Shown in pieces: positions 1 to 64,000 of a stretch of DNA of 64,000 nt. Where the stretch lies: positions 23,660,501 through 23,724,500 of the forward strand of contig JAKSXM010000231.1 of the NCBI GenBank assembly GCA_022575985.1, in the 5' to 3' direction. Each line of letters starts with the position of its first letter. Within the stretch, counting starts at the first letter, position 1. A program made the translations under genes and the position numbers. The notes under the pieces are model-generated. The model had not been told where the DNA came from. It did no database searches and saw only the letters and a program-made list of their open reading frames with translations. Source of the DNA: Anagrus nilaparvatae. Its lineage: Eukaryota; Arthropoda; Insecta; Hymenoptera; Mymaridae.

Positions 1-240
1 AAATTAACCCTTTTATTTAGAACTCCCCCTACTTTCCGAGGAGGTGATTTTCATGCGAGAGCTAGCCGAATAACAGGTAAGAAGAGGTTATTCCCCCACA
101 TTATTGTTATTATTATGCAATAACTTTACCGGCGCGTGTCAGTTAAAAGGCGCTCTTTAAAAATTTATTAACAAACACCCGCGCGCCAAAAGTAACGTCT
201 GCTAAAATAATTTAAATTAACCCCAAATACCCTCGTTATA
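1..240 (+). repeat. Right part of a 5' LTR (truncated by the window edge)
   Basis: Collinear with the right end of the LTR at 5476-6651: shared blocks include GAGCTAGCCGAATAACAG, AAAAGGCGCTCTTTAA and a terminal GTTAYA just before AATGGCGCC. The end reads GTTATA here against GTTACA in the intact LTR. Divergence is considerable, with long segments not alignable by eye. Confidence 0.75.
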
Positions 241-242
241 AA

Positions 243-270
243 TGGCGCCTCAACGTTTTGTGGGCCCTAA
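243..270 (+). other. Deleted primer binding site of element 1
   Basis: Reads TGGCGCCTCAACGTTTTG. The corresponding site of element 2 at 6654 reads TGGCGCCCAACAAGGGGC followed by CTCAACG. The difference is a 12-base deletion between two GCC triplets, which removes most of the tRNA-complementary 18-mer. Element 1 in this form should not prime normally. Confidence 0.65.
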
Positions 271-1751
271 AAAATAAATAAAAAAAAATAAATTAATAAA
301 TAAAAATTAAATTCAATAAATAATAATCTGCGCGATATGAAACCGCCATTTTTATAAAATTTATAAAGTGGCGCTTACAACGTTTTTGGGCTTTAGATAA
401 CCTAACCTAAAAATTGTGATATCGTATAAGCCATATGAAAATAAAAATACTTTTTTTTTTAAAGTATACACGTGGCAACAAAAATTTTAAATTTTTTTTC
501 TTTTAATTATACATAGGGCAATAAAATTTTTGAAACTTTTTTTTTGCTTAAAAATAAAATATTTTTTTAAAAATTTTTCACATAAAACACAAAATTTCAA
601 ACTTTTTTTTGCCAGAGTACCAAAAAGAAAAAAAAAATAAAGTAAATTTTTTATGTTTGCGTTTTAACAAAAAGCTTATAAAAAAAATTTTTTTTTTACA
701 GTTTTAATAAAAGAAAAGAGCTCACTAAAAATTTTTACAAAAATAAATACCCAAATCTTAAAAAATTATGTATTACATAAAAATAAATAGTTACTAAACA
801 TAATTATTGAATGTGAACATAGCACAAAGATATTAAATAAAAAATAAATGTATAAATTCATAAGCAGCCCAGTTTAAAAAAAATAATAAATTCTGAGGCT
901 CAAATTAATTCAATAAATAAATATAAAAAACAACTTTTCACCGTATAACGAGTATGAATGATGCGTGCCGTATGCGAGAATATTATAGTACATAGTATAT
1001 TATAATAAACAAATACATATTATAATAACATTTATTTCTAAGAACTTAATTATTTAAAATAATAATACCAAGAATTAAAATAAAAATTCATTAATAAATT
1101 ATTTTTTTTTGTTTGTTGTAACTTTTTAAAGAAAGGTAAAATATTTTACAATAAGTAGTATTATTTTTTTCTATTATTAAAAAGAACATTTTTATTAAAA
1201 TTAAATTAAAAATAGTACTTATCATAAAAAAATATAATAAAGATGTTTCTTTATTCAAACAAAGATACCTTTTTTTTTACTAAATAACAATTTATCTTAA
1301 AAGTAAAAATTTCACTTATAAATAATTATTTTCTCAAATTCTTATTTTTGGCAATGTTTATTTACTATATGTATATAATATTTCAAAATTTATTACATAC
1401 AATATATTAACATTTATTTTATATCATATTAAATAATTAATTTCCAAAATTTTTTAATTCACATCATTTCCTCTTAACCACCTAAAATTTTCTCCCCCAG
1501 CCGAAAATAGCCTTAAAGTTTAACCCAAAAAACTTTTCGGCAAATATAAAAAAAAAAGGTAGAATTACTTATTAAAATTATTAACTTTTAATTTCAAATA
1601 TACACTGGGAAAACTTTCCGTGCTCAGTTCCTGAATATTAAAGTTTTTGTTTAAGTTGAGGTGCCTACCTTTTTTTAAGGGAGGGGTGAGCGCTTGAGCT
1701 AGTGCTAAGCGATAAAAATTAAAATAAAATTTAATTTTTATAAAATTAAAA
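271..1751 (+). other. AT-rich leader of element 1, no gene seen
   Basis: About 1.5 kb of A/T homopolymer-rich sequence between the primer binding site and the first ORF. It corresponds in position to the long leader of element 2 (6672-8519). Only fragments resemble it, including the block around 1490-1690 with CCCAAAAAACTTTTCGG and a GAGGGGTGAGCG motif (compare AAGGGCGAGC at 8445). No coding potential recognised. Confidence 0.55.
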
Positions 1752-2417
1752 ATGGATTCACAAGAAATTCATATGCAGATTACTAATAAGTCTAGCAATA
1801 GGCAGGCTTATGAGAAACGTAAGGAAGTACGTGAATTGAGAAGTATTATTAAGAATATGCAGTTCATTACGTTTTGTCAAAAAATGGATGAGTTAGCTTT
1901 AGCTTCTAAATGGCCACCTGAAAAGGTCAATGACAGACTTTTTAGGTATTTGATACTGCTAAAGGACCCATGTGCCCCTTATGAATGGTGCGACCTACGG
2001 GATAGAAGACCATGGAACCAGTCACCCATTTGGCCAACAAACATTATTCAATTTATCTCAAATAAAGAAAATTATATAAGTACAACAATGGAAAATGCTA
2101 CCCTTTTTGAGAAATTAGCTAAAAATCAATACTTTAAAAATTTTACTAATGATTTTCTAAGTCAAGAATTAGAAAAAATTGTTGCGCCCTTTAAAAGCAG
2201 TCACGCAGGTGCTCCTCCTGACGCGAAAAATCCACAGAGTATACATGAGCCGATACCAGAAGTCGCAAGTTCACAAAATAATGTTAGCGGAACGCGATCA
2301 AATTCGGACATTAGTTACCATGGTATATCAAATAGTAGTAGCAGCGCGATGCAAGCTAATTTAAAGGTAAAAAGGATAGAAGATAGCCAACTAAAAGGAA
2401 TTTTCGATCCTGAGTAA
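1752..2417 (+). CDS. gag: Gag-like protein of element 1 (N-terminal part)
   Basis: A 221-residue ORF starting ATG at 1752 right after the AT-rich leader. Residues about 15-85 match the N-terminus of the element 2 gag (8520-8777): both have a RQxYExR motif, a hydrophobic MxFI block, KxDEL/KLDE, and a DRLFRY motif followed by Y-W. The DELxLxxK-DRLFRY stretch has the look of a small SAP-like helix-extended-loop-helix fold, but that is inference. After residue 150 it becomes Ser/Asn/Pro-rich low complexity. No capsid homology region or zinc knuckle is present, so it is much shorter than the partner gag (about 900 residues when breaks are ignored). It may be a packaging adaptor for a non-autonomous element or a decayed gag. 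Confidence 0.65.
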   Translation: MDSQEIHMQITNKSSNRQAYEKRKEVRELRSIIKNMQFITFCQKMDELALASKWPPEKVNDRLFRYLILLKDPCAPYEWCDLRDRRPWNQSPIWPTNIIQFISNKENYISTTMENATLFEKLAKNQYFKNFTNDFLSQELEKIVAPFKSSHAGAPPDAKNPQSIHEPIPEVASSQNNVSGTRSNSDISYHGISNSSSSAMQANLKVKRIEDSQLKGIFDPE

Positions 2418-2462
2418 CAATATGAAATTCTTGAAAAACTTGAAAGTTCAAGCCTGACAAGG

Positions 2463-3206
2463 ATGACTTCAAATCTATCTATATCTAAAAGCATGCAACC
2501 AATGCTGGAAAATTCGGAAATTAGTCAAGCCAACAAAAAGTTAGGGAAGTTAGAAAAAAAATTAATATCATCAAAGATTAATTTCAGCCAAAAGCTCAAA
2601 ATCAAACGTTTAAAATTTAAAAAGCTAATATTGGGTAAAAATAAATTTTTCAGAATTTTCGGCAATCATAAAAATATTTTTAGCTTTAAAATTTTTTATA
2701 AAAAGAAAAATCTAATTAGCTTAAATACTAACAACGAGTTATTAAAGAAATATTTTTCTGTATTAAAAAATTATAAGAAAATTAATTGTTTTACTTTTTT
2801 TAAACAGCCTAAAAGCCTTGAAATTTCAAGAAAAATTGATTTTGCCATAAGTAGAAAAATCTTTCGTTTGCATTATACAGGCTTTCGGAAAAAGAGATAT
2901 AAATATTCTTTAAATTTTATTAGCCAAAAGGATGAAAATCCTCACAAATATATTAAAAATACATTGCATCTTAAACCTAAAACATGTATATCAGTAAGCC
3001 AAACTTCTACAAAGTGGCTACAAAGGAAAAGAAGAAAAATAAAAATTAAATTTGACCAAAGCAGAAGAAAAATATTCACAAAAATAAATCAAATAGTTCG
3101 CCATACACCAGATCAGCAAGAGCAGCCATCAAAAGCCGTCTCAAAAATATTAGCACAAAATCTACGTATAGCTCTTAAAGCTTATTCGACATGTTATCGG
3201 GTTTAA
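2463..3206 (+). CDS. Lys-rich basic ORF of element 1, function unknown
   Basis: A 247-residue ORF 45 bases after the gag-like ORF stops. The frame differs: 1752 and 2463 are both divisible by 3, so they are in fact in the same frame, separated by a TAA at 2415 and a short gap. It is strongly Lys/Ile/Phe/Asn-rich with many KKK/RKRR clusters, for example around residues 40-60 and 180-200, and a short Gln/Pro-rich tail. No retroelement enzyme motif (DSG, YxDD, HHCC, DDE) is present. It could be a real nucleic-acid-binding product read after stop-codon readthrough, or a chance opening in A-rich sequence. I do not recognise a family. Confidence 0.35.
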   Translation: MTSNLSISKSMQPMLENSEISQANKKLGKLEKKLISSKINFSQKLKIKRLKFKKLILGKNKFFRIFGNHKNIFSFKIFYKKKNLISLNTNNELLKKYFSVLKNYKKINCFTFFKQPKSLEISRKIDFAISRKIFRLHYTGFRKKRYKYSLNFISQKDENPHKYIKNTLHLKPKTCISVSQTSTKWLQRKRRKIKIKFDQSRRKIFTKINQIVRHTPDQQEQPSKAVSKILAQNLRIALKAYSTCYRV

Positions 3207-3369
3207 ACCATCCTTTTTAATAATATTTATTTGGGAAAGTCAAATCCAGTTTTAAAATTGCGACTCAGGCAATCCGAACCGCGAATAGCCTGGCTTAGCA
3301 TGATTTTTATTTAGAATTCTATTTTTTTTTGGTAGAGGAGATGGCGTTGCTTAGATGACAACTTCAAGA

Positions 3370-3495
3370 TGGACTTTTTTTCTGGAGGCAAGACGGGTTA
3401 TCCGACCCTCAGTCGTCCAACAAGAGAAATCTTTAAGAAGGAACTTCTTTCTGGAGGCACGGTGGTCTAGCCGACCCTAAGTCGTCTAAAAAGAA
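3370..3495 (+). repeat. Two-copy direct repeat, about 65-bp period
   Basis: Both copies contain TTTCTGGAGGCA, then CCGACCCTMAGTCGTC and a run AAMAAGA. They begin near 3378 and 3447. CGACCCTNAGTCG is partly self-complementary, so each copy could form a small hairpin. They lie in the non-coding tail of element 1. Confidence 0.7.
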
Positions 3496-3629
3496 ACGCG
3501 ATTTACTTTATTCAGAAAATACCCCCCCCCCAATACCTTATTTTTTTTAAGCTAAAATTCAAAACTTTAAAATGAATTTATCAAAATAGCAACTTAAATT
3601 AATTATATAGCATCAATAAATTATAATCA

Positions 3630-3955
3630 CCGAAAAAAAGGCCTTATAATCAATATATCAAATAGAAATCCAAGTTAAATTACAAATATCAATTTTAAAT
3701 CAAATTTAATTTAGTCGCCAAAAAGGCTTGATTATCAATTATTTTCAGATAAGTTAAAAACCCTTATAGATCGTTTATATTTTTATAGCCCAAAAGGTTC
3801 GATAAAAATATTAAATATATTCTCTCGCCCAAAAGGTTCGAAGATAGAATAACAATATTTTTTTTCTCGCCCACAAGGCTAGATGAATGTATATATCTAA
3901 TTTTCTTTTTCTCGCCTAAAAGGTTTGATGATAAAAGATTATTATAGTATTTTTT
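3630..3955 (+). repeat. Array of CGCCCAAAAGGTTCGA-like motifs in the tail of element 1
   Basis: About six copies of a short motif (CGCCAAAAAGGCTTGAT, GCCCAAAAGGTTCGAT, CTCGCCCAAAAGGTTCG, CTCGCCCACAAGGCTAG, CTCGCCTAAAAGGTTTG) are spaced 35-70 bp apart. The same motif returns in the tail of element 2 at 15700 and 15783. It therefore marks the 3' non-coding region of this retroelement family. 3207-3629 otherwise holds only AT-rich sequence and a C homopolymer near 3521. Confidence 0.7.
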
Positions 3956-4183
3956 TTGTTTATTCTATTTTTATTATCAATAATTTTTATATTCATTTTT
4001 TTTTTTTTTTATTTACTTGCATGAAGGTTAAAGTCAACCTAGACCTAATTCTTAACTCCTACATTCCTTATTCATAAGAGAATATTTGGAAATTAATTGG
4101 AGTAGTTTTAGAGTCGTAGTAAGTAAATGATTATTGTTACAAGGAGGAAATTGAGAAACGCGAATAAAGTTTTTTTTCTACAC

Positions 4184-5178
4184 ATTAACCCATTTACGCC
4201 CAAGCGGACGTAAACGGAAAGTCAAAAAAAAAATAGGTTCCCGTATAGATAGAGGCTTTTAAATTACATGTCTATCGTAAAATTTCATGCTCTTACTGAA
4301 TCTGAAGTCAGATTTTACTTACCACGCTTTTAAATTCTCCAAAAATAGGGATAAGGGGGGTGAAAAAGGGGCTAAAATAAAAATGACGGAAAAATCAATA
4401 TAAAAAAAAAAATGATACCAAAAAACATTTAAATTTACTTATTTGTGCAAAAAGCTTACATTTTATAGATTTATGAGATATTTAATTGAATTTCAATTCT
4501 TATATTGCAACTGGGGGTAGTTTTTCCCAAAAATTTCAAATATTGTTTTTTTAGTTCCAAATCGGTTCTAATAGGTAAATTTTACTCCTGATTCCATTTT
4601 TTGAATTTGTTTTGAGCTAAAACGCTTCTGTGAGCGTAAAAATAGGGCTTATCAGGGCTAAATGGAACCTATAGAATTTACTATTCTTATATTTACCTTT
4701 TAAGGGTAATTTTTAAGAGAAGCATTTTAGCTCAAAACAAATTCAAAAAATGGAATTATTAGTAAAATTTACCTATTAGAACCGATTTGGAACTGAAAAA
4801 ACAATATTTGATGTTTTTGGGAAAAACTACCCCTAGTTGCAATATCAGGGTTAAAATCCAACTAAATATCCCATAAACCTAAAAAATGTAAGTAAGTAAA
4901 AATGTAAGTTTTTTGCACAAATAAGTAAATTTAAATGTTTTTTGGTATCATTTTTTTTTTTTATATTGATTTTTCCGTCATTTTTATTTTAGCCCCTCTT
5001 TTGCCCCCCTTATCTCTATTTTTGGGGCATTTAAAAGGGTTGTAAGTAAAATCTTACTTCAGATTAGGTAAGAGCATGAAATTTAATATAGAAATGTAAT
5101 TTAAAAGCCTCTATCTATACAGGAACCTATTTTTTTTTGACTTTCCGTTAACGTCCGCTTGGGCTTTAATGGGTTAAT
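4184..5178. mobile_element. Foldback (long inverted repeat) element in element 1
   Basis: Two arms of about 480 bp meet near 4680 and are nearly perfect inverted copies. Terminal sequence ATTAACCCATT then GCCCAAGCGGACG on the left is repeated inverted at 5148-5178. No ORF encodes a transposase, so it is a non-autonomous palindromic element. It splits the tail of the retroelement and therefore inserted after it. Confidence 0.85.
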
Positions 5179-5475
5179 TCATATATTTTTAATTTTTTTT
5201 ATCATTGATCTTTATCATATATTTTTTAAGCCAGAAGTAAGTATAACTGATTTTTGCTTGATAAAGTATTTTATTTTGATTTTATTTTGCATTTCTTTAA
5301 AAATTCTAGTCATATTAAAAATTGTAAATAAATTGTAAAATATATAGAGTAGGGCTTAGGAATGACCGGGTAGGATCAATGTACCGTATTTATGCAAGAA
5401 TGATTTATTAAATCTTTAGATCCTTAGAAGTAGAAGGACTTCGATCCGCAAAGTCCACTCTAAGCGGGGAGCTAT
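5179..5475 (+). other. 3' non-coding tail and polypurine tract of element 1
   Basis: AT-rich sequence ends in a more GC-rich stretch (5346-5475) and the purine-rich AAGCGGGGAG at 5462-5471, immediately before the TGTAAC start of the LTR. This is the expected place for the plus-strand primer. Confidence 0.6.
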
Positions 5476-6651
5476 TGTAACGAGGCATTTTTGCCCGTTA
5501 CAAGCAAATATTAAATATTAAATTATTTAATATTTGCAAACATACATACACACATATTCGCGCGCCTCAAGTCTTCAAGACAGAATATTTCCGCCTAGCA
5601 ACAATTAAATTTCAAAGATATTATTTTTAGTTTAAAAATATTCTAATAGAAGATCAATAAAAAGCAGCACCGATCAATAAAAGTTATAGGTTTTCATATC
5701 GACTGATAATGATTTATAGTATCAGCCGCACGGCGCTGTAATAGAAGACCATGCCGTTTCCTTTGCAAAACGAGCATTCCGGTTTTAGCTCTGGACCGCG
5801 AAGTTACGCGTGATGTCCATAGAGCAGTTCACGGTTTCGCACCTCCAAGTGCCAAAAAAATACTGGTAAAGATACGCGTATTGCCTTGGAGCCAATTTTA
5901 TATAAATTAAATAATTGTTTATAAAGTGATGATTATTAAATGATTGTTAAAAGTGAAACCTTAATATATATAAATAATATAAATCAATAAATTATATTAA
6001 TTAACCGACTACGGTCGCCATAACAAGAAATATTCAGATATTAAATAAAAATAAGATCGTGTGAAGTGAGAAAGCCGACAGCAGTAGATAAAAATCCTGC
6101 ATCAGCATTCACGAGCTTACACCATTATTCAGCATCCTAGCAGACATAATCCACAAGTAGACGATTCCAGCAGCAGATATATAAGCGCGGTATCGTAAAA
6201 GTGTGTGTATGTGTGATTGCGCGCGGATCGCGAATATTTTTATTTAAAGCCACACGTGTTAATTATTTTAATATTATAATTATAATTCATATTTGATTTC
6301 AAAGCCCATGAGGCAATATAAAATTTAAATAAAGTTCAAGATAAATATTTTATAATAAATAAATAAGTGTTTATTTCATTTAGTGTAAGTGCATGTTCAC
6401 ATATAATAATAATTCCCCACATAAATACCTATTTCTTAGAACTCCCCCACTTGCCGAGTGAGATCGTTTCTTATGCCGAGCTAGCCGAATAACAGAGGTA
6501 ATTTTCCCCCTATTCTTATTATTACTACTACTAAATAATTATACATACATATATTTATTAAAAGGCGCTCTTTAATTATAAATATATTAATAAATATATA
6601 TGTATGTATATTATTACAAATTGTTTATTTAACCAAATTACCCCCGTTACA
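5476..6651 (+). repeat. Complete LTR shared by elements 1 and 2
   Basis: Starts TGTAACGAGG and ends CCCGTTACA, giving a TG...CA LTR of 1,176 bp with the short terminal inverted repeat TGTAAC/GTTACA. It is preceded by a purine tract (3' end of element 1) and followed two bases later by an intact primer binding site (5' end of element 2). It therefore serves formally as the 3' LTR of one element and the 5' LTR of the next. The region 5700-5890 is unusually GC-rich for the window and may contain promoter elements. A candidate polyadenylation region AATAAA lies near 6330-6365. Confidence 0.8.
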
Positions 6652-6653
6652 AA

Positions 6654-6671
6654 TGGCGCCCAACAAGGGGC
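6654..6671 (+). other. Primer binding site of element 2
   Basis: TGGCGCCCAACAAGGGGC begins two bases after the LTR end. A TGG start, complementary to the CCA tail of a tRNA, is the standard signal for minus-strand priming. The identity of the tRNA was not determined. Confidence 0.75.
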
Positions 6672-8519
6672 CTCAACGTTTTTAGGCAAATAAAATTTTT
6701 TTCTATTAAAATAAAATAAAAATAAAAAATTTCGCAAACGACCATTTTTTTTAAAAAAATCACCAATTTTTTTTTTAAATTATAAAAATTTGCTTTAATT
6801 TTGCGTTCCCTCAAATTTTTCTTGTCGGTGCGTGCGCAACAAAATTTTAGCAAAATATAACATAAAATCAATTTATAATTTATTAATTAAAATTTAATAC
6901 TTAATTAATAATTAAAAGTATTATAAAATACTTATTAATTAAAAATAAAATTAATTTTTTTGCATATACAAAATTTTTCTCCACAGAGACATATAAAGGA
7001 AGAAAAGAAAAAGTGCGCGCATGAACACATATTTCTTTTTCTCTCAACTCTCTTACAGAGACACAAATATAAAAAAAGAAGAAGGAGCAGTGCACGCGCG
7101 AACACATGTCTTTTTTTCTTATGTGGTCTCTTACAAATATTGTATGAGTGAACTCAAAGTCCTTTTTTTTTTACAAATAGACTCTCTTACAATTTTTTTT
7201 ATATAAAATTTTTTTTTGTAAATTTTTAATAATAATTTAAAAAATTATTAAATAAATTCAAAAATTTCCTTTTTTATTACGGCACCCAGACCCGATTTAA
7301 TAAAAAAAAATTTAAATGAACATAGCACACAAAAATTTTCTTTTAATGAAGTGTAGTTAATTAAATTAAATAAATAAAAAAAAAAAAAATTATTAATTTG
7401 TATAACGCCAAGTTAATATATATATAATACACAAGCGAAATTCGAGAGTGAATGTTGTAGTGTGAGAGAGAATTATTTTCAGGAAATATAATATATTTTT
7501 TTTAAAATATAAAAGAAAATAAATCGAAAATTTTTTTTTTTGTTATTAACCTTAAAATAAATTAATTAACAATATTGTTAACATCTTTGTAAAATCTTAA
7601 GAGATTGCTTTTATTTTAACGCGTTACTAAATTTTTTCTTTTTTTTTCTTGCGTTTTGAAAATAGTACCTTACTTTACAAGGGTGTTAAAGATTGAATTG
7701 TGCGAAATGCATAAAAAAATTTATTTTCTTTTAAAATATTACCAAATATTTATATTTTTTATTATTGATTACATATAAAACAATTATTTATTTAAATTTA
7801 TTATTATTTTTACAATATTTTTATATATATATGCTCTCCAATTTATTTACAAATCCTTATTCCTATTATACCAGTATTTAATATACAGCCTCAAAGCTTT
7901 AACCCAAAGCTTTGTGCCGACAAACTGACATATAATTCTCGCTTAATACGGTAAATTCCTTTTGCCAAGGAATTTCCACGCCAATAATAAAAATACATAT
8001 ACCCATTAAAATAAAATCAACCCTTTATAATCAAGATTATAATAAGGGAATTTTATTCAAGACTAACCAAGAATAAGTCAAGATTTTTTTTTTAATCAAG
8101 ATACATAAATTTCGCAAGGCATTTTTTTTTATTTTTATAGCTACCAAGACTTATAAAATTTTTTTTTATTATTCAAGATTACTCAAGACTCATAAAATTT
8201 TCAAGATCACACAAGACTTATAAAATTCTCAAGAAAATATTTTTTTTAAGGAAAATTAGTCCCTTGCGCCGCGTTTTCGATAAGAAAAAGACAGTAATTT
8301 ATGCAGAAGATTATCCCTACGTGAAGTTAGCGGGAAAAATATAAAATATAAAAAAAAAATATTTTGACCTGCTTCGTATTTTTCATTGAAATTTTTAACT
8401 TTAAAATCTAACCCTTTTGTTTTACTGTCGCTTTTTCTCTAAGGAAAGGGCGAGCATTTTAGGAACCCTAAAATATAATAAATTTTTTTTTGATTTTTAT
8501 TTTTTTTTGAGTATTCAAA
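6672..8519 (+). other. Long AT-rich leader of element 2, no gene seen
   Basis: Some 1.85 kb of T/A homopolymers. Short open frames of 60-75 residues here (6647-7206 on both strands) are homopolymer artefacts. The region 8038-8240 has repeated CAAGAYT-TATAAAATT motifs. The last 80 bases before the gag ATG are very T-rich. Confidence 0.5.
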
Positions 8520-11277
8520 ATGAATAATAAACGTAATAATCAAGTACAGCCGGCCCGTAAGTCCAGAAGAAGGCAAACTTATGAGCAAAGGCCTGAAGTA
8601 CAAACATTATTGAATACCATAGATGATATGGAATTCATATACGTAATTAAAAAGTTAGATGAATATGGGCTGTCATATAGCGGTAGTACGGGTAAAATAA
8701 AAGACAGGCTTTTCCGGTATCAAATTAAAATAATAGACAAAAAAGCCTTGTACAACTGGAGACAAAAGGCCAAGTGATTTCATGCCACCGACTCTGCAAC
8801 ACGCCTTGGATATTCCATCAATGGATGAGCAAGTCAGGAGTTCGACGTTGAACAGCGAAGTCAACAGACACGTCTCTGAATTAAATAACGTCATACTTAG
8901 GAATCCAGCTTATAGCGCGCCAGTTATCACTTCAGCCCAGAATTCACGAGCTCAGTTAACTTACGTCCAAGCCTTAGCACAAAATGCAAACGCTAGCCAA
9001 GCAGTTCATACGTCTTCTGTGTCAGCCTCGGGCGTTAACGTAACCGACCCAATTACGTCAACGACGGCTAGCTGCAATCCCGTAATGAGCGCTGGTTACG
9101 TAGGACCAACAAACCATAATAACCATAGCCATGAAATGCAGGCGAATCATAGCAAAAATCAGACTGAATTACAACCGAACGATAAAATAACAAGGTCACA
9201 TCAGTCATTACCATTAACAAGATTTACTTCAACTGGCACACGTAATAATAATACATTACGTCACGACCGACCAAGGAGTAACAGGCAGCAGTGGTTACAG
9301 ACGCCCCACAGCGAAACCAACAGTCTAAAATGGGATAATTATGAGGACGGATTCGATCCACAAAGTAATGTACTACCTAAGACGCCTGTAGCAAGTACAA
9401 AGGGACCTCTGCGCCAGAAAAATCAAGTACCAAACTTATTAACTGGGCAAGGACCAGTACATGGAAGTGATAGCGGCAGCTTAGCTAGCGCAGAAGAAAA
9501 TGACTACAGCAGTTCGGAAATTTCGTTACCAAAATCCCAAACAGCTGCTCAAAAAGAATTAGCCCTTTTGAAAAAGCAAAGAGAAGCTTTACGAAAGGAG
9601 GTAGCGCTGGCAAAAGAAATTATGGAAGAGCTCCATAAAGAGAGAACCATAAGCCAACGAGGCAGCTCAGCGAGCTCTCTCAAGTCTCGTACGTCAGTTT
9701 CCAGTAAAAGCTCCCGAGAACGGGAACACACAAAAACTGAAAACGAAAAGCTGCGAAAAGAACAAGAGTTTATTGAAAAACAACGACTAGAACTATAAAA
9801 ATATAATAAACTCAAGCTACAAGAAAATAAAAAGAAAAATAGCAAAAGTATAGACGGCAGCCTTAAGTCAAAAACCAATAAAACGAAAAAGACTGAGAAA
9901 AATATTTTCATGAATTCGGGAGTAGAAAATTCCGAAGAATCTGAAATTGAAGTAATGTCCAGTACTAAGAAGTCCTTCAATTTAAGCTTGTCTAAGCGTA
10001 CAGAAGCCGGTAAGGTACTCAAAATGTGGAACCTGAAGTTTAACAGCGATACCAAAAAAGCCGAAGAATTTTTATTTAAACTTAAGGATTGCTACGAGAC
10101 TTCAGGACTCTCTTTCATACAAATGAAATACGGCCTAACGTCGATGTTTGAAGAGCACGCCATATTATGGTACAGAACAGATAGAGATAGCCTCGTTACC
10201 TGGGATGATTTCGAAACGGCCTTCCGTAATCGTTTCGTTCCGTATATGGAGGACGAGGATTATCTTGAAGAGTTTCGAACTCGAACGCAAGGCAAGGGCG
10301 AGAATATAGCATTTTTATGTGCTTTCAGGGCAATAGCTGATAAATTGTCACAACGCCCTAGTGAGAAAAAGTTGGTGGAAATGGCTCTCAGGGTACTTCA
10401 TCCAGAATACCAACAAAGCCTAGAAGCTTATAGGCTAACCAACACAATCACAAGCTTCAATAAATTATTGGACTTAGGCCAAAAACACGAAAAATTGGCC
10501 GAAGTAAGAAATAAATATGCAGCCCCGAAAGACAGAAAGAATTCGAAAGTACCGGATTTAGCCTACGATGACAAAATAGTAAAGGCTAAAATAGCTGCTA
10601 TTACTGAGTCAGTAAACGCCGCCGTAAACGTGCCTGAAACCGGCGCGGGCGAAGCACCAGAAAATACACCAGCCAAAGGGAAACGCAAGCCCAGAGGGCG
10701 CAGTAAACAAGTAAAAACAGAAGAGCTGGCAGCATTAACTACCTCCGGGGACAATAATCAACAACAACAGCAGAGGCAGCAACAAGGATCTCAGCAGCAG
10801 CGTCAGACACAGCAACAGCGCGTGGGTCAACAGCAGCAGCCTAGATCATAGCCTCCACGGCAAACTCCGCCAGTAATGCAGCCTATGGCTCCTCTACTCT
10901 ACCCATGGTTTCCTCATACGTTTGCGGACCTAAGTTATTTTGCACAAATGATGCCACAATGGAATCAAGGTTCAATTCCAAGCATGCAATTCTCAAGATC
11001 GCAAAATAACAATAATAATGTGAATAATTTACAAAATTCACAAAATAATACGCGACGACCCAAATTCAATAAGCCGCGATTCCCTGCTCATTGCGTTATG
11101 TGCCAAGACACGAACCACAGAACTCTGCAATGTCCACAGTTAAATAAACGGGATATTTGCTTGCTCTGTGGCAAACTCGGCGTCAGGTACACCAACTGTA
11201 CCTGCCCAGTAGCTACTCAATATAGAGCGGGAAACGCTCAGCTGGAGACGGGACTGGCTCCAACGACCTCCAGCTAA
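8520..11277 (+). pseudogene. gag: Broken gag of element 2
   Basis: Starts ATG at 8520. The first 85 residues carry the RQxYExR...DRLFRY domain shared with element 1. The frame then shifts near 8775 and continues at 8782, with in-frame stops TAA at 9796 and TAG at 10849. Ignoring breaks, the protein would be about 900 residues. The middle is Ser/Asn-rich, then a coiled-coil-like Lys/Glu/Leu segment (about 9520-9800). The capsid domain at about 10000-10520 has the W-x-F and F-x-NRF pattern of the retrotransposon gag family. A Gln-rich run follows (10758-10850). At 11091-11220 there is a perfect CX2CX4HX4C zinc knuckle (CVMCQDTNHRTLQC) and a second one whose His is replaced by Arg (CLLCGKLGVRYTNC). 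The role would be particle assembly and RNA binding. Confidence 0.88.
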
Positions 11278-14200
11278 ATAGTGGAGTCGCAAGCGTAACT
11301 ACTCAAACAATAATAAATGACAAGAGCGAAACGTTAGCAGAAACCATCGATGAGAAAAAGGTCAGCCTTGCCCAAGGACGCGAACCTGCCGAGGCGTCTG
11401 CTACAAGCGACTCAAAAAGCAACAAAAATAATAAAAACGAAAACTTAAACGAAAATCAGAAAAATTCACAAGAAATCTCTCAATTACCCGAAAATATATT
11501 AGAAAACACGGAAAATTGCGACGCTTCTCACGTCGATAACCGACTTTTCTTCGACATAAATATAGCCGGCATAAATATGAAAGCTCTTTGTGATTCAGGT
11601 TCTATGGCTTCCTACTTAGGTCCTAAATACGCAGAAAAATTCAAAGACAGGTTAAAGCCAATTGGGTCAGCATTAATTGACGCCAAGGGAAATATCTCCC
11701 CGGTTAACCAAGTCCTGAAAGTATGGTTCGACGTAGATGGACAAGCGGAACCTATTAACCTGAAAGTTTCTGAAAATATACAATACGACATGGTATTGGG
11801 CGTAGATTTTGAGAAAGCTTTTGGCCTAGAAATATGTGCAAGTGCAGGCGAATGGAGGCGAAGGCACGACAGCGAACAATGGCATAAATTTAACGCGCAT
11901 AAAAGTAAAAATGATCCACAGCTCTGCGGAGAGTGCGCGGGAATCGAAGAAATTTCGGCGTCACAAAAGGACATAATTATGCGAGTGGTAAAAGAATGCC
12001 TGCCCCCACAGCCACAGCCCCATGGAAGAACACATCTAATTAAGCACAAAATAAAGGTCAGACCAGATGCGACACCAGTAAGACATAAATTAAGAAGAAT
12101 GTCGCCAAAAGTCTTGAATCTCGCCATAGAAGAAGCTATAAAGTGGCTTAAGTTAGGGATAATTGAGTATTCAAAAAGCTCGTGGTGTAGCACTCCAGTT
12201 ATGGTGCCACGCAACGACACCTATCGTTTATGCGTGGACTATCGTGACGTCAACAAAGTCACTGAAAAAGACGCCTACCCCCTCCCTAATCTCGACTCGG
12301 CCTTAGATAAGCTCAGAAGAGCGAAATATTTATCAAAAATCGACCTTAGTAAAGCTTTTTTACAAGTCCCGTTAGAAGACGATTCTAAGCCGTACACGAC
12401 GTTCGCACTGCCAGGACTTGGCCTAATGCAATTCACAAGAATACCTTTTGGAGTCACAGATGGGCCAAAAACCTTTCAAAGGCTGATGGATAAGATAATA
12501 ACGCCGGATCTCGAGCCCTTCGTCTTAACGTATCAAGACGATATAATAATAGCCACTGAAGATTTTCAAGATCATCTAAAATATTTAAGAATAGTCTTCA
12601 AAAAGCTAATCGTTGCAGGCTTATTAATAAATCCAGATAAATGTGATTTCGGATGCTCAGAAGTCGTATATTTAGGATTCATTCTAGACGCCGAGGGTTT
12701 GCGCCCGGATAAAGAGAAAATCAGGCTGGTTTTGGAGTATCCTGCTCCGACTAACATAAAATAATTACGCCGATTCTTAGGCAAGGTAGGATGGTACTCA
12801 CGTTTTATTAATAATGTAGCTGAATTAAAAATTCCGCTGGTTAAACTTCTGCACAAAGACATAAAGTGGTCTTGGGGAGCAGAGCAGACAGAGGCATTTG
12901 AAAAACTCAAATTAGCCTTAGTCAGTACGCCTGTTTTAGCCAGACCAGACTTTAGTCTACCGTTTACGGTCCAAACGGACGCCAGCAATATGGCGATCGG
13001 GGCCGTTCTGACTCAAATGCACGAGGACGGAGAGCATCCTGTAGTTTATATCAGCCGAGTTTTAACAGCCCAAGAGCAAAACTACAGTGCCACAGAACGA
13101 GAATGTTTGGCTTTATTATGGGCAATAAAACGACTGAGATAATACCTAGAAGGTTACAGGTTTACTGCCATCACGGACCACTCCAGCCTTAAATGGCTAA
13201 GTAATTTAAAAGAGCCAACCGGCAGGCTAGCCCGCTGGGCTCTAGAACTGCAGCAGTGGGACTTCGATGTTGTATATAGAAAAGGCAGTTTAAACCATGT
13301 TCCAGACGCCCTGTCTAGAATTTCTTGCAAAGACCTCGCAGAAACCGACGAAAACGAGGAAATGGATTATCTATCGGCCTTGGAAGAGTTATCAGACCCA
13401 TGGTATACAAGAAGAATGCATGATGTCACTCAAACCCCATGGAAACTGCCAAATTACAAAATAGAAGAAAATAGACTATATATACACAAAAAGGACCAGT
13501 TATTAGATCCTATAAGCGGCAACAAGCATAATTGGCGTTTAGTTCTGCCCCAAGGGCAAAGATTACAAGCACTTCAAGAAATGCATAATACGCCATGGTC
13601 AGGACATTTTGGAGTAGCAAAAACGTACCAACGCCTAGCTACGGATTATTATTGGCCAGGAATGTACCACGACACGGAAAAATACGTCATTACATGCCTA
13701 GATTGCCAAAGACATAAAGCAGTTCAAACAGCCCCGCAAGGCTTAATGGGAAAACGCATAGTCGAACAACCGTGGACTGTAGTTGCAGGCGATTGTATGG
13801 AATTCCCGCGAAGTAAAAACGGTTTTAAGTACCTAATCGTTTTTCAAGACTTGTTCACGCGAATGATTAAGCTAAAGCCTTTGAGGAAAGCCAACGGAAA
13901 AACCGTCGCTAACGCCTTCCAAGAGCTCATACTCTTCCGCTGGGAAACTCCAAATTATTTTTTGACAGACAATGGCTCGGAATTCGACAATGATCACATT
14001 CGCAAGGTTATGAGCGAATATGGAGTGAGGGTAATCACTACCCCCGCCTTACCACCCAAAAGCGAACGCTACGGAACGCTCGAATCGTAACCTCAAACAG
14101 ATGATCAGAATGTTCGTTGGAGAAGACCACAGGCACTGGGATAAACATCTGCACGAATTCCGGCACGCGGCAAATACAGCCATACAGCAAACGCTAAAAA

Positions 14201-14886
14201 CATCGCCAGCATACATGAATTATGGTCGTCAGCCAAAAATGGTAAAAAGCCTAAGACGACAACTCGAACAGCCCACAGAAGGCGAAATCACTCCTGTGCA
14301 AGAAATAGACCCAGAAGTTTGGAAAGACAGACTTAAAAGACTCGACGTACTACGTGACTTAGTAGCGAAGCACATAGACGACGAACGAGACAAACAGAAG
14401 CAGCGCTATGATAAGGGTCGACTTGACGTCTCCTTTAAGGAGGGGGATAGGGTCCTCAGAAGGAATCAGCCTCAATCGTCAGCCGAAAAACACTTCTCTG
14501 CAAAGCTCGCGCCCAAGCGAGAAGAACCCGATGGTATAGCCAAAGTCCTATCGCCAACAGTGTATTTACTAAAAAATTCTCCGGGAAGAATACCCAAAGT
14601 ACACGCGGAAGACTTAATAAGACTGAAAACTCTTCCTTCTAATGATCCCACTTTCCAACCCAATAACACAGAAAACTCACAAACAAATATTTTTTCCAGC
14701 AAAAACGACAATGAGGGGAAGCTTCAGAGGCCGCCGGCAAATCAGCCTACAACTATTAAAAAAAGAGGGCGACCGAGAAGAAAGCCAGGAAGCCCAAGCC
14801 GAAGAGGCGGCAGTAATGCCAGTGACGCCAGCAATTCCAACAACGACAACAGAAGAGGCCCCTACAACCTCCGCCGTCGAAAGTAG
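11241..14886 (+). pseudogene. pol: Broken pol of element 2 (protease, RT, RNase H, integrase)
   Basis: The frame opens inside the end of gag, in the -1 frame, as expected for programmed -1 frameshifting. The protease active site is ALCDSGS near 11580. Reverse transcriptase (about 12000-12800) has the LPFG-like IPFGVTDGPKTFQ block and a YQDD catalytic box (12533). RNase H follows with TDAS (12976) and DHSSLKWL (13180). Integrase has the H...H (13582-13608) and CLDC zinc-binding region and the D, DNGSEF part of the DDE triad (13786, 13968). The region of the glutamate coincides with a frameshift near 14070. A GPF/Y-like C-terminal region ends at 14886. TAA stops interrupt the frame at 12762 and 13140. 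The enzyme would reverse-transcribe and integrate the element, but this copy cannot make it. Confidence 0.92.
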
Positions 14887-15693
14887 GACAATAAAGTACA
14901 TCAATGGGGTGTACGCTCCAGCTCCAGCTGATGGACCACCGCCATCGACCAGAGCTACGAGAAAATCGGTAGCGTCCCGAAACGCGACTCCAGCAATCAA
15001 TGAGGCCCCGTTTCTAACGAGCCGAGTTGAGCCCCTTCGTCGTCCTGACATCCCAGTCGCCCCTTCGCCGGATATTCCTCCGCTTATGGGACCCTAGAAC
15101 CCTACGTTGAATATAGGGTAGCCGAATTAGCTTCGAGGCAATGGGAAAATTTCCCATTGCACTCCTTCGGATATAAGACAACAGGTGTAAGATATAGCGA
15201 TTTAGAACCGGTGGAATTTGACCCGAAAGTAGACGCACGGCCTGGCCTGTGTTTTAATTGCCGTCAAGGAATACACTCTCACAGAAATTGCACGGCAAAT
15301 CCCCAAACAGCACTGGTATGCGCTAACTGCGGCCGAAAGAATGTGCACATTTCCGAATTTCCGAGATGCCGCAAAGCGCATCTCAGATTCCTACACCGGC
15401 AAGCCTCAATTAAGGAACAAAAGAAAAATCAGTGGTTGGAAACTACATCGCGATTTTACACCCCACACCAACCAATCCATCTATGGGAGCGCTATCCCAC
15501 TGCCTTTACAGCCCCGGTACAGGAGAACGACCGATGGTTCCCTCGCCCTATGTGGCCCCGCGAAGAAATCGACCCTATCCCAGACCAAATCTTAGAAGCA
15601 ATACATGAAGCTCAGTCGCTAGAAAAGATGAATGAAGAGAAAATCATAAGATTCCTTCTTGCTTACTTCGATTTGATAGAAAAATTATACTAA
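14642..15693 (+). pseudogene. ORF3 of element 2: Pro-rich then zinc-knuckle protein
   Basis: Downstream of pol, where gypsy-type elements sometimes carry env. The first part (14642-15097) overlaps the last 245 bases of integrase in another frame and is Arg/Pro/Ala/Thr-rich. Reading continues in a different frame from about 15088 to the TAA at 15691, so one frame change is needed. The second part contains a perfect CX2CX4HX4C knuckle (CFNCRQGIHSHRNC at 15250) followed by a degenerate CANC...H...C. After that comes a Trp/Pro-rich segment and an acidic helical end. There is no signal peptide or membrane anchor, so it is not an envelope protein. It could be an extra nucleic-acid-binding protein. 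I do not recognise a named family. Confidence 0.6.
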
Positions 15694-15812
15694 TTGATTA
15701 ACGCCGAAAGGCAGCCATGCTATGCATAATAATGTATTTTTTTTTATTATCGTTATATTTTTAGTTAGTAAGTAAATTCAAAAACGCCCACAAGGCTAAA
15801 ATGTAGCAAATC
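15694..15812 (+). repeat. Start of the element 2 tail with family motif
   Basis: Two copies of the CGCC-AAGGC motif (15701 and 15783) that also fill the tail of element 1. The tail ends abruptly at the LINE. Confidence 0.6.
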
Positions 15813-16807
15813 AGGCGGTCCCAGATCAGAGAAGAGGAGGCTGTTGATGACGACAGTCAACTCCATCTTGCTCTACGGTGCAGAGGTGTGGGCGGAACAT
15901 GTCCGCATAAAAAAGTACTGCAAGAAACTAAAGGCAGTACAGAAGCAGGGGGCACTTCGAATCGCTTGCTCGTACAAGACAGTATCAGAGCCGGCGATCC
16001 AGGTGGTGGCTCGGGTGATTCCCATCGATCTGCTTGCCTTGGAAAGGCAGGCGATCTAGAACCGTGATGAAGAAGAGCGCGACGTAGCTTGCGTTCGCGC
16101 TCGCTCCCACACACTGGAATGCTGGCAGCATAGGTGGAATGGTGACCCGAGGGGACGTTGGACGCACCGCCTTATCATCGATTTGGAAAGCTGGATGAAC
16201 CGTGATCATGGAGAGGTAGACTTCTACCTCATACAGTTCCTAACTGGTCACGGTTATTTCCGCGATATGCTTTTCAAGTGGAGCAAGGTGACATCTCCGG
16301 AATGCTTGCATTGCCCGGGCGAGCTGGATACCGCTGAGCACACCTTTTTTGGGTGTCCTCGCTTCGCTGAAGGGCAACCGCCCTTCGATGAATGGAGGCC
16401 GAAAGGAGTCATCCCGGAAATGCTGCGCAGTGCCGCTAACTGGTACAGTGTGGCAGAGTACGTACAGGCGACACTGATTGGAAAAAAGGAGGAAGGTTTC
16501 CTCTCGTAGGAAAATCTCCTCCTTTATCGACAGGGTATGACGAAGAAATGCCTTGGCTGCATTGTTTCCGGACCGAAGTAATACCTAAACAGGGAGTCCC
16601 GGTCCGGATTCTATGATATTGTCATAAATGCAGGAGGGTGGGGAGTTTAGTGGGTATTGTAATTGTAATTCCTCAATTGTGTATATCTGGGCAACCCCAG
16701 ATACAAATTTGAGGTTGAGTCCCACATAACCATACAGTACGCGGTGTATGGTATGCGTAAATGCATTCTCCTCGTCCTACGAAAAAGGCCCCTTCTTGAA
16801 GGGGCCG

Positions 16808-16841
<34 letters not shown>
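15813..16841 (+). mobile_element. 5'-truncated LINE, R1-clade-like 3' end with poly(A)
   Basis: Encodes only the C-terminal part of a non-LTR reverse transcriptase polyprotein (15813-16508), read in frame 1 with one in-frame TAG at 16057. Typical R1/RT1-type features are the SILLYGAEVWA block after the RT domain, a VARVIPIDLLA-ER motif, GRWTHRLI, a HGEVDFYLIQFLTGHGYF block, and the CCHC-like C-x2-C-x7-H-x4-C zinc finger (CLHCPGELDTAEHTFFGC at 16301). A 300-bp 3' UTR ends in a GC-rich hairpin (GGCCCCTTCTTGAAGGGGCC, 16787-16806) and 34 consecutive A (16808-16841). Truncation at the 5' end is usual for target-primed reverse transcription. It interrupts the tail of element 2 and is younger. Confidence 0.88.
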
Positions 16842-16843
<2 letters not shown>

Positions 16844-16949
16844 GGGCACGCTGCAAGGCTGAAGATTCAATATGGAGGGGATTTTATTATAACATGTGAT
16901 TGGTCGTGACGGATGCTCAAAAAAATTAACGCGTGGGAATTATTTTTTA

Positions 16950-17420
16950 AAAATATAATAATCAAAAATCGAAATATTGTTTAGCAAACAGAATGTAATT
17001 TGCTAATAAAAACGATGTTTCTAAAATTAATATATTCTAGGAAAAAATTAGATACTACGTTAAAAAAAAAAATTTAGTATTTTTTGGATTTTTTGATGGC
17101 AAAAATTTTAAGAAAAAAATCAAAAAATTAATTATCTAGTTAATTAAAAACGATGTTTCGAGGACTTAGTACTTTTACATAAATAAATTTGGTAGTGCGT
17201 CAACAAAAAAGATAAAATTAGTGTTTTTTGTATCTTAAAAAAAAAAATCGAGAAAAAAAATGTTCAAAAAGTTAAGTATCAGATCAAAAAACTAAATAAT
17301 ACTTTTTAGACAATAATTACATGGGTAACACGTCCAGAAAGGAAAAAAAATTTGGTATTGAAAAAAATTATCCAAAAATTAACTATAGGACTGAAACAGA
17401 GAAAAACTTAAATCAAATAT
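16950..17420 (+). repeat. Degenerate tandem repeat, unit about 160-170 bp
   Basis: Successive segments each carry AAAACGATGTTTC, then an ACTTAGTACTTTTAC-like block, TAGTGCGTCMA, a run of A and a GTATTTTTTG block. About three decayed copies. The same family appears at 35850-36560. The sequences around it (16842-16949 and 17421-18269) show no gene. Confidence 0.6.
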
Positions 17421-18269
17421 ATGGCTCATCATCAGAGAGCTAAAAAAACTTACTGTTTTAATTGAATGAATATAGGTAGTTTATAAATAACAAAACTTTT
17501 TCTTTATTTATTTTATGAACATGATTTATAAAAATATCACAATAATATAAAAATAATCTGTTAAACAGAATTTTTGATTAAAAATAAAATAAATTTTTTT
17601 TATTCCATATGCCTTAATTTTTATAAAACAATAGAGAAGAGGAACAGTTATACACACATTAAGTATAATTTTTTTAATTTTTATAATGAATAATAAAGTA
17701 AAACAAAACTTTTTAAAGTTTATATGCCAGGTTTATATCGTATACAGTAATAAAAATTAATTGAGTATAAGTTAGTAAATTAAAAAAGTTTATATGATTT
17801 TTAGTTTAAAAAAGGATTATACAAAATTTTATTAATTCAAACAGAAAGTATATTTAATTTTATTTTAAAACTTCAAATTAAAAAATGAATAAATATACCT
17901 ATAATTTAAAAATCTAATTTGTAAGTACATAATTAATAAGTACATATAATATAATACATCTAATGCATCTAATTTGTAAGTACATAGTTTTTATAAAGTA
18001 ATTCAAAAATCACGCTATATTTTAAAACAATTATTTTTTTTTGTTGTAAAAATTACTTCTACGTACTTTTGATAATAGGTTATACAAAATGTTTCTATTC
18101 ATTTAAATTAATAATTTTATGGGTGATTAAAAGATTAGGGCTGAGCTAGACATTTTTTAGGCACAATCAGCCTACCTTCCTTCAACAATTGTCTTAAATT
18201 ACTAATAATATCATTTATGATATTAGTCATAGCTAGATAATTAAAGATGAGTGAGTTTTAGCAAAAACT
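17421..18269. other. AT-rich stretch, nothing recognised
   Basis: Runs of A and T with short direct repeats such as CTAATTTGTAAGTACATA (17919 and 17969). No ORF, RNA gene or inverted repeat that I can support. Confidence 0.4.
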
Positions 18270-18714
18270 TGATTATAAAAGTAAATATTTTTATCAAATT
18301 TGTCATTAATCAGTCTATCTTGAGTTACAGCTTGGAAGAGATTAGCAATAACACAGGATCCATTATCCTTAACTAATATATTTTTAGATGTAAAAGTTTC
18401 ATGGTAATTAAATGGTTGATTTGGACGAGTTAAATATGAATATAGTGAGCCAAGAGCATGGTAATGAGTAACTAGCCAAGTTGAGAATAAATTTCAGTGT
18501 CTCGAGCCCAAATATTTTCATCTCTTGAAAAATATATTTTTATAGCAACATTTTCTACATGCCATATTTCTTGGCCAAAACGTCCCACTCCGCTGCAGCT
18601 ACCACTTCTAAGACATTCTGTTAAGGCAACTTGTTTTGCTAAAGTACGTTGTACTAAAAAAGGCAAACCTGAACCTGAACCACTTGTTAAACTTTGGCCT
18701 TCGAGATATTCATG
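18270..18714 (-). pseudogene. TGF-beta type I receptor relic (GS domain and kinase fragments)
   Basis: Read from 18714 downward. An [18 protein letters not shown] segment is the GS box of type I receptors (family pattern [15 protein letters not shown]). A degenerate Gly-rich loop follows, then [11 protein letters not shown] with the VAIK lysine and the SRDE-W-RETEIY stretch (18490-18560). After a frameshift come [16 protein letters not shown] (family WLVSDYHEHGSLFDYL) and SKNILVKDNGSCVIANL (family SKNILVKKNGTCCIADL, ending just before the DLG loop). The segments between these blocks, including the HRDL catalytic loop, are deleted. No introns separate blocks that are normally on several exons, which suggests a retrocopy, but I cannot exclude a decayed exon run. 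It is not functional. Confidence 0.78.
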
Positions 18715-19434
18715 AAAAAAATCAACTTATATTGATGAACTATATTAATGAATTAATTATACACCTGCAAATCTATACATTTACACACTATTACTACGTA
18801 TAGTAAGCTAAAAATAGTCTGTGCTTACGTTTATACAGTGCTTGTTTGGCAAAACAAAGTTGAATTTGAAAAATATGGATTTATATTTTGCAATATTGAT
18901 ATTGATTTCTTAACTATACCTATATAGCGGTCAATAATGACCACATTCCAATTTTGAGAGGCCGTCATTATTACCTGCCTGAAAAGTTTTTTATGAAAAT
19001 AAAAAATTAATCAATCGAATTTTATTTATTATTTCTTTATAAGGTATGGAAAATTAATGTAATACTTGAAAAAACTGAGTGTCTTAAAGCAATTAGAGGA
19101 TTGTTTAACCAAAACTTGTAAATAATTAAATCAATGTATAAATGTATTACTTAAATCAGATGATAATAATTTAATTGAAATTAATTAATTTGATTTTATA
19201 AACTGTAGGGGACAAGAATATCGTAACTTTCATTTAAATTATTAATCAATACATAACTAAATTATAATTTATTGATGAACAAAGAAAAAAAACGAATACA
19301 GATGTTATAAAAAAAAGTTTTTTAAAAAGTTTTCTTTGAATAACGTTATTAACTGAATCTGTAAAAATTATCAAATTATAAGTATATTTTTTTTAAATTA
19401 TTAGTTATTTCTATTAATCGCCCATATTTTCTAA
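18715..19434. other. AT-rich stretch, nothing recognised
   Basis: No coding frame with family signatures, no RNA gene and no clear repeat between the receptor relic and the first palindrome. Confidence 0.4.
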
Positions 19435-19940
19435 TATATATATATTATTATTTTAATTTTATTGACCTGTACTGGGCATAATTGTTAAATGAATCATATT
19501 AAATTAAATTGTCCTATCTTGATATGTGTATGTTTTTAAATAACATCCCTTTTTTTATCAAGACATATCAAGCGGCAATATTATATAATTTTTTAAATTC
19601 ATTTAAAAATTATTTTTCAAAAATACGCGGTTGTTAATGTAGGTACAGAAGGTACCTGCAGCGTTTCGATCAGCACCAACACATAGATCTCCTCAGTGTG
19701 GCTGAGTGTGTTGGTGTGTGCCACAGACGCTGTACCTACATTAACAACCGCGTATTTTTGAAAAATAATTTTTAAATGAATTTAAAAAATTATATAATAT
19801 TGCCGCTTGATATGTCTTAATAAAAAAAGGGATGTTATTTAAAAACATACACATATCAAGATAGGACAATTTAATTTAATATGATTCATTTAACAATTAT
19901 GCCCAGTACAGGTCAATAAAATCAAAATAATAATATATAT
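19435..19940. mobile_element. Foldback element, family F1, full-length copy
   Basis: A palindrome of about 505 bp centred near 19690. Arms of about 230 bp match almost perfectly, with a short unpaired centre (19650-19735). Ends read ATATTATTATTTT then ATTTTATTGACCTGTACTGG and the inverse. The same termini occur in a 108-bp internally deleted copy at 27446-27553. No ORF. Confidence 0.85.
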
Positions 19941-21196
19941 GGGGGGTTCTTTGTCAAATCAGCCACCCCCCCTGTACAGTAAAATATTAAAGATAAAAAG
20001 ATAAGAGTGGGCTTAAAATTTTCTTTGAAGATTCTAGTTTTTAATGCCGTGTGGTGTTTTTTTCAAAATTGATCCCTTGCGGGTGTTTTAGTCAGTGTTT
20101 TGGCCAGTGTCCAAAAAAAAAAAAAACAAGAATCTGCAATAAAATGTTTGGGTTTTATTTTTTTTTTAATTTTAGGATGGTATCTGGTCAATTGGCCAAT
20201 AATAAAGATTTTTTTTATCTTGTAAAAATTTTTAAAAACTTAACCCTGTTCAGCAAAAATGGGTCAAATAAATTGTAAATATTGGAACTTCAATAATTTT
20301 TTAAAGACAAAAAGAGCATCCTAAGAAATATATTTATGGGACAAAAAATGGTTGGAATTAACTGAATAATACGTAAAAATTTTTTCAAAAAATTTTAGGA
20401 CATTTTCGGATTTCTGGATTTTTCCATTTTTGGCCAAAATTCGAAAATTTTCAAAAAGTTTTGAAAACATATATCCATATTATTGGGATAATTCTAAGCA
20501 CTTTTTGTTCTGTAATATATTTGTCTAAAATTAACCCTTTTCGAGTAATAACAGCATAAAATATCATCAAAAGAATCGCTAATTACTCATTACTCGAAAA
20601 GGGTTAATTTTAGACAAATATATTACAGAACAAAAAGTGCTTAGAATTAGCCGAATAATATGGATATATGTTTTCAAAACTTTTTGAAAATTTTCGAATT
20701 TTGGCCAAAAATGGAAAAATCCAGAAATCCGAAAATGTCCTAAAATTTTTTGAAAAAATTTTTACGTATTATTCAGTTAATTCCAACCATTTTTTGTCCT
20801 ATAAATATATTTCTTAGGATTCTCTTTTTGTCTTTAAAAAATTATTGAAGTTCCAATATTTACAATTTATTTGACCCATTTTTGCTGAACAGGGTTAAGT
20901 TTTTAGAAATTTTTACAAGATAAAAAAAATCTTTATTATTGGCCAATTGACCAGATACCATCCTAAAATTTAAAAAAAAATAAAACCCAAACATTTTATT
21001 GCAGATTCTTGTTTTTTTTTTTTTGGACACTGGTCAAAACACTGACTAAAACACCCGCAAGGGATGAATTTTGAAAAAAACACCACACGGCATTAAAAAC
21101 TAGAATCTTCAAAGAAAATTTTAAGCCCACTCTTATCTTTTTATCTTTAATATTTTACTGTACAGGGGGGGTGGCTGCGTTGACAAAGAACGCCCC
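19941..21196. mobile_element. Foldback element, family F2, 1.26 kb
   Basis: Begins GGGGGGTTCTTTGTCAA and ends with the inverse TTGACAAAGAACGCCCC. Arms of about 620 bp pair around a centre near 20570. It is flanked by ATATATAT on both sides and starts exactly where the F1 palindrome ends, so one inserted into the AT-rich end or target of the other. A 75-residue open frame at 20051 is only part of an arm. Confidence 0.85.
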
Positions 21197-22482
21197 ATAT
21201 ATATATTTTTTTTCTTTTTATTTATTTTTAAAATTATAATCGTTGATATTTAAATACAATCATACGTTATAATTTACTATAGATTTACTTTTTTTTTTGT
21301 CCGCTTGTCTTATTTTAAAGTATTTGCATTTGCATTTTATTCTAAATTTCTTTAACCTTTAAAATAATGTTTTTTTAGCAAATAAATATGATTTAACAAA
21401 TAACTATATTTGCTTTATAAAACGTGTTCTTTTTTGTACTCTATTGGTAGCATAGTTTGTTTGAACCGTAAAGTTTTGAATATAAAATCATTGATTTCAT
21501 CATTATTATCATTATTATTGTCAATGATTGTTTAATGATTTTTTAAATTGTCAACTAACAATTTTGAATTACAGGCAATAGCTTTATGCCATTAATTTTA
21601 AAATTACTTTTATTTTCTATCAATTAAAAATTTTTTTTGAATTTAAACTACTCCTTTAATGAAATTTTTATTTTTAATGCCATTTAGATCATTATTATTT
21701 TTTTTATTCTTGTAATACAAATACTTTGACTTCAGAGCTGGCTCTTGTTCATTTGATTCATCGGTAATAAAATTACTAATCATAAAAAAAAATATTATTT
21801 GTATATGCTCGGTGACAATACTAAGAGTAATTAAATGAGCTGTCACTTTGAGAATCTTATTTTTTTGGTAATTGGCAACTTTCTTTTTAACCGGTTATCG
21901 TAAATACAAGCAGTTTTTTAAAATACCTGCGAGGCAAATATATTATTTTACTTTTAAATACATATTTTAATATTTTGATATGAAATTCTGAAATATAAAG
22001 TTTATACCCAATTAATAATTATATAATCATAGGAAAATCACTTTTACTTGTATTGATCGTTTTTAAACGAATCAATCATACTCTTTGAGGTATTAAAAAT
22101 AAGTCTGTATTTAATTACATTTTTTTTGTATAATATAGACTATCAGTATCTTAAATCTTAATATTAATTAATTTTAATTTGTATTATATTATATATAAAT
22201 ATTATAAAAGACTGCTATGTTAATATAATGTATTTACTATTTTGTTTATAACAAATAAAGAACATCTATCTATCTATTTATCTATTAAATGGAACAAAAA
22301 AACCAAACAATCATTGTTCTTTCTTTACTTTTTTAAGGTAAACTATTGACTTTTTGTTATATAAGTATTATATTTTATATATAATCTTATTTTTATTTTT
22401 TATTATATTTTATATTAATTTTATATATATTTAATATTACATATATTGTATATTATATTTTAGAAATTTTATGTATAAGAAT
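21197..22482. other. AT-rich stretch with a TATC microsatellite
   Basis: Contains a CTATCTATCTAT tract at about 22265-22287. Otherwise no gene, RNA or inverted repeat that I can support. The short minus-strand open frame at 21643-21846 has no recognisable feature. Confidence 0.4.
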
Positions 22483-23321
22483 ATCTCCAAAAAAACATTT
22501 ACATGTAAAGTTACGCAAGTGCCTTTAAGTGTTGTCACTGCTTATTTATTTTATCTAGTATTTTATTAGGTAAACATTCTATTATCACTACTATTAAACA
22601 CTGCGAAAGTTTTGAGATCTAAAACAAAACTTTACGCAAGTTATGTGGGCTGATTAATAAAAAAAAAAAATAATATTACTTATTAAGTAATTGATTTATT
22701 ATAGATATATATGGAATTTAAAGTACCAGATTAAACATTCTATTATCACCAATTTTTAACACTACGAAAGTTTTGAGATCTAAAACAAAACTTCACGCAA
22801 GTTATGGAGGCTGATTAATAAAAAACAAAAAATATTAATTATAAAATTTTAAGATATCATAAAAAAAAAAAAAATTTCACTTGCCAGGTATATTTGAAAG
22901 CGGCTATTTATGTAGACCTGGCAAGTGAAATTTTTTTTTTTTTATGAGATCTTAAAATTTTATAATTAATATTTTTTGTTTTTTATTAATCAGCCTCCAT
23001 AACTTGCGTGAAGTTTTGTTTTAAATCTCAAAACTTTCGTAGTGTTAAAAATTGGTGATAATAGAATGTTTAATCCGGTACTTTAAATTCCATATATGTC
23101 TATAATAAATCAATTACTTAATAAGTAATATTATTTTTTTTTTTATTAATCAGCCCTCATAACTTGCGTAAAGTTTTGTTTTAGATCTCAAAACATTCGC
23201 AGTGTTTAATAGTAGTGATAATAGAATGTTTACCTAATAAAATACTAGATAAAATAAATAAGCAGTGACAACACTTAAAGGCACTTGCGTAACTTTACAT
23301 GTAAATGTTTTTTTGGGAGAT
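22483..23321. mobile_element. Foldback element with duplicated internal segments
   Basis: Palindrome of about 839 bp centred near 22900, with ends ATCTCC-AAAAAAACATTTACATG and the inverse. Each arm itself contains two imperfect direct copies of a segment with AAACATTCTATTATCAC, then TTTTGAGATCTAAAACAAAA and ACGCAAGTTATG (22570-22665 and 22730-22820 on the left). The central loop holds ACCTGGCAAGTG inverted around GTATATTTGAAAGCGGC. Confidence 0.85.
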
Positions 23322-24033
23322 CTCATTCATTTCACATAAGTATATTTCAATAAAATAAAAAAAATTTTATTATAATTTTTGAAAAGTTTTTAGCAAAAAA
23401 AATTTTTTAAGAAGATCTTAATTATTTCGCTTAAGCATACCTAAATTGTTAATTTTAATTGACTCTCAATTAATAAATAAATAAATTTTAAAATCGTAGC
23501 TTCCCCTTTCATGGATTTTTTTTCATTTTTAATTTTAATTTTAAATAATAGTGTGTCCGGGCTTTAAAAAAAATGTTTAATTTAATTTTGATGAACACAT
23601 TGAATTATTTAATTTAAATTCAATTTATTAATATTTTCAGATATTTTATTTAAAAAAAATAGAGAAGTGACTAAATGTTGCATCTGATGTGTGTCTTCTA
23701 ACAAATATGCCTTTTTGTTGATATTTTAATATTGAAAAAATTTATTGTTAAAAACTATTTAAAAAATTTTTTATTTGCTATACTTTACCAAAACATTTTA
23801 TCTCTAAAATATAGTAAAATAGCCTGAGAAGTAAGTATACATTAAATCATTTGAACAAATTTCATTATCAAAAAATAATGAAATTTAATTGAATAAAATA
23901 TTTTTAAACATAAAATGTATTATTTATTTTCTATTTTAAGCCTTGTAAAATATTACCCTCTTCTTTTTGTCTTAAAAGTTTTTATTTGAATTATTGTTTA
24001 AATTTCAATATACTTAAATTATTACATCTCTTG
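23322..24033. other. AT-rich stretch, nothing recognised
   Basis: No gene, RNA gene or repeat recognised. Confidence 0.35.
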
Positions 24034-25150
24034 TACCGGTATAAAATTTTATAACGAAGGAAAATTCTTGGAATCTCCAATATTAATAACCAAAGGTTCT
24101 AATGATGGCTTACAAGAAGTAAAACTAGTCCACATTTTTGATCTACTCCATTTAAAAATTCTTGCCAGCAAATAATAATGAAATAAAATCATTTGTTATC
24201 TACCGATATAGAGAAAATGAAATCTCTAATATTTTAATAACCAAATGAGATAAAAGCTTGAAATTTTCTCAAAAGATTCTAATGATGACTTGCAAGAAGT
24301 AAATCTAGTCCTCATATTTTATCTGATTCAGTTTATAATTTCAACAGAAAAAAGTTCTGTTTTAAAAGAATTTCTTACCTACCGATATAGAGAAAGCGAA
24401 GAAAATGAAATCTCTAATATTTTAATAACCAAATGAGATAAAAGCTTGAAATTTTCTCAAAAGATTCTAATGATGACTTGCAAGAAGTAAATCTAGTCCT
24501 AATATTTTGTCTGTTCCAATTTATAAATTCATAAGAAAAAAATTTTATTTTAAAAACATTCTTACCTAACGATACAGAGAAAGTGAAAAAAATGAAATGT
24601 AATAATTATAATAACTTAAGGACGTATCTCAGTGGATTGAAAGAGAGAGAGGTCTTTTCGGACCTCTTTCTTCCTCTCGCGAGTTTTGTATAAGAAATCG
24701 CAAAATGTTTTTGTTTATATTTATGTAAATAAACATCTAGGAGCTCTGAAATTTTTTCTACGAGTTTTTATAATAATAAATTATATTTTAACCAAATATT
24801 ATCAAAATCTGTTTTGTAAATTTTGTACAATACGTACTTATTAAATCACATGCATATTTCACGTAAGAGATTTTAAGAGCTCCAAACAAAAAATTTACAG
24901 AACAGATTTTGATAATATTTGGTTAAAATATAATTTATTATTATAAAAACTCGTAGAAAAAAATTCAGAGCTCCTAGATGTTTATTTACATAAATATAAA
25001 CAAAAACATTTTGCGATTTCTTATACAAAACTCGCGAGAGAAAGAAAGAGGTCCGAAAAGACCTCTCTCTCTTTCAATCCACTGAGATACGTCCTTAATG
25101 AGATAAAAGCTTGAAAATTTTAGAAGTATTTAACTGTAGCGGGTAGAAAA
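24034..25150 (+). repeat. Tandem repeat, unit about 176 bp, three to four copies
   Basis: Units begin near 24034, 24201, 24377 and 24566. Shared blocks are TACCGATATAGAGAAA, GAAATCTCTAATATTTTAAT, GAGATAAAAGCTTGAAATTT and GATTCTAATGATGACTTGC. The last unit is split by a foldback element at 24621-25094. Confidence 0.75.
24621..25094. mobile_element. Foldback element at a duplicated TTAA
   Basis: Palindrome of 474 bp with ends GGACGTATCTCAGTGGATTG and the inverse. TTAA flanks it on both sides (24617-24620 and 25095-25098). The neighbouring intact tandem units give the pre-insertion context (AATAACCAAATGAGATAAAA), so the target site is clear. A TTAA target duplication is a hallmark of the piggyBac group, though several other families share it. 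Confidence 0.82.
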
Positions 25151-26398
25151 ACAAGGACTACTTTTTCTTCTTCTTATCCATTATAATAATCATTTAAGAA
25201 AATTGAAAGCTTTTTTTTTTATTTGGTTCTTAAAATATTATAGAGTATTCATTTTCTTCAGTCTTATAGTATCAGTAGTGTTTTTGAAACAAAATTTTTT
25301 TCTACTAAAGTAATAAACTGAAGAAAATCATAGAATACACACATCAGATACATAATCAGATACAAATTTTAGTCATTTCACTATATATATTTAAACAATA
25401 TATTTTTACATAACTTTTTTTTTAATTAGGAAATATCAAAATATTAATAAATTTAATTTACACTAAATAATCCATTGTAAAAAAATTAAATCAAACATTT
25501 TTTTATTTCTATGAATCATATAAACAATAAGCACTGGGGTTTCATTAGGTTAGTTTTCTATCTTAATATAATACACCGTGACGGCCTGTGACTGGACGAA
25601 TGAATTTCCATTTCGGAGTTTAGTTTAATTAAATTAAAATACGATAATAAAAAGGAAAAAAGGCGTATAATTTTATTTTGTATAATAAAGAAAAAGGAAA
25701 ACATATTAATTATATATAACTATACAATAATAACTAAAACGAAACAATTTTATCAAATAAAATCGAACGACAAAAAATTCGATAAAAAAATCGAACTATA
25801 AAAAATTTGATTTCGACTTTCGATGTATATTATAATATTAGAGAGAGATAGAGGAAAATCGGCGTATATCTAGGGTCACGCGGGCACTTGCGTCCCGGGG
25901 CGACCGCCCCTGTAGATAAGATATTTCATTATTATTTTAAAATATAGGTACTTATATTATTTATAAAAATTTTTTTTTCAGAATTTTTCAAGATATATTC
26001 AATAATTTATATATCTTATAGATATGGGATTAGTTATATTTTAAGATAATAAATTATGAATTTTATAAAATTTTTTGTACCTATATTCTTCTATATTATA
26101 TAACTAACTTATTTGAAAAACAAAAAAAAACTTAATTTGTAAAATTTTTTTATTATTTTTGTGTTTTTTGTATAGTATAATATTATAAAGTTATATAAAA
26201 ATAATTTATTTGATTGCTTTTTTTTACACCCATAATTACTACTCAGGTATTATCGCGGCTTTAAATTGAATCTTATAATTATTTTTTTGAAAATTTACTA
26301 AAAAATGTAAAAAAAAATTTTTCACCAAAATACCAAATATTTTTTTCTTGTTGGACATAGTACCCAATTTTTTTCTACATAAACATTAATTGGAGTTA
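25151..26398. other. AT-rich stretch with one GC-rich patch
   Basis: 25575-25625 and 25870-25915 are GC-rich islands. The second can form a hairpin (GGGGCGACCGCCCC). The AT-rich 25650-25830 has repeated CGAA motifs. I cannot assign this to an element. It is downstream of the stop codon of the THAP-DNMT3 locus. Confidence 0.35.
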
Positions 26399-26610
26399 CT
26401 AATCATAGCATTTGAATATATTTTTTAATTGTTTTAGTACTTCGCTTAATGTGTATATACACCATGCATTACCCAGCAGTCTTAATCTGTTAGTAAAGCT
26501 AAAATTGTTGACATCCGTGTAATGCTTGGGGAAGCCAAAAATGGCTTCTATTTCAGTAATCCAGAATTTAACTGGAACTCCGAAATAAAGTACTGGTAAC
26601 TTTTCAGAAG
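26399..26610 (-). pseudogene. THAP-DNMT3 last exon: methyltransferase motifs IX-X and stop
   Basis: Acceptor TTTTCAG at 26611-26617. Starts in phase 1 after the previous exon and runs 69 codons to TAG (26399-26401). It contains FWITEIEAIFGFPKHYTDV, corresponding to the DNMT3 pattern LWCTEMERVFGFPxHYTDV, then RLRLLGNAW, the motif X region (DNMT3 RQRLLGRSWSVPV), and ends K-x-IFKCYD as DNMT3 ends KEYFACV. No breaks in this exon. This is the most recognisable DNMT3 exon in the locus. Confidence 0.88.
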
Positions 26611-26769
26611 CTGAAAATTTTTATATTTTTTATTATAAATTCAGGTAAAAATGAAAAGAGAAGAAACAATTAATAAACAGTATGAAAAATAATTTTTCTT
26701 ATATATATATATATATTATAGTTACTTTAAGATAGTATAAACTATATACTGTTTTAATTATAAAGTATT

Positions 26770-27864
26770 TATACTCCAGTCATTTTGGGGGTTTGGGTTC
26801 GAACCTGTTGACATTCTGAGATTTCCTTTACTAGATGTTTTTTTGGTCGCTGAAAATAAGGAAACACCCTTAAACCAGCAAAAACTACCCCTTTTTAGGG
26901 GTTATAATGCAAAATTTCGAAAGTACAGCTAATATGGTCAAATATATTTTATTTTTTGATGTTGCATTAAGAAGATATTGTCATTTTTTTATAATTGACA
27001 AAAATTAGGCTATATGGGCTAGTTATAGAGGATCAAAACTACCCCCAAAATTTTAATAAAAACATAAAAATCATTAACATTTTTTTTTTTGACTTTCATT
27101 TGTGGAATTTTGTATTTAACCAAGTATTTTATGGTATTTGAACCATAACAAAATGTATTCACTCCCCGTGAAAAAAAAAATAGGTAAATATGATAATCAC
27201 AAAAAATAGATGTTAAAGAAAATATAAGATGTTAATAATTTCTTAAAATGTATTAAAATTTATTTAGTTTCTATTTTTTTAAATTTGTATATTGCTTTAT
27301 AATAACATTTTATCATGGTTTTTATGTATGTGAAAATTTAGGGGTTGTTTAAACCTCCAGGGGGGTGAATACATTTTATGATGGTTAATATAGCATAAAT
27401 TATTTTTAAATACTTGACTCCACAAAAAAAAGTAAAAAAATAAAGTATATATATATTATTATTTTTGATTTTATTGACCTGTACTGGGCATAGCCAGTAC
27501 CATGCATATGCCCAGTACAGGTCAATAAAATCAAAAATAATAATATATATATACTTAGTAAATATTTGGGCGATTAATTGAAATAACTAAAAATTTAAAA
27601 AAAATAAACTTTTATAATCTTTTTTCTATTTTTTTAAATTTTGATCATCAAAAAATAAAATATTTTTGACCATATTAGCTTGACTTTATAAATTTTGCAA
27701 ATAAACCCCAAAAAGGGGTAGTTTTTGCTGATTTAAGGGTGTTCCCCTATTTTACAGCCCAATTGGACACTGGATTCGTATTTAGCGACCCAAAAAATAG
27801 TAGAGCAAATCTTAGCCTGTCAACGGGTTTCGAACTCCCCCCTCCCTGCAAAATTACTGGAGTA
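26770..27864. mobile_element. Diverged foldback element in the last THAP-DNMT3 intron
   Basis: Left end ATACTCCAGTCATTTTGGGG and right end, inverted, ATACTCCAGTAATTTTGCAG. Further inverted blocks include GGGTTCGAA/TTCGAA, GTTGAC, TTGGTCGCT/AGCGACC and the ACTACCCCTTTTTAGGGG core. Arms are more diverged than those of the other palindromes, so this is an old insertion. A 108-bp F1 derivative lies inside it. Confidence 0.75.
27446..27553. mobile_element. Short internally deleted copy of foldback family F1
   Basis: Two inverted copies of about 42 bp (ATTTTATTGACCTGTACTGG and flanks) around a 14-bp centre. The termini match the 505-bp F1 palindrome at 19435-19940, so it is a deletion derivative. 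Confidence 0.85.
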
Positions 27865-27978
27865 TCAAAAGCTTAATATGATTTACTGCAATTAGAAAGA
27901 AAATAAAACAATTCGGGAATTAAAAATATTACAATAATTATGATTATTAAATTTTATTAATTAAAAACTGATTCATAC

Positions 27979-28196
27979 TCTGTTTTAAAGAATTGGAGCT
28001 TCTCGTGATTGTCCGAATTTCCACATCATCGATTTCACTGTTTGGTTCTCTGTTACGTTCCAAACAGTCTTTTAACTGAATTATTTTTCTAGTATTGATA
28101 TTATTCTCAAAAGGGACATTGGTCCAGTACAACCTTTCTCTATGCTGAGGTGTGAGTTTCCTGCTATCCACATGATGTGGTTTTACTCCCAATTGT
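27979..28196 (-). pseudogene. THAP-DNMT3 exon 10: methyltransferase motif VIII region
   Basis: Acceptor TGCAG, donor GTATGA at 27971-27978. Codes for KPHHVDSRKLTPQHRERLYW then TNVPF, matching the DNMT3 order PVMIDA-x-VSxAHRARYFWGNLP. It continues with LKDCLERNREP (family LQxCLExGR) and RTITRSSNSLKQ (family RTITTRSNSIKQ). If the donor is not used, a stop follows 11 codons later. With it, the join to the last exon is in phase. Confidence 0.88.
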
Positions 28197-28271
28197 CTGC
28201 ATAATTATTAAAATTACAATATTTGAAAAATTAAAGAAATTTAAAAAAAATTAAAAATTATTAAGCCTCAC

Positions 28272-28416
28272 TTTGTTAACTCCTGCACGCATTCTATTTG
28301 CATCCCGAACACATTTTCAAGTAGGAAATGTAATTTCACATCGTACTTCACATTATTCGCTTCAATAATGTCTTTTAAATCACAAAATTTGATTGATAAC
28401 ATTCCATTTGTTTGAT
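28272..28416 (-). pseudogene. THAP-DNMT3 exon 9: motif VI (ENV)
   Basis: Acceptor AAATTTCAG, donor GTGAGG. Contains TNGMLSIKF (DNMT3 TGRLFFEFY) and HFLLENVFGM (DNMT3 FFWLFENVVAM). The glutamate of ENV, which contacts the target cytosine in active enzymes, is intact (28310-28318). Both junctions keep phase. Confidence 0.87.
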
Positions 28417-29149
28417 CTGAAATTTAAAAAATATTTTATGAATTCCATGTACAATAGGCGTTTTTAATGGATATAAAATACTCAAAATCAGTGTATATTT
28501 TTGTAATTATTATTATTATATTTTTTTTTACAAAAAATACATAAATGTATAGGATTTTTAATTTATTTTGTGAAATTAATAACTAGAATCAATAAATTAT
28601 ATTGAAATTAAAAGCAAAATAACGATTTTAATTTTGAATAGTTTTAAGCGGTTTTTGCTTTATAATTGTCAAAAAACGTAATAAATTGATGTAAAAGGTT
28701 CGGTATGGTTATTTTTATGCAGTACTGAATAACTGTTGGTGAAAAATGTCTAAAAAATCTGGTTTGGACTTAAATAAAAGAATTTTTTATTTTTATTTTT
28801 TTTAAGCTATTTTTTCAAAGAAAATGAAAATGAGCTATATAAGATGCTTGAAAAAGCAAAATTATTTATAATTATTTAACAACAAGAGTCACCAAGGATC
28901 CTAGGATCCACCCTAGGATCTTCAAATTTTAAATACTTATGAGTCATTAGCTATTGCAGATCAATGTATCTCAAAAACTATGTTATGTAGAGGGAGGGTG
29001 GCTGTATAAGAATGATCAATATATTTTTTTGTCTTATGAGTTCTTGTTATGTACCTATTATTATTAAAATCTGTACTCAAATAAGATAGTCAGCATCCTT
29101 AAAAAAATAAAATTTTTATCTCGTCCGAAAATGGATTTACTAATCTTAC
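28417..29149 (-). other. Intron 8 of the THAP-DNMT3 locus
   Basis: AT-rich intron with no inserted element recognised. A CCTAGGATCC repeat cluster lies at 28894-28920. Confidence 0.5.
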
Positions 29150-29501
29150 CTTTTTTATTTGTATGGTCTTTATCTTTATTCTGCTTATTTTCATTTTGAG
29201 TACTTAACCCTTCTTTACTTATTAGTCCTTCATTGGTTTTAAACCTTTTAGAGTTCTTTTTATTTTCGCCAAATCCACATCTTCTTTTAGTAGTATTAGC
29301 CCTACTGAAAGTTTGATAAGGTGATCCACCCAAATATAAATTTATTGGATCAATTGCTTCGATAGTTTCTTTTGTAATGGTTTCAAAGTCTCCTAATTCT
29401 ATTACTTTATTTCCAAAATGATGTCTTGTTACAGTTAAAGCATTTTCATCAATCGTAGTACCTTTTGATCTTTAGTTTTAGTTTATCCAGTATAAGACGG
29501 G
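29150..29501 (-). pseudogene. THAP-DNMT3 exon 8: motifs II-IV, catalytic Cys replaced, frameshift
   Basis: Acceptor CTTTTGCAG, donor GTAAGA. The exon opens with ARLILDKLKLKIKRYYD (DNMT3 GYLVLKELGIKVGKYVA), then runs into TGA TGA. One frame over, ENALTVTRHHFGNKVIELGD continues the family pattern (ESIxVGxVRHxGxIxYVGD). The exon is 352 nt, one too many for its phases, so a net frameshift lies near 29445-29465. Motif IV reads GGSPYQTFS where DNMT3 has GGSPCNDLS: the catalytic cysteine codon is TAT (29316-29318). After motif IV there is a Lys/Asn-rich insertion of about 35 residues not usual for DNMT3. A 37-nt micro-intron (GT at 29465) could restore the frame but would remove conserved residues and be abnormally short. 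Confidence 0.85.
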
Positions 29502-30334
29502 CTGCAAAAGTAATTTTTTTTTACTTAGACTTGGAAATTATTTCAAAAAGTTTATTTTATTGTTAATTAACAGGCAAAATATAAGACATAAATTTAAAGA
29601 AACTATATAATCTTATATGAAATTGGAAATTCACATAAACAAAATTTATTTATAACTTTGGATTAAATACATAATATTTTTTAAGGCTCGATCACCCTAT
29701 ATATCCAATATATAGATGAAATTTTGCCTTATAAATCTTTGAGGTCAAAACATGCATCGTTCCTGAAAATTTCTAATTCATGGAGAATTTTTGCCCTCGG
29801 ATAATTTTGATGCCTCGGATAATGTTCGAAAAGGTGTATCTTCTGTTTCTTAAAACCTACTCAAATAATAAAAAATCCCCTGAAGCTAATTTAAAAGTGG
29901 AACATGCATATAAGGAGGGGGATACATTCCCTGGGGGAATCCTAAATTTAAGAGCGAGGAGGAGGGTCAAAAGTTTTTTAATTAGGGGGTTCATATTTGG
30001 GTGGCGGGTCGAATGTAATTAGAATATTTTTGATTCAGGGACTTTGAATAATTTCAAATAAGGGGTATAGAATTATAAGGATTTTGTTTAAAAATTATTT
30101 TTTTTTTGTTTAAAATAATAAAGGCTTCAAGATACAAAATATAAATTTAAACATGTTTCATGTTCATTGTTTGTCAGTACGCAAATCGGTTGTAACTTTT
30201 TTTTAAAACATTTTTCAAATTTTTTATTTGTTAGTAGATGTGAATCAAAACCACTTTAACAGCACATTTCAAACGAATGATACGAGTTTACGTAGGCTTA
30301 TACGTACATCTATATAAATACTAATGCAAGTTAC
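29502..30334 (-). other. Intron 7 of the THAP-DNMT3 locus
   Basis: AT-rich with a more GC-rich patch at 29780-30010. The plus-strand open frame there (29780-30022) has no recognisable domain and I do not call it a gene. Confidence 0.5.
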
Positions 30335-30514
30335 CTGTGCAAATTCCTTCAAAGGCGACTACAACAACAATTCCGTCTTTGCATTCTGGCAACGGACAAT
30401 ACACAAAATTTGGATGTTCAACTCTTGCTGTGGTTTTCCCACCATCTTGTAAAGCATAGAATTTCAACTTTTTAACCATTTCTTGTAGCAATGGGTTAAA
30501 AATTATCCTATTAT
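30335..30514 (-). pseudogene. THAP-DNMT3 exon 7: motif I
   Basis: Acceptor CTCCTTCCAG, donor GTAACT. The 3' half reads YCPLPECKDGIVVVVAFEG then ICT(G/A), aligning with DNMT3 [25 protein letters not shown]. The cofactor-binding DG is EG here. The 5' half (NPLLQEMVKKLKFYALQDGG) corresponds to the short helix region that links ADD and catalytic domain, but I see no zinc-binding cysteines. Length 180 nt with phase kept on both sides. Confidence 0.82.
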
Positions 30515-31252
30515 CTGGAAGGAGAAAATATTTACATAATATTTAAATATTCCAACGCCAAATTTTATAAAAAAACAAACAAAAAAAAAGTAAAATACAG
30601 AATTTTTCGAAAGTTTTCCAATTTTAATTTTTTTCTAAAAAACATCTGTATTAAAAATGTATCAAAAAAAAATCCATTTGATCAAAACATTAATTTGTAA
30701 AAATTATTTTTAAAACAATTAGGCCTCTTTGTCAGTACTACAGTGAAATAGAAAGGGCGTATGTTAATATTTAAGGTTGTTACATAGTTTTTTAACTTTG
30801 GTGCCTATAAAGAGCAAAATTCATTTTTAACTGCCTGAACCCCAAAATACGGATATTGTGGCCAAAAAAAAGTGGAATAAAGGGAGGGGGGGGGGGTCAC
30901 CGTCCCGGATGAATCTGAATTAAACTTCGTACCATTAAATACATGTATGTCTTAAAAATTTTTATGATTATAAATTCGAGACGCGGGGGTGCTAACTATC
31001 AGAAGATAAAAAACAGACGTACGACGGAAATTAATTTTTGTACCAATTTTACTCAGAAAACTTTCAGGGTTCAAAAATTTGTTATAAGCAGACAAAAAAA
31101 TTAGAGTACAAAAAATTTGGAGTAATGTCACCCATATTATATCCCGTATACAAATATCCTGTGTAAGCACAACTTACATTTTCAAGTGTAAACGTAAGTT
31201 GTGAAAGTATATTTTCAGGATTTTTTTAACAGACAATTTATTATTATAGCTA

Positions 31253-31360
31253 TTCTATTGGACTCCTCGAGGACTTTATTTGGATTTGCAACGGTATTTG
31301 GATGCACAACGCTTGCACACAATTTTTTATGCGGGTTTCAATGGAGTAGCTAGCATAGTA
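31253..31360 (-). pseudogene. Possible Cys-containing exon relic (ADD remnant?)
   Basis: A good acceptor (TTATTTTTTCAG at 31361) is followed by about 36 open codons with NCVQALC in one frame and CKRCASKYRC in another. It sits in the intron between the PWWP and catalytic exons, exactly where DNMT3 genes carry the Cys-rich ADD domain. The match is weak and no donor is clear. It may be chance. Confidence 0.18.
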
Positions 31361-31637
31361 CTGAAAAAATAATTGTAATCCCAATTTAAAAAATAATAAT
31401 GGGATATTGTTTAGAATAAATTTTTTTTTTCCACCTACATATGTTACATTGAACGTGAAACATGTAGCGTACAGCTTCCCACCTGTCTATAGACAGGCAA
31501 TCAAGAGGAATCATATAAGCACCATGAGTGAAAAATTATGATTTCTGAGGATTTTTTCTAGTGATTTATGGATGTGTCAAAAATTTTTTGCCATTATGTA
31601 TTGCTTTGAATACTATATATGTATACTATTTATTAGA

Positions 31638-31685
31638 CTGGTTTTTTTTTTTCGAAGTATCCGGGATTCCTAACGCGCCGGCAGA
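31638..31685 (+). repeat. Detached copy of the Foldback element left end
   Basis: AGACTGG, a T run, then CGAAGTATCCGGGATTCC and ACGCGCCGGCAGAAT is repeated at 31997-32048, the left end of the element at 31996-34296. It directly abuts the inverted copy of the PWWP exon. Confidence 0.85.
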
Positions 31686-31959
31686 ATATTGAAATATTTG
31701 GTGAAAAATTGAGTTTCGTAAATAAAAAGTATGCAAAGGTTCGCGTATTCACTCCTTATAAACACAGACAAAGAAAACTTATTTACATTGAACTTGCACA
31801 GGTAAATTTTTATGTCTATCCATGTAATACGTATATTAACTACAAATTATCTTCACTTGCTCGTGAAATACTCCAAGGTAAAATCTGAATTTAACGAAGC
31901 AGATAAAAAAGATATAGAAAATTGGCTGTTAGAAAACGTATCAACAAAAGATGATAAAT
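31686..31959 (+). pseudogene. Inverted duplicate of two PWWP exons of the THAP-DNMT3 locus
   Basis: Plus-strand 31686-31801 (donor GTAAAT) and 31878-31959 (donor GTAAGT) are inverted copies of minus-strand exons 34491-34619 (3' part) and 34333-34414, including the intron between. A few codons differ: Lys-to-Glu and Tyr-to-Asp in the second exon and Cys-to-His in the first. The flanks up to 31995 and from 34297 also pair. The copy lies outside the element arms and on the wrong strand, so it cannot be spliced into the gene. Confidence 0.85.
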
Positions 31960-31995
31960 GTAAGTAAATATTTATTCTTTTACATACATAAATAG

Positions 31996-34296
31996 TAGAC
32001 TGGTTTTTTTTTTCGAAGTATCCGGGATTCCTAACGCGCCGGCAGAATTCGAAAATATAAGTAAAAAAAATAAGTTTCTCGTTGGATTTAAATCAAAACA
32101 TCGATTTTTGAGCCCACGATAGCTCTCGAAAGTTTTTTTGTTGGCCTCCTTAAAATTGGGATTATCTTAAAACTTTCAGTTTTTCTAGTGGATTCAAATC
32201 GCGTTTAAGATTATGTTCCAATTAACATTCCTTAGTATTTTTTCCCCAGGAATCCGATGAAACCATTTATTTTAGTTTTTAACCACGTTTTATAGGAGAA
32301 AAATCGATTTTCGTTTCCTTTTAGGGTCCAAATTTCAAGGGGACCAATTTTAAAAGTTTTGTAGTTTTCTGAATAAATTTTTCTCTATATTATTAAAAAG
32401 AGGGACTTGTCTATTTTTTCCCTAAAAATTCGATGATACCATTTATTTTAGCTTTTGACCACGTTTTATAGGAGAAAAATCGATTTTATTCATTTTTAGG
32501 GTCCCAATTTTAAGGAAATCTGTTATAAAAAGTTAGTAGTTTTCAAAATAAGTTTTTCCGATTATTATTTAAAAGAAAGTCTTGTATATTTTTTCCTCAG
32601 GAATCCGATGAAACCATTTATTTTAGCTTTTGACCACTTCTTATATGAGAAAAATCGACTTTTGTCGTGTTTTGAGGTCCCAATTTTAAGGAAATCAATC
32701 ATAAAAGTATAACAGTTTACAAAATAAATTTTTCTGAATATTATTTACTAAAGGAACTTATGTATTTTTTCCCCAGAAATCCGATGAAAACATTTATTTT
32801 AGCTTTTGACCACGTTTTATAAAAGAAAAATCGATTTTATTGAAACCACTGTTGTTAGGGTCCCAATTTTAAGGAAATCTATTATAAAAGTTAGCACTTT
32901 TCAAAAAAAGTTTTTCTGAATATTATTTACAAGAGGTTCTTGTATATTTTTTCCCCAAGAATCCGATAAAACCATTTATTTTAGCTTTTGTCTACGTCTT
33001 ATATGAGAATAATTGATTTTTGTCGTGTTTCAGGGTCCCAATTTTAGGGGAATTAATCATTAAAGTTTTCTAAATAAATTTTTCTGAATATTATTTACTA
33101 AATGGACTTATGTATTAATAGAAGTTTCTCCCTAGAAATCCGATGAAACTATTTATTTTTGCTTTTGACCTCATCTTATACGAGAAAATCGATTTTTGTC
33201 GTTTTTCAAGGTCCCAATTTTAAGGGAATCAATCATTAAAGTTTAATAGCTCATAAAAAAAATTTTTCTGAATATTATTTACTAATGATACTTTAATATT
33301 TTTTCCTGAGGAATTTGATGGAAGAATTTAATTATCTATTTTCCTAAAATTTACTGATTTTTCCATATTTTATTTGCATTATGCTTTTTGAATTACTAAT
33401 GAATTACAGATAAAAAAACAAAAAGCTTTTTGAACTACAGATAAAAAATTAATTTGTTCCATAGAATGTCTCAGAAAAAAATACACAAGTATTATTACTA
33501 AATAATATTCAGAAAAATATATTCTGAAATAAGTAACAGACTCTTATAATTGATTTTCTTAAAATTATGACTCTGAAAAACTACAAAAAACGATTTTTCT
33601 CGTATAAAACGAGGTCAAAAGTTAAAATAAATGGTTTCATCGGATTTCTGGGGAAAAAATACATAAGTTCCTCTAGTACATAATATTCAGAAAAATTTAT
33701 TTTGTAAACTGTTATACTTTTATGATTGATTTCTTTAAAATTGGGACCCCAAAACACGACAAAAGTCGATTTTTCTCATATAAGAAGTGGTCAAAAGCTA
33801 AAATAAATGGTTTCATCGGATTCCTGGGGAAAAAATATACAAGACTTTTTTTTAAATAATAATCAGAAAAACTTATTTTGAAAACTACTAACTTTTTATA
33901 ATAGATTTCCTTAAAATTGGGAACCTAAAAACGAATAAAATCGATTTTTCTCCTATAAAACGTGGTCAAAAGCTAAAATAAATGGTATCATCGAATTCTT
34001 AGGGAAAAAATAGACAAGTCCCTCTTGTTAATAATATAGAGAAAAATTTATTCAGAAAACTACAAAACTTTTAAAATTGGTCCCCTTGAAATTTGGACCC
34101 TAAAAGGAAACGAAAATCGATTTTTCTCCTATAAAACGTGGTTAAAAACTAAAATAAATGGTTTCATCGGATTTCTGGGGAAAAAATAATAAGGAATGTT
34201 AATTGGAACATAATTTTAAACGCGATTTGAATCCACTAGAAAAACTGAAACTTTTAAGATAATCCCAATTTTACTTCGAAAAAAAAAACCAGTCTA
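31996..34296. mobile_element. Foldback (FB)-like element built of inverted tandem repeats
   Basis: 2.3 kb palindrome, ends TAGACTGG-T(n)-CGAAG and the inverse. Each arm is made of about five to seven units of roughly 175 bp containing CGATGAAACCATTTATTTTAG, CACGTTTTATAGGAGAAAAA and GGTCCCAATTTTAAGG-like blocks, and the units run inverted after about 33400. Long inverted repeats made of tandem units are typical of Drosophila Foldback elements. The left arm has about 140 bp (32020-32160) not matched on the right. No ORF. Confidence 0.85.
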
Positions 34297-34332
34297 CTAT
34301 TTATGTATGTAAAAGAATAAATATTTACTTAC

Positions 34333-34414
34333 ATTTATCATCTTTTGTTGATACGTTTTCTAACAGCCAATTTTCTATATCTTTTTTATATGCTTCGTTA
34401 AATTTAGATTTTAC
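34333..34414 (-). pseudogene. THAP-DNMT3 exon 6: end of PWWP region
   Basis: 27 codons plus one base, donor GTAAGT, acceptor ACTCCAAG. Encodes FNEAYKKDIENWLLENVS, which fits the Y-R-K-A-I-x-x-x-L helix that follows the PWWP fold in DNMT3. Phase 1 at the end matches exon 7. The acceptor is weakly pyrimidine-rich, so the exact start is less certain. Confidence 0.65.
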
Positions 34415-34490
34415 CTTGGAGTATTTCACGAGCAAGTGAAGATAATTTGTAGTTAATATACGTATTACATGGATAGACATAAAAATTTAC

Positions 34491-34619
34491 CTGTGCAAGT
34501 TCAATGTAAATAAGTTTTCTTTGTCTGCATTTATAAGGAGTGAATACGCGAACCTTTGCATACTTTTTATTTACGAAACTCAATTTTTCACCAAATATTT
34601 CAATACTTTCATTAGTTAA
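34491..34619 (-). pseudogene. THAP-DNMT3 exon 5b: PWWP core, second part
   Basis: Acceptor ATATTTTTAG, donor GTAAAT, 43 codons. Contains EIFGEKLSFVNKKYAKVRVF, aligned with the DNMT3 PWWP stretch WFGDGKFSxVxxEKLxxL. The frame does not connect cleanly to the preceding segment 34655-34713, so the junction is broken or uses a signal I cannot see. Confidence 0.68.
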
Positions 34620-34654
34620 CTAAAAATATTAACTTAGGATCAGATTAAGATTAG

Positions 34655-34713
34655 GATCCATGTTTTATTTGGCGCATCCTGAAGACCAATGTCCACTCCT
34701 TTTACAGTGATAC
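34655..34713 (-). pseudogene. THAP-DNMT3 exon 5a: PWWP core, first part
   Basis: Acceptor CGTTTCTTTAG, in phase with exon 4. Codes for TVKGVDIGLQDAPNKTW, then hits TGA after about six more codons inside a small inverted repeat (GGATCC-TAATCT-TAATCT-GATCC). No usable GT donor is visible before the stop. In DNMT3 the TRW-V-WFG motif would be continuous here, which suggests that a short insertion broke an originally single exon 5a-5b. Confidence 0.5.
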
Positions 34714-35849
34714 CTAAAGAAACGTTACATAAAATTACAGAATATCAATTTTAAATTATCTTTTTTTTTTATAAATTTTCCACCTCAGTAAAAATAACCA
34801 ATATACATTACATTGTATCCGTAATATAAAATTAAAATATCAAATTTTTAACAAATTTTAAACAATTTTGACCTTGCTTTAAATTTTAAACAATTTAAAA
34901 AAATTGCTTGTTTTAAACGCAGTTTCTTAGATATTTAATTTTTAATTATTAATTGATCACCCATAGTTAATTAATTATAAATTTCAAGTTTTCTATAAAT
35001 TGAATCAGCACTAATTTTGTTAAATTTTTATTAACAACGGACCTGCCTTTAAAAATCTATAAAACTCTTTCGGAGCCAATTAAAAAAAATTTTTATTTTT
35101 ATTTTCTTTTTTTTTGTAGTTTTTAATGCCCTGAGCGGGAAAATTATAAATCGGAAAAAGTACACGAAATGTAATTCATTTTACAGCAGAAATAGAATAC
35201 CTAAACTCAGGAATGTATGATAACTTTGTTAACAGTAGAATGTATTTTTTTCAAGGAACACCGCGAATAAATTTGGGTAACCATGGGATAAAACATTTCT
35301 AGGAGGGAAAACACACCAAAATGAACGCGGTTACCAGCTCGACCTTTTCAAACTTAAACTTAAGTTTATAGGGGGGTTTACATATAGAAAATAGGATCTT
35401 CCACCAAATTTCAGCTCCCTAGGTCTCAATCTGCCCATGTTATGCCCAATGAAACCTTTTCAGTGTTACTGAATTTTTTTAGTCATAAAACATTTTTTCA
35501 GTATAAGTCCTTAGCCATTTCTGGCGTCAGTGTTTCGCAAAAATCTCTAGAAAAACCCCGGACAACCGAATACATACGCTGCCAAGTAATTGGCACTATG
35601 GTTCCTCATTAGCAATAACAAAATGTTCTTAATGGTCTATTTTACCTAACAAAGTATAATGTCATAAAAAAAACTAAGAATGATCTTTGAATGATCTTTT
35701 CCTTGATACTGTTAGTTTAACATCTCATGAAAAAAATTAGGTTTTTTACACAAAAAAAAGAAGATTTTTCTACACTAGTACATAATCTTCTTTTATGATA
35801 ATTATGTCTGCTAGACAGTTTTTGATGTAGCTGGTGTAATTATTTTTTG
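34714..35849 (-). other. Part of intron 4 of the THAP-DNMT3 locus
   Basis: AT-rich, no gene or clear repeat recognised. Confidence 0.4.
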
Positions 35850-36560
35850 TAAAAAATTTTGAAAAAATTACGTATCAGATCCAAAAAATTACTATTCACG
35901 ATATTTTTAAAACTAGTACTTCCACAAAAATAAATTAAGTACTGCGTCCATAAAGAAAAAGAAAATTGGTATTTTTTGTATTTTTTGGTGAAAAAAATTT
36001 TCAAAAAATAAATTATGATTCAAGATATAGGGTAAAAACGATACTTCTAGATATCAGTACTTTCGTGGAAAAAAATGAGGTACTACTTCCAAAAAGAAAA
36101 AAAAAATTTCGAAAAATTAGGTATCAGATGGAGAAATCCTTTACAAACGATAATTCTAGATACTCGTATTTTCATAGGAAAAAATTAAGTATTTCGTCCT
36201 AAAATAAAAAAAATTTTGGCGTTTTTTGTATTTTTTGGCGACAAAAATTTTGAAAAAAAAAAATTTGAAAAAATTAAGTATCAGGTCCAAAAAATTACTA
36301 TAAACGATATTTCTAAATTTAGTACTTCCACAGAAATAAATTAAGTACTGCGTCCATAAAGAAAAAAAAAAATTGTTATTATTTGTATTTTTTGGTAAAA
36401 AAGAATTTTGAGAAAAAAATTTTTCAAAAAATTAGTTATCAGATTCGAGATATTGAGTAAAAATCGTACTTTCAAATATAAGTACTTTCATGGAAATAAA
36501 TGAGGTATTACATCCAAATTAAAAAAAAAAAAAAAAGTAGTTTGAGATTTTTTTATGAAA
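35850..36560 (+). repeat. Tandem repeat, unit about 160-170 bp, four to five copies
   Basis: Units share ATTAAGTATCAGRTCCAAAA, AAACGATATTTCTA, TAGTACTTCCACA and TACTGCGTCCATAAAG. Related to the array at 16950-17420. The plus-strand 78-residue open frame at 35966 is only a reading of this repeat. Confidence 0.75.
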
Positions 36561-36625
36561 AAATTTTTGAAAAAAAAATTAGGTGTTAATTCCATAATGG
36601 TTGTGAAATTTCACTGGTTACATAC

Positions 36626-36644
36626 ACACACACACACACACAGA
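36626..36644 (+). repeat. (AC)n microsatellite
   Basis: Nine AC units within intron 4. Confidence 0.9.
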
Positions 36645-36660
36645 CTTTTTTTAAAAACCG

Positions 36661-37462
36661 GTAGCTTCCTGAGGTCCCAAATCGTGCTTATATGCCAAAA
36701 AATCAAAAAACAATTTTGACCCATCACAATGGTTCCTCTATAAGGAACCAAAACAATAATAAAAATAATGCAACTGAAGCATCTTCAAAATATATATGTT
36801 TCTGATGGAAATTTTAGTACTTGCTTTTTAAGCCCTTTTTTGATAAAAGTAATTTTGGCCATTTCTATTGGCTACAGAAAAATAGAGTAGGGCTAAAAAG
36901 AATACATTTATTTTTTAAAGATTTTAATAGCCAGTAAAAAAGTAATCTATTTAAAAATAAAAATTTGTTTCTTTTTTTTGAAAAATAATTGAGTTATCGT
37001 GAAATTAAGATTTTTAAAAATTTTTCCTCATTTTTTAAAAACGTAGGATTCTCTTGCATAAATTTTTTTCTAAATTTTATGATAACAAGTTTATTTTTTA
37101 ACGAAAAAAGTAAATTATGTAGATAATGATTGATTCATTTTTTATCAACTTTTTTAACATGATGATGATCAAAGACTATTGCGGGTTTTTCTAAAAATTT
37201 TAAAAATATGGTTTTTTACCCCACCAGGACTGTACAAAAAATTTAAGGATGGTATATTTATTGTATGCTCCAAAACCCGATTTTCGAATAATTCAAAATT
37301 ATATTTCGGGGTCTTAAGAGTTCTAAAAGCTAAAAAAAAAATTTTCTTGAAAAATGATAAAATAGCCTTTTTTATTTTACTCGCTTCTTTGTCTATATTT
37401 TCCACAATTTTATCGACAATAAATTGTTAAAAGCTTATATTAAAAGCTTACATAATATAATG
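36661..37462. other. AT-rich intronic stretch, nothing recognised
   Basis: Overlapping open frames on both strands at 37169-37430 are complementary to one another and have no family features. Confidence 0.35.
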
Positions 37463-38305
37463 TATATGTTACCGTTAAAGTCCGCTCTCCCGATAATGTT
37501 AACATTAACCAGTTAAAGTTAACTTTAGCGAAGCGTTTTCGTTAAAGTCCACGAAGACGATTAAAATGAATAAAAATACAACATTAACGGGTGTGTATAC
37601 GATAAAGTTAACTTTAACCAATCCTTGTCAGTTAAAGTCCATGAAAGCGGTTTCGCATACTAAAAAAAATTTGTTTATATATTATATACGACTCTCGCTA
37701 TAAGGCACCCCAAGGGATTAGGTTAGGCTACTCTTTTAAAAATGCATTTCTTGGGACTAGTAACCAATCCTAGTTATAACACACCCCTAGGGTTAGGTTA
37801 GGCTATTTTTTTTTTAAAGGCATTTTCACGCAGTAAGGCATTCCTTAGAATTAGGGCAAGGTGGGCTTAAGAACCCATGCGCAAATTTGTAAACAATACT
37901 GTGACAATGCCTTTAAAAAAAAATAGCCTAACCTAACCCTTGGGGTGTCTTATAACTAGGATTGGTTACTGATCCTAAGAAATGAATTTTTAAAAGAGTA
38001 GCCTAACCATAGAGATGTTTCACAATATCTTTATGAGCCTAACCTAAGCCCTGAGAGTACCTTATAGCGAGAGTCGTATATAATATATAATACAAACTCG
38101 AACTCTTATATGAAACCGCTTTCATGGACTTTAACTAACAAGGATGGGTTAAAGTTAACTTTAACGAACATGATGCCGCTAATGTTATATTTTTATTCAT
38201 TTTAATCGTCTTCATGGACTTTAACGAAAACGCTTCGCTAAAGTTAACTTTAACTGGTTAATGTTAACTTTATCGGGAGAGAGGACTCTAACGGTAACAT
38301 ATATA
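37463..38305. mobile_element. Foldback element in intron 4
   Basis: Palindrome of about 843 bp, ends TATATGTTACCGTTAAAGTCC and the inverse, centre near 37880. The arms repeat the motif GTTAAAGTTAACTTTA and contain AGGTTAGGCTA. No ORF. Confidence 0.85.
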
Positions 38306-39290
38306 ATTTTTAGAGATTTTTTTCAAAATTGACTTCCAAATTCAGAAATTTTCTAAAAAATTTGGTAGAACACTGGAAATTTTTGGGCACTGAAATTTGA
38401 TAAAATCAAAATGGGCCAATTTTAAAAAGTTGACCTGTCACGTAGGGAACATTCAACTTCACGAATTTTACCTAACAAGAAATGAATTTTTTTTTCAAAT
38501 ATGTAAGTTGTTAAGCAATAAGGGTTCTTTGTAAAGATTGATATTTATTGTCTTATTTGATGTTTATTGTCTTATTGTTGCATGTTTTTTTGTTGCATTT
38601 ACACAAACAAGGTATACTTAAGTTTGTTTCTACTACACTTTTTGATTATAATACAGGAGACGTAATTTTTCTGTTATATACAAATAATAGTTCTAAGCTG
38701 TATTATTTTTTTTTTTACATGGAACATGTTTATAGGCAGGGAGAAGTATTTCAAACATGTCCTTTGGGGAGGGGGATGGTCTAATGTGCTATATTGGGCA
38801 TGCCCTGTATAGCATGCTATGCCTCTCTTGTTCCGAGACAGGATTCTTAATGATCATAATTAGCTGTAGCTCTCGCTGTAGCTCCTGTGTAACTTATTGT
38901 ATAAGTGTTGGATAAGGCAACTTAAATAGAATTAAACTAAGAGGTTTCGTATAAACTTATTGTGTAAATCAAAATAACTTTAAAATTTTTATCCATATTT
39001 CGCGTAATATTTGACATATATAATAATTTAGTTAGAAGATATCGAGGAAGAAATTCATTTAAAATAAAATATGATTGATTTATTATGATTGTTATACAAG
39101 CAAATGATATATGTATTAGAAATTTAGTCCAAGCACGCCTTTGTTTTACTACATTTACGTATTTTACTAAAGACAATGTATTTATGGTAAGCATATAGGT
39201 ATAAAATTTTTGGCAGCAAGTTGATGTTTATCGATTTTAAGACAAAAATTATTATTTTCAGCCTTAAATAACAATTTTGTATTTAATTAC
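38306..39290 (-). other. Rest of intron 4, nothing recognised
   Basis: AT-rich. The open frames at 38548 (+) and 38937 (-) show no domain. Confidence 0.35.
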
Positions 39291-39441
39291 CTGGATACCA
39301 GCCGTCATTAGGTAACAGTCCAATAATTAATAATCCTGTTATTATTTCACAATCTTCTAAAAGATCTTTTGTTGTTTTTTCAACATCGAGTCTTGGTAAT
39401 ATAACTTTGGCAGTCATGAACAATTTATCTTTACTGAAGGG
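39291..39441 (-). pseudogene. THAP-DNMT3 exon 4: start of PWWP-like domain
   Basis: Acceptor TTTTTATTCGCAG, donor GTAATT, 151 nt. After a stretch with LFMTAKVILPRLDVEKTTKD it reads GLLIIGLLPNDGWYPG, matching the DNMT3 PWWP start GxLVWGKLxGFSWWPG: WYP takes the place of WWP. The exon ends in phase 1 and joins exon 5a in frame. Confidence 0.7.
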
Positions 39442-39449
39442 CTGCGAAT

Positions 39450-39625
39450 AAAAATGTAAAAAATTTCTTTTTTATTAACATTAAAATATTCTTTTACTTG
39501 TATTTATCAAGGTATTTATGATATCATTAACAAATTATTGAAGAAAAATGTTAAAAATTTCTTTTTTATTAACATTAAAATATCCTTTTACTTGTATTTA
39601 TCAAGGTATTTATGATATATAATTT
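39450..39625. repeat. Two-copy tandem repeat, about 94-bp unit
   Basis: AATTTCTTTTTTATTAACAT, then TTTTACTTGTATTTATCAAG and GTATTTATGATAT, are present at 39460-39520 and 39554-39618 with one mismatch. Lies in intron 3. Confidence 0.85.
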
Positions 39626-39825
39626 ATATTTAATTAAAAAAAAAAAAAATGGTTATTAGGAAAATAGCCGTATGGAGTGATAGATAAAATTATCTATGCA
39701 TTGAATTGTTTCAATAAGGGTTTTACCATTGAATAAAAATTGGTTTAAGATAAGTTTTCGTGTTCCAATTTTTTTTTTTTACTTTATAATATACTTTAAT
39801 AAGGAAATTAATGTTTATCAATTAC

Positions 39826-39907
39826 CTGATTTGATAATTCATTGCGATTAATTATTATTAGCTCTGAGTAGAGTTTTTTGGGTTGTTCTTGATAGACTTT
39901 TGTAATG
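39826..39907 (-). pseudogene. THAP-DNMT3 exon 3: linker
   Basis: Acceptor TTTTTTTCAG, donor GTAATT, 82 nt. Encodes ITKVYQEQPKKLYSEL and a short hydrophobic/Asn stretch. No domain recognised. Phase matches exon 2 (2+1) and exon 4 (0). Confidence 0.7.
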
Positions 39908-40111
39908 CTGAAAAAAATTTTATAATCATAAACTAAAAATATTTTTAAAAGTATGTATGTGAAATTAAAAAATGATAAGAAATCTTATTACTGAATATAT
40001 TTGAAAAGTGATTTGTGTGTCTGTGTGTCTGTGCGTGCTTTTATAACTAAGGATCCACCGAACCAATGTACATAAAACTGGTGTAAAAATGAAGAAAAAA
40101 AGGTTAATTAC

Positions 40112-40780
40112 CTGGAAATATTTTCTGCCTCAGAAATGTCTTCAAAATTTTCTTCTTCCTTTCTTTCTTTATAATTATTATTTACAAAAATCTCTTCTAA
40201 CTCTAAAGAACTATCTTGAAATTCATTATTTTCAAAAATAATATCGCCTTCCACGATATTTTGTTCTTCCTTCCTTTGTTGATCATGATTATTTAAATAA
40301 ATCTCTTCTAACTCTCCAGAACTATCTTGAAATTCATTATTTTTAAAAATAATATCCCCTTCCACGATATTTTGTTCTTCCTTCCTTTGTTGATCATGAT
40401 TATTTAAATAAATCTCTTCTAACTCTCCAGGAGTGTCTTCAAATTCATTATTTTCAAGTAAATTGTAAGTTAATGTGATATTTTCTTCTTCCTTGCCTGC
40501 TTTATAATTATTATTATTATTTTGCAGGAAATTAATTTCTCTTGGCTCCAAATCGTTCTGGTCTAGTATAATTGAAATTTTTGGAGAAGGGTATATTTGA
40601 ATTTCGGATAAAGCTGGATTTTTCAGACAATGTCGATTGTTGCCCTTTATGCATCTGATTTCTAATTTATCACAATAAAAGTGATCACTGCATACTTTCT
40701 TGTGCCGAGTTGCTTGAATATTTAATGTATTTAAGATTTCTACCCACTTTGGGTGCAACTGTCCTTTTACAGTTGGGATC
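40112..40780 (-). pseudogene. THAP-DNMT3 exon 2: second half of THAP finger and acidic tandem repeats
   Basis: Acceptor CTTTTGTCAG, donor GTAATT, 669 nt without a stop. Residues about 1-60 carry the THAP hallmarks: IPTV (the F/IP position), HPKWVEIL with the conserved Trp, CSDHF (the C and H zinc ligands) and a CLKNPALSEI block at the AVPTIF position. THAP domains are C2CH DNA-binding zinc fingers found in chromatin regulators and P-element-type transposases. After an Asn-rich stretch there are three near-identical 37-residue units (111-nt period) containing GELEEIYLNNHDQQRKEEQN and IVEGDIIF, strongly acidic. The exon is open and the repeats are well preserved, which suggests recent origin. 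Confidence 0.88.
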
Positions 40781-41334
40781 CTGACAAAAGAATGATAGCA
40801 TATTCAGTAATAATATCATATGAAGTAAAAAGCAAAAACTTGACAAAAGCAAGATAAAAAGAAAGGGGAAAAATAATTATATTCCAAAAATATAGTTAAA
40901 AGGTTTAATTTCTGTAAAATTTTTGCTAATCCAGTCTATTTGTCGGTTTTGATAATGTATTATCTGCGAAGCTTTCCCCCTGTTTTATTAATTTCCATAA
41001 AAGTCTAGTCACTCGTTTCGGAAATTATTTAAAATATTGTGAATTTACTCGCAAATTTTTGGGAAACATTTTTAGTTTCAATTAATTTAAGAGCTCTTCA
41101 TGGACGCTATTTTTTTAGCTGTTACCCAAACCCGCAAACGAACGCTTTTTTAAAATCCTTATTTTTATTTTTTAAGACATTAGTTTAAGGTTTGGTAACT
41201 TTTTTGGCTAAAAAAAAAGATGATGCAGTAGTTTTACAAATAATTTTTTTTTTATCAAATATCAAAGCATGCTTCTACTCGAAGTCATTTAATAAAAGAA
41301 ACATATAATGGTATGTAAAAACAGCTTTACTGTA

Positions 41335-41475
41335 TACACAGTAAAAAATAATAAATACAATATAACTACAGTTTACTAAAATTACAATTTGTATCACAAT
41401 TTGTAGTAATATTACTAAATTGCAGTAAAATTACTAAACTGTAGTTACATTGTGTTCATTATTTTTTACTGTGTA
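41335..41475. mobile_element. MITE-like inverted-repeat element
   Basis: Inverted ends of about 40 bp (TACACAGTAAAAAATAATRA and TAACTACAGTTTA) enclose about 60 bp. 141 bp in total, no coding capacity. In intron 1 of the THAP-DNMT3 locus. Confidence 0.82.
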
Positions 41476-41739
41476 CGACTAAAATGATTCAAATATCTAT
41501 TTTAGAGGCACCAGGGTATCTAATATTTATGGTAAGAATCCATTGATTAGAAAAATTTGCGATGCATGTTTGGATATTGCAGTAAGATAAAATTTGATTA
41601 CATTGATGTAAAATTATGAAACTCTCAAATTAAAAAAAAATAAAATTTTTTATATTTTTGTTGTGCGATAAAAAATGGCTGCAATAATGAAGCTTTTAAA
41701 ATTTAGACCCCACAATCATAAATTGTTAGAAATTGTTTG

Positions 41740-42376
41740 AGAATTTTTTTTACATGTGTTTTCCCATACTTTTCATGCTGGTAACCTCCTTTTTTGTCCC
41801 ATTTGCCTTTTAAGTACTTAAAAATCAATTTTAGGCTCAAAAAAATGATTTTAAAAATTGTTCATTTTCTGAATTTTCCAATTTTCTCGCTTTTCCTGAT
41901 AGAAAATGAAAAATCTGACTTGATTTTCGGATTCCTCGGGAAATTTTACATTGAAAACCTTCTTGGGTAAAATTTTAGAGGATTTTATGACGCTGTTAAA
42001 AAAAGAGAAACAAAGTAACCTGCTAAAATCAAACATAATTAAACATAATTAAATTTTGCTATTTTTTTATTCTGTTTATTTTTTTTGATTTTAGCAGGTT
42101 ATTTTGTTTTTCTTTTTTTTAAAGCGTCACAAAGCCCTCTAAAATTTTACCCAAGAAGGTTTTCAATGTAAAATTTCCCGAGGAATCCGAAAATCAAGTC
42201 AGATTTTTTATTTTCTATCAGGAAAAGCGAGAAAATTGGAAAATTTAGAAAATGAACAATTTTTAAAATCATTTTTTTAAGCCTAAAATTGATTTTTAAG
42301 TACTTAAAAGGCAAATGTGTCAAAAAAGGAGATTACCAGCATGAAAAGTATGGGAAAACACATGTAAAAAAAATTT
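41740..42376. mobile_element. Foldback element in intron 1 of the THAP-DNMT3 locus
   Basis: Palindrome of about 637 bp centred near 42055, ends TTTTTTTTACATGTGTTTTC and the inverse. The 61-residue minus-strand frame at 41851-42036 is part of an arm. Confidence 0.85.
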
Positions 42377-42836
42377 AAAAAAAAAAAAAAAAGTGACGCT
42401 TTTTGAGAAATTTGTATTTTCCAGTTTTCTTTAGTTTTTCCGATTTTCCGGCTTTTCCTGAGGTTTTCCCGAAAAAACATGGTCAGATTCGGATTGGGCG
42501 GGAATTTTTACTACCCAAATTTATGTAGAAAATATTTTTTAGGCTTATTTAGGGCGTCCAGAAATAAAAAGCAAACGGGTGGCTGAGAATTCGAAAAAAA
42601 TGAAAATTGGAAAAACAGCTGCCAAATCGCAACCAAGCCACCTAGAGCCTTAAAAATTGGCAAGTAACCATATTTTTACATACCAAACACAGTGCAATTA
42701 GTATTTTTTAAATCCAAGACATCGACCTCAGACTTGGGTAAAAATAGCTAAGAACTACCGACAATGGTGTTTATATCTTGTAAAATATTTGTTAAAAAGC
42801 TTCATTTAACAAAAAACCATTTTCATTGATTTTATA

Positions 42837-42956
42837 GGTATAACAAAACGTCAATTTTTAATTTTAAATCTTGAGGATGGTGAATCTGGTTCTAAAGGCT
42901 TCTCTAATTCTTCTGAAAATCCTAGTCGTCCCATTAGTCAGTATAATTTTAGCTAA
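42837..42956 (+). other. Orphan coding-like segment, plus strand
   Basis: A possible acceptor (TTGATTTTATAG) is followed by 40 open codons with well-spread amino-acid use, including LEDGESGSKGFSNSSENPSR, ending in TAA. The base composition looks coding compared with its surroundings. No family recognised and no companion exons found on this strand. It may be an exon relic from an unrelated gene inside the THAP-DNMT3 intron 1, or chance. Confidence 0.22.
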
Positions 42957-43552
42957 ATTTTTTTAGAATAATGATGGTAAATAAACAAGCAGCTGTTTTA
43001 TCAGATATAGCAAAACCTTTGATGTCATGAATCGAGACATAAATGATATATCAAAAGGCTTAAAATTAAAAAATGTCAGGGGTGGAAGAATTTTATCAAA
43101 ATTATAAACTTAAATTTCAAATATGCAGTTCTATATTAACACCTATTGAATAAAAAAGATCAACATTTATAAAATGAAGATATCTGTTTTTACACAATAA
43201 AGTAATATTAATTAAAGCTTATTTAAACGCAAGATAATTTTAAAAAATAAACATGTTTATAAATTAACAAAAAAAAGTGGCGGAGGTAAAATTGTCTGGG
43301 TAAATAGACGCAGCCTTATAAAAAATGAAAAAATACGGTTGCTAAAAATTGAAAGTCGGATTCATTGGCGATATTTTATGGATTTTAAACTACATGCATC
43401 ACTTATATAACTCATATTAATACATATAATATGATCTGACCCCCTCCCCCCTTTTACTTCTATAACTTTATTTTATTTGAAATTAGCGCTATTACAAATG
43501 AATGCTTTGTGTTATATAATTAAAAAAGTGTTCTTTCAAGAAAAATACTTAC

Positions 43553-43626
43553 GCAAATAATGTCTAAAATTTATTATCAGAATTTTGTGACGTATAGGAG
43601 CGGCATATACAGCATGGGTGTGACAT
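43553..43626 (-). pseudogene. THAP-DNMT3 exon 1: first half of THAP finger with premature stop
   Basis: ATG at 43624-43626, perfect donor GTAAGT at 43547-43552. Starts MSHPCCICRSYTSQNSDNKF, then TAG (43564-43566), then TLFA before the donor. THAP proteins begin M-x-x-C-C or M-x-C and need C-x2-4-C then 35-53 residues to C-x2-H. Here C-x2-C is followed after 46 positions by CSDH in exon 2, counting the stop as one residue. Phase 2 joins exon 2 exactly. The in-frame TAG would end translation after 20 residues. Confidence 0.8.
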
Positions 43627-45444
43627 ATTATATGTAACTTCAAGTCTTTTAAAAATGTATAGCACTTTATTAGAACCCAAATTATGATGATTTTTCTCCA
43701 ATCTATATTTGCTTATTTCTGTGTACGCCACTTTTTTTTTAGAATCACTCTATTTTCACTTTATCAAAACCATAATATAAATACTAACCATAAAATTGGC
43801 AAAAAGTTATAATGGTTAAATCCTAACCATGCATCATAAAAGATGCAAAGCAGACGACATGTCACTACTGACTATAGGTGGCGTACTGATATTTTGTCAC
43901 CACATACACTTTTACAAATATACTTAACTTACACACAGCTGGTACTGTCTCCTCTTGTCGATCAGTTAAAAAAAAAAAATAATACATAAAAAATTTCCGT
44001 TTTGCCTCACGAAGTAAAAAAATTGAGAAAATAGAATTTGGTTCTATATTTTATAATAATCTAAAACAACCAGCTCACAAGAACACCAATTCTTTAATAC
44101 ATATTAATTTTTTTTTCTGGTGCCGTTAAAAAAAGAAATAACTATCCATAAAAGAGAGAAGCATCTGTTTAAATAAGCTCAAAAATTCTATGTACATTAT
44201 TTATATTATTATTATTATTATTATTCAAAAATAAATAATGAAAGTATACATTTTTTATAAGATAGTTAAAAAAATTCATTTAATAATTTAAGTACTTTTA
44301 ATAATAACAACAGTAATTTTTTTTTCTGCTTATTTTATAAAAATAAAGAACTTATTTCTTTCAATTGATTCTTGAACAAAAAAAGTATAATTATAAAATA
44401 GATATAGGTCTTTTCATAAATTCTTTTTTTATTAAAAAAATTTTTTATAAAAAAAAAAGTTTATCACTAATCATTAGATTTTTTTATAATCATAAGAAAT
44501 AATTTGCGATTATTTTATCGATCCTTGTAAAAGAATATTATACTAAATACAGTGTATCTGAGTATCAAAATTTATGCAACGCCAAATATTTGATATCAAT
44601 GCTTGAAATTGAAATTTCATGCAAATAAAAAAAAAAATTTGATGTCAGTATAATTTTTTATACTGAAACTCATTTAATTGAAGCATGAAGACTCTTAAAA
44701 TTACTGAATGGCATAAGGTATTAATTTTCTTGCTATTTTGTATAAATTATTAAGAAATTAAAACTTTTTTTTCTTTGCGTCTTGGAAATTGCTAAGCAGA
44801 GCAAGATCGAGAAATGAATTTGTTGCTAGGTAGGAGGCTTCTAAGTCTATTTAGGCTACTAAGTTTATTTTTGCAATATTTCATTAACTTTGATATTTTA
44901 TAGGTATAACAAATACTAATAAAATTACAATAAATAAATGATTATTAAAAAGTATTTGTATCTTTTGATAAAGTTTAAATTTTTTTAAATTTATTTAATA
45001 AAATTAATAAAATAAATTAGGAACAAAACAAACTATCAATATTCTTAGCAATAGCTCTTAACTAAAATTAATCTTTTGTATTATTATATTTTGAAAACAA
45101 TAAAAAGAATCTGAAAAATAATTTAAAAACATAACAAAGTAAAGAAGAATACATTTTTGAAATTTTATTTATAATGCATAATTGCTTTTATTAAAATTCA
45201 ATTTTTCTAAGTTTTAGGAATTATTTAATTAAATTAATAAATAGAAAATATAATTTAATACATTTATTTTGAGTATAAAATTATTTGTAAACATGGCAAA
45301 AAACAGCAGAATGTTTTATGAATTTATAACTCTTTATTATGTTTAATATATCAATAATTTAATTTTTTTGTCTTATAACATAATTATGTTACTATTTACC
45401 TTTTAAAATTAAACTGAACTTAATTGAGTCTGTTTTAATCATAT
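43627..45444. other. Upstream region of the THAP-DNMT3 locus, no further gene seen
   Basis: 43830-43970 is less AT-rich than the surroundings (GGTGGCG, GTACTGTCTCC) and is where a promoter or 5' UTR could lie, but no definite element can be named. An (ATT)n tract lies at about 44204-44224. The rest is plain AT-rich sequence. Confidence 0.3.
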
Positions 45445-46115
45445 ATATATATATATATCTATATTATAAAATTCTAAACGCTGTCGCCGCCGCCGACATG
45501 GGTCATTTGGACACCCCCAATTGAGCACCCCCATTTGGGCACCCCCCATTTGGACATGGTACATTTGGGCACTTCTAAATTTTTCACTACTATATCACTA
45601 TAACTGTATTTGATTTATTTCTTCATTACAATATTTAAATTATTATGTAACGTATAAAATCTATTTACTCTGTTTAACACTATTTTTAGACAATGCGACA
45701 GCTACCATTGTATTAAAAATATAATATAATGAAAATATTAATTTTAAGTTTATTTTATTTAAACTTGCAGCCTTTTACTTTAAACTACTTCAGCTATAAG
45801 TTATTGTAAACTTTTTTACTATTCCAGGTCAAAATATGAAAAAAAATTTTTATTAACATAAGTTATAGATGACAAGAAATAATTAGTAAAATTTAACAAT
45901 GGATTTCATATTATTGCATTTAAAATAAATTATGGTGAAAGAAAAATTAAATAATTCAAATAAAAAAAAAAAAAATATTATAGTAAAAAATATTAAAATA
46001 TTAAGCTTATTAGCAAATAAGCTTAAAGTTTTATTCTTTCTAATTAATTATCTTTTAATTTCTAATTCTAAACAAGGGCCATTTCACCACACTTAGCGCT
46101 TTGCGGGGGTTGGCG
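45445..46115. mobile_element. Unclassified insertion between 15-bp direct repeats
   Basis: CTGTTTTAATCATAT occurs at 45430-45444 and again at 46116-46130. The enclosed 671 bp starts AT-rich and then has a GCCGCCGCCG run and four to five imperfect copies of CATTTGGACACCCCC (45500-45580). It ends with a GC-rich hairpin-like segment TAGCGCTTTGCGGGGGTTGG. The last feature resembles a Helitron 3' hairpin but lacks the CTAG end, so I leave the class open. Confidence 0.4.
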
Positions 46116-46149
46116 CTGTTTTAATCATATCTATATTTACATATATATA

Positions 46150-47638
46150 TATATATATGCCGATAGAGAATTTTTTTAGTTTGATAGGATTGACTAGACG
46201 ATAAAAGCTAGAGAGACGCGGTTTGCGGAAAAAAACGCGGAAAAATTGCAGAAGTGACATAGGCTATACAGGATTTCGATTGATGCGAAAGAAAATTTTT
46301 GTCGTCAAAAAAACGTTTTTTCAAAAAAGTGATAATTTTTGATGTTTTCGTAAATTTTCAAAAAAATCGTAATTAACTTAAAAACTTGGAATTTTTTTGT
46401 AATCAGAAAAGTTTTTATATGATTTAGAATTGTTTTTTACGTGTCCACCTAAATTTTCAAGCAAATCGGTTAGATGTTTCCAGAGTTACATATATTTTTT
46501 AGCATAAAATTTGGATTTTAAATTCATATATTTATATATATAAGTTATTATATATAATATGGAGGAATTCCAATTGAACACGTATTTTCTATTGTCAATA
46601 AAAGCTCACTTAGCATCGGGAAAGATTGATAAATTACATTATGGGTGATTAAATATTCTATGGAAAAATCACAATTCATTGAAGTATAGTCAGTAAAATC
46701 TTGTAACTGGTTTTTGTAAACTAAATTTAAGAGAATAGAGCATGTTTACTTACAGTGGAGGGCTAGATATAATTCAAATGTTACTGAAGATTACAATACA
46801 ATTCGTTATTTTTAGTATTATTATTCTAAACGTCAGCTATATTCTAATTCCTTAAACCCGGATTATTATAAGTTCCTTAATCAAAATTATTCTAAGTCCC
46901 ACTTGACCCACCCACTTAAATCCGACACTTTGACCACCCATTGAGTTTCAGATTTCCAGGATACCCCTTCCCCATAAACAGGTTTCATGATCACATATCA
47001 TTGGGAGAGATTGAAAATAAATCACCTTTTGAGTGCAAGAGAAAAACTATTAAAAACTAACGATTTCTATTAACCTATTTCTTTTTACCAAACTTTTCTT
47101 GCTTTGATTTTACCATAAGCTAACGTATTGGAATAAAAAAATGAAATTTTAATAATGCCTTTCTAAAAAACTATTCCAGAGTATTACTTGGGCGTAGCCG
47201 GGCCAAATCGCTAGGCTGTGAAACACACAGGCTGTGAAAATTATTATTTACATTTTTTAAATTATTTATGTTTTTACTTATTTATATAAATAATTTATTA
47301 ATACACATTAAACATTTATTAAAATAATTTTTCAGATAATTACTAAATAATGTTTTTTTATTTATTAATTACAATCCTTTTTAAATAATTAATGTGGACA
47401 AATGAGAAATAATTATAATAATAGTAATAATAATTCAAATGAAATTTTAATAAATCTCTTCTAAAAAACTATTTCAGAGTATTAACCGGGTTAAATCGCT
47501 GGATATAAGAAAAGGTTATTTTACAAAATATTGTGTAACCTAAAACATATTTTTAGAAAGATAAAGTGGCAGGGGTCCAGGGGGGCGCAGCCCCCATGGT
47601 GGCTGCCGGGGTGAGCGAAGCGAGCCGGAGGCAGCTAG
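46150..47638 (+). mobile_element. Helitron-like element, family H2, copy A
   Basis: Begins in a TATATA tract (GCCGATAGAGAATTTTTTTA), followed by the AGAGACGCGG-TTT block shared with H2 copies B and C. It ends with GGGGGGCGCAGCCCCC, then GGCTGCCGG...CCGGAGGCAG and CTAG|T (47635-47638). GC hairpins just before CTAG followed by T are the Helitron 3' signature. No Rep/helicase ORF, so non-autonomous. Confidence 0.75.
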
Positions 47639-47649
47639 TATATATATAT

Positions 47650-47722
47650 ATCTCTAGCTATTATCGTCTAGTCAATCCTATCAAACTAAAAAAATTCTCT
47701 ATCGGCATATATATATATATAG
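47650..47722 (-). repeat. Inverted copy of the H2-A left end
   Basis: CTCTAGCTATTATCGTCTAG, then TCAATCCTATCAAAC and AATTCTCTATCGGC, is the reverse complement of 46153-46215. It follows H2-A directly, making a 70-bp inverted repeat around that element. Confidence 0.85.
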
Positions 47723-47735
47723 ATATAGATATATA

Positions 47736-47772
47736 TCTTAATCTTAATACTATATATATTTGAAAATTTATT

Positions 47773-47828
<56 letters not shown>

Positions 47829-48391
47829 CACTCATCACGCAAAAACCGCCGATTCAATTGGCATGAAACCGGTGTCAAAATAAAGATAAAAAGTCTGCGG
47901 GTGACATAGGCCCTATATTTTCTGAATAGCTGTCGTAGTTTTTGAGATATTTAATTTTTAGTATTTTTGAACTTGAAAACATTTTTTTAAAATTTTAACA
48001 AAAATTGAAATATCTCGAGACTATCGAAAAATTTAGCTATCGCACTTCATAGTATTCGATTCAGCACTAATTTTTACGTATTCTCTGAAATTTTTATTCA
48101 AAACGGAGGTATCTTTAAAATTTTATAAAATATTTTTAAAGCTGGTAAAAAAAAGTTCCTCTATGAAGAACCAAAATTTTTGTCATTTTTTTATTTTTAT
48201 GGTATTTCTAATCATTTATTTGTGGGTCTGTGTATATTATAATGTAATTTATATTCTGTATTAAAATGTAATTTATGCGTACTTAGTTAAATTTTTATTA
48301 AAAACGTACGTTGCTTTAAAATTAAAAAAAAAAAAAATAAAATTTTTTACTATATCTTAATCTTAATACTATATATATTTGAAAATTTATT

Positions 48392-48441
<50 letters not shown>

Positions 48442-49685
48442 CTCATCACGCAAAAACCGCCGATTCAATTGGCATGAAACCGGTGTCAAAATAAAGATAA
48501 AAAGTCTGCGGGTGACATAGGCCCTATATTTTCTGAATAGCTGTCGTAGTTTTTGAGATATTTAATTTTTAGTATTTTTGAACTTGATAACATTTTTTAA
48601 AAATTTTAACAAAAATTGAAATATCTCGAGACTATCGAAAAATTTAGGTATCGCACTTCATAGTATTCGATTCAGGACTAATTTTTACGTATTCTCTGAA
48701 ATTTTTATTCAAAACGGAGGTTTCTTTAAAATTTTATAAAATATTTTTAAAGCTGGTAAAAAAAGGTTCCTCTATGAAGAACCAAAATTTTTTTCATTTT
48801 TTTATTTTTATGGTATTTCTAATCATTTATTTGTGGGTCTGTGTATATTATAATGTAATTTATATTCTGTATTAAAATGTAATTTATGCGTACTTAGTTA
48901 AATTTTTATTAAAAACGTACGTTGCTTTAAAATTAAAAAAAAAAAAAATAAAATTTTTTACTATATATTATATATATTCAACTCAAATTTTAGGGTATAG
49001 TTTGGGGTGATAAAAAAGTCCCTCAGCCAAAGTTTTAGTCCTCTAGCACCTCATGGGCCCGAAATATGTCTGTTCAAAGGTCCGAAAATAGCCTGATCTG
49101 GCCCATTTTCAAAATTACACCATTCCTTTGAATTTACTACAAATTTTATCTTATTGGTCACATTTGAACTGGTAAAAGGTCTACATTAAGAAAAAAATTT
49201 TAGCTTATTTTTTTTGACATTGATATATATTTTGGACAATAACAACATGATGATAATAAAAAATCAATAACAACAACACCGGGAATAGATCAGGGGGGGC
49301 GGAGCCCCCCCTCACACCTATGCTAGTATTATATATCCAACTCAAATTTTAGGGTATAGTTTGGGGTGATAAAAAGGTCCCTCAGCCAAAGTTTTAGTCC
49401 TCTAGCACCTCATGGGCCCGAAATATGTCTGTTCAAAGGTCCGAAAATAGCCTGATCTGGCCCATTTTCAAAATTACACCATTCCTTTGAATTTACTACA
49501 AATTTTATCTTATTGGTCACATTTGAACTGGTAAAAGGTCTACATTAAGAAAAAAATTTTAGCTTATTTTTTTTGACATTGATATATATTTTGGACAATA
49601 ATAACATGATGATAATAAAAAATCAATAACAACAACACCGGGAATAGATCAGGGGGGGCGGAGCCCCCCCTCACACCTATGCTAG
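47736..49685 (+). mobile_element. Helitron-like element, family H1, with both ends duplicated
   Basis: 5' part in two nearly identical direct copies (47736-48354 and 48355-48964): TCTTAATACTATATATATTT, then a (TCTG)n microsatellite, then CCGATTCAATTGGCATGAAA. The 3' part also occurs in two direct copies (48965-49326 and 49327-49685). Each ends in hairpin GGGGGGGCGGAGCCCCCCC, 11 bases, then CTAG|T. This is the canonical Helitron 3' end. The related element at 59405-61105 has one copy of each part. Confidence 0.82.
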
Positions 49686-50581
49686 TCCTATATATATATA
49701 AATCTTTAATTTTGTATGTTTGTTTGTTTGTTTGTTTGTTTGTTTGATTGTTTGTCCAAAATGGATAAACTAGAAAACGATAAAAGGTAGAGACGCGGGG
49801 TTTACGACAAAAGATGGCAAAAATTACGGGTCAAAACATAAGCTAGGTTTCGTTTCGATTGATAACGACAAAAATTTTTCATGTTGAAAAAACTGAATTT
49901 TCAAGAAAAAAATTTTTATCAAATTTAAAAAAAAAACAAAAAACCGAGGAAAAATTTTAGTATCAAAAAGAATTTCATTCGATTCGGGTATATTTTTTAC
50001 GTATCCACCTAAATTTTCAAGGCGATCGGTTCGATCTGTCAAAAGATACAATAATTTTTCGAAAATTATAAAAGTTTAGGACTAATATTATATATATTTC
50101 TAATTTTTATCAGTCACTGATGTAGTAACTGAATATAGTAACTAAAAGAAACTTGAACAGCTTTTATCATCAAGCAGAACCCTAGAATGGATAGTCGATG
50201 GACACAACGACTGCTTGTGGATCCTATGGAAGGGTAGCGAAGCTTTGTATTGCTGATCACTAATTATTAGTCTGGGTTCGTATGCCCGTAATTTTTATGA
50301 TCCAGTAAATTTTAGATAATACTTCGGGTAAAAACAGGGTTATTTTACAAAATTTTGAGTAACATAAAAAACATATTTTTGGAAAAATAAAGTTTCAGGG
50401 GTCCAGGGGGTCGCAGCCCCAGTAAATTTTAGATATTACTTCGGATAAAAAAAGGTTATTTTACAAAATATTGAGTAACATAAAACAACATATTTTTGGA
50501 AAAATAAAGTCGCAGGGGTGCATGGGGGCGCAGCTCCCATGGCGGCTGCCGGGGCGAGCGAAGCGATCCGGAGGCAGCTAG
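49686..50581 (+). mobile_element. Helitron-like element, family H2, copy B
   Basis: Starts TCCTATATATATATAAATC exactly after the CTAG of H1, followed by a (TTTG)n tract and the AGAGACGCGGGGTTTACG block. Ends GGGGGCGCAGCTCCC, then GGCAGCTAG (CTAG 50578-50581). Contains a duplicated 3' segment around 50330-50420 and 50420-50530. No helicase ORF. The 75-residue minus frame at 49824 is shared by copies B and C but lacks any domain. Confidence 0.78.
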
Positions 50582-50583
50582 TA

Positions 50584-51324
50584 TCCTATATATATATAAA
50601 TCTTTAATTTTCTATGTTTGTTTGTCCGAAATGGATAAACTAGAAAACGATAAAAGGTAGAGACGCGGGGTTTACGGCAAAAGATGGCAAAAATTACGGG
50701 TCAAAAGATAGGCAAGGTTTTTTTTCGATTGATAACGACAAAAATTTTTTATGTTGAAAAAACTGAATTTTCAAGAAAAAAATTTTTATTAAATTAAAAA
50801 AAAAAACAAAAAACCGAGGAAAAATTTTAGTATCAAAAAGAATTTCATTCGATTCGGGTATATTTTTTACGTATCGACCTAAATTTTCAAGGCAATCGGT
50901 TCGATGTGTCAAAAGATACAATAATTTTTCGAAAATTATAAAAGTTTAGGACTAATATTATATATATTTCTAATTTTTATCAGTCACTGATGTAGTAACT
51001 GAATATAGTAACTAAAAGAAACTTGAACAGCTATTATCATCAGGCAGAACCCTATAATGGATAGTCCAGGGAAACAACGACTGCTTGTGGATCCTATGGA
51101 AGGGTAGCGAAGCTTTGTATTGCTGATCACTAATTATTAGTCTGGGTTGGTATGCCCGTAATTTTTATGATTCAGTAAATTTTAGATAATACTTCGGGTA
51201 AAAAAAGTTTATTTTACAAAATATTGAGTAACATAAAACAACATATTTTTGGAAAAATAAGGTCCAGGGGGGCGCAGCCCCCTTGATGGCTGCCGTGCGA
51301 GCGAAGCGAGCCGGAGGCAGCTAG
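50584..51324 (+). mobile_element. Helitron-like element, family H2, copy C
   Basis: Starts TCCTATATATATATAAATC three bases after copy B and is about 95% like it by eye, with a shortened TTTG tract. Ends CCGGAGGCAG-CTAG (51321-51324) followed by TATATATA. Confidence 0.78.
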
Positions 51325-51754
51325 TATATATATACCTATAAATAGCTAATAAATCTAACAACAAATGTTTAAATAAATGTTTTTGGTTCCTAAAATTATA
51401 CAATATGATTCAGCCACTTTTATTTGTAGCATTATTTCGAAATTTCTGTTCTGAAGGAATATCTTAGTTCTGTTCTTTTTGTCCATTTTCCTTCTATGGT
51501 AAAAAAGGGTAATAAAGTTAACCCAGAGTTACCATATAAGGAAAAGATAGTATGAATCTGGGATAAAAAGAGATGATAATACCTGCAATATATATGCTGA
51601 CAGATACCTGACAGAAATGTAATAATTTATGGCTAAAATAGCTGAAAATACCTTTTTTTATTTAAAAAAAAAAATTTAATAATTTTCATTATATAGAAAT
51701 TAAAAATTACCTATTTACAAGCGTCGTATTTTTCGCGAAAATAAGAAAAATCTG
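51325..51754. other. AT-rich stretch, nothing recognised
   Basis: No gene or repeat recognised between the Helitron cluster and the GC-rich patch. Confidence 0.35.
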
Positions 51755-51895
51755 TTTTAACCAATCACCGTTTTTCCCGCTATGAATTGTGTTTGATGCG
51801 TATCAGCTGTGCGATATCTTCGCCGGGACCAACGAACGAAATCATGATCGGCCGGTCGTTACTTGCAGCAGGTCAATAGATCGAGAAGTTGTTAA
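51755..51895 (+). promoter_or_regulatory. CpG-containing patch, possible promoter or 5' exon
   Basis: About 140 bp with a dozen CpG dinucleotides (CGCCGGGACC, CGATCGGCCGGTCGTTAC) in otherwise AT-only sequence, and a CAG|GTCAAT possible donor near 51869. It lies 410 bp upstream of the first coding-like exon of the plus-strand gene. The role as promoter or untranslated exon is inference. Confidence 0.35.
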
Positions 51896-52303
51896 TATTA
51901 ATATATGTTGCATCCATTTTTTTATTTCTAATTAAGTAATTCTATGAAGTGAAAAGTAGCAGTTATTAAAATAATAATAAGTGTCAATAATAAACTTTTT
52001 TTTTTAATTCTAATTCACATCTACAATAAATAAGTAAGGATATAAAATATTGAGACATCTGTACTTAATACAGTATTGTTCTTTTTAATTGATGACAGAT
52101 AAAATTCTAAAGTGATTGAAAAAGAAAACCTAACCAAACTTTTTCTGAGAAAGGTAATTTTTTTATTTTATTAATTAACATTAATTTATTTTAAAAAAAC
52201 AAATATATTGCAAGACTATTTCTTTCAATCCTAAACATCTATAAAATTACTTTTTTTGTTTGTTTGATTTTTTTTTTTTTTAATGTTGAATAAATATTTT
52301 CAG

Positions 52304-52384
52304 GCTAAATGTTCCATTGGGTAAAATGCAATAGATTTTATTGCTTGTACAAATCCTATATCATTTTTTACAACAATAATGTTG
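52304..52384 (+). pseudogene. Short exon resembling the start of an RNF212/ZIP3-type RING protein
   Basis: Acceptor TATTTTCAG, ATG at 52309, donor GTAAGC. Encodes MFHWVKCNRFYCLYKSYIIF and NNNV. RNF212-family meiotic SUMO/ubiquitin ligases start M-x-x-W-V-x-CNRC and then continue to a NCGH motif. The WVxCNR match is good, but the next cysteine is Phe here and the rest of the RING is not found. It is 108 bp before the FLYWCH exon and does not join it in frame. Low certainty. Confidence 0.35.
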
Positions 52385-52491
52385 GTAAGCTCATATCATA
52401 TATTTATTAGACTGGTCAATGCAGACTTGGATTATTTTTAGTTTATCAAAAAATGATCATTTATCTCTTATAAATAAATTTGCTTTTCTAG

Positions 52492-52779
52492 CGTCTAGCT
52501 GGTAAGCGTGCCAATTCCAGCAGATATTTTTATAGAGGTTTTGTTTATCACGCTGATTCAAGAAACCCAAGTCAGTATCGATGTGCTGATAGAGACACAC
52601 TTAGTTGCTCTGGTTTAGTTTTAAGTACACCTGCTGGAGTTCTTATTACATACTAATCATACTAATCATGATTTTGACGAATTATTACCTCGAAAGGAAG
52701 TTTTCCAAAATGAAATTTATAGGAGATGGGGCGAAACACTGGAAGATTTTTGGCATATATTTGATGATGTTAGCACCAA
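52492..52779 (+). pseudogene. FLYWCH-type zinc-finger exon with frame break
   Basis: Acceptor GCTTTTCTAG, donor GTAAGT. The first frame gives SSRYFYRGFVYHADSRNPSQ, then YRC-x7-C and SGLVLSTPAGVLIT, the F/Y-x-Y...C...C part of a FLYWCH domain. It ends at TAA in TACTAATCATACTAATCA. Another frame gives NHTNHDFDE and a helical EIYRRWGETLEDFWHIFDDV, the expected H-x-H end and downstream helix. The 9-base repeat ACTAATCAT in tandem at the break suggests a slippage event. FLYWCH domains bind DNA and are common in MULE-type transposases and insect proteins of unknown role. Confidence 0.65.
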
Positions 52780-53089
52780 GTAAGTTAAACAAACAATAAT
52801 TTTATATTTCCTATATACCTACTTGTTGTATCAATTTTGCAGATTGCTTATAAGTTTTCATGACCTCGTAACTCAATTTCAAGATTTCCTTATGAACCTT
52901 TCTATCTCTAAAAAACTCATGTGACATAATCTTTTGTCAAATTTATTCGTGTTCAGATTGGTCGCACTGATTTTGTAATTTTTATTATCTTTTAAAATAC
53001 TTGTTTATTAATCGAATTTCGCTTATTTATAATTATAATTAAATATATCAAAACACATGGAAATAAGAAATGCAATAATTTTCTCATTT

Positions 53090-53395
53090 CATTATAAACT
53101 ATTCTACAAACTTCAAAAGACAAATTTATTTTGGGGGATGGATAGAGACAGTAATCAATATTTGCATTCAGATTCAAAATTAAGTATTTTTTTCTTGAAA
53201 TAAATTTTTAAAATAAGAATAATAATAATCTATTAAAATTATGGGAAAATTTTTTTATTTGAAATCTATACATAACTATATTCAGTTGAAAACTATTTTT
53301 ATTTATTAATTTAGTCACATTTTTACTGTGTCAGTGTTTAAACATGAAATATGATTTGGAAGGTTGGCTCGCCTCAGCGAGGGCTTGGGTCTAAA
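53090..53395 (+). repeat. Dispersed repeat, older copy of family H3
   Basis: Direct, diverged repeat of 55965-56229: shared ACAGTAATCAATATTTGCA, then TTTTCTTGARATAAATTTT, AATATGATYTG and GGTTGGC-CGCC. Its end lacks the hairpin and CTAG of the other copy. Confidence 0.65.
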
Positions 53396-54341
53396 AGTTA
53401 TGGCCAAAAAATTTTTTTTTCAGCAATTACATAAAATTTTTATAGTTAATCCATTGGGTCCCTCTATTTTTAAGTTTTATGAAAATTTTTCGTACAGTAC
53501 CGTATGTTTAGATGATAAGTCAATTAAATTCTGCTGTCAAATTTCTAATTCCGACTTTTAACAACAGTCAAATAGCCGTCAAAACAAAAGTAAGTTACAA
53601 AAAAGGTACTAAAATCAAAGATTTGTGTATTGTTTGTGTGAATTTTAAATTTTATGGAAAATAAAAACGTAAACAATAATTCCCCTTTAGGGCCAAAAAT
53701 GGCTGGACATATTTAGAAACAACTTTTCTGACTTTTCGTCAAAGGATTATTTTTTTCAAGCACCTCAGCTCAGATGGCGCTAAAAAATGGTCATGAAAAA
53801 AAATAGGAAAAAAGTTTATGAACAAATTCTTAAGGCTTTAAGGGACTTATTGAAAAAATAAAATTTTTTTGAAAAAATTTTAATAACGATTTTTTTCTAT
53901 TTTTTTACATTTTAGGGTAGTTTTCACCCCCGGGGTTGCAAATATTTTTACTTTTTCGGCTGTAAAACGAAAAGTAGCAGCAAAAAAAATTTTTTAACTC
54001 TTTTTTAATTTTTTTAAATTTAGGGGTAGTTTTCACCCTCTGGGTGGGGAGGGGGTTAATTAGTTTCGTAATAGTAAATATGTAAAGCAATATTTTCAAA
54101 AACTATTATTAAACCTTATATCTTAATTTCGGTACATAGTAAAAAAAAAAATCTTCATTAATTTTTCTGAAAAAATGTCATTTATTTGATAATCTTAGCT
54201 TTAATTACAAAATATTTTTATAAAACCCCTAAAAAAGGGTAGTTTTTACTGTTTACAGGATGTTTCATAAACTTCTGACATTAAAATTGTAATCAGTGTC
54301 CCAAAAAACCCCTCGGTACCTATTTTTACGAAAATTCATTT
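53396..54341. other. AT-rich stretch, no gene recognised
   Basis: Contains repeated ACCCC-rich motifs of the type GGGTAGTTTTCACCCYC (53917 and 54022), so a small local direct duplication. No supported gene. Confidence 0.4.
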
Positions 54342-55242
54342 AAGGAAAGGTCTCAATTCACGCTCAACCTCTTTTGTTTAAGCGTGGATTTAGCCACAAA
54401 TGTTTAATTTAACTCGATCCACGCCTAAAAAAAAAATAATTAACCTCATATAAAATTTATTCTAATAAAAAATATAATTTTTTTGCAGTTTCAGTGCATA
54501 AAAAAAAAAAAAATAAAAAATCATTACAAATAAATATTTGTTGTGCATAATATTCAAATTTAAGTGTCTTTAAAAAATATCGTAATTTTAAGAAATTTTA
54601 TCATTAGGCGTGGATGGAGATCTTTTGTTTAAAAAATATTTTTCACTTTTGTTTATGTGTGAATAACTTTTACACAAAAATTTTCTGGACAAATAGCTTT
54701 TGCGAAAAATTTATTAAGTTTTTTAAAATTAAAAATGAACATAATTTTAAAATTTTTTATCTGCATAAAATTTTAATTAATAAAAATTGGAATGGGTTCC
54801 GTAAAGTGTTCTACTATAGGGCCAATAGGGGCCAGCGTCCCGCAATTACCGGTTTACGCACCGTGGAACGTTTTACGTGGTTAAATACCTTAATCTCTGC
54901 CTTTAGCGACAAGAATATTGATTAATATTCATTATTCATTATAAATTAAAGTTCAGGGATGATATTTGCGCTTCAAATGTTTACTAATTTTTTTCGAAAG
55001 ATCTCAAACCATCCATAAAAAAAAAAAATTATAACCTTTCATCCACAAAAGAAATTTTATTTTTATATTTGAATTAAATTTTTTATTTTTTTTTTTACTG
55101 CACTGAATACTGGAATACCTAAAGTGAGTTTCTAAATAATTTTTGAGGATAATATTGCAAAAATATTTAAATTTGTAGACTTTTTTGAGCTTGGATTTAA
55201 GGATTTTTTTTTTGTTTTGTGGATGGATTGAGACCTTTCCTT
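54342..55242. mobile_element. Diverged foldback-like element
   Basis: Ends AAGGAAAGGTCTCAATTCAC and the inverse of AAGGAAAGGTCTCAATCCAT. Internal inverted blocks include GATCCACGCCTAAAAA (54415) against AGGCGTGGATGGAGATC (54605). The interior has a GC-rich patch at 54790-54905 of unknown nature. Confidence 0.65.
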
Positions 55243-55666
55243 CATTTAATATTGCCCGATATATTGAATATTTATTTATTTTGCGCCAAAATAGAGAGAT
55301 ATTGAATAATTATTTATTTTGGGACAAAATATCAGTTTGGGCAAATTTTACATCGTTTTGGACCTTTGCTTTGCCCAGTAACCAAAGTTGTTTACTTCTG
55401 AACTTTTTGAAAAAATTCCAAAAAAATTCAAATTGATCTGACTTACTTCTAATTAGTCAGTTAAATAGACCGATTAATATTTTCTTTGTTCCATTATATG
55501 CGTAAAATTCTTATTAAAAATAATTCTTTTCAAGAATTAATTTTATAAGAAAATTTAAATAATTTTTTATTTAAAATTCATATAGGAACGTGAATTGTAT
55601 TTTTAAAATACAATTTTTTCAAAATTTTAAATAATTTTGAATAATATTTATTAAATATATAGTATA

Positions 55667-55788
55667 TTACGGTCCTAGGCCAGAAAAATAAAGAATGGCC
55701 CAAATCACATGTAAATTACCTTCCAAGGCGAAGCCGAGGATGGTAAACTGCGATTTGGGTCATTCTTTGTTTATGACCGAGGATTGTA
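55667..55788. mobile_element. MITE-like inverted-repeat element
   Basis: About 122 bp. Left ACGGTCCTAGGCCAGAAA and AAGAATGGCCCAAATC pair with the right-hand GATTTGGGTCATTCTT and GACCGAGGATTGTA. The short centre has AAGGCGAAGCCGAGGATGG. Confidence 0.75.
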
Positions 55789-55964
55789 CAAATTTTTTTA
55801 ATTTATTATTATAAACTTTCAAAATAACTATAAATTTTAATAAAAAATGTTTAAACTATAATAATACATTACATCTGTACATGCGACATAAATAATATAT
55901 GAAAACTCATTCGAGTATTTCGTCATCCTATTATAAAATTTCGCTATCCAGGACAAAAGAAAAA

Positions 55965-56229
55965 TTAATGGCGAGGTATGAAAAGGGTTCTGGACAGTAA
56001 TCAATATTTGCACTCAAATACGATATATATTCTTTTCTTGAGATAAATTTTGAAAATAAAAATAATAATAGTTTATTAAAATTATGAAAATAGTTGATTA
56101 TTTGAAATTCACATCTCACTGTAAAATTGTTTTTATTTATGAATTAAACAACAGTTTTATTTCAATTAAATATAAAATATGATCTGAGGAGGTTGGCGCG
56201 CCTTGACGTGCAAGGGGCTTGCCCCCTAG
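55965..56229 (+). mobile_element. Helitron-like 3' end, family H3
   Basis: Ends GGTTGGCGCGCC, then GGGGCTTGCCCC and CTAG followed by T (56226-56229). The hairpin next to CTAG is Helitron-like, though spacing is shorter than in H1. The 5' end is not located. Confidence 0.5.
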
Positions 56230-57325
56230 TTCTTTAAATTAAGTAGAAAAATAAATATCATTTTATTTTTAATTAAATTAATATAATGAAAAATAATACT
56301 TATGCTAAAATTTTTTTCTTATAGCTCTGATTCTGGAGCAATGTGAATCTGTCGTGCTTTGAAAGACATATATATGCCGTAAAAACATTTAATTTAGTCG
56401 AATTTCTTTATATAACCCTTTATAAATAAGTATACATTTTTTTTTAAATATATTTTTAGATTAAAATATTACTTTATTTATTTAATAATTTTATTAAATA
56501 TAGTTTAAATATAGTTTTACATTGATCTTGTGTGTTTTACATTGATTGTGACGTTATACGTCAGTGACCAATAAAAAACGTTTCAAAACTCCAAAAAAGT
56601 GATCAAATTTTTACCTATTTTTAATTGCAAACATTATTATGTTAATATGAATTAAAAAATTTTTTTTTGGTGGAAATAACTTATTTTTTATTGAATTTTT
56701 CAAAAATATATTACAAGACATACCATATAAGAGCCATTCTTCGATCAGAAGTCATTTTCTTAGATACAGCTGTGTCTTTTTTTCTTGAAATATATAGTTT
56801 AAAATTTATAATTGGTGTTAAATATTGTTGCATTTGTTCAGGAGAAACCTATATTTTATTATATTATTAAAAAAAATATCAATTTTATCGATGGATAATA
56901 AATAATTTACATTTATTATACGTGTAAAAGGTTAGGTAATTTAGATCACGCGAATTTTGTTTTTGATAATAGTATCAGTTTTGATCAATTTAATTTTCGA
57001 TCATTGAAAAATCGCTAAAGCTAAGCTTTAAATCACGCGCGTTTCATTAAAAACTCATATTTTATTGGTATATAAGCAAGTAGGTACCTATACTTATCCT
57101 ATTTTTTCCTCTTTTCTAATCCCTAATAATACAATAATTAAAAGAAATAAGCTCAAAAGTTAATAATAAATAATTGATAATTATTTATAAAGTCATAGGT
57201 GGTGTCTTTGAAAATGAAATTGAGAACATGTACTTAAGAAAAAGAAATAGAATAAGTAAATAAAATTGGATTATTTTTTTTTTTATCAGTGTTTTGAATT
57301 GAGAAACAAATTTTTAATTTTTCAG
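56230..57325. other. AT-rich stretch, nothing recognised
   Basis: No supported gene. The open frame at 56667-56870 has no domain. Confidence 0.35.
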
Positions 57326-57792
57326 GAGCTCAAAGACTAAATATAGAAATAAGAAACATTAATAATGTTCATAATTTTCCACAAAATAATGAGTCAAATT
57401 TAGAAGCTAAAAGGAAGCGTATTGAAGTTGATACTGAAAGCAATCATGCTTTACATAATATTAATACACATCTTGGAAGAAGAGGTGGTAGAGGAGGTAG
57501 TCGAAGTGGTCAAGGAAATCAAAGAGGTCAAGCATCAAGCATACGACAACGTCGAAGGAATCACGCTGCCAGGGCAGTAGTAGGAAGCCGTAGTATCTTG
57601 GAAACAGCAGAAACTAACGTTTCAAATGTTAATAATAGTACAGAAGTTCAACAAATGTTTCTGGATCTAATCGCATCTTAAATAATAATGAACCGAACCT
57701 CGTTATCAATAATAGAAGAAATAATGGACCGAATGTGATGACAAGAAGAATGCGAAGGTTAATGGATTTGCAAGAATATCAGAATATACCTG
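57326..57792 (+). pseudogene. RGG-rich exon of unknown gene, frame break
   Basis: Acceptor TTTTTCAG, donor GTAGCT. The first frame encodes an Asn-rich stretch, EAKRKRIEVD (a possible nuclear localisation signal), then LGRRGGRGGSRSGQGNQRGQ, an RGG/RG box typical of RNA-binding proteins, and RQRRRNHAARAVV. It stops at TAA (57678). Another frame from about 57650 continues NNNEPNLVINNRRNNG and MTRRMRRLMDLQEYQNIPG to the donor. One frame break. No family recognised. Confidence 0.5.
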
Positions 57793-57867
57793 GTAGCTAA
57801 CATTATTATTTGCTATACTAAATACTTTTTATATTAATTTAATCCACTTTTATTATGTTATATTTAG

Positions 57868-57978
57868 TAGATATATCAGATAATGCAGCAGAAGGCCCTG
57901 CGAGAATCGATATTGATGAAAATCGACAGCCCTTGACACCTACTCTGCAAATAAATTAACAAAATCTTGAAGATGAAG
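57868..57978 (+). pseudogene. Small acidic exon, symmetric phase 1, in-frame stop
   Basis: Acceptor TATATTTAG, donor GTAATT. Encodes DISDNAAEGPARIDIDENRQ, then LTPTLQIN, a TAA, and QNLEDE. Starts and ends in phase 1, so it can be added or lost without frame change. Joins both neighbours in phase. Confidence 0.5.
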
Positions 57979-58037
57979 GTAATTCTTTCTTTATTGTTTT
58001 GATAATTTTAAAGTTATATCTCAATTTAATTAATAAG

Positions 58038-58205
58038 GACCACAATAACCAGAAGTATTGGAATCAGAGAATATTGACTTGGAAGATCAACAATCGTTGA
58101 TATCTATTCAACAAATTGATATTAATGTAGCAGGCACTGATAATAGTGATAGCAGGAACTCAAGTGTTACAGTTCAAGTACAAACCCAAAATATAAGTGA
58201 CGAAG
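58038..58205 (+). pseudogene. Small acidic exon, symmetric phase 1, in-frame stop near start
   Basis: Donor GTAAAA. Encodes PQ, TAA, then EVLESENIDLEDQQSLISIQ and VTVQVQTQNISDE. Possible acceptor TTAATTAATAAG. Phase fits neighbours. Confidence 0.5.
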
Positions 58206-58286
58206 GTAAAATAAATACCAGTCAATATTTGTACCTTTTAAATTTTAGGAAGTAAATGTAAATATGTATTTTCTTTATTTTTACAG

Positions 58287-58376
58287 TTGCTCGTATTCAT
58301 TTTGAAACTGAAGACAGTCAAAACACGATTGAAACGACCCAGATACAATCAAATTCTAATCGAGAAGAAAGTGCTG
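58287..58376 (+). pseudogene. Small acidic exon, symmetric phase 1, open
   Basis: Acceptor TTTTTACAG, donor GTAATT, 90 nt. Encodes ARIHFETEDSQNTIETTQIQ and NSNREESAG. Confidence 0.5.
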
Positions 58377-58474
58377 GTAATTAAAAGAAACTAAATTATA
58401 TTTCTAGCCTCGTTCATTGAAATAATGTATTTTTTGTAACCTATTCATTGAATTTTAATTATGCTACCTTTTAG

Positions 58475-58496
58475 GAAATGAAGGTTTACAACATTA
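58475..58496 (+). pseudogene. Terminal mini-exon ending in TAG
   Basis: Acceptor ACCTTTTAG, then NEGLQH and TAG in the frame of the preceding exons. Likely the 3' end of the decayed plus-strand gene. Confidence 0.4.
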
Positions 58497-59404
58497 GTTT
58501 CTAAAACAAGGCCTTTTGCTCTCCTATAATTACAATCGAACTTGAAAAAAGTTAGTTTGAGTATGCACAGCAAGTTTATTGAAAGTATTTTTTTTTTTTT
58601 TTCGCTATTCCAATGTAACGATGATCACTTTTAAACTTTTCAGAATTTTATCTCAACTTTGAACTAGAATTGTTTTGTGCATGCCTTTGGCCTTTTAATT
58701 ACCTTTATATTTTTAAAATACATTTTATATTTTATTTTATAATTTATTTTATTTCATTGAAGTGAAAATTATTTTAATTTTGTTTATAAAGGTATTTCAC
58801 GAATTTCTAATTAAAAGAATTTCATAATATTTGGCAAAAATTATTTTTATAATTGTATAAATCTACTGATAAATTTTCAAGTCGAATCAACTGTAAAATA
58901 CCTGAATATTTTTTTTTTTTGAAGCATTAATTAATTTCAAAAGCAGTCAATTTTATTCAAAACATTATCATTTTATTTTTACTTTTATTTTTTTAATTTC
59001 CTGCTCTTTTTTAATTGACTAATTTATCAGGTTGCATTTTGATTCAATTCTCTTTTATTTTACATATTTTACATACAGAAAAGTATTAATTTTTTTTAAA
59101 AGGAGTTAATAATTAATCAAATAAATCAAACAATATTGTATAATTATATAAAATTAGTTATTATTAGTATAATAGAAATTTTATTCTTATTTTGTAAAAT
59201 TTAATGTTATAGTGCAGAATTTAAAAAAACAAAAAACATTTTTAAGAAGCATAAGAAGACCATGTAAGTATAAACACAAAGCGTTTTTATCTTTATTATT
59301 TTTATTTTTTAATTTCATATGACTCTTCTCAGTTTAGCAAAAAGTTGTAAATAAAAATTTTTTTTAGACTCAAATTTGAAGCTTATATATGAAAAAGAAA
59401 TATA
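58497..59404. other. AT-rich stretch, nothing recognised
   Basis: Possible 3' UTR of the plus-strand gene. No repeat or RNA gene seen. Confidence 0.35.
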
Positions 59405-61105
59405 TCTTAATACTATATATATCTGAAAATTTATTTGTCTGTTTGTTTGTTTGTTTGTTTGTTTGTTTGTTTGTTTGTTTGTTTGTACCCTAATGACTCA
59501 AGAACCACTGAACCGATTGGCATGAAACCGGCGTCAAAATAAAGAAAAAAAATCTGCGGGTGACATAGGCGCTATATTTTCTGATTAGCTATCGTAGTTT
59601 TTGTGATATTTAATTTTTAGTATTTTTAACTTGATAACATAATTTTAACAAAAATTGAAATATCTCGAGACTATCGAAAAATTTTTTGTATCGCACTTCA
59701 TAGTATTCGATTCAGCACTAATTTTTACGTATTCTCTGAAATTTTTATTCAAAACGGAGGTATCTTTAAAATTTTATAAAATATTTTTAAAGCTGGAAAA
59801 AAATTTTTTTCATTTTTTTATTTTTTATGGTATTTTTAATCATTTATTTGTGGTTCTGTGTATATTATAATGTAATTTATATTCTATATTAAAATGTAAT
59901 TAATGCGTACTTAGTTAAATTTTTATTAAAAACGTACGTTTCTTTAAAATTAAAAAAAAAAAAAAATTGATGGGGTTAAAATAATGTTTGGTTTTTAAAA
60001 ATAATTATAATAAAATATAAGACAAATTTAAGAAATTAATGATATAATATAATTTTTTTAATTATTGGCACTACAGTTCTTCAAGCAATGCAAATATTCA
60101 AATGAGTTAAAATTTTTTACTATATCTTAATGCAAAATTCCAATTATCCGGAATCGTCGGAACATAGGAGTTGACGGATTATCAAATGTTCATAAAACTT
60201 ACATTACACTTAATATATAATCACTATATTGTTACAAACTCTACGTAAACTGTTGTATTAGGTTTAAAAAAACTAATAATTTATACTAAAGAAATAATTT
60301 TAAATTCTAACATAAGTTTTGAAAAAAATTTGAGCTTCTAAGAGGTCAAGAAACGTAGGGTGATCGAAGCTGTTTATTTTGATGGCTAATAAACACTAAA
60401 AATTTTTTTTATATCAATAACAGGAAACACTAAAAATATAAAAAATCTTCTGCGACAGGTCTAATTTCTCTCATACTTAGAAGTTCAAAAAAAAATTTTA
60501 ATTGCCTTTTTAAAAAGTAGAGATTGAAAAAACTATGAAACACAAAAAAAAATCACATAAAATATTAATTAACACTACATATTAAATATGTATAATTGAG
60601 TTACAAAGAGGCCTTTAAGGCTACCAATGGTTTCTACTTTATGTCATTTTATTTTATTCTATTTACTTAACGGAAATATATTTTTATAAAAAATTTTCTT
60701 TTTTCTATAAATATAAAAATAAATAGCAAATTTTTAAAAAAATACATATGAGTCTGATCCAAAAAAGTGCCGGATTAAAAAAGTCCCTAAGCCAAAGTTT
60801 TAGTCCTCTAGCACCTCATGGGCCCGAAATATGTCTGTTTACAGGTCCAAAAATAGCCTGATTTGGCCCATTTTCAAAATTACGCCATTCCTTTGAATAT
60901 ACTACAAATTTTATCTTATTGGTCACATTTGAACTGGTAAAAGGTCTACTTTAAGAAAAAAATTTTAGCTTATTTCAAGGCGTTAATTTTTTTTGGCATT
61001 GATATATATTTTGGGCAATAACAACATGATAATAATAAAAAATCAATAACAACAACACCGGGAACAGATCAGGGGGGGCGGAGCCGCCCCTCTCACCTAT
61101 GCTAG
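59405..61105 (+). mobile_element. Helitron-like element, family H1, single-unit copy
   Basis: Starts TCTTAATACTATATATATCT with a (TTTG)n tract at 59439-59487 instead of (TCTG)n. Ends GGGGGGGCGGAGCCGCCCC, then CTCACCTATG and CTAG|T (61102-61105), followed by TATATATA. The 5' and 3' parts are homologous to 47736-48354 and 48965-49326. 59966-60740 is a middle segment not present in the cluster copy. No Rep/helicase ORF. Confidence 0.82.
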
Positions 61106-61431
61106 TATATATATATATATATGCCCATATAAGTATTAATATCTTATAATATCTACATTACAATGAAATTGAATGCATAATCATATAATTAAAGAAACAT
61201 TTAAAAACAAAAAACTTGCCAATGTAATATTTAATATTAGAATCTTAATTTAAAATAATTTTTCTATTTGTTTCAAATATTAAATCTCATAATGAAATAT
61301 GTAAAAATATTGTATAATTATGATCTAGTTGCCAACAGTTTATTTTACAAAAGGGGTTATCCATCAAATACGTAAGGTAGTTACATAGTGGATGGAATAG
61401 TGCATAGTGTATACAAAATATACTACTACTA
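61106..61431. other. AT-rich stretch, nothing recognised
   Basis: Begins with a TA microsatellite. No gene seen. Confidence 0.35.
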
Positions 61432-61584
61432 CACTGAAAAAAAATTCCTTGAGAAACGTAACACGTAATACGCGTAATATATAATATAAATATCAATTGA
61501 TTTATTGGGCCTCGATTCTTCTGTGCGTTTCGCGAGGTTTGATACAGTAAAATTCAAGGCGTGGGGCATGGAATTTTTTTCAGT
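61432..61584. mobile_element. MITE-like element with CACTG-type ends
   Basis: Ends CACTGAAAAAAAATTCC and the inverse GGAATTTTTTTCAGT. 153 bp. A similar CACTGAAAAAAAAATTCTC end occurs at 62611 and a CACGGAAAAAAATTC end at 62986, suggesting one end-sequence group. Confidence 0.65.
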
Positions 61585-62384
61585 TTACTAAACGTAATAC
61601 AACAATTCTTATGAAGTAAAAAAAAAAAAAAATAATCTTTATTCTATGAAATAAAATTCTAAAAGTAATAATAAATAAAATAATAATAAAAATTGTATCT
61701 TATTCATCTTGATGCTATAAATTCTTGCATTTTACATTCTCAGCAGATTTAGGCTTTATCCACTCGTACTTTGTCAAATGAAAAAATTTTCTACTTAATT
61801 TACTTTTTTAAATCAGATTTGAGAATTGAATTGAAAAAAGAATTCTTTTTTAAAGTATAAATGTATTAATTGTATTGCACGCATATGAATTATTGGAATA
61901 TTAAGAATAAGTAAATGTAATTTATAAAAAGCATATTTATATATTTTTTATGTTATTTAATAAGTTTGTATCACTTACCCTGATAAAAATTCTGCATTCT
62001 TGAAATTCAAATCTGCGTCTCCAGCGAAAAAACTTACCTTTCATCATCTAAATTTTATGATAAAATCCAAGCATGGTTTTTTTTTGGAAAAGAGGACGCG
62101 ACTCCGGAAATTTATACTGTTGATATACCACAATATACCAAGCTGAGTTTTGTAAGAGAGTTTTTTATTTCATAATCTTTTTGTAGCATATTTCTTATTA
62201 TTAGATATAATAGGGGCCCCTTCTCTGTTTCTCACCTAAAAATTAATTCAAATGTGTAAAAAAAAAATTATGTACAAGTGTCTCTATCTATGGGCCTTTT
62301 GAAAAGTAATTGAACCGGAAGTTAGAAATAGCTATCGATCGGTAATTAATTTTATTCAAAACTTAAGTCAATTTTCGGCAGATA
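61585..62384. other. AT-rich stretch, nothing recognised
   Basis: No gene or repeat that I can support. Confidence 0.35.
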
Positions 62385-62735
62385 TTTTATTTGTGTTGAA
62401 TAATACAACACAATTGAAACAAGTGCAGAAATATTCAACACAAAAAATAAACTTTAACGAATTTTTCAACACGTGGATAAAAAAAAAATTTACGTGTCGA
62501 AAAATTAAAACGAAAAAATTTTTTTAACACTTAAAACAAATCAACGTGTCGAATGATTCAACACAAAAGTTATATCGCACTAAATATTCAATACAGCGTG
62601 TTTAAAATTTCACTGAAAAAAAAATTCTCTTTAATCTTTCGACACAGTAAATTTTTGTGTTGAACAATATCGCAAAACTTTTTTGTGTTGAATCATTGAT
62701 GTGCCGAATATTTTTGTGTCGAACAAATACCTTGC
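62385..62735. repeat. Cluster of TTCAACACAAAA motifs in both orientations
   Basis: The motif (TTCAACACAA, TTCGACACRW and the inverse TTTTGTGTTGAA) occurs at least nine times. The left half has mostly one orientation and the right half the other, so the whole is a loose inverted repeat. Confidence 0.55.
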
Positions 62736-62736
62736 C

Positions 62737-62895
62737 CCTTTAGCTAGCTGTACAAACTCCGTATAAGGGGGTCACAACAGCTAGCATAACCGCAACGCAA
62801 TGAACGTAACGTGATTTTTGGTCTCTGCGCCATGGGCTGCGGCTTTGGTTGCGGTTGCGATCCCCTTATAAGGCGTTCGTAGAACCAGCCTAAGG
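62737..62895. mobile_element. MITE-like element, GC-rich
   Basis: Left CCTTTAGCTAGCTGTACAAA then TATAAGGGGGTC pairs with inverted right CCTTAGGCTGGTTCTACGAA then TATAAGGGGATC. About 159 bp with two CCGCAACC-type internal repeats. No coding capacity. Confidence 0.7.
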
Positions 62896-62985
62896 CATTC
62901 GGCTCTATCGCCAGCATGGCGCGGAATTATTTTCGCTTGCTTGATACAATCGAGAAATCATGATAGTCATGAAAGGATATGTCTA

Positions 62986-63951
62986 CACGGAAAAAAATTC
63001 TAAGTTGTATTGACAAATAACTTTGTTAAAATATGCCAAAAAAGTATTTGTTGAATTGGCATAGTTACTTAGTTGATTCAAACAAAGTGAAAATTTTGTT
63101 TAAAAAAAATTATTTTTTTATTATTTTTTTTTTTTTAATTAATTATTTTTTTTTTATAATTATTTTTTTATATTTATTTAGGTACTTATATATTTATTAA
63201 TTAAAAATCTGTTAAAAAAACCGAAGAAAAATTTTGACTCCTACTAGTATTGAACCCGGGACCACGGCTCCCAAAGCAGCGACATTATCCATTCTGCGAA
63301 CATGACACTTGGATTTAATAAAAAAATTTTAAGTACTATCTGTTACAGATAATAATTTTCGAAATTATATACAGAGTAAATTATACATACCCAGCGAAAT
63401 GCATATTTAAAAATAATAGTTAAAACTATCATAAATAATTTTTAGGAAATCCCATTTCTTTATTATAATAATAATGAATAATAATATAAGCAAAAGTAAA
63501 TTATGCATACCCACAGTGAAATTTATATTCAAAAATAATACTTAAAACTAGTATCATTAAAAATTTTTAGGAAATTCCATTTCTTTATTAAATAATAATA
63601 TAAACAAAAGCGCGCTGCTTAAGAACATGTGAGACAAGAGAAGAGCATAAAAGGATAGAAAGAGAAAGAATGAATAAATATTTTAATATAAAAGAAAAAT
63701 CATTGACCTAAACTATTAAAATTATCACATTAATGTTGTAGGTTGTTGGTTTATCTAATACTATGTTGATTCAACAAAGATTTAACTGGTTAATTTAACG
63801 ATTTTAATTTTGCTTGAATCAACAAAGTATTTGTTGGTCTAATGTTTTTATTTGACAATTCAACGTTTAATCTTTCCATTCAACAACTTAAAGAACTAAT
63901 CTTATTTCAGCTACGTAATGCGTTTAGTTTGTCTAATATTTTTTTTACGTG
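62986..63951. mobile_element. Inverted-repeat element with CACG-A(n) ends
   Basis: Ends CACGGAAAAAAATTC and the inverse AATATTTTTTTTACGTG. Motifs of the TTGTTGAATCAA type are repeated inside both ends, most densely at 63740-63880. About 966 bp, with a tRNA-like segment in the interior and no ORF. Confidence 0.5.
63237..63310 (-). tRNA. tRNA-like relic
   Basis: Read on the minus strand: GCAGAATGGATAATGTCGC resembles an A-box/D-arm, TGCTTTGGGAGCC an anticodon arm, and TGGTCCCGGGTTCAA a T-arm with a B-box-like GGTTCAA. The acceptor stem does not pair convincingly. It is probably a decayed tRNA or a tRNA-derived SINE head, not a working gene. Confidence 0.3.
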
Positions 63952-64000
63952 CAGCTTGCCCGTTGCTCACGAGATTCCAGGAGCAATTAGCAAGAAGCTA

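Follow-up and report, generated by a model that had tools for sequence, protein, structure and literature searches.

The window, meaning the whole stretch of 64,000 nucleotides analyzed here, contains a gene copy that is probably (at roughly 80%, judged from its sequence and that of its relatives) a decayed paralog belonging to a genuine gene family whose members have THAP as the N-terminus of a DNMT3-type DNA methyltransferase. The best reading of this family is a lineage-specific expansion of DNMT3 genes that would carry their own THAP as a putative DNA-binding domain.

Exon structure of the window copy

Based on reading by eye, with splice sites and frames checked, twelve exon segments lie on the minus strand from 43626 to 26399, with GT/AG sites at the exons. 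They run in the order THAP, acidic repeat linker, GWYPG-containing PWWP remnant, and DNMT3-type methyltransferase. Exon 1 (43553..43626) holds the start codon and the first pair of THAP zinc ligands (Cys-x2-Cys), and exon 2 (40112..40780) holds the remainder of the THAP, including CSDHF, followed by acidic repeats of 37 amino acids. The coding repeat spans 40147-40457, with a period of 111 bp, 2.8 copies, and 91% matches. The C2CH zinc-ligand pattern of THAP is present, and the domain scores 26.0 bits against Pfam PF05485 (cut-off 23.9) when an X is placed at a stop codon in exon 1. Exon 3 (39826..39907) is a linker with agreeing phases. The PWWP1 remnant begins with GWYPG in exon 4 (39291..39441), an assignment based in part on the match to an exon of paralog A (45% identity over 40 amino acids, E 1e-5), and its core lies in a remnant of exon 5 (34622..34713). 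Exons 6 (34491..34619) and 7 (34333..34414) follow PWWP1 and are homologous to exons of another paralog, C171.

The methyltransferase occupies the remaining exons. Motif I (FEGICTG) lies in exon 8 (30335..30514), motifs II-IV in exon 9 (29150..29501), motif VI (ENV) in exon 10 (28272..28416), motif VIII (QHRER) and the region following it in exon 11 (27979..28196), and motifs IX-X (GNAW) with the stop codon in exon 12 (26399..26610). In a PDB search, exons 8-12 correspond to DNMT3A/3B in order from motif I through motif X; the matches comprise 35 distinct sequences of DNMT3 and plant DRM2, the best being DNMT3B (E 3e-39). The Pfam matches of the window pieces at E<=1 include neither PWWP nor DNA_methylase (PF00145). 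Collectively, the minus-strand exons, GT/AG signals, THAP, acidic repeat, GWYPG, and DNMT3 order through motif X given in the preliminary description are all borne out, while its PWWP-like region is not recognized by Pfam.

Decay of the window copy

The preliminary description allowed for a single broken join in the window copy, and this number proved too low: splice sites, frames, and sequence reveal at least four lesions. Exon 1 contains an in-frame stop ahead of its donor, whereas the aligned exon 1 of C171 and of paralog B is open. The PWWP core of exon 5 runs into stops at ~34642-34634, where the homologous exons of A and B continue open. Exon 9 changes frame close to its start. In the same exon, the catalytic motif reads GGSPY in place of the GGSPC of DNMT3, with Tyr replacing the catalytic Cys; the Pro-Cys of motif IV is kept in ten other loci compared and in C171, but not in the window copy. 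The 34333/30514 join is in phase.

These lesions bear on whether the window copy is a pseudogene or a regulatory, catalytically dead protein similar to mammalian DNMT3L. Most of its exons remain open, with 82-83% identity to C171, and the Cys-to-Tyr change by itself would remove catalysis only; likewise, the available text of PMC3335499 describes pea aphid Dnmt3X as lacking key residues. However, the exon 1 stop, the stops in the PWWP exon, and the frame change in exon 9 argue against such a protein and make it improbable. Collectively, the window copy is decayed and looks dead, and most likely no working enzyme is made from it.

Paralogs with the THAP-DNMT3 layout

We searched the genome that includes the window (G000; 488.7 Mb in 393 contigs) with the window exons and obtained two loci, A (contig C1) and B (contig C342), each of which has THAP, GWYPG, and methyltransferase exons on one strand and in the order of the window copy. 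In A, 11 exons from THAP to PWWP are open with agreeing phases, and five methyltransferase exons are open as well; positions 21483 to 22967 of the sequence fetched for A, between PWWP1 and the enzyme, lie outside these open tracts, and B has two exons there. The linker exons of A lie 16 kb from its PWWP exon. B reads open from PWWP onward to the stop codon; its THAP-to-PWWP join is not part of this open tract. The Pfam scores are 25.1 bits for A and 27.3 bits for B with THAP (cut-off 23.9) and 58.7 bits and 39.0 bits, respectively, with PF00145. For PWWP, B reaches 26.2 against a cut-off of 25.6, while A stays below it at 13.9 and the window remnant is unrecognized. Since A and B share the layout, we rejected a fusion event at the window locus alone.

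The fullest layout was seen in L013 and L016, in which THAP is followed by an acidic or repetitive linker, PWWP1, PWWP2, ADD, and the methyltransferase. L013 has a complete THAP; seven of its exons form an open tract that starts with THAP and extends beyond PWWP1, and 13 more form a second one that begins ahead of PWWP2 and reaches the stop codon. The intervening join lies outside both tracts, and the 7 + 13 exons contain no internal stop and one GC donor. In L016, THAP exon 2 is in phase with the exon ending in PWWP1, and the PWWP2 exon goes out of frame at an A-run. L014 shows frame changes in THAP and at an A-run and a stop in a methyltransferase exon. The A-run frame changes in both loci may reflect decay or assembly errors. 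In contrast, the subfamily of the window, A, and B comprises THAP, PWWP1, and methyltransferase only, without PWWP2 or ADD. No ADD family appears among the Pfam matches of these three copies, and the ADD-like exons of L008 match L009 and L011-L016 but not A, B, or the window. C171 has open THAP and methyltransferase exons; its PWWP1 exons are missing, and its THAP cannot be joined in frame. A strict search did not find the first THAP exon at C39, C373, L014, or L015. Some copies retain a trace of AVPTIF in their THAP; CSDHF and AVPTIF are names of THAP motifs.

In L013, L016, and A, an open frame with agreeing phases leads from THAP into PWWP1. This indicates a single gene containing both THAP and DNMT3, and the earlier view that the two are not separate neighbors holds on this evidence. 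We thus rejected separate THAP and DNMT3 genes for these three loci, but not for B or C171. A related explanation is that THAP and DNMT3 are neighboring genes that were duplicated as a unit and never formed one protein. In its favor, the gene models behind a joint transcript come from genomic sequence, 16 kb separate the linker and PWWP exons of A, the THAP-PWWP join is not established in B, and C171 lacks an in-frame join. However, the introns from THAP exon 2 to the exon ending in PWWP1 measure only 75 and 67 nt in L013 and 82 nt in L016, with agreeing phases and no stops, and the phases of A agree over 11 exons; we therefore regard co-duplicated neighbors as unlikely.

Copy number and frequency of THAP

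The genome contains about 33 DNMT3-like loci, a number that reflects our own grouping of 73 exon matches among 100 candidates scored, with nine loci resting on one exon match each. Some of these copies may be assembly duplicates because the compared parts of L011 and L012 show 100% identity and the copy at C1:9.26 Mb is 99.7% identical to C171. One further region, L019, was fetched and dropped, as it has no DNMT3 match.

To count THAP without bias, we used 11 DNMT3 loci that were fetched regardless of THAP (A, B, L009-L016, and C171) and excluded the window, which had been picked for its THAP. An upstream THAP on the same strand was located at eight of the 11 (A, B, L010, L013, L014, L015, L016, and C171); the window-exon queries had revealed it in A and B, and a THAP profile built from the family itself brought out such exons in further copies. 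None was found within about 20 kb upstream of L009 or about 11 kb upstream of L011, and at L012 the contig ends, with no upstream DNA to read. C39 and C79:15.40 Mb also carry THAP but were chosen because a Pfam THAP hit lies close by. The THAP exons at C342:1.32 and C79:15.64 Mb, the only exons read at these two places, closely resemble that of C79:15.40 Mb. Thus, the preliminary proposal that a DNMT3 copy acquired the domain does not hold as an event at this locus: the layout is common to many copies, and the window copy is a broken one that has lost its catalytic Cys.

THAP is common in this genome, with at least 147 Pfam matches (150 of 300 candidates scored). Four of the 33 loci have a Pfam THAP on their own strand no more than 6 kb upstream. 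For a distance of 20 kb, 0.10 would be expected (Poisson P 4e-6), an expectation that is too low by an unquantified factor since 147 is a lower bound. The test covered THAP matches on DNMT3-bearing contigs and a few others. Three of these four loci are recent copies of each other; when they are counted once, two remain, and P calculated by hand with the same formula is about 0.005.

The roughly 33 dispersed loci also raise the question of whether the copies are pieces of a mobile element that carried THAP and DNMT3 and spread like a transposon, the more so as P-element transposases contain a THAP. Nevertheless, the copies retain many introns, their methyltransferase identity is only 34-52% outside near-identical pairs, and the Pfam matches of the window, A, and B pieces include no transposase family. 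Such an element is therefore very improbable, and an expanded family of fused genes remains our preferred reading.

Relationships among the copies

The window copy, A, and B form one group in the tree (98/97), although the branches of the window copy, A, and L010 are long. The closest relative of the window copy is C171, with 82% identity in THAP and 83% in the methyltransferase. THAP is less similar than the methyltransferase in 34 of 36 pairs. The identities of the two domains correlate among nine members (Pearson 0.88, Mantel P 0.0006), with a rank correlation of 0.33 (P 0.06), and the correlation among six members without near copies is 0.30 and not significant. For THAP, dN/dS is 0.17 in L013/L015 (54 codons), a low value that speaks for the fused family. 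In L016/L014, it is 1.13 over 23 THAP codons, which speaks against it, and 0.28 over 60 further codons. Two of the three methyltransferase pieces of L013/L015 contain no silent change and hence give no ratio.

THAP exon 2 is flanked on both sides by phase-2 introns in the window, A, L013, and L016, which is consistent with one origin of the fusion. The THAP tree itself decides neither the THAP donor nor a single origin. The P-element-like source suggested earlier for the THAP thus finds no particular support, given how common THAP is in the genome and that the tree does not settle the donor.

Further PF00145 loci occur on C147 (in two places) and at C1:32.59 Mb, and by their motifs they may be Dnmt1 and Dnmt2. 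Separately, four full-length carotenoid desaturase genes are clustered on C342, a feature that would point to aphids or their kin rather than to a parasitoid wasp, although it is no proof.

Discussion

In intact members of the family, THAP would bind a DNA site, PWWP, together with ADD where it is kept, would read nucleosomes, and the enzyme would methylate nearby cytosines. Members without ADD would rely more on THAP. More broadly, and tentatively, an insect lineage may have turned DNMT3 into a large, diverging methyltransferase family with its own DNA address reader, THAP and DNMT3 being one protein, perhaps for transposon silencing or morph-specific methylation; the subfamily without ADD and PWWP2 might then be directed mainly by THAP. 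This broader proposal is possible rather than probable.

A THAP-DNMT3 protein appears to be a hitherto undescribed kind of DNMT3, although the searches behind this statement are weak for insects. Among the titles and abstract openings surveyed, whose coverage of insects is weak, none describes such a fusion, and the main text of PMC8821070 and of PMC7324797 contains no mention of THAP. Among roughly 8000 best word-sharing candidates, from which insects are possibly missing, residues 280-789 of the window protein gave 70 matches, none of them listing PF05485. By their names, these are presumably fish proteins, except for one unnamed. Residues 245-470 gave no match in the protein search, and alignment A1 gave one protein of 442 amino acids that lists PF00145 only and not PF05485 (again among the best roughly 8000 candidates, with insects possibly missed). 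Fusions of DNA-binding domains to DNMT3 have been made in the laboratory. If the present reading is true, THAP-DNMT3 would be their natural counterpart, a methyltransferase that brings along a DNA-binding domain and exists in about thirty copies, which would make direct DNA-addressed methylation testable in an animal and would change the study of methylation in the source insect group.

Comparison with known systems

Similar to DNMT3A/3B and insect Dnmt3, the family has the methyltransferase motifs in order, PWWP, and, in most copies, ADD, and its best PDB matches are DNMT3B and DNMT3A. It differs from them in the N-terminal THAP, the extra PWWP, and the number of about 33 loci. The available text of PMC8821070 gives PWWP and ADD as the only such domains of DNMT3 and has histone marks guide the animal enzymes by way of these two. 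For the pea aphid (Dnmt3a and Dnmt3X; PMC2826372) and for Diuraphis noxia (PMC7324797), the portions available report just two DNMT3 genes each, in contrast to the about 33 loci here. Pea aphid Dnmt3X, compared by description only from the available portions of two reports, resembles the window copy as a second, aphid DNMT3 that is said to lack key residues and is perhaps a pseudogene (PMC2826372 and PMC3335499).

An added N-terminal domain also occurs in fish DNMT3 proteins that carry a calponin-homology domain; several of the proteins found in our search list PF00307 and PF00145. Unlike THAP, however, the calponin-homology domain is not a DNA-binding zinc finger. The C2CH THAP with CSDHF is shared with THAP-domain proteins and P-element transposase. 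In the latter, THAP is followed by the transposase, whereas here it is followed by DNMT3, with no transposase in the window, A, and B pieces. Finally, KRAB zinc-finger proteins form a growing family that may link DNA recognition to silencing. They are not homologous to the present family, in which the enzyme would sit in the same protein as the putative DNA-binding domain.

Copies and internal duplications of the THAP-DNMT3 genes

By sequence comparison, the copies nearest to the window gene, the decayed minus-strand THAP-DNMT3 copy, lie elsewhere in the genome, at C171:173029-177218 and C1:9261798-9265987, and these two share 99.7% identity across 3.4 kb. The C171 copy lacks the exons of PWWP1, the first PWWP domain of the family. 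In the window gene itself, exons 7 and 8 are separated by an intron that houses a second, inverted copy of the exon 6-7 region (31637-31888, plus strand), and the protein read from it is nearly identical to that from 34404-34619 on the minus strand.

Repeats are also observed in the linker between THAP and PWWP. For paralogue A (C1, minus strand; stretch L021), one linker exon pair is tandemly repeated, with splice sites and phase preserved. For the window gene, a 37-aa unit is repeated within a single exon, and the unit of the L016 paralogue is longer than this.

Genomic surroundings

Across the whole genome, stretches L030-L032 aside, we found at least 147 THAP-domain matches, many of them in long open frames. 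The donor of the fused THAP domain could be within this large complement. Separately, four full-length carotenoid desaturase genes (crtI family) are clustered at C342:24634767-24706537.

The window also carries long plus-strand ORFs at 8511-15693 and a gag-like relative at 1728-3206. Judging by their protease, reverse transcriptase and integrase-like letters, we take these ORFs to resemble a Ty3/gypsy-type retroelement.
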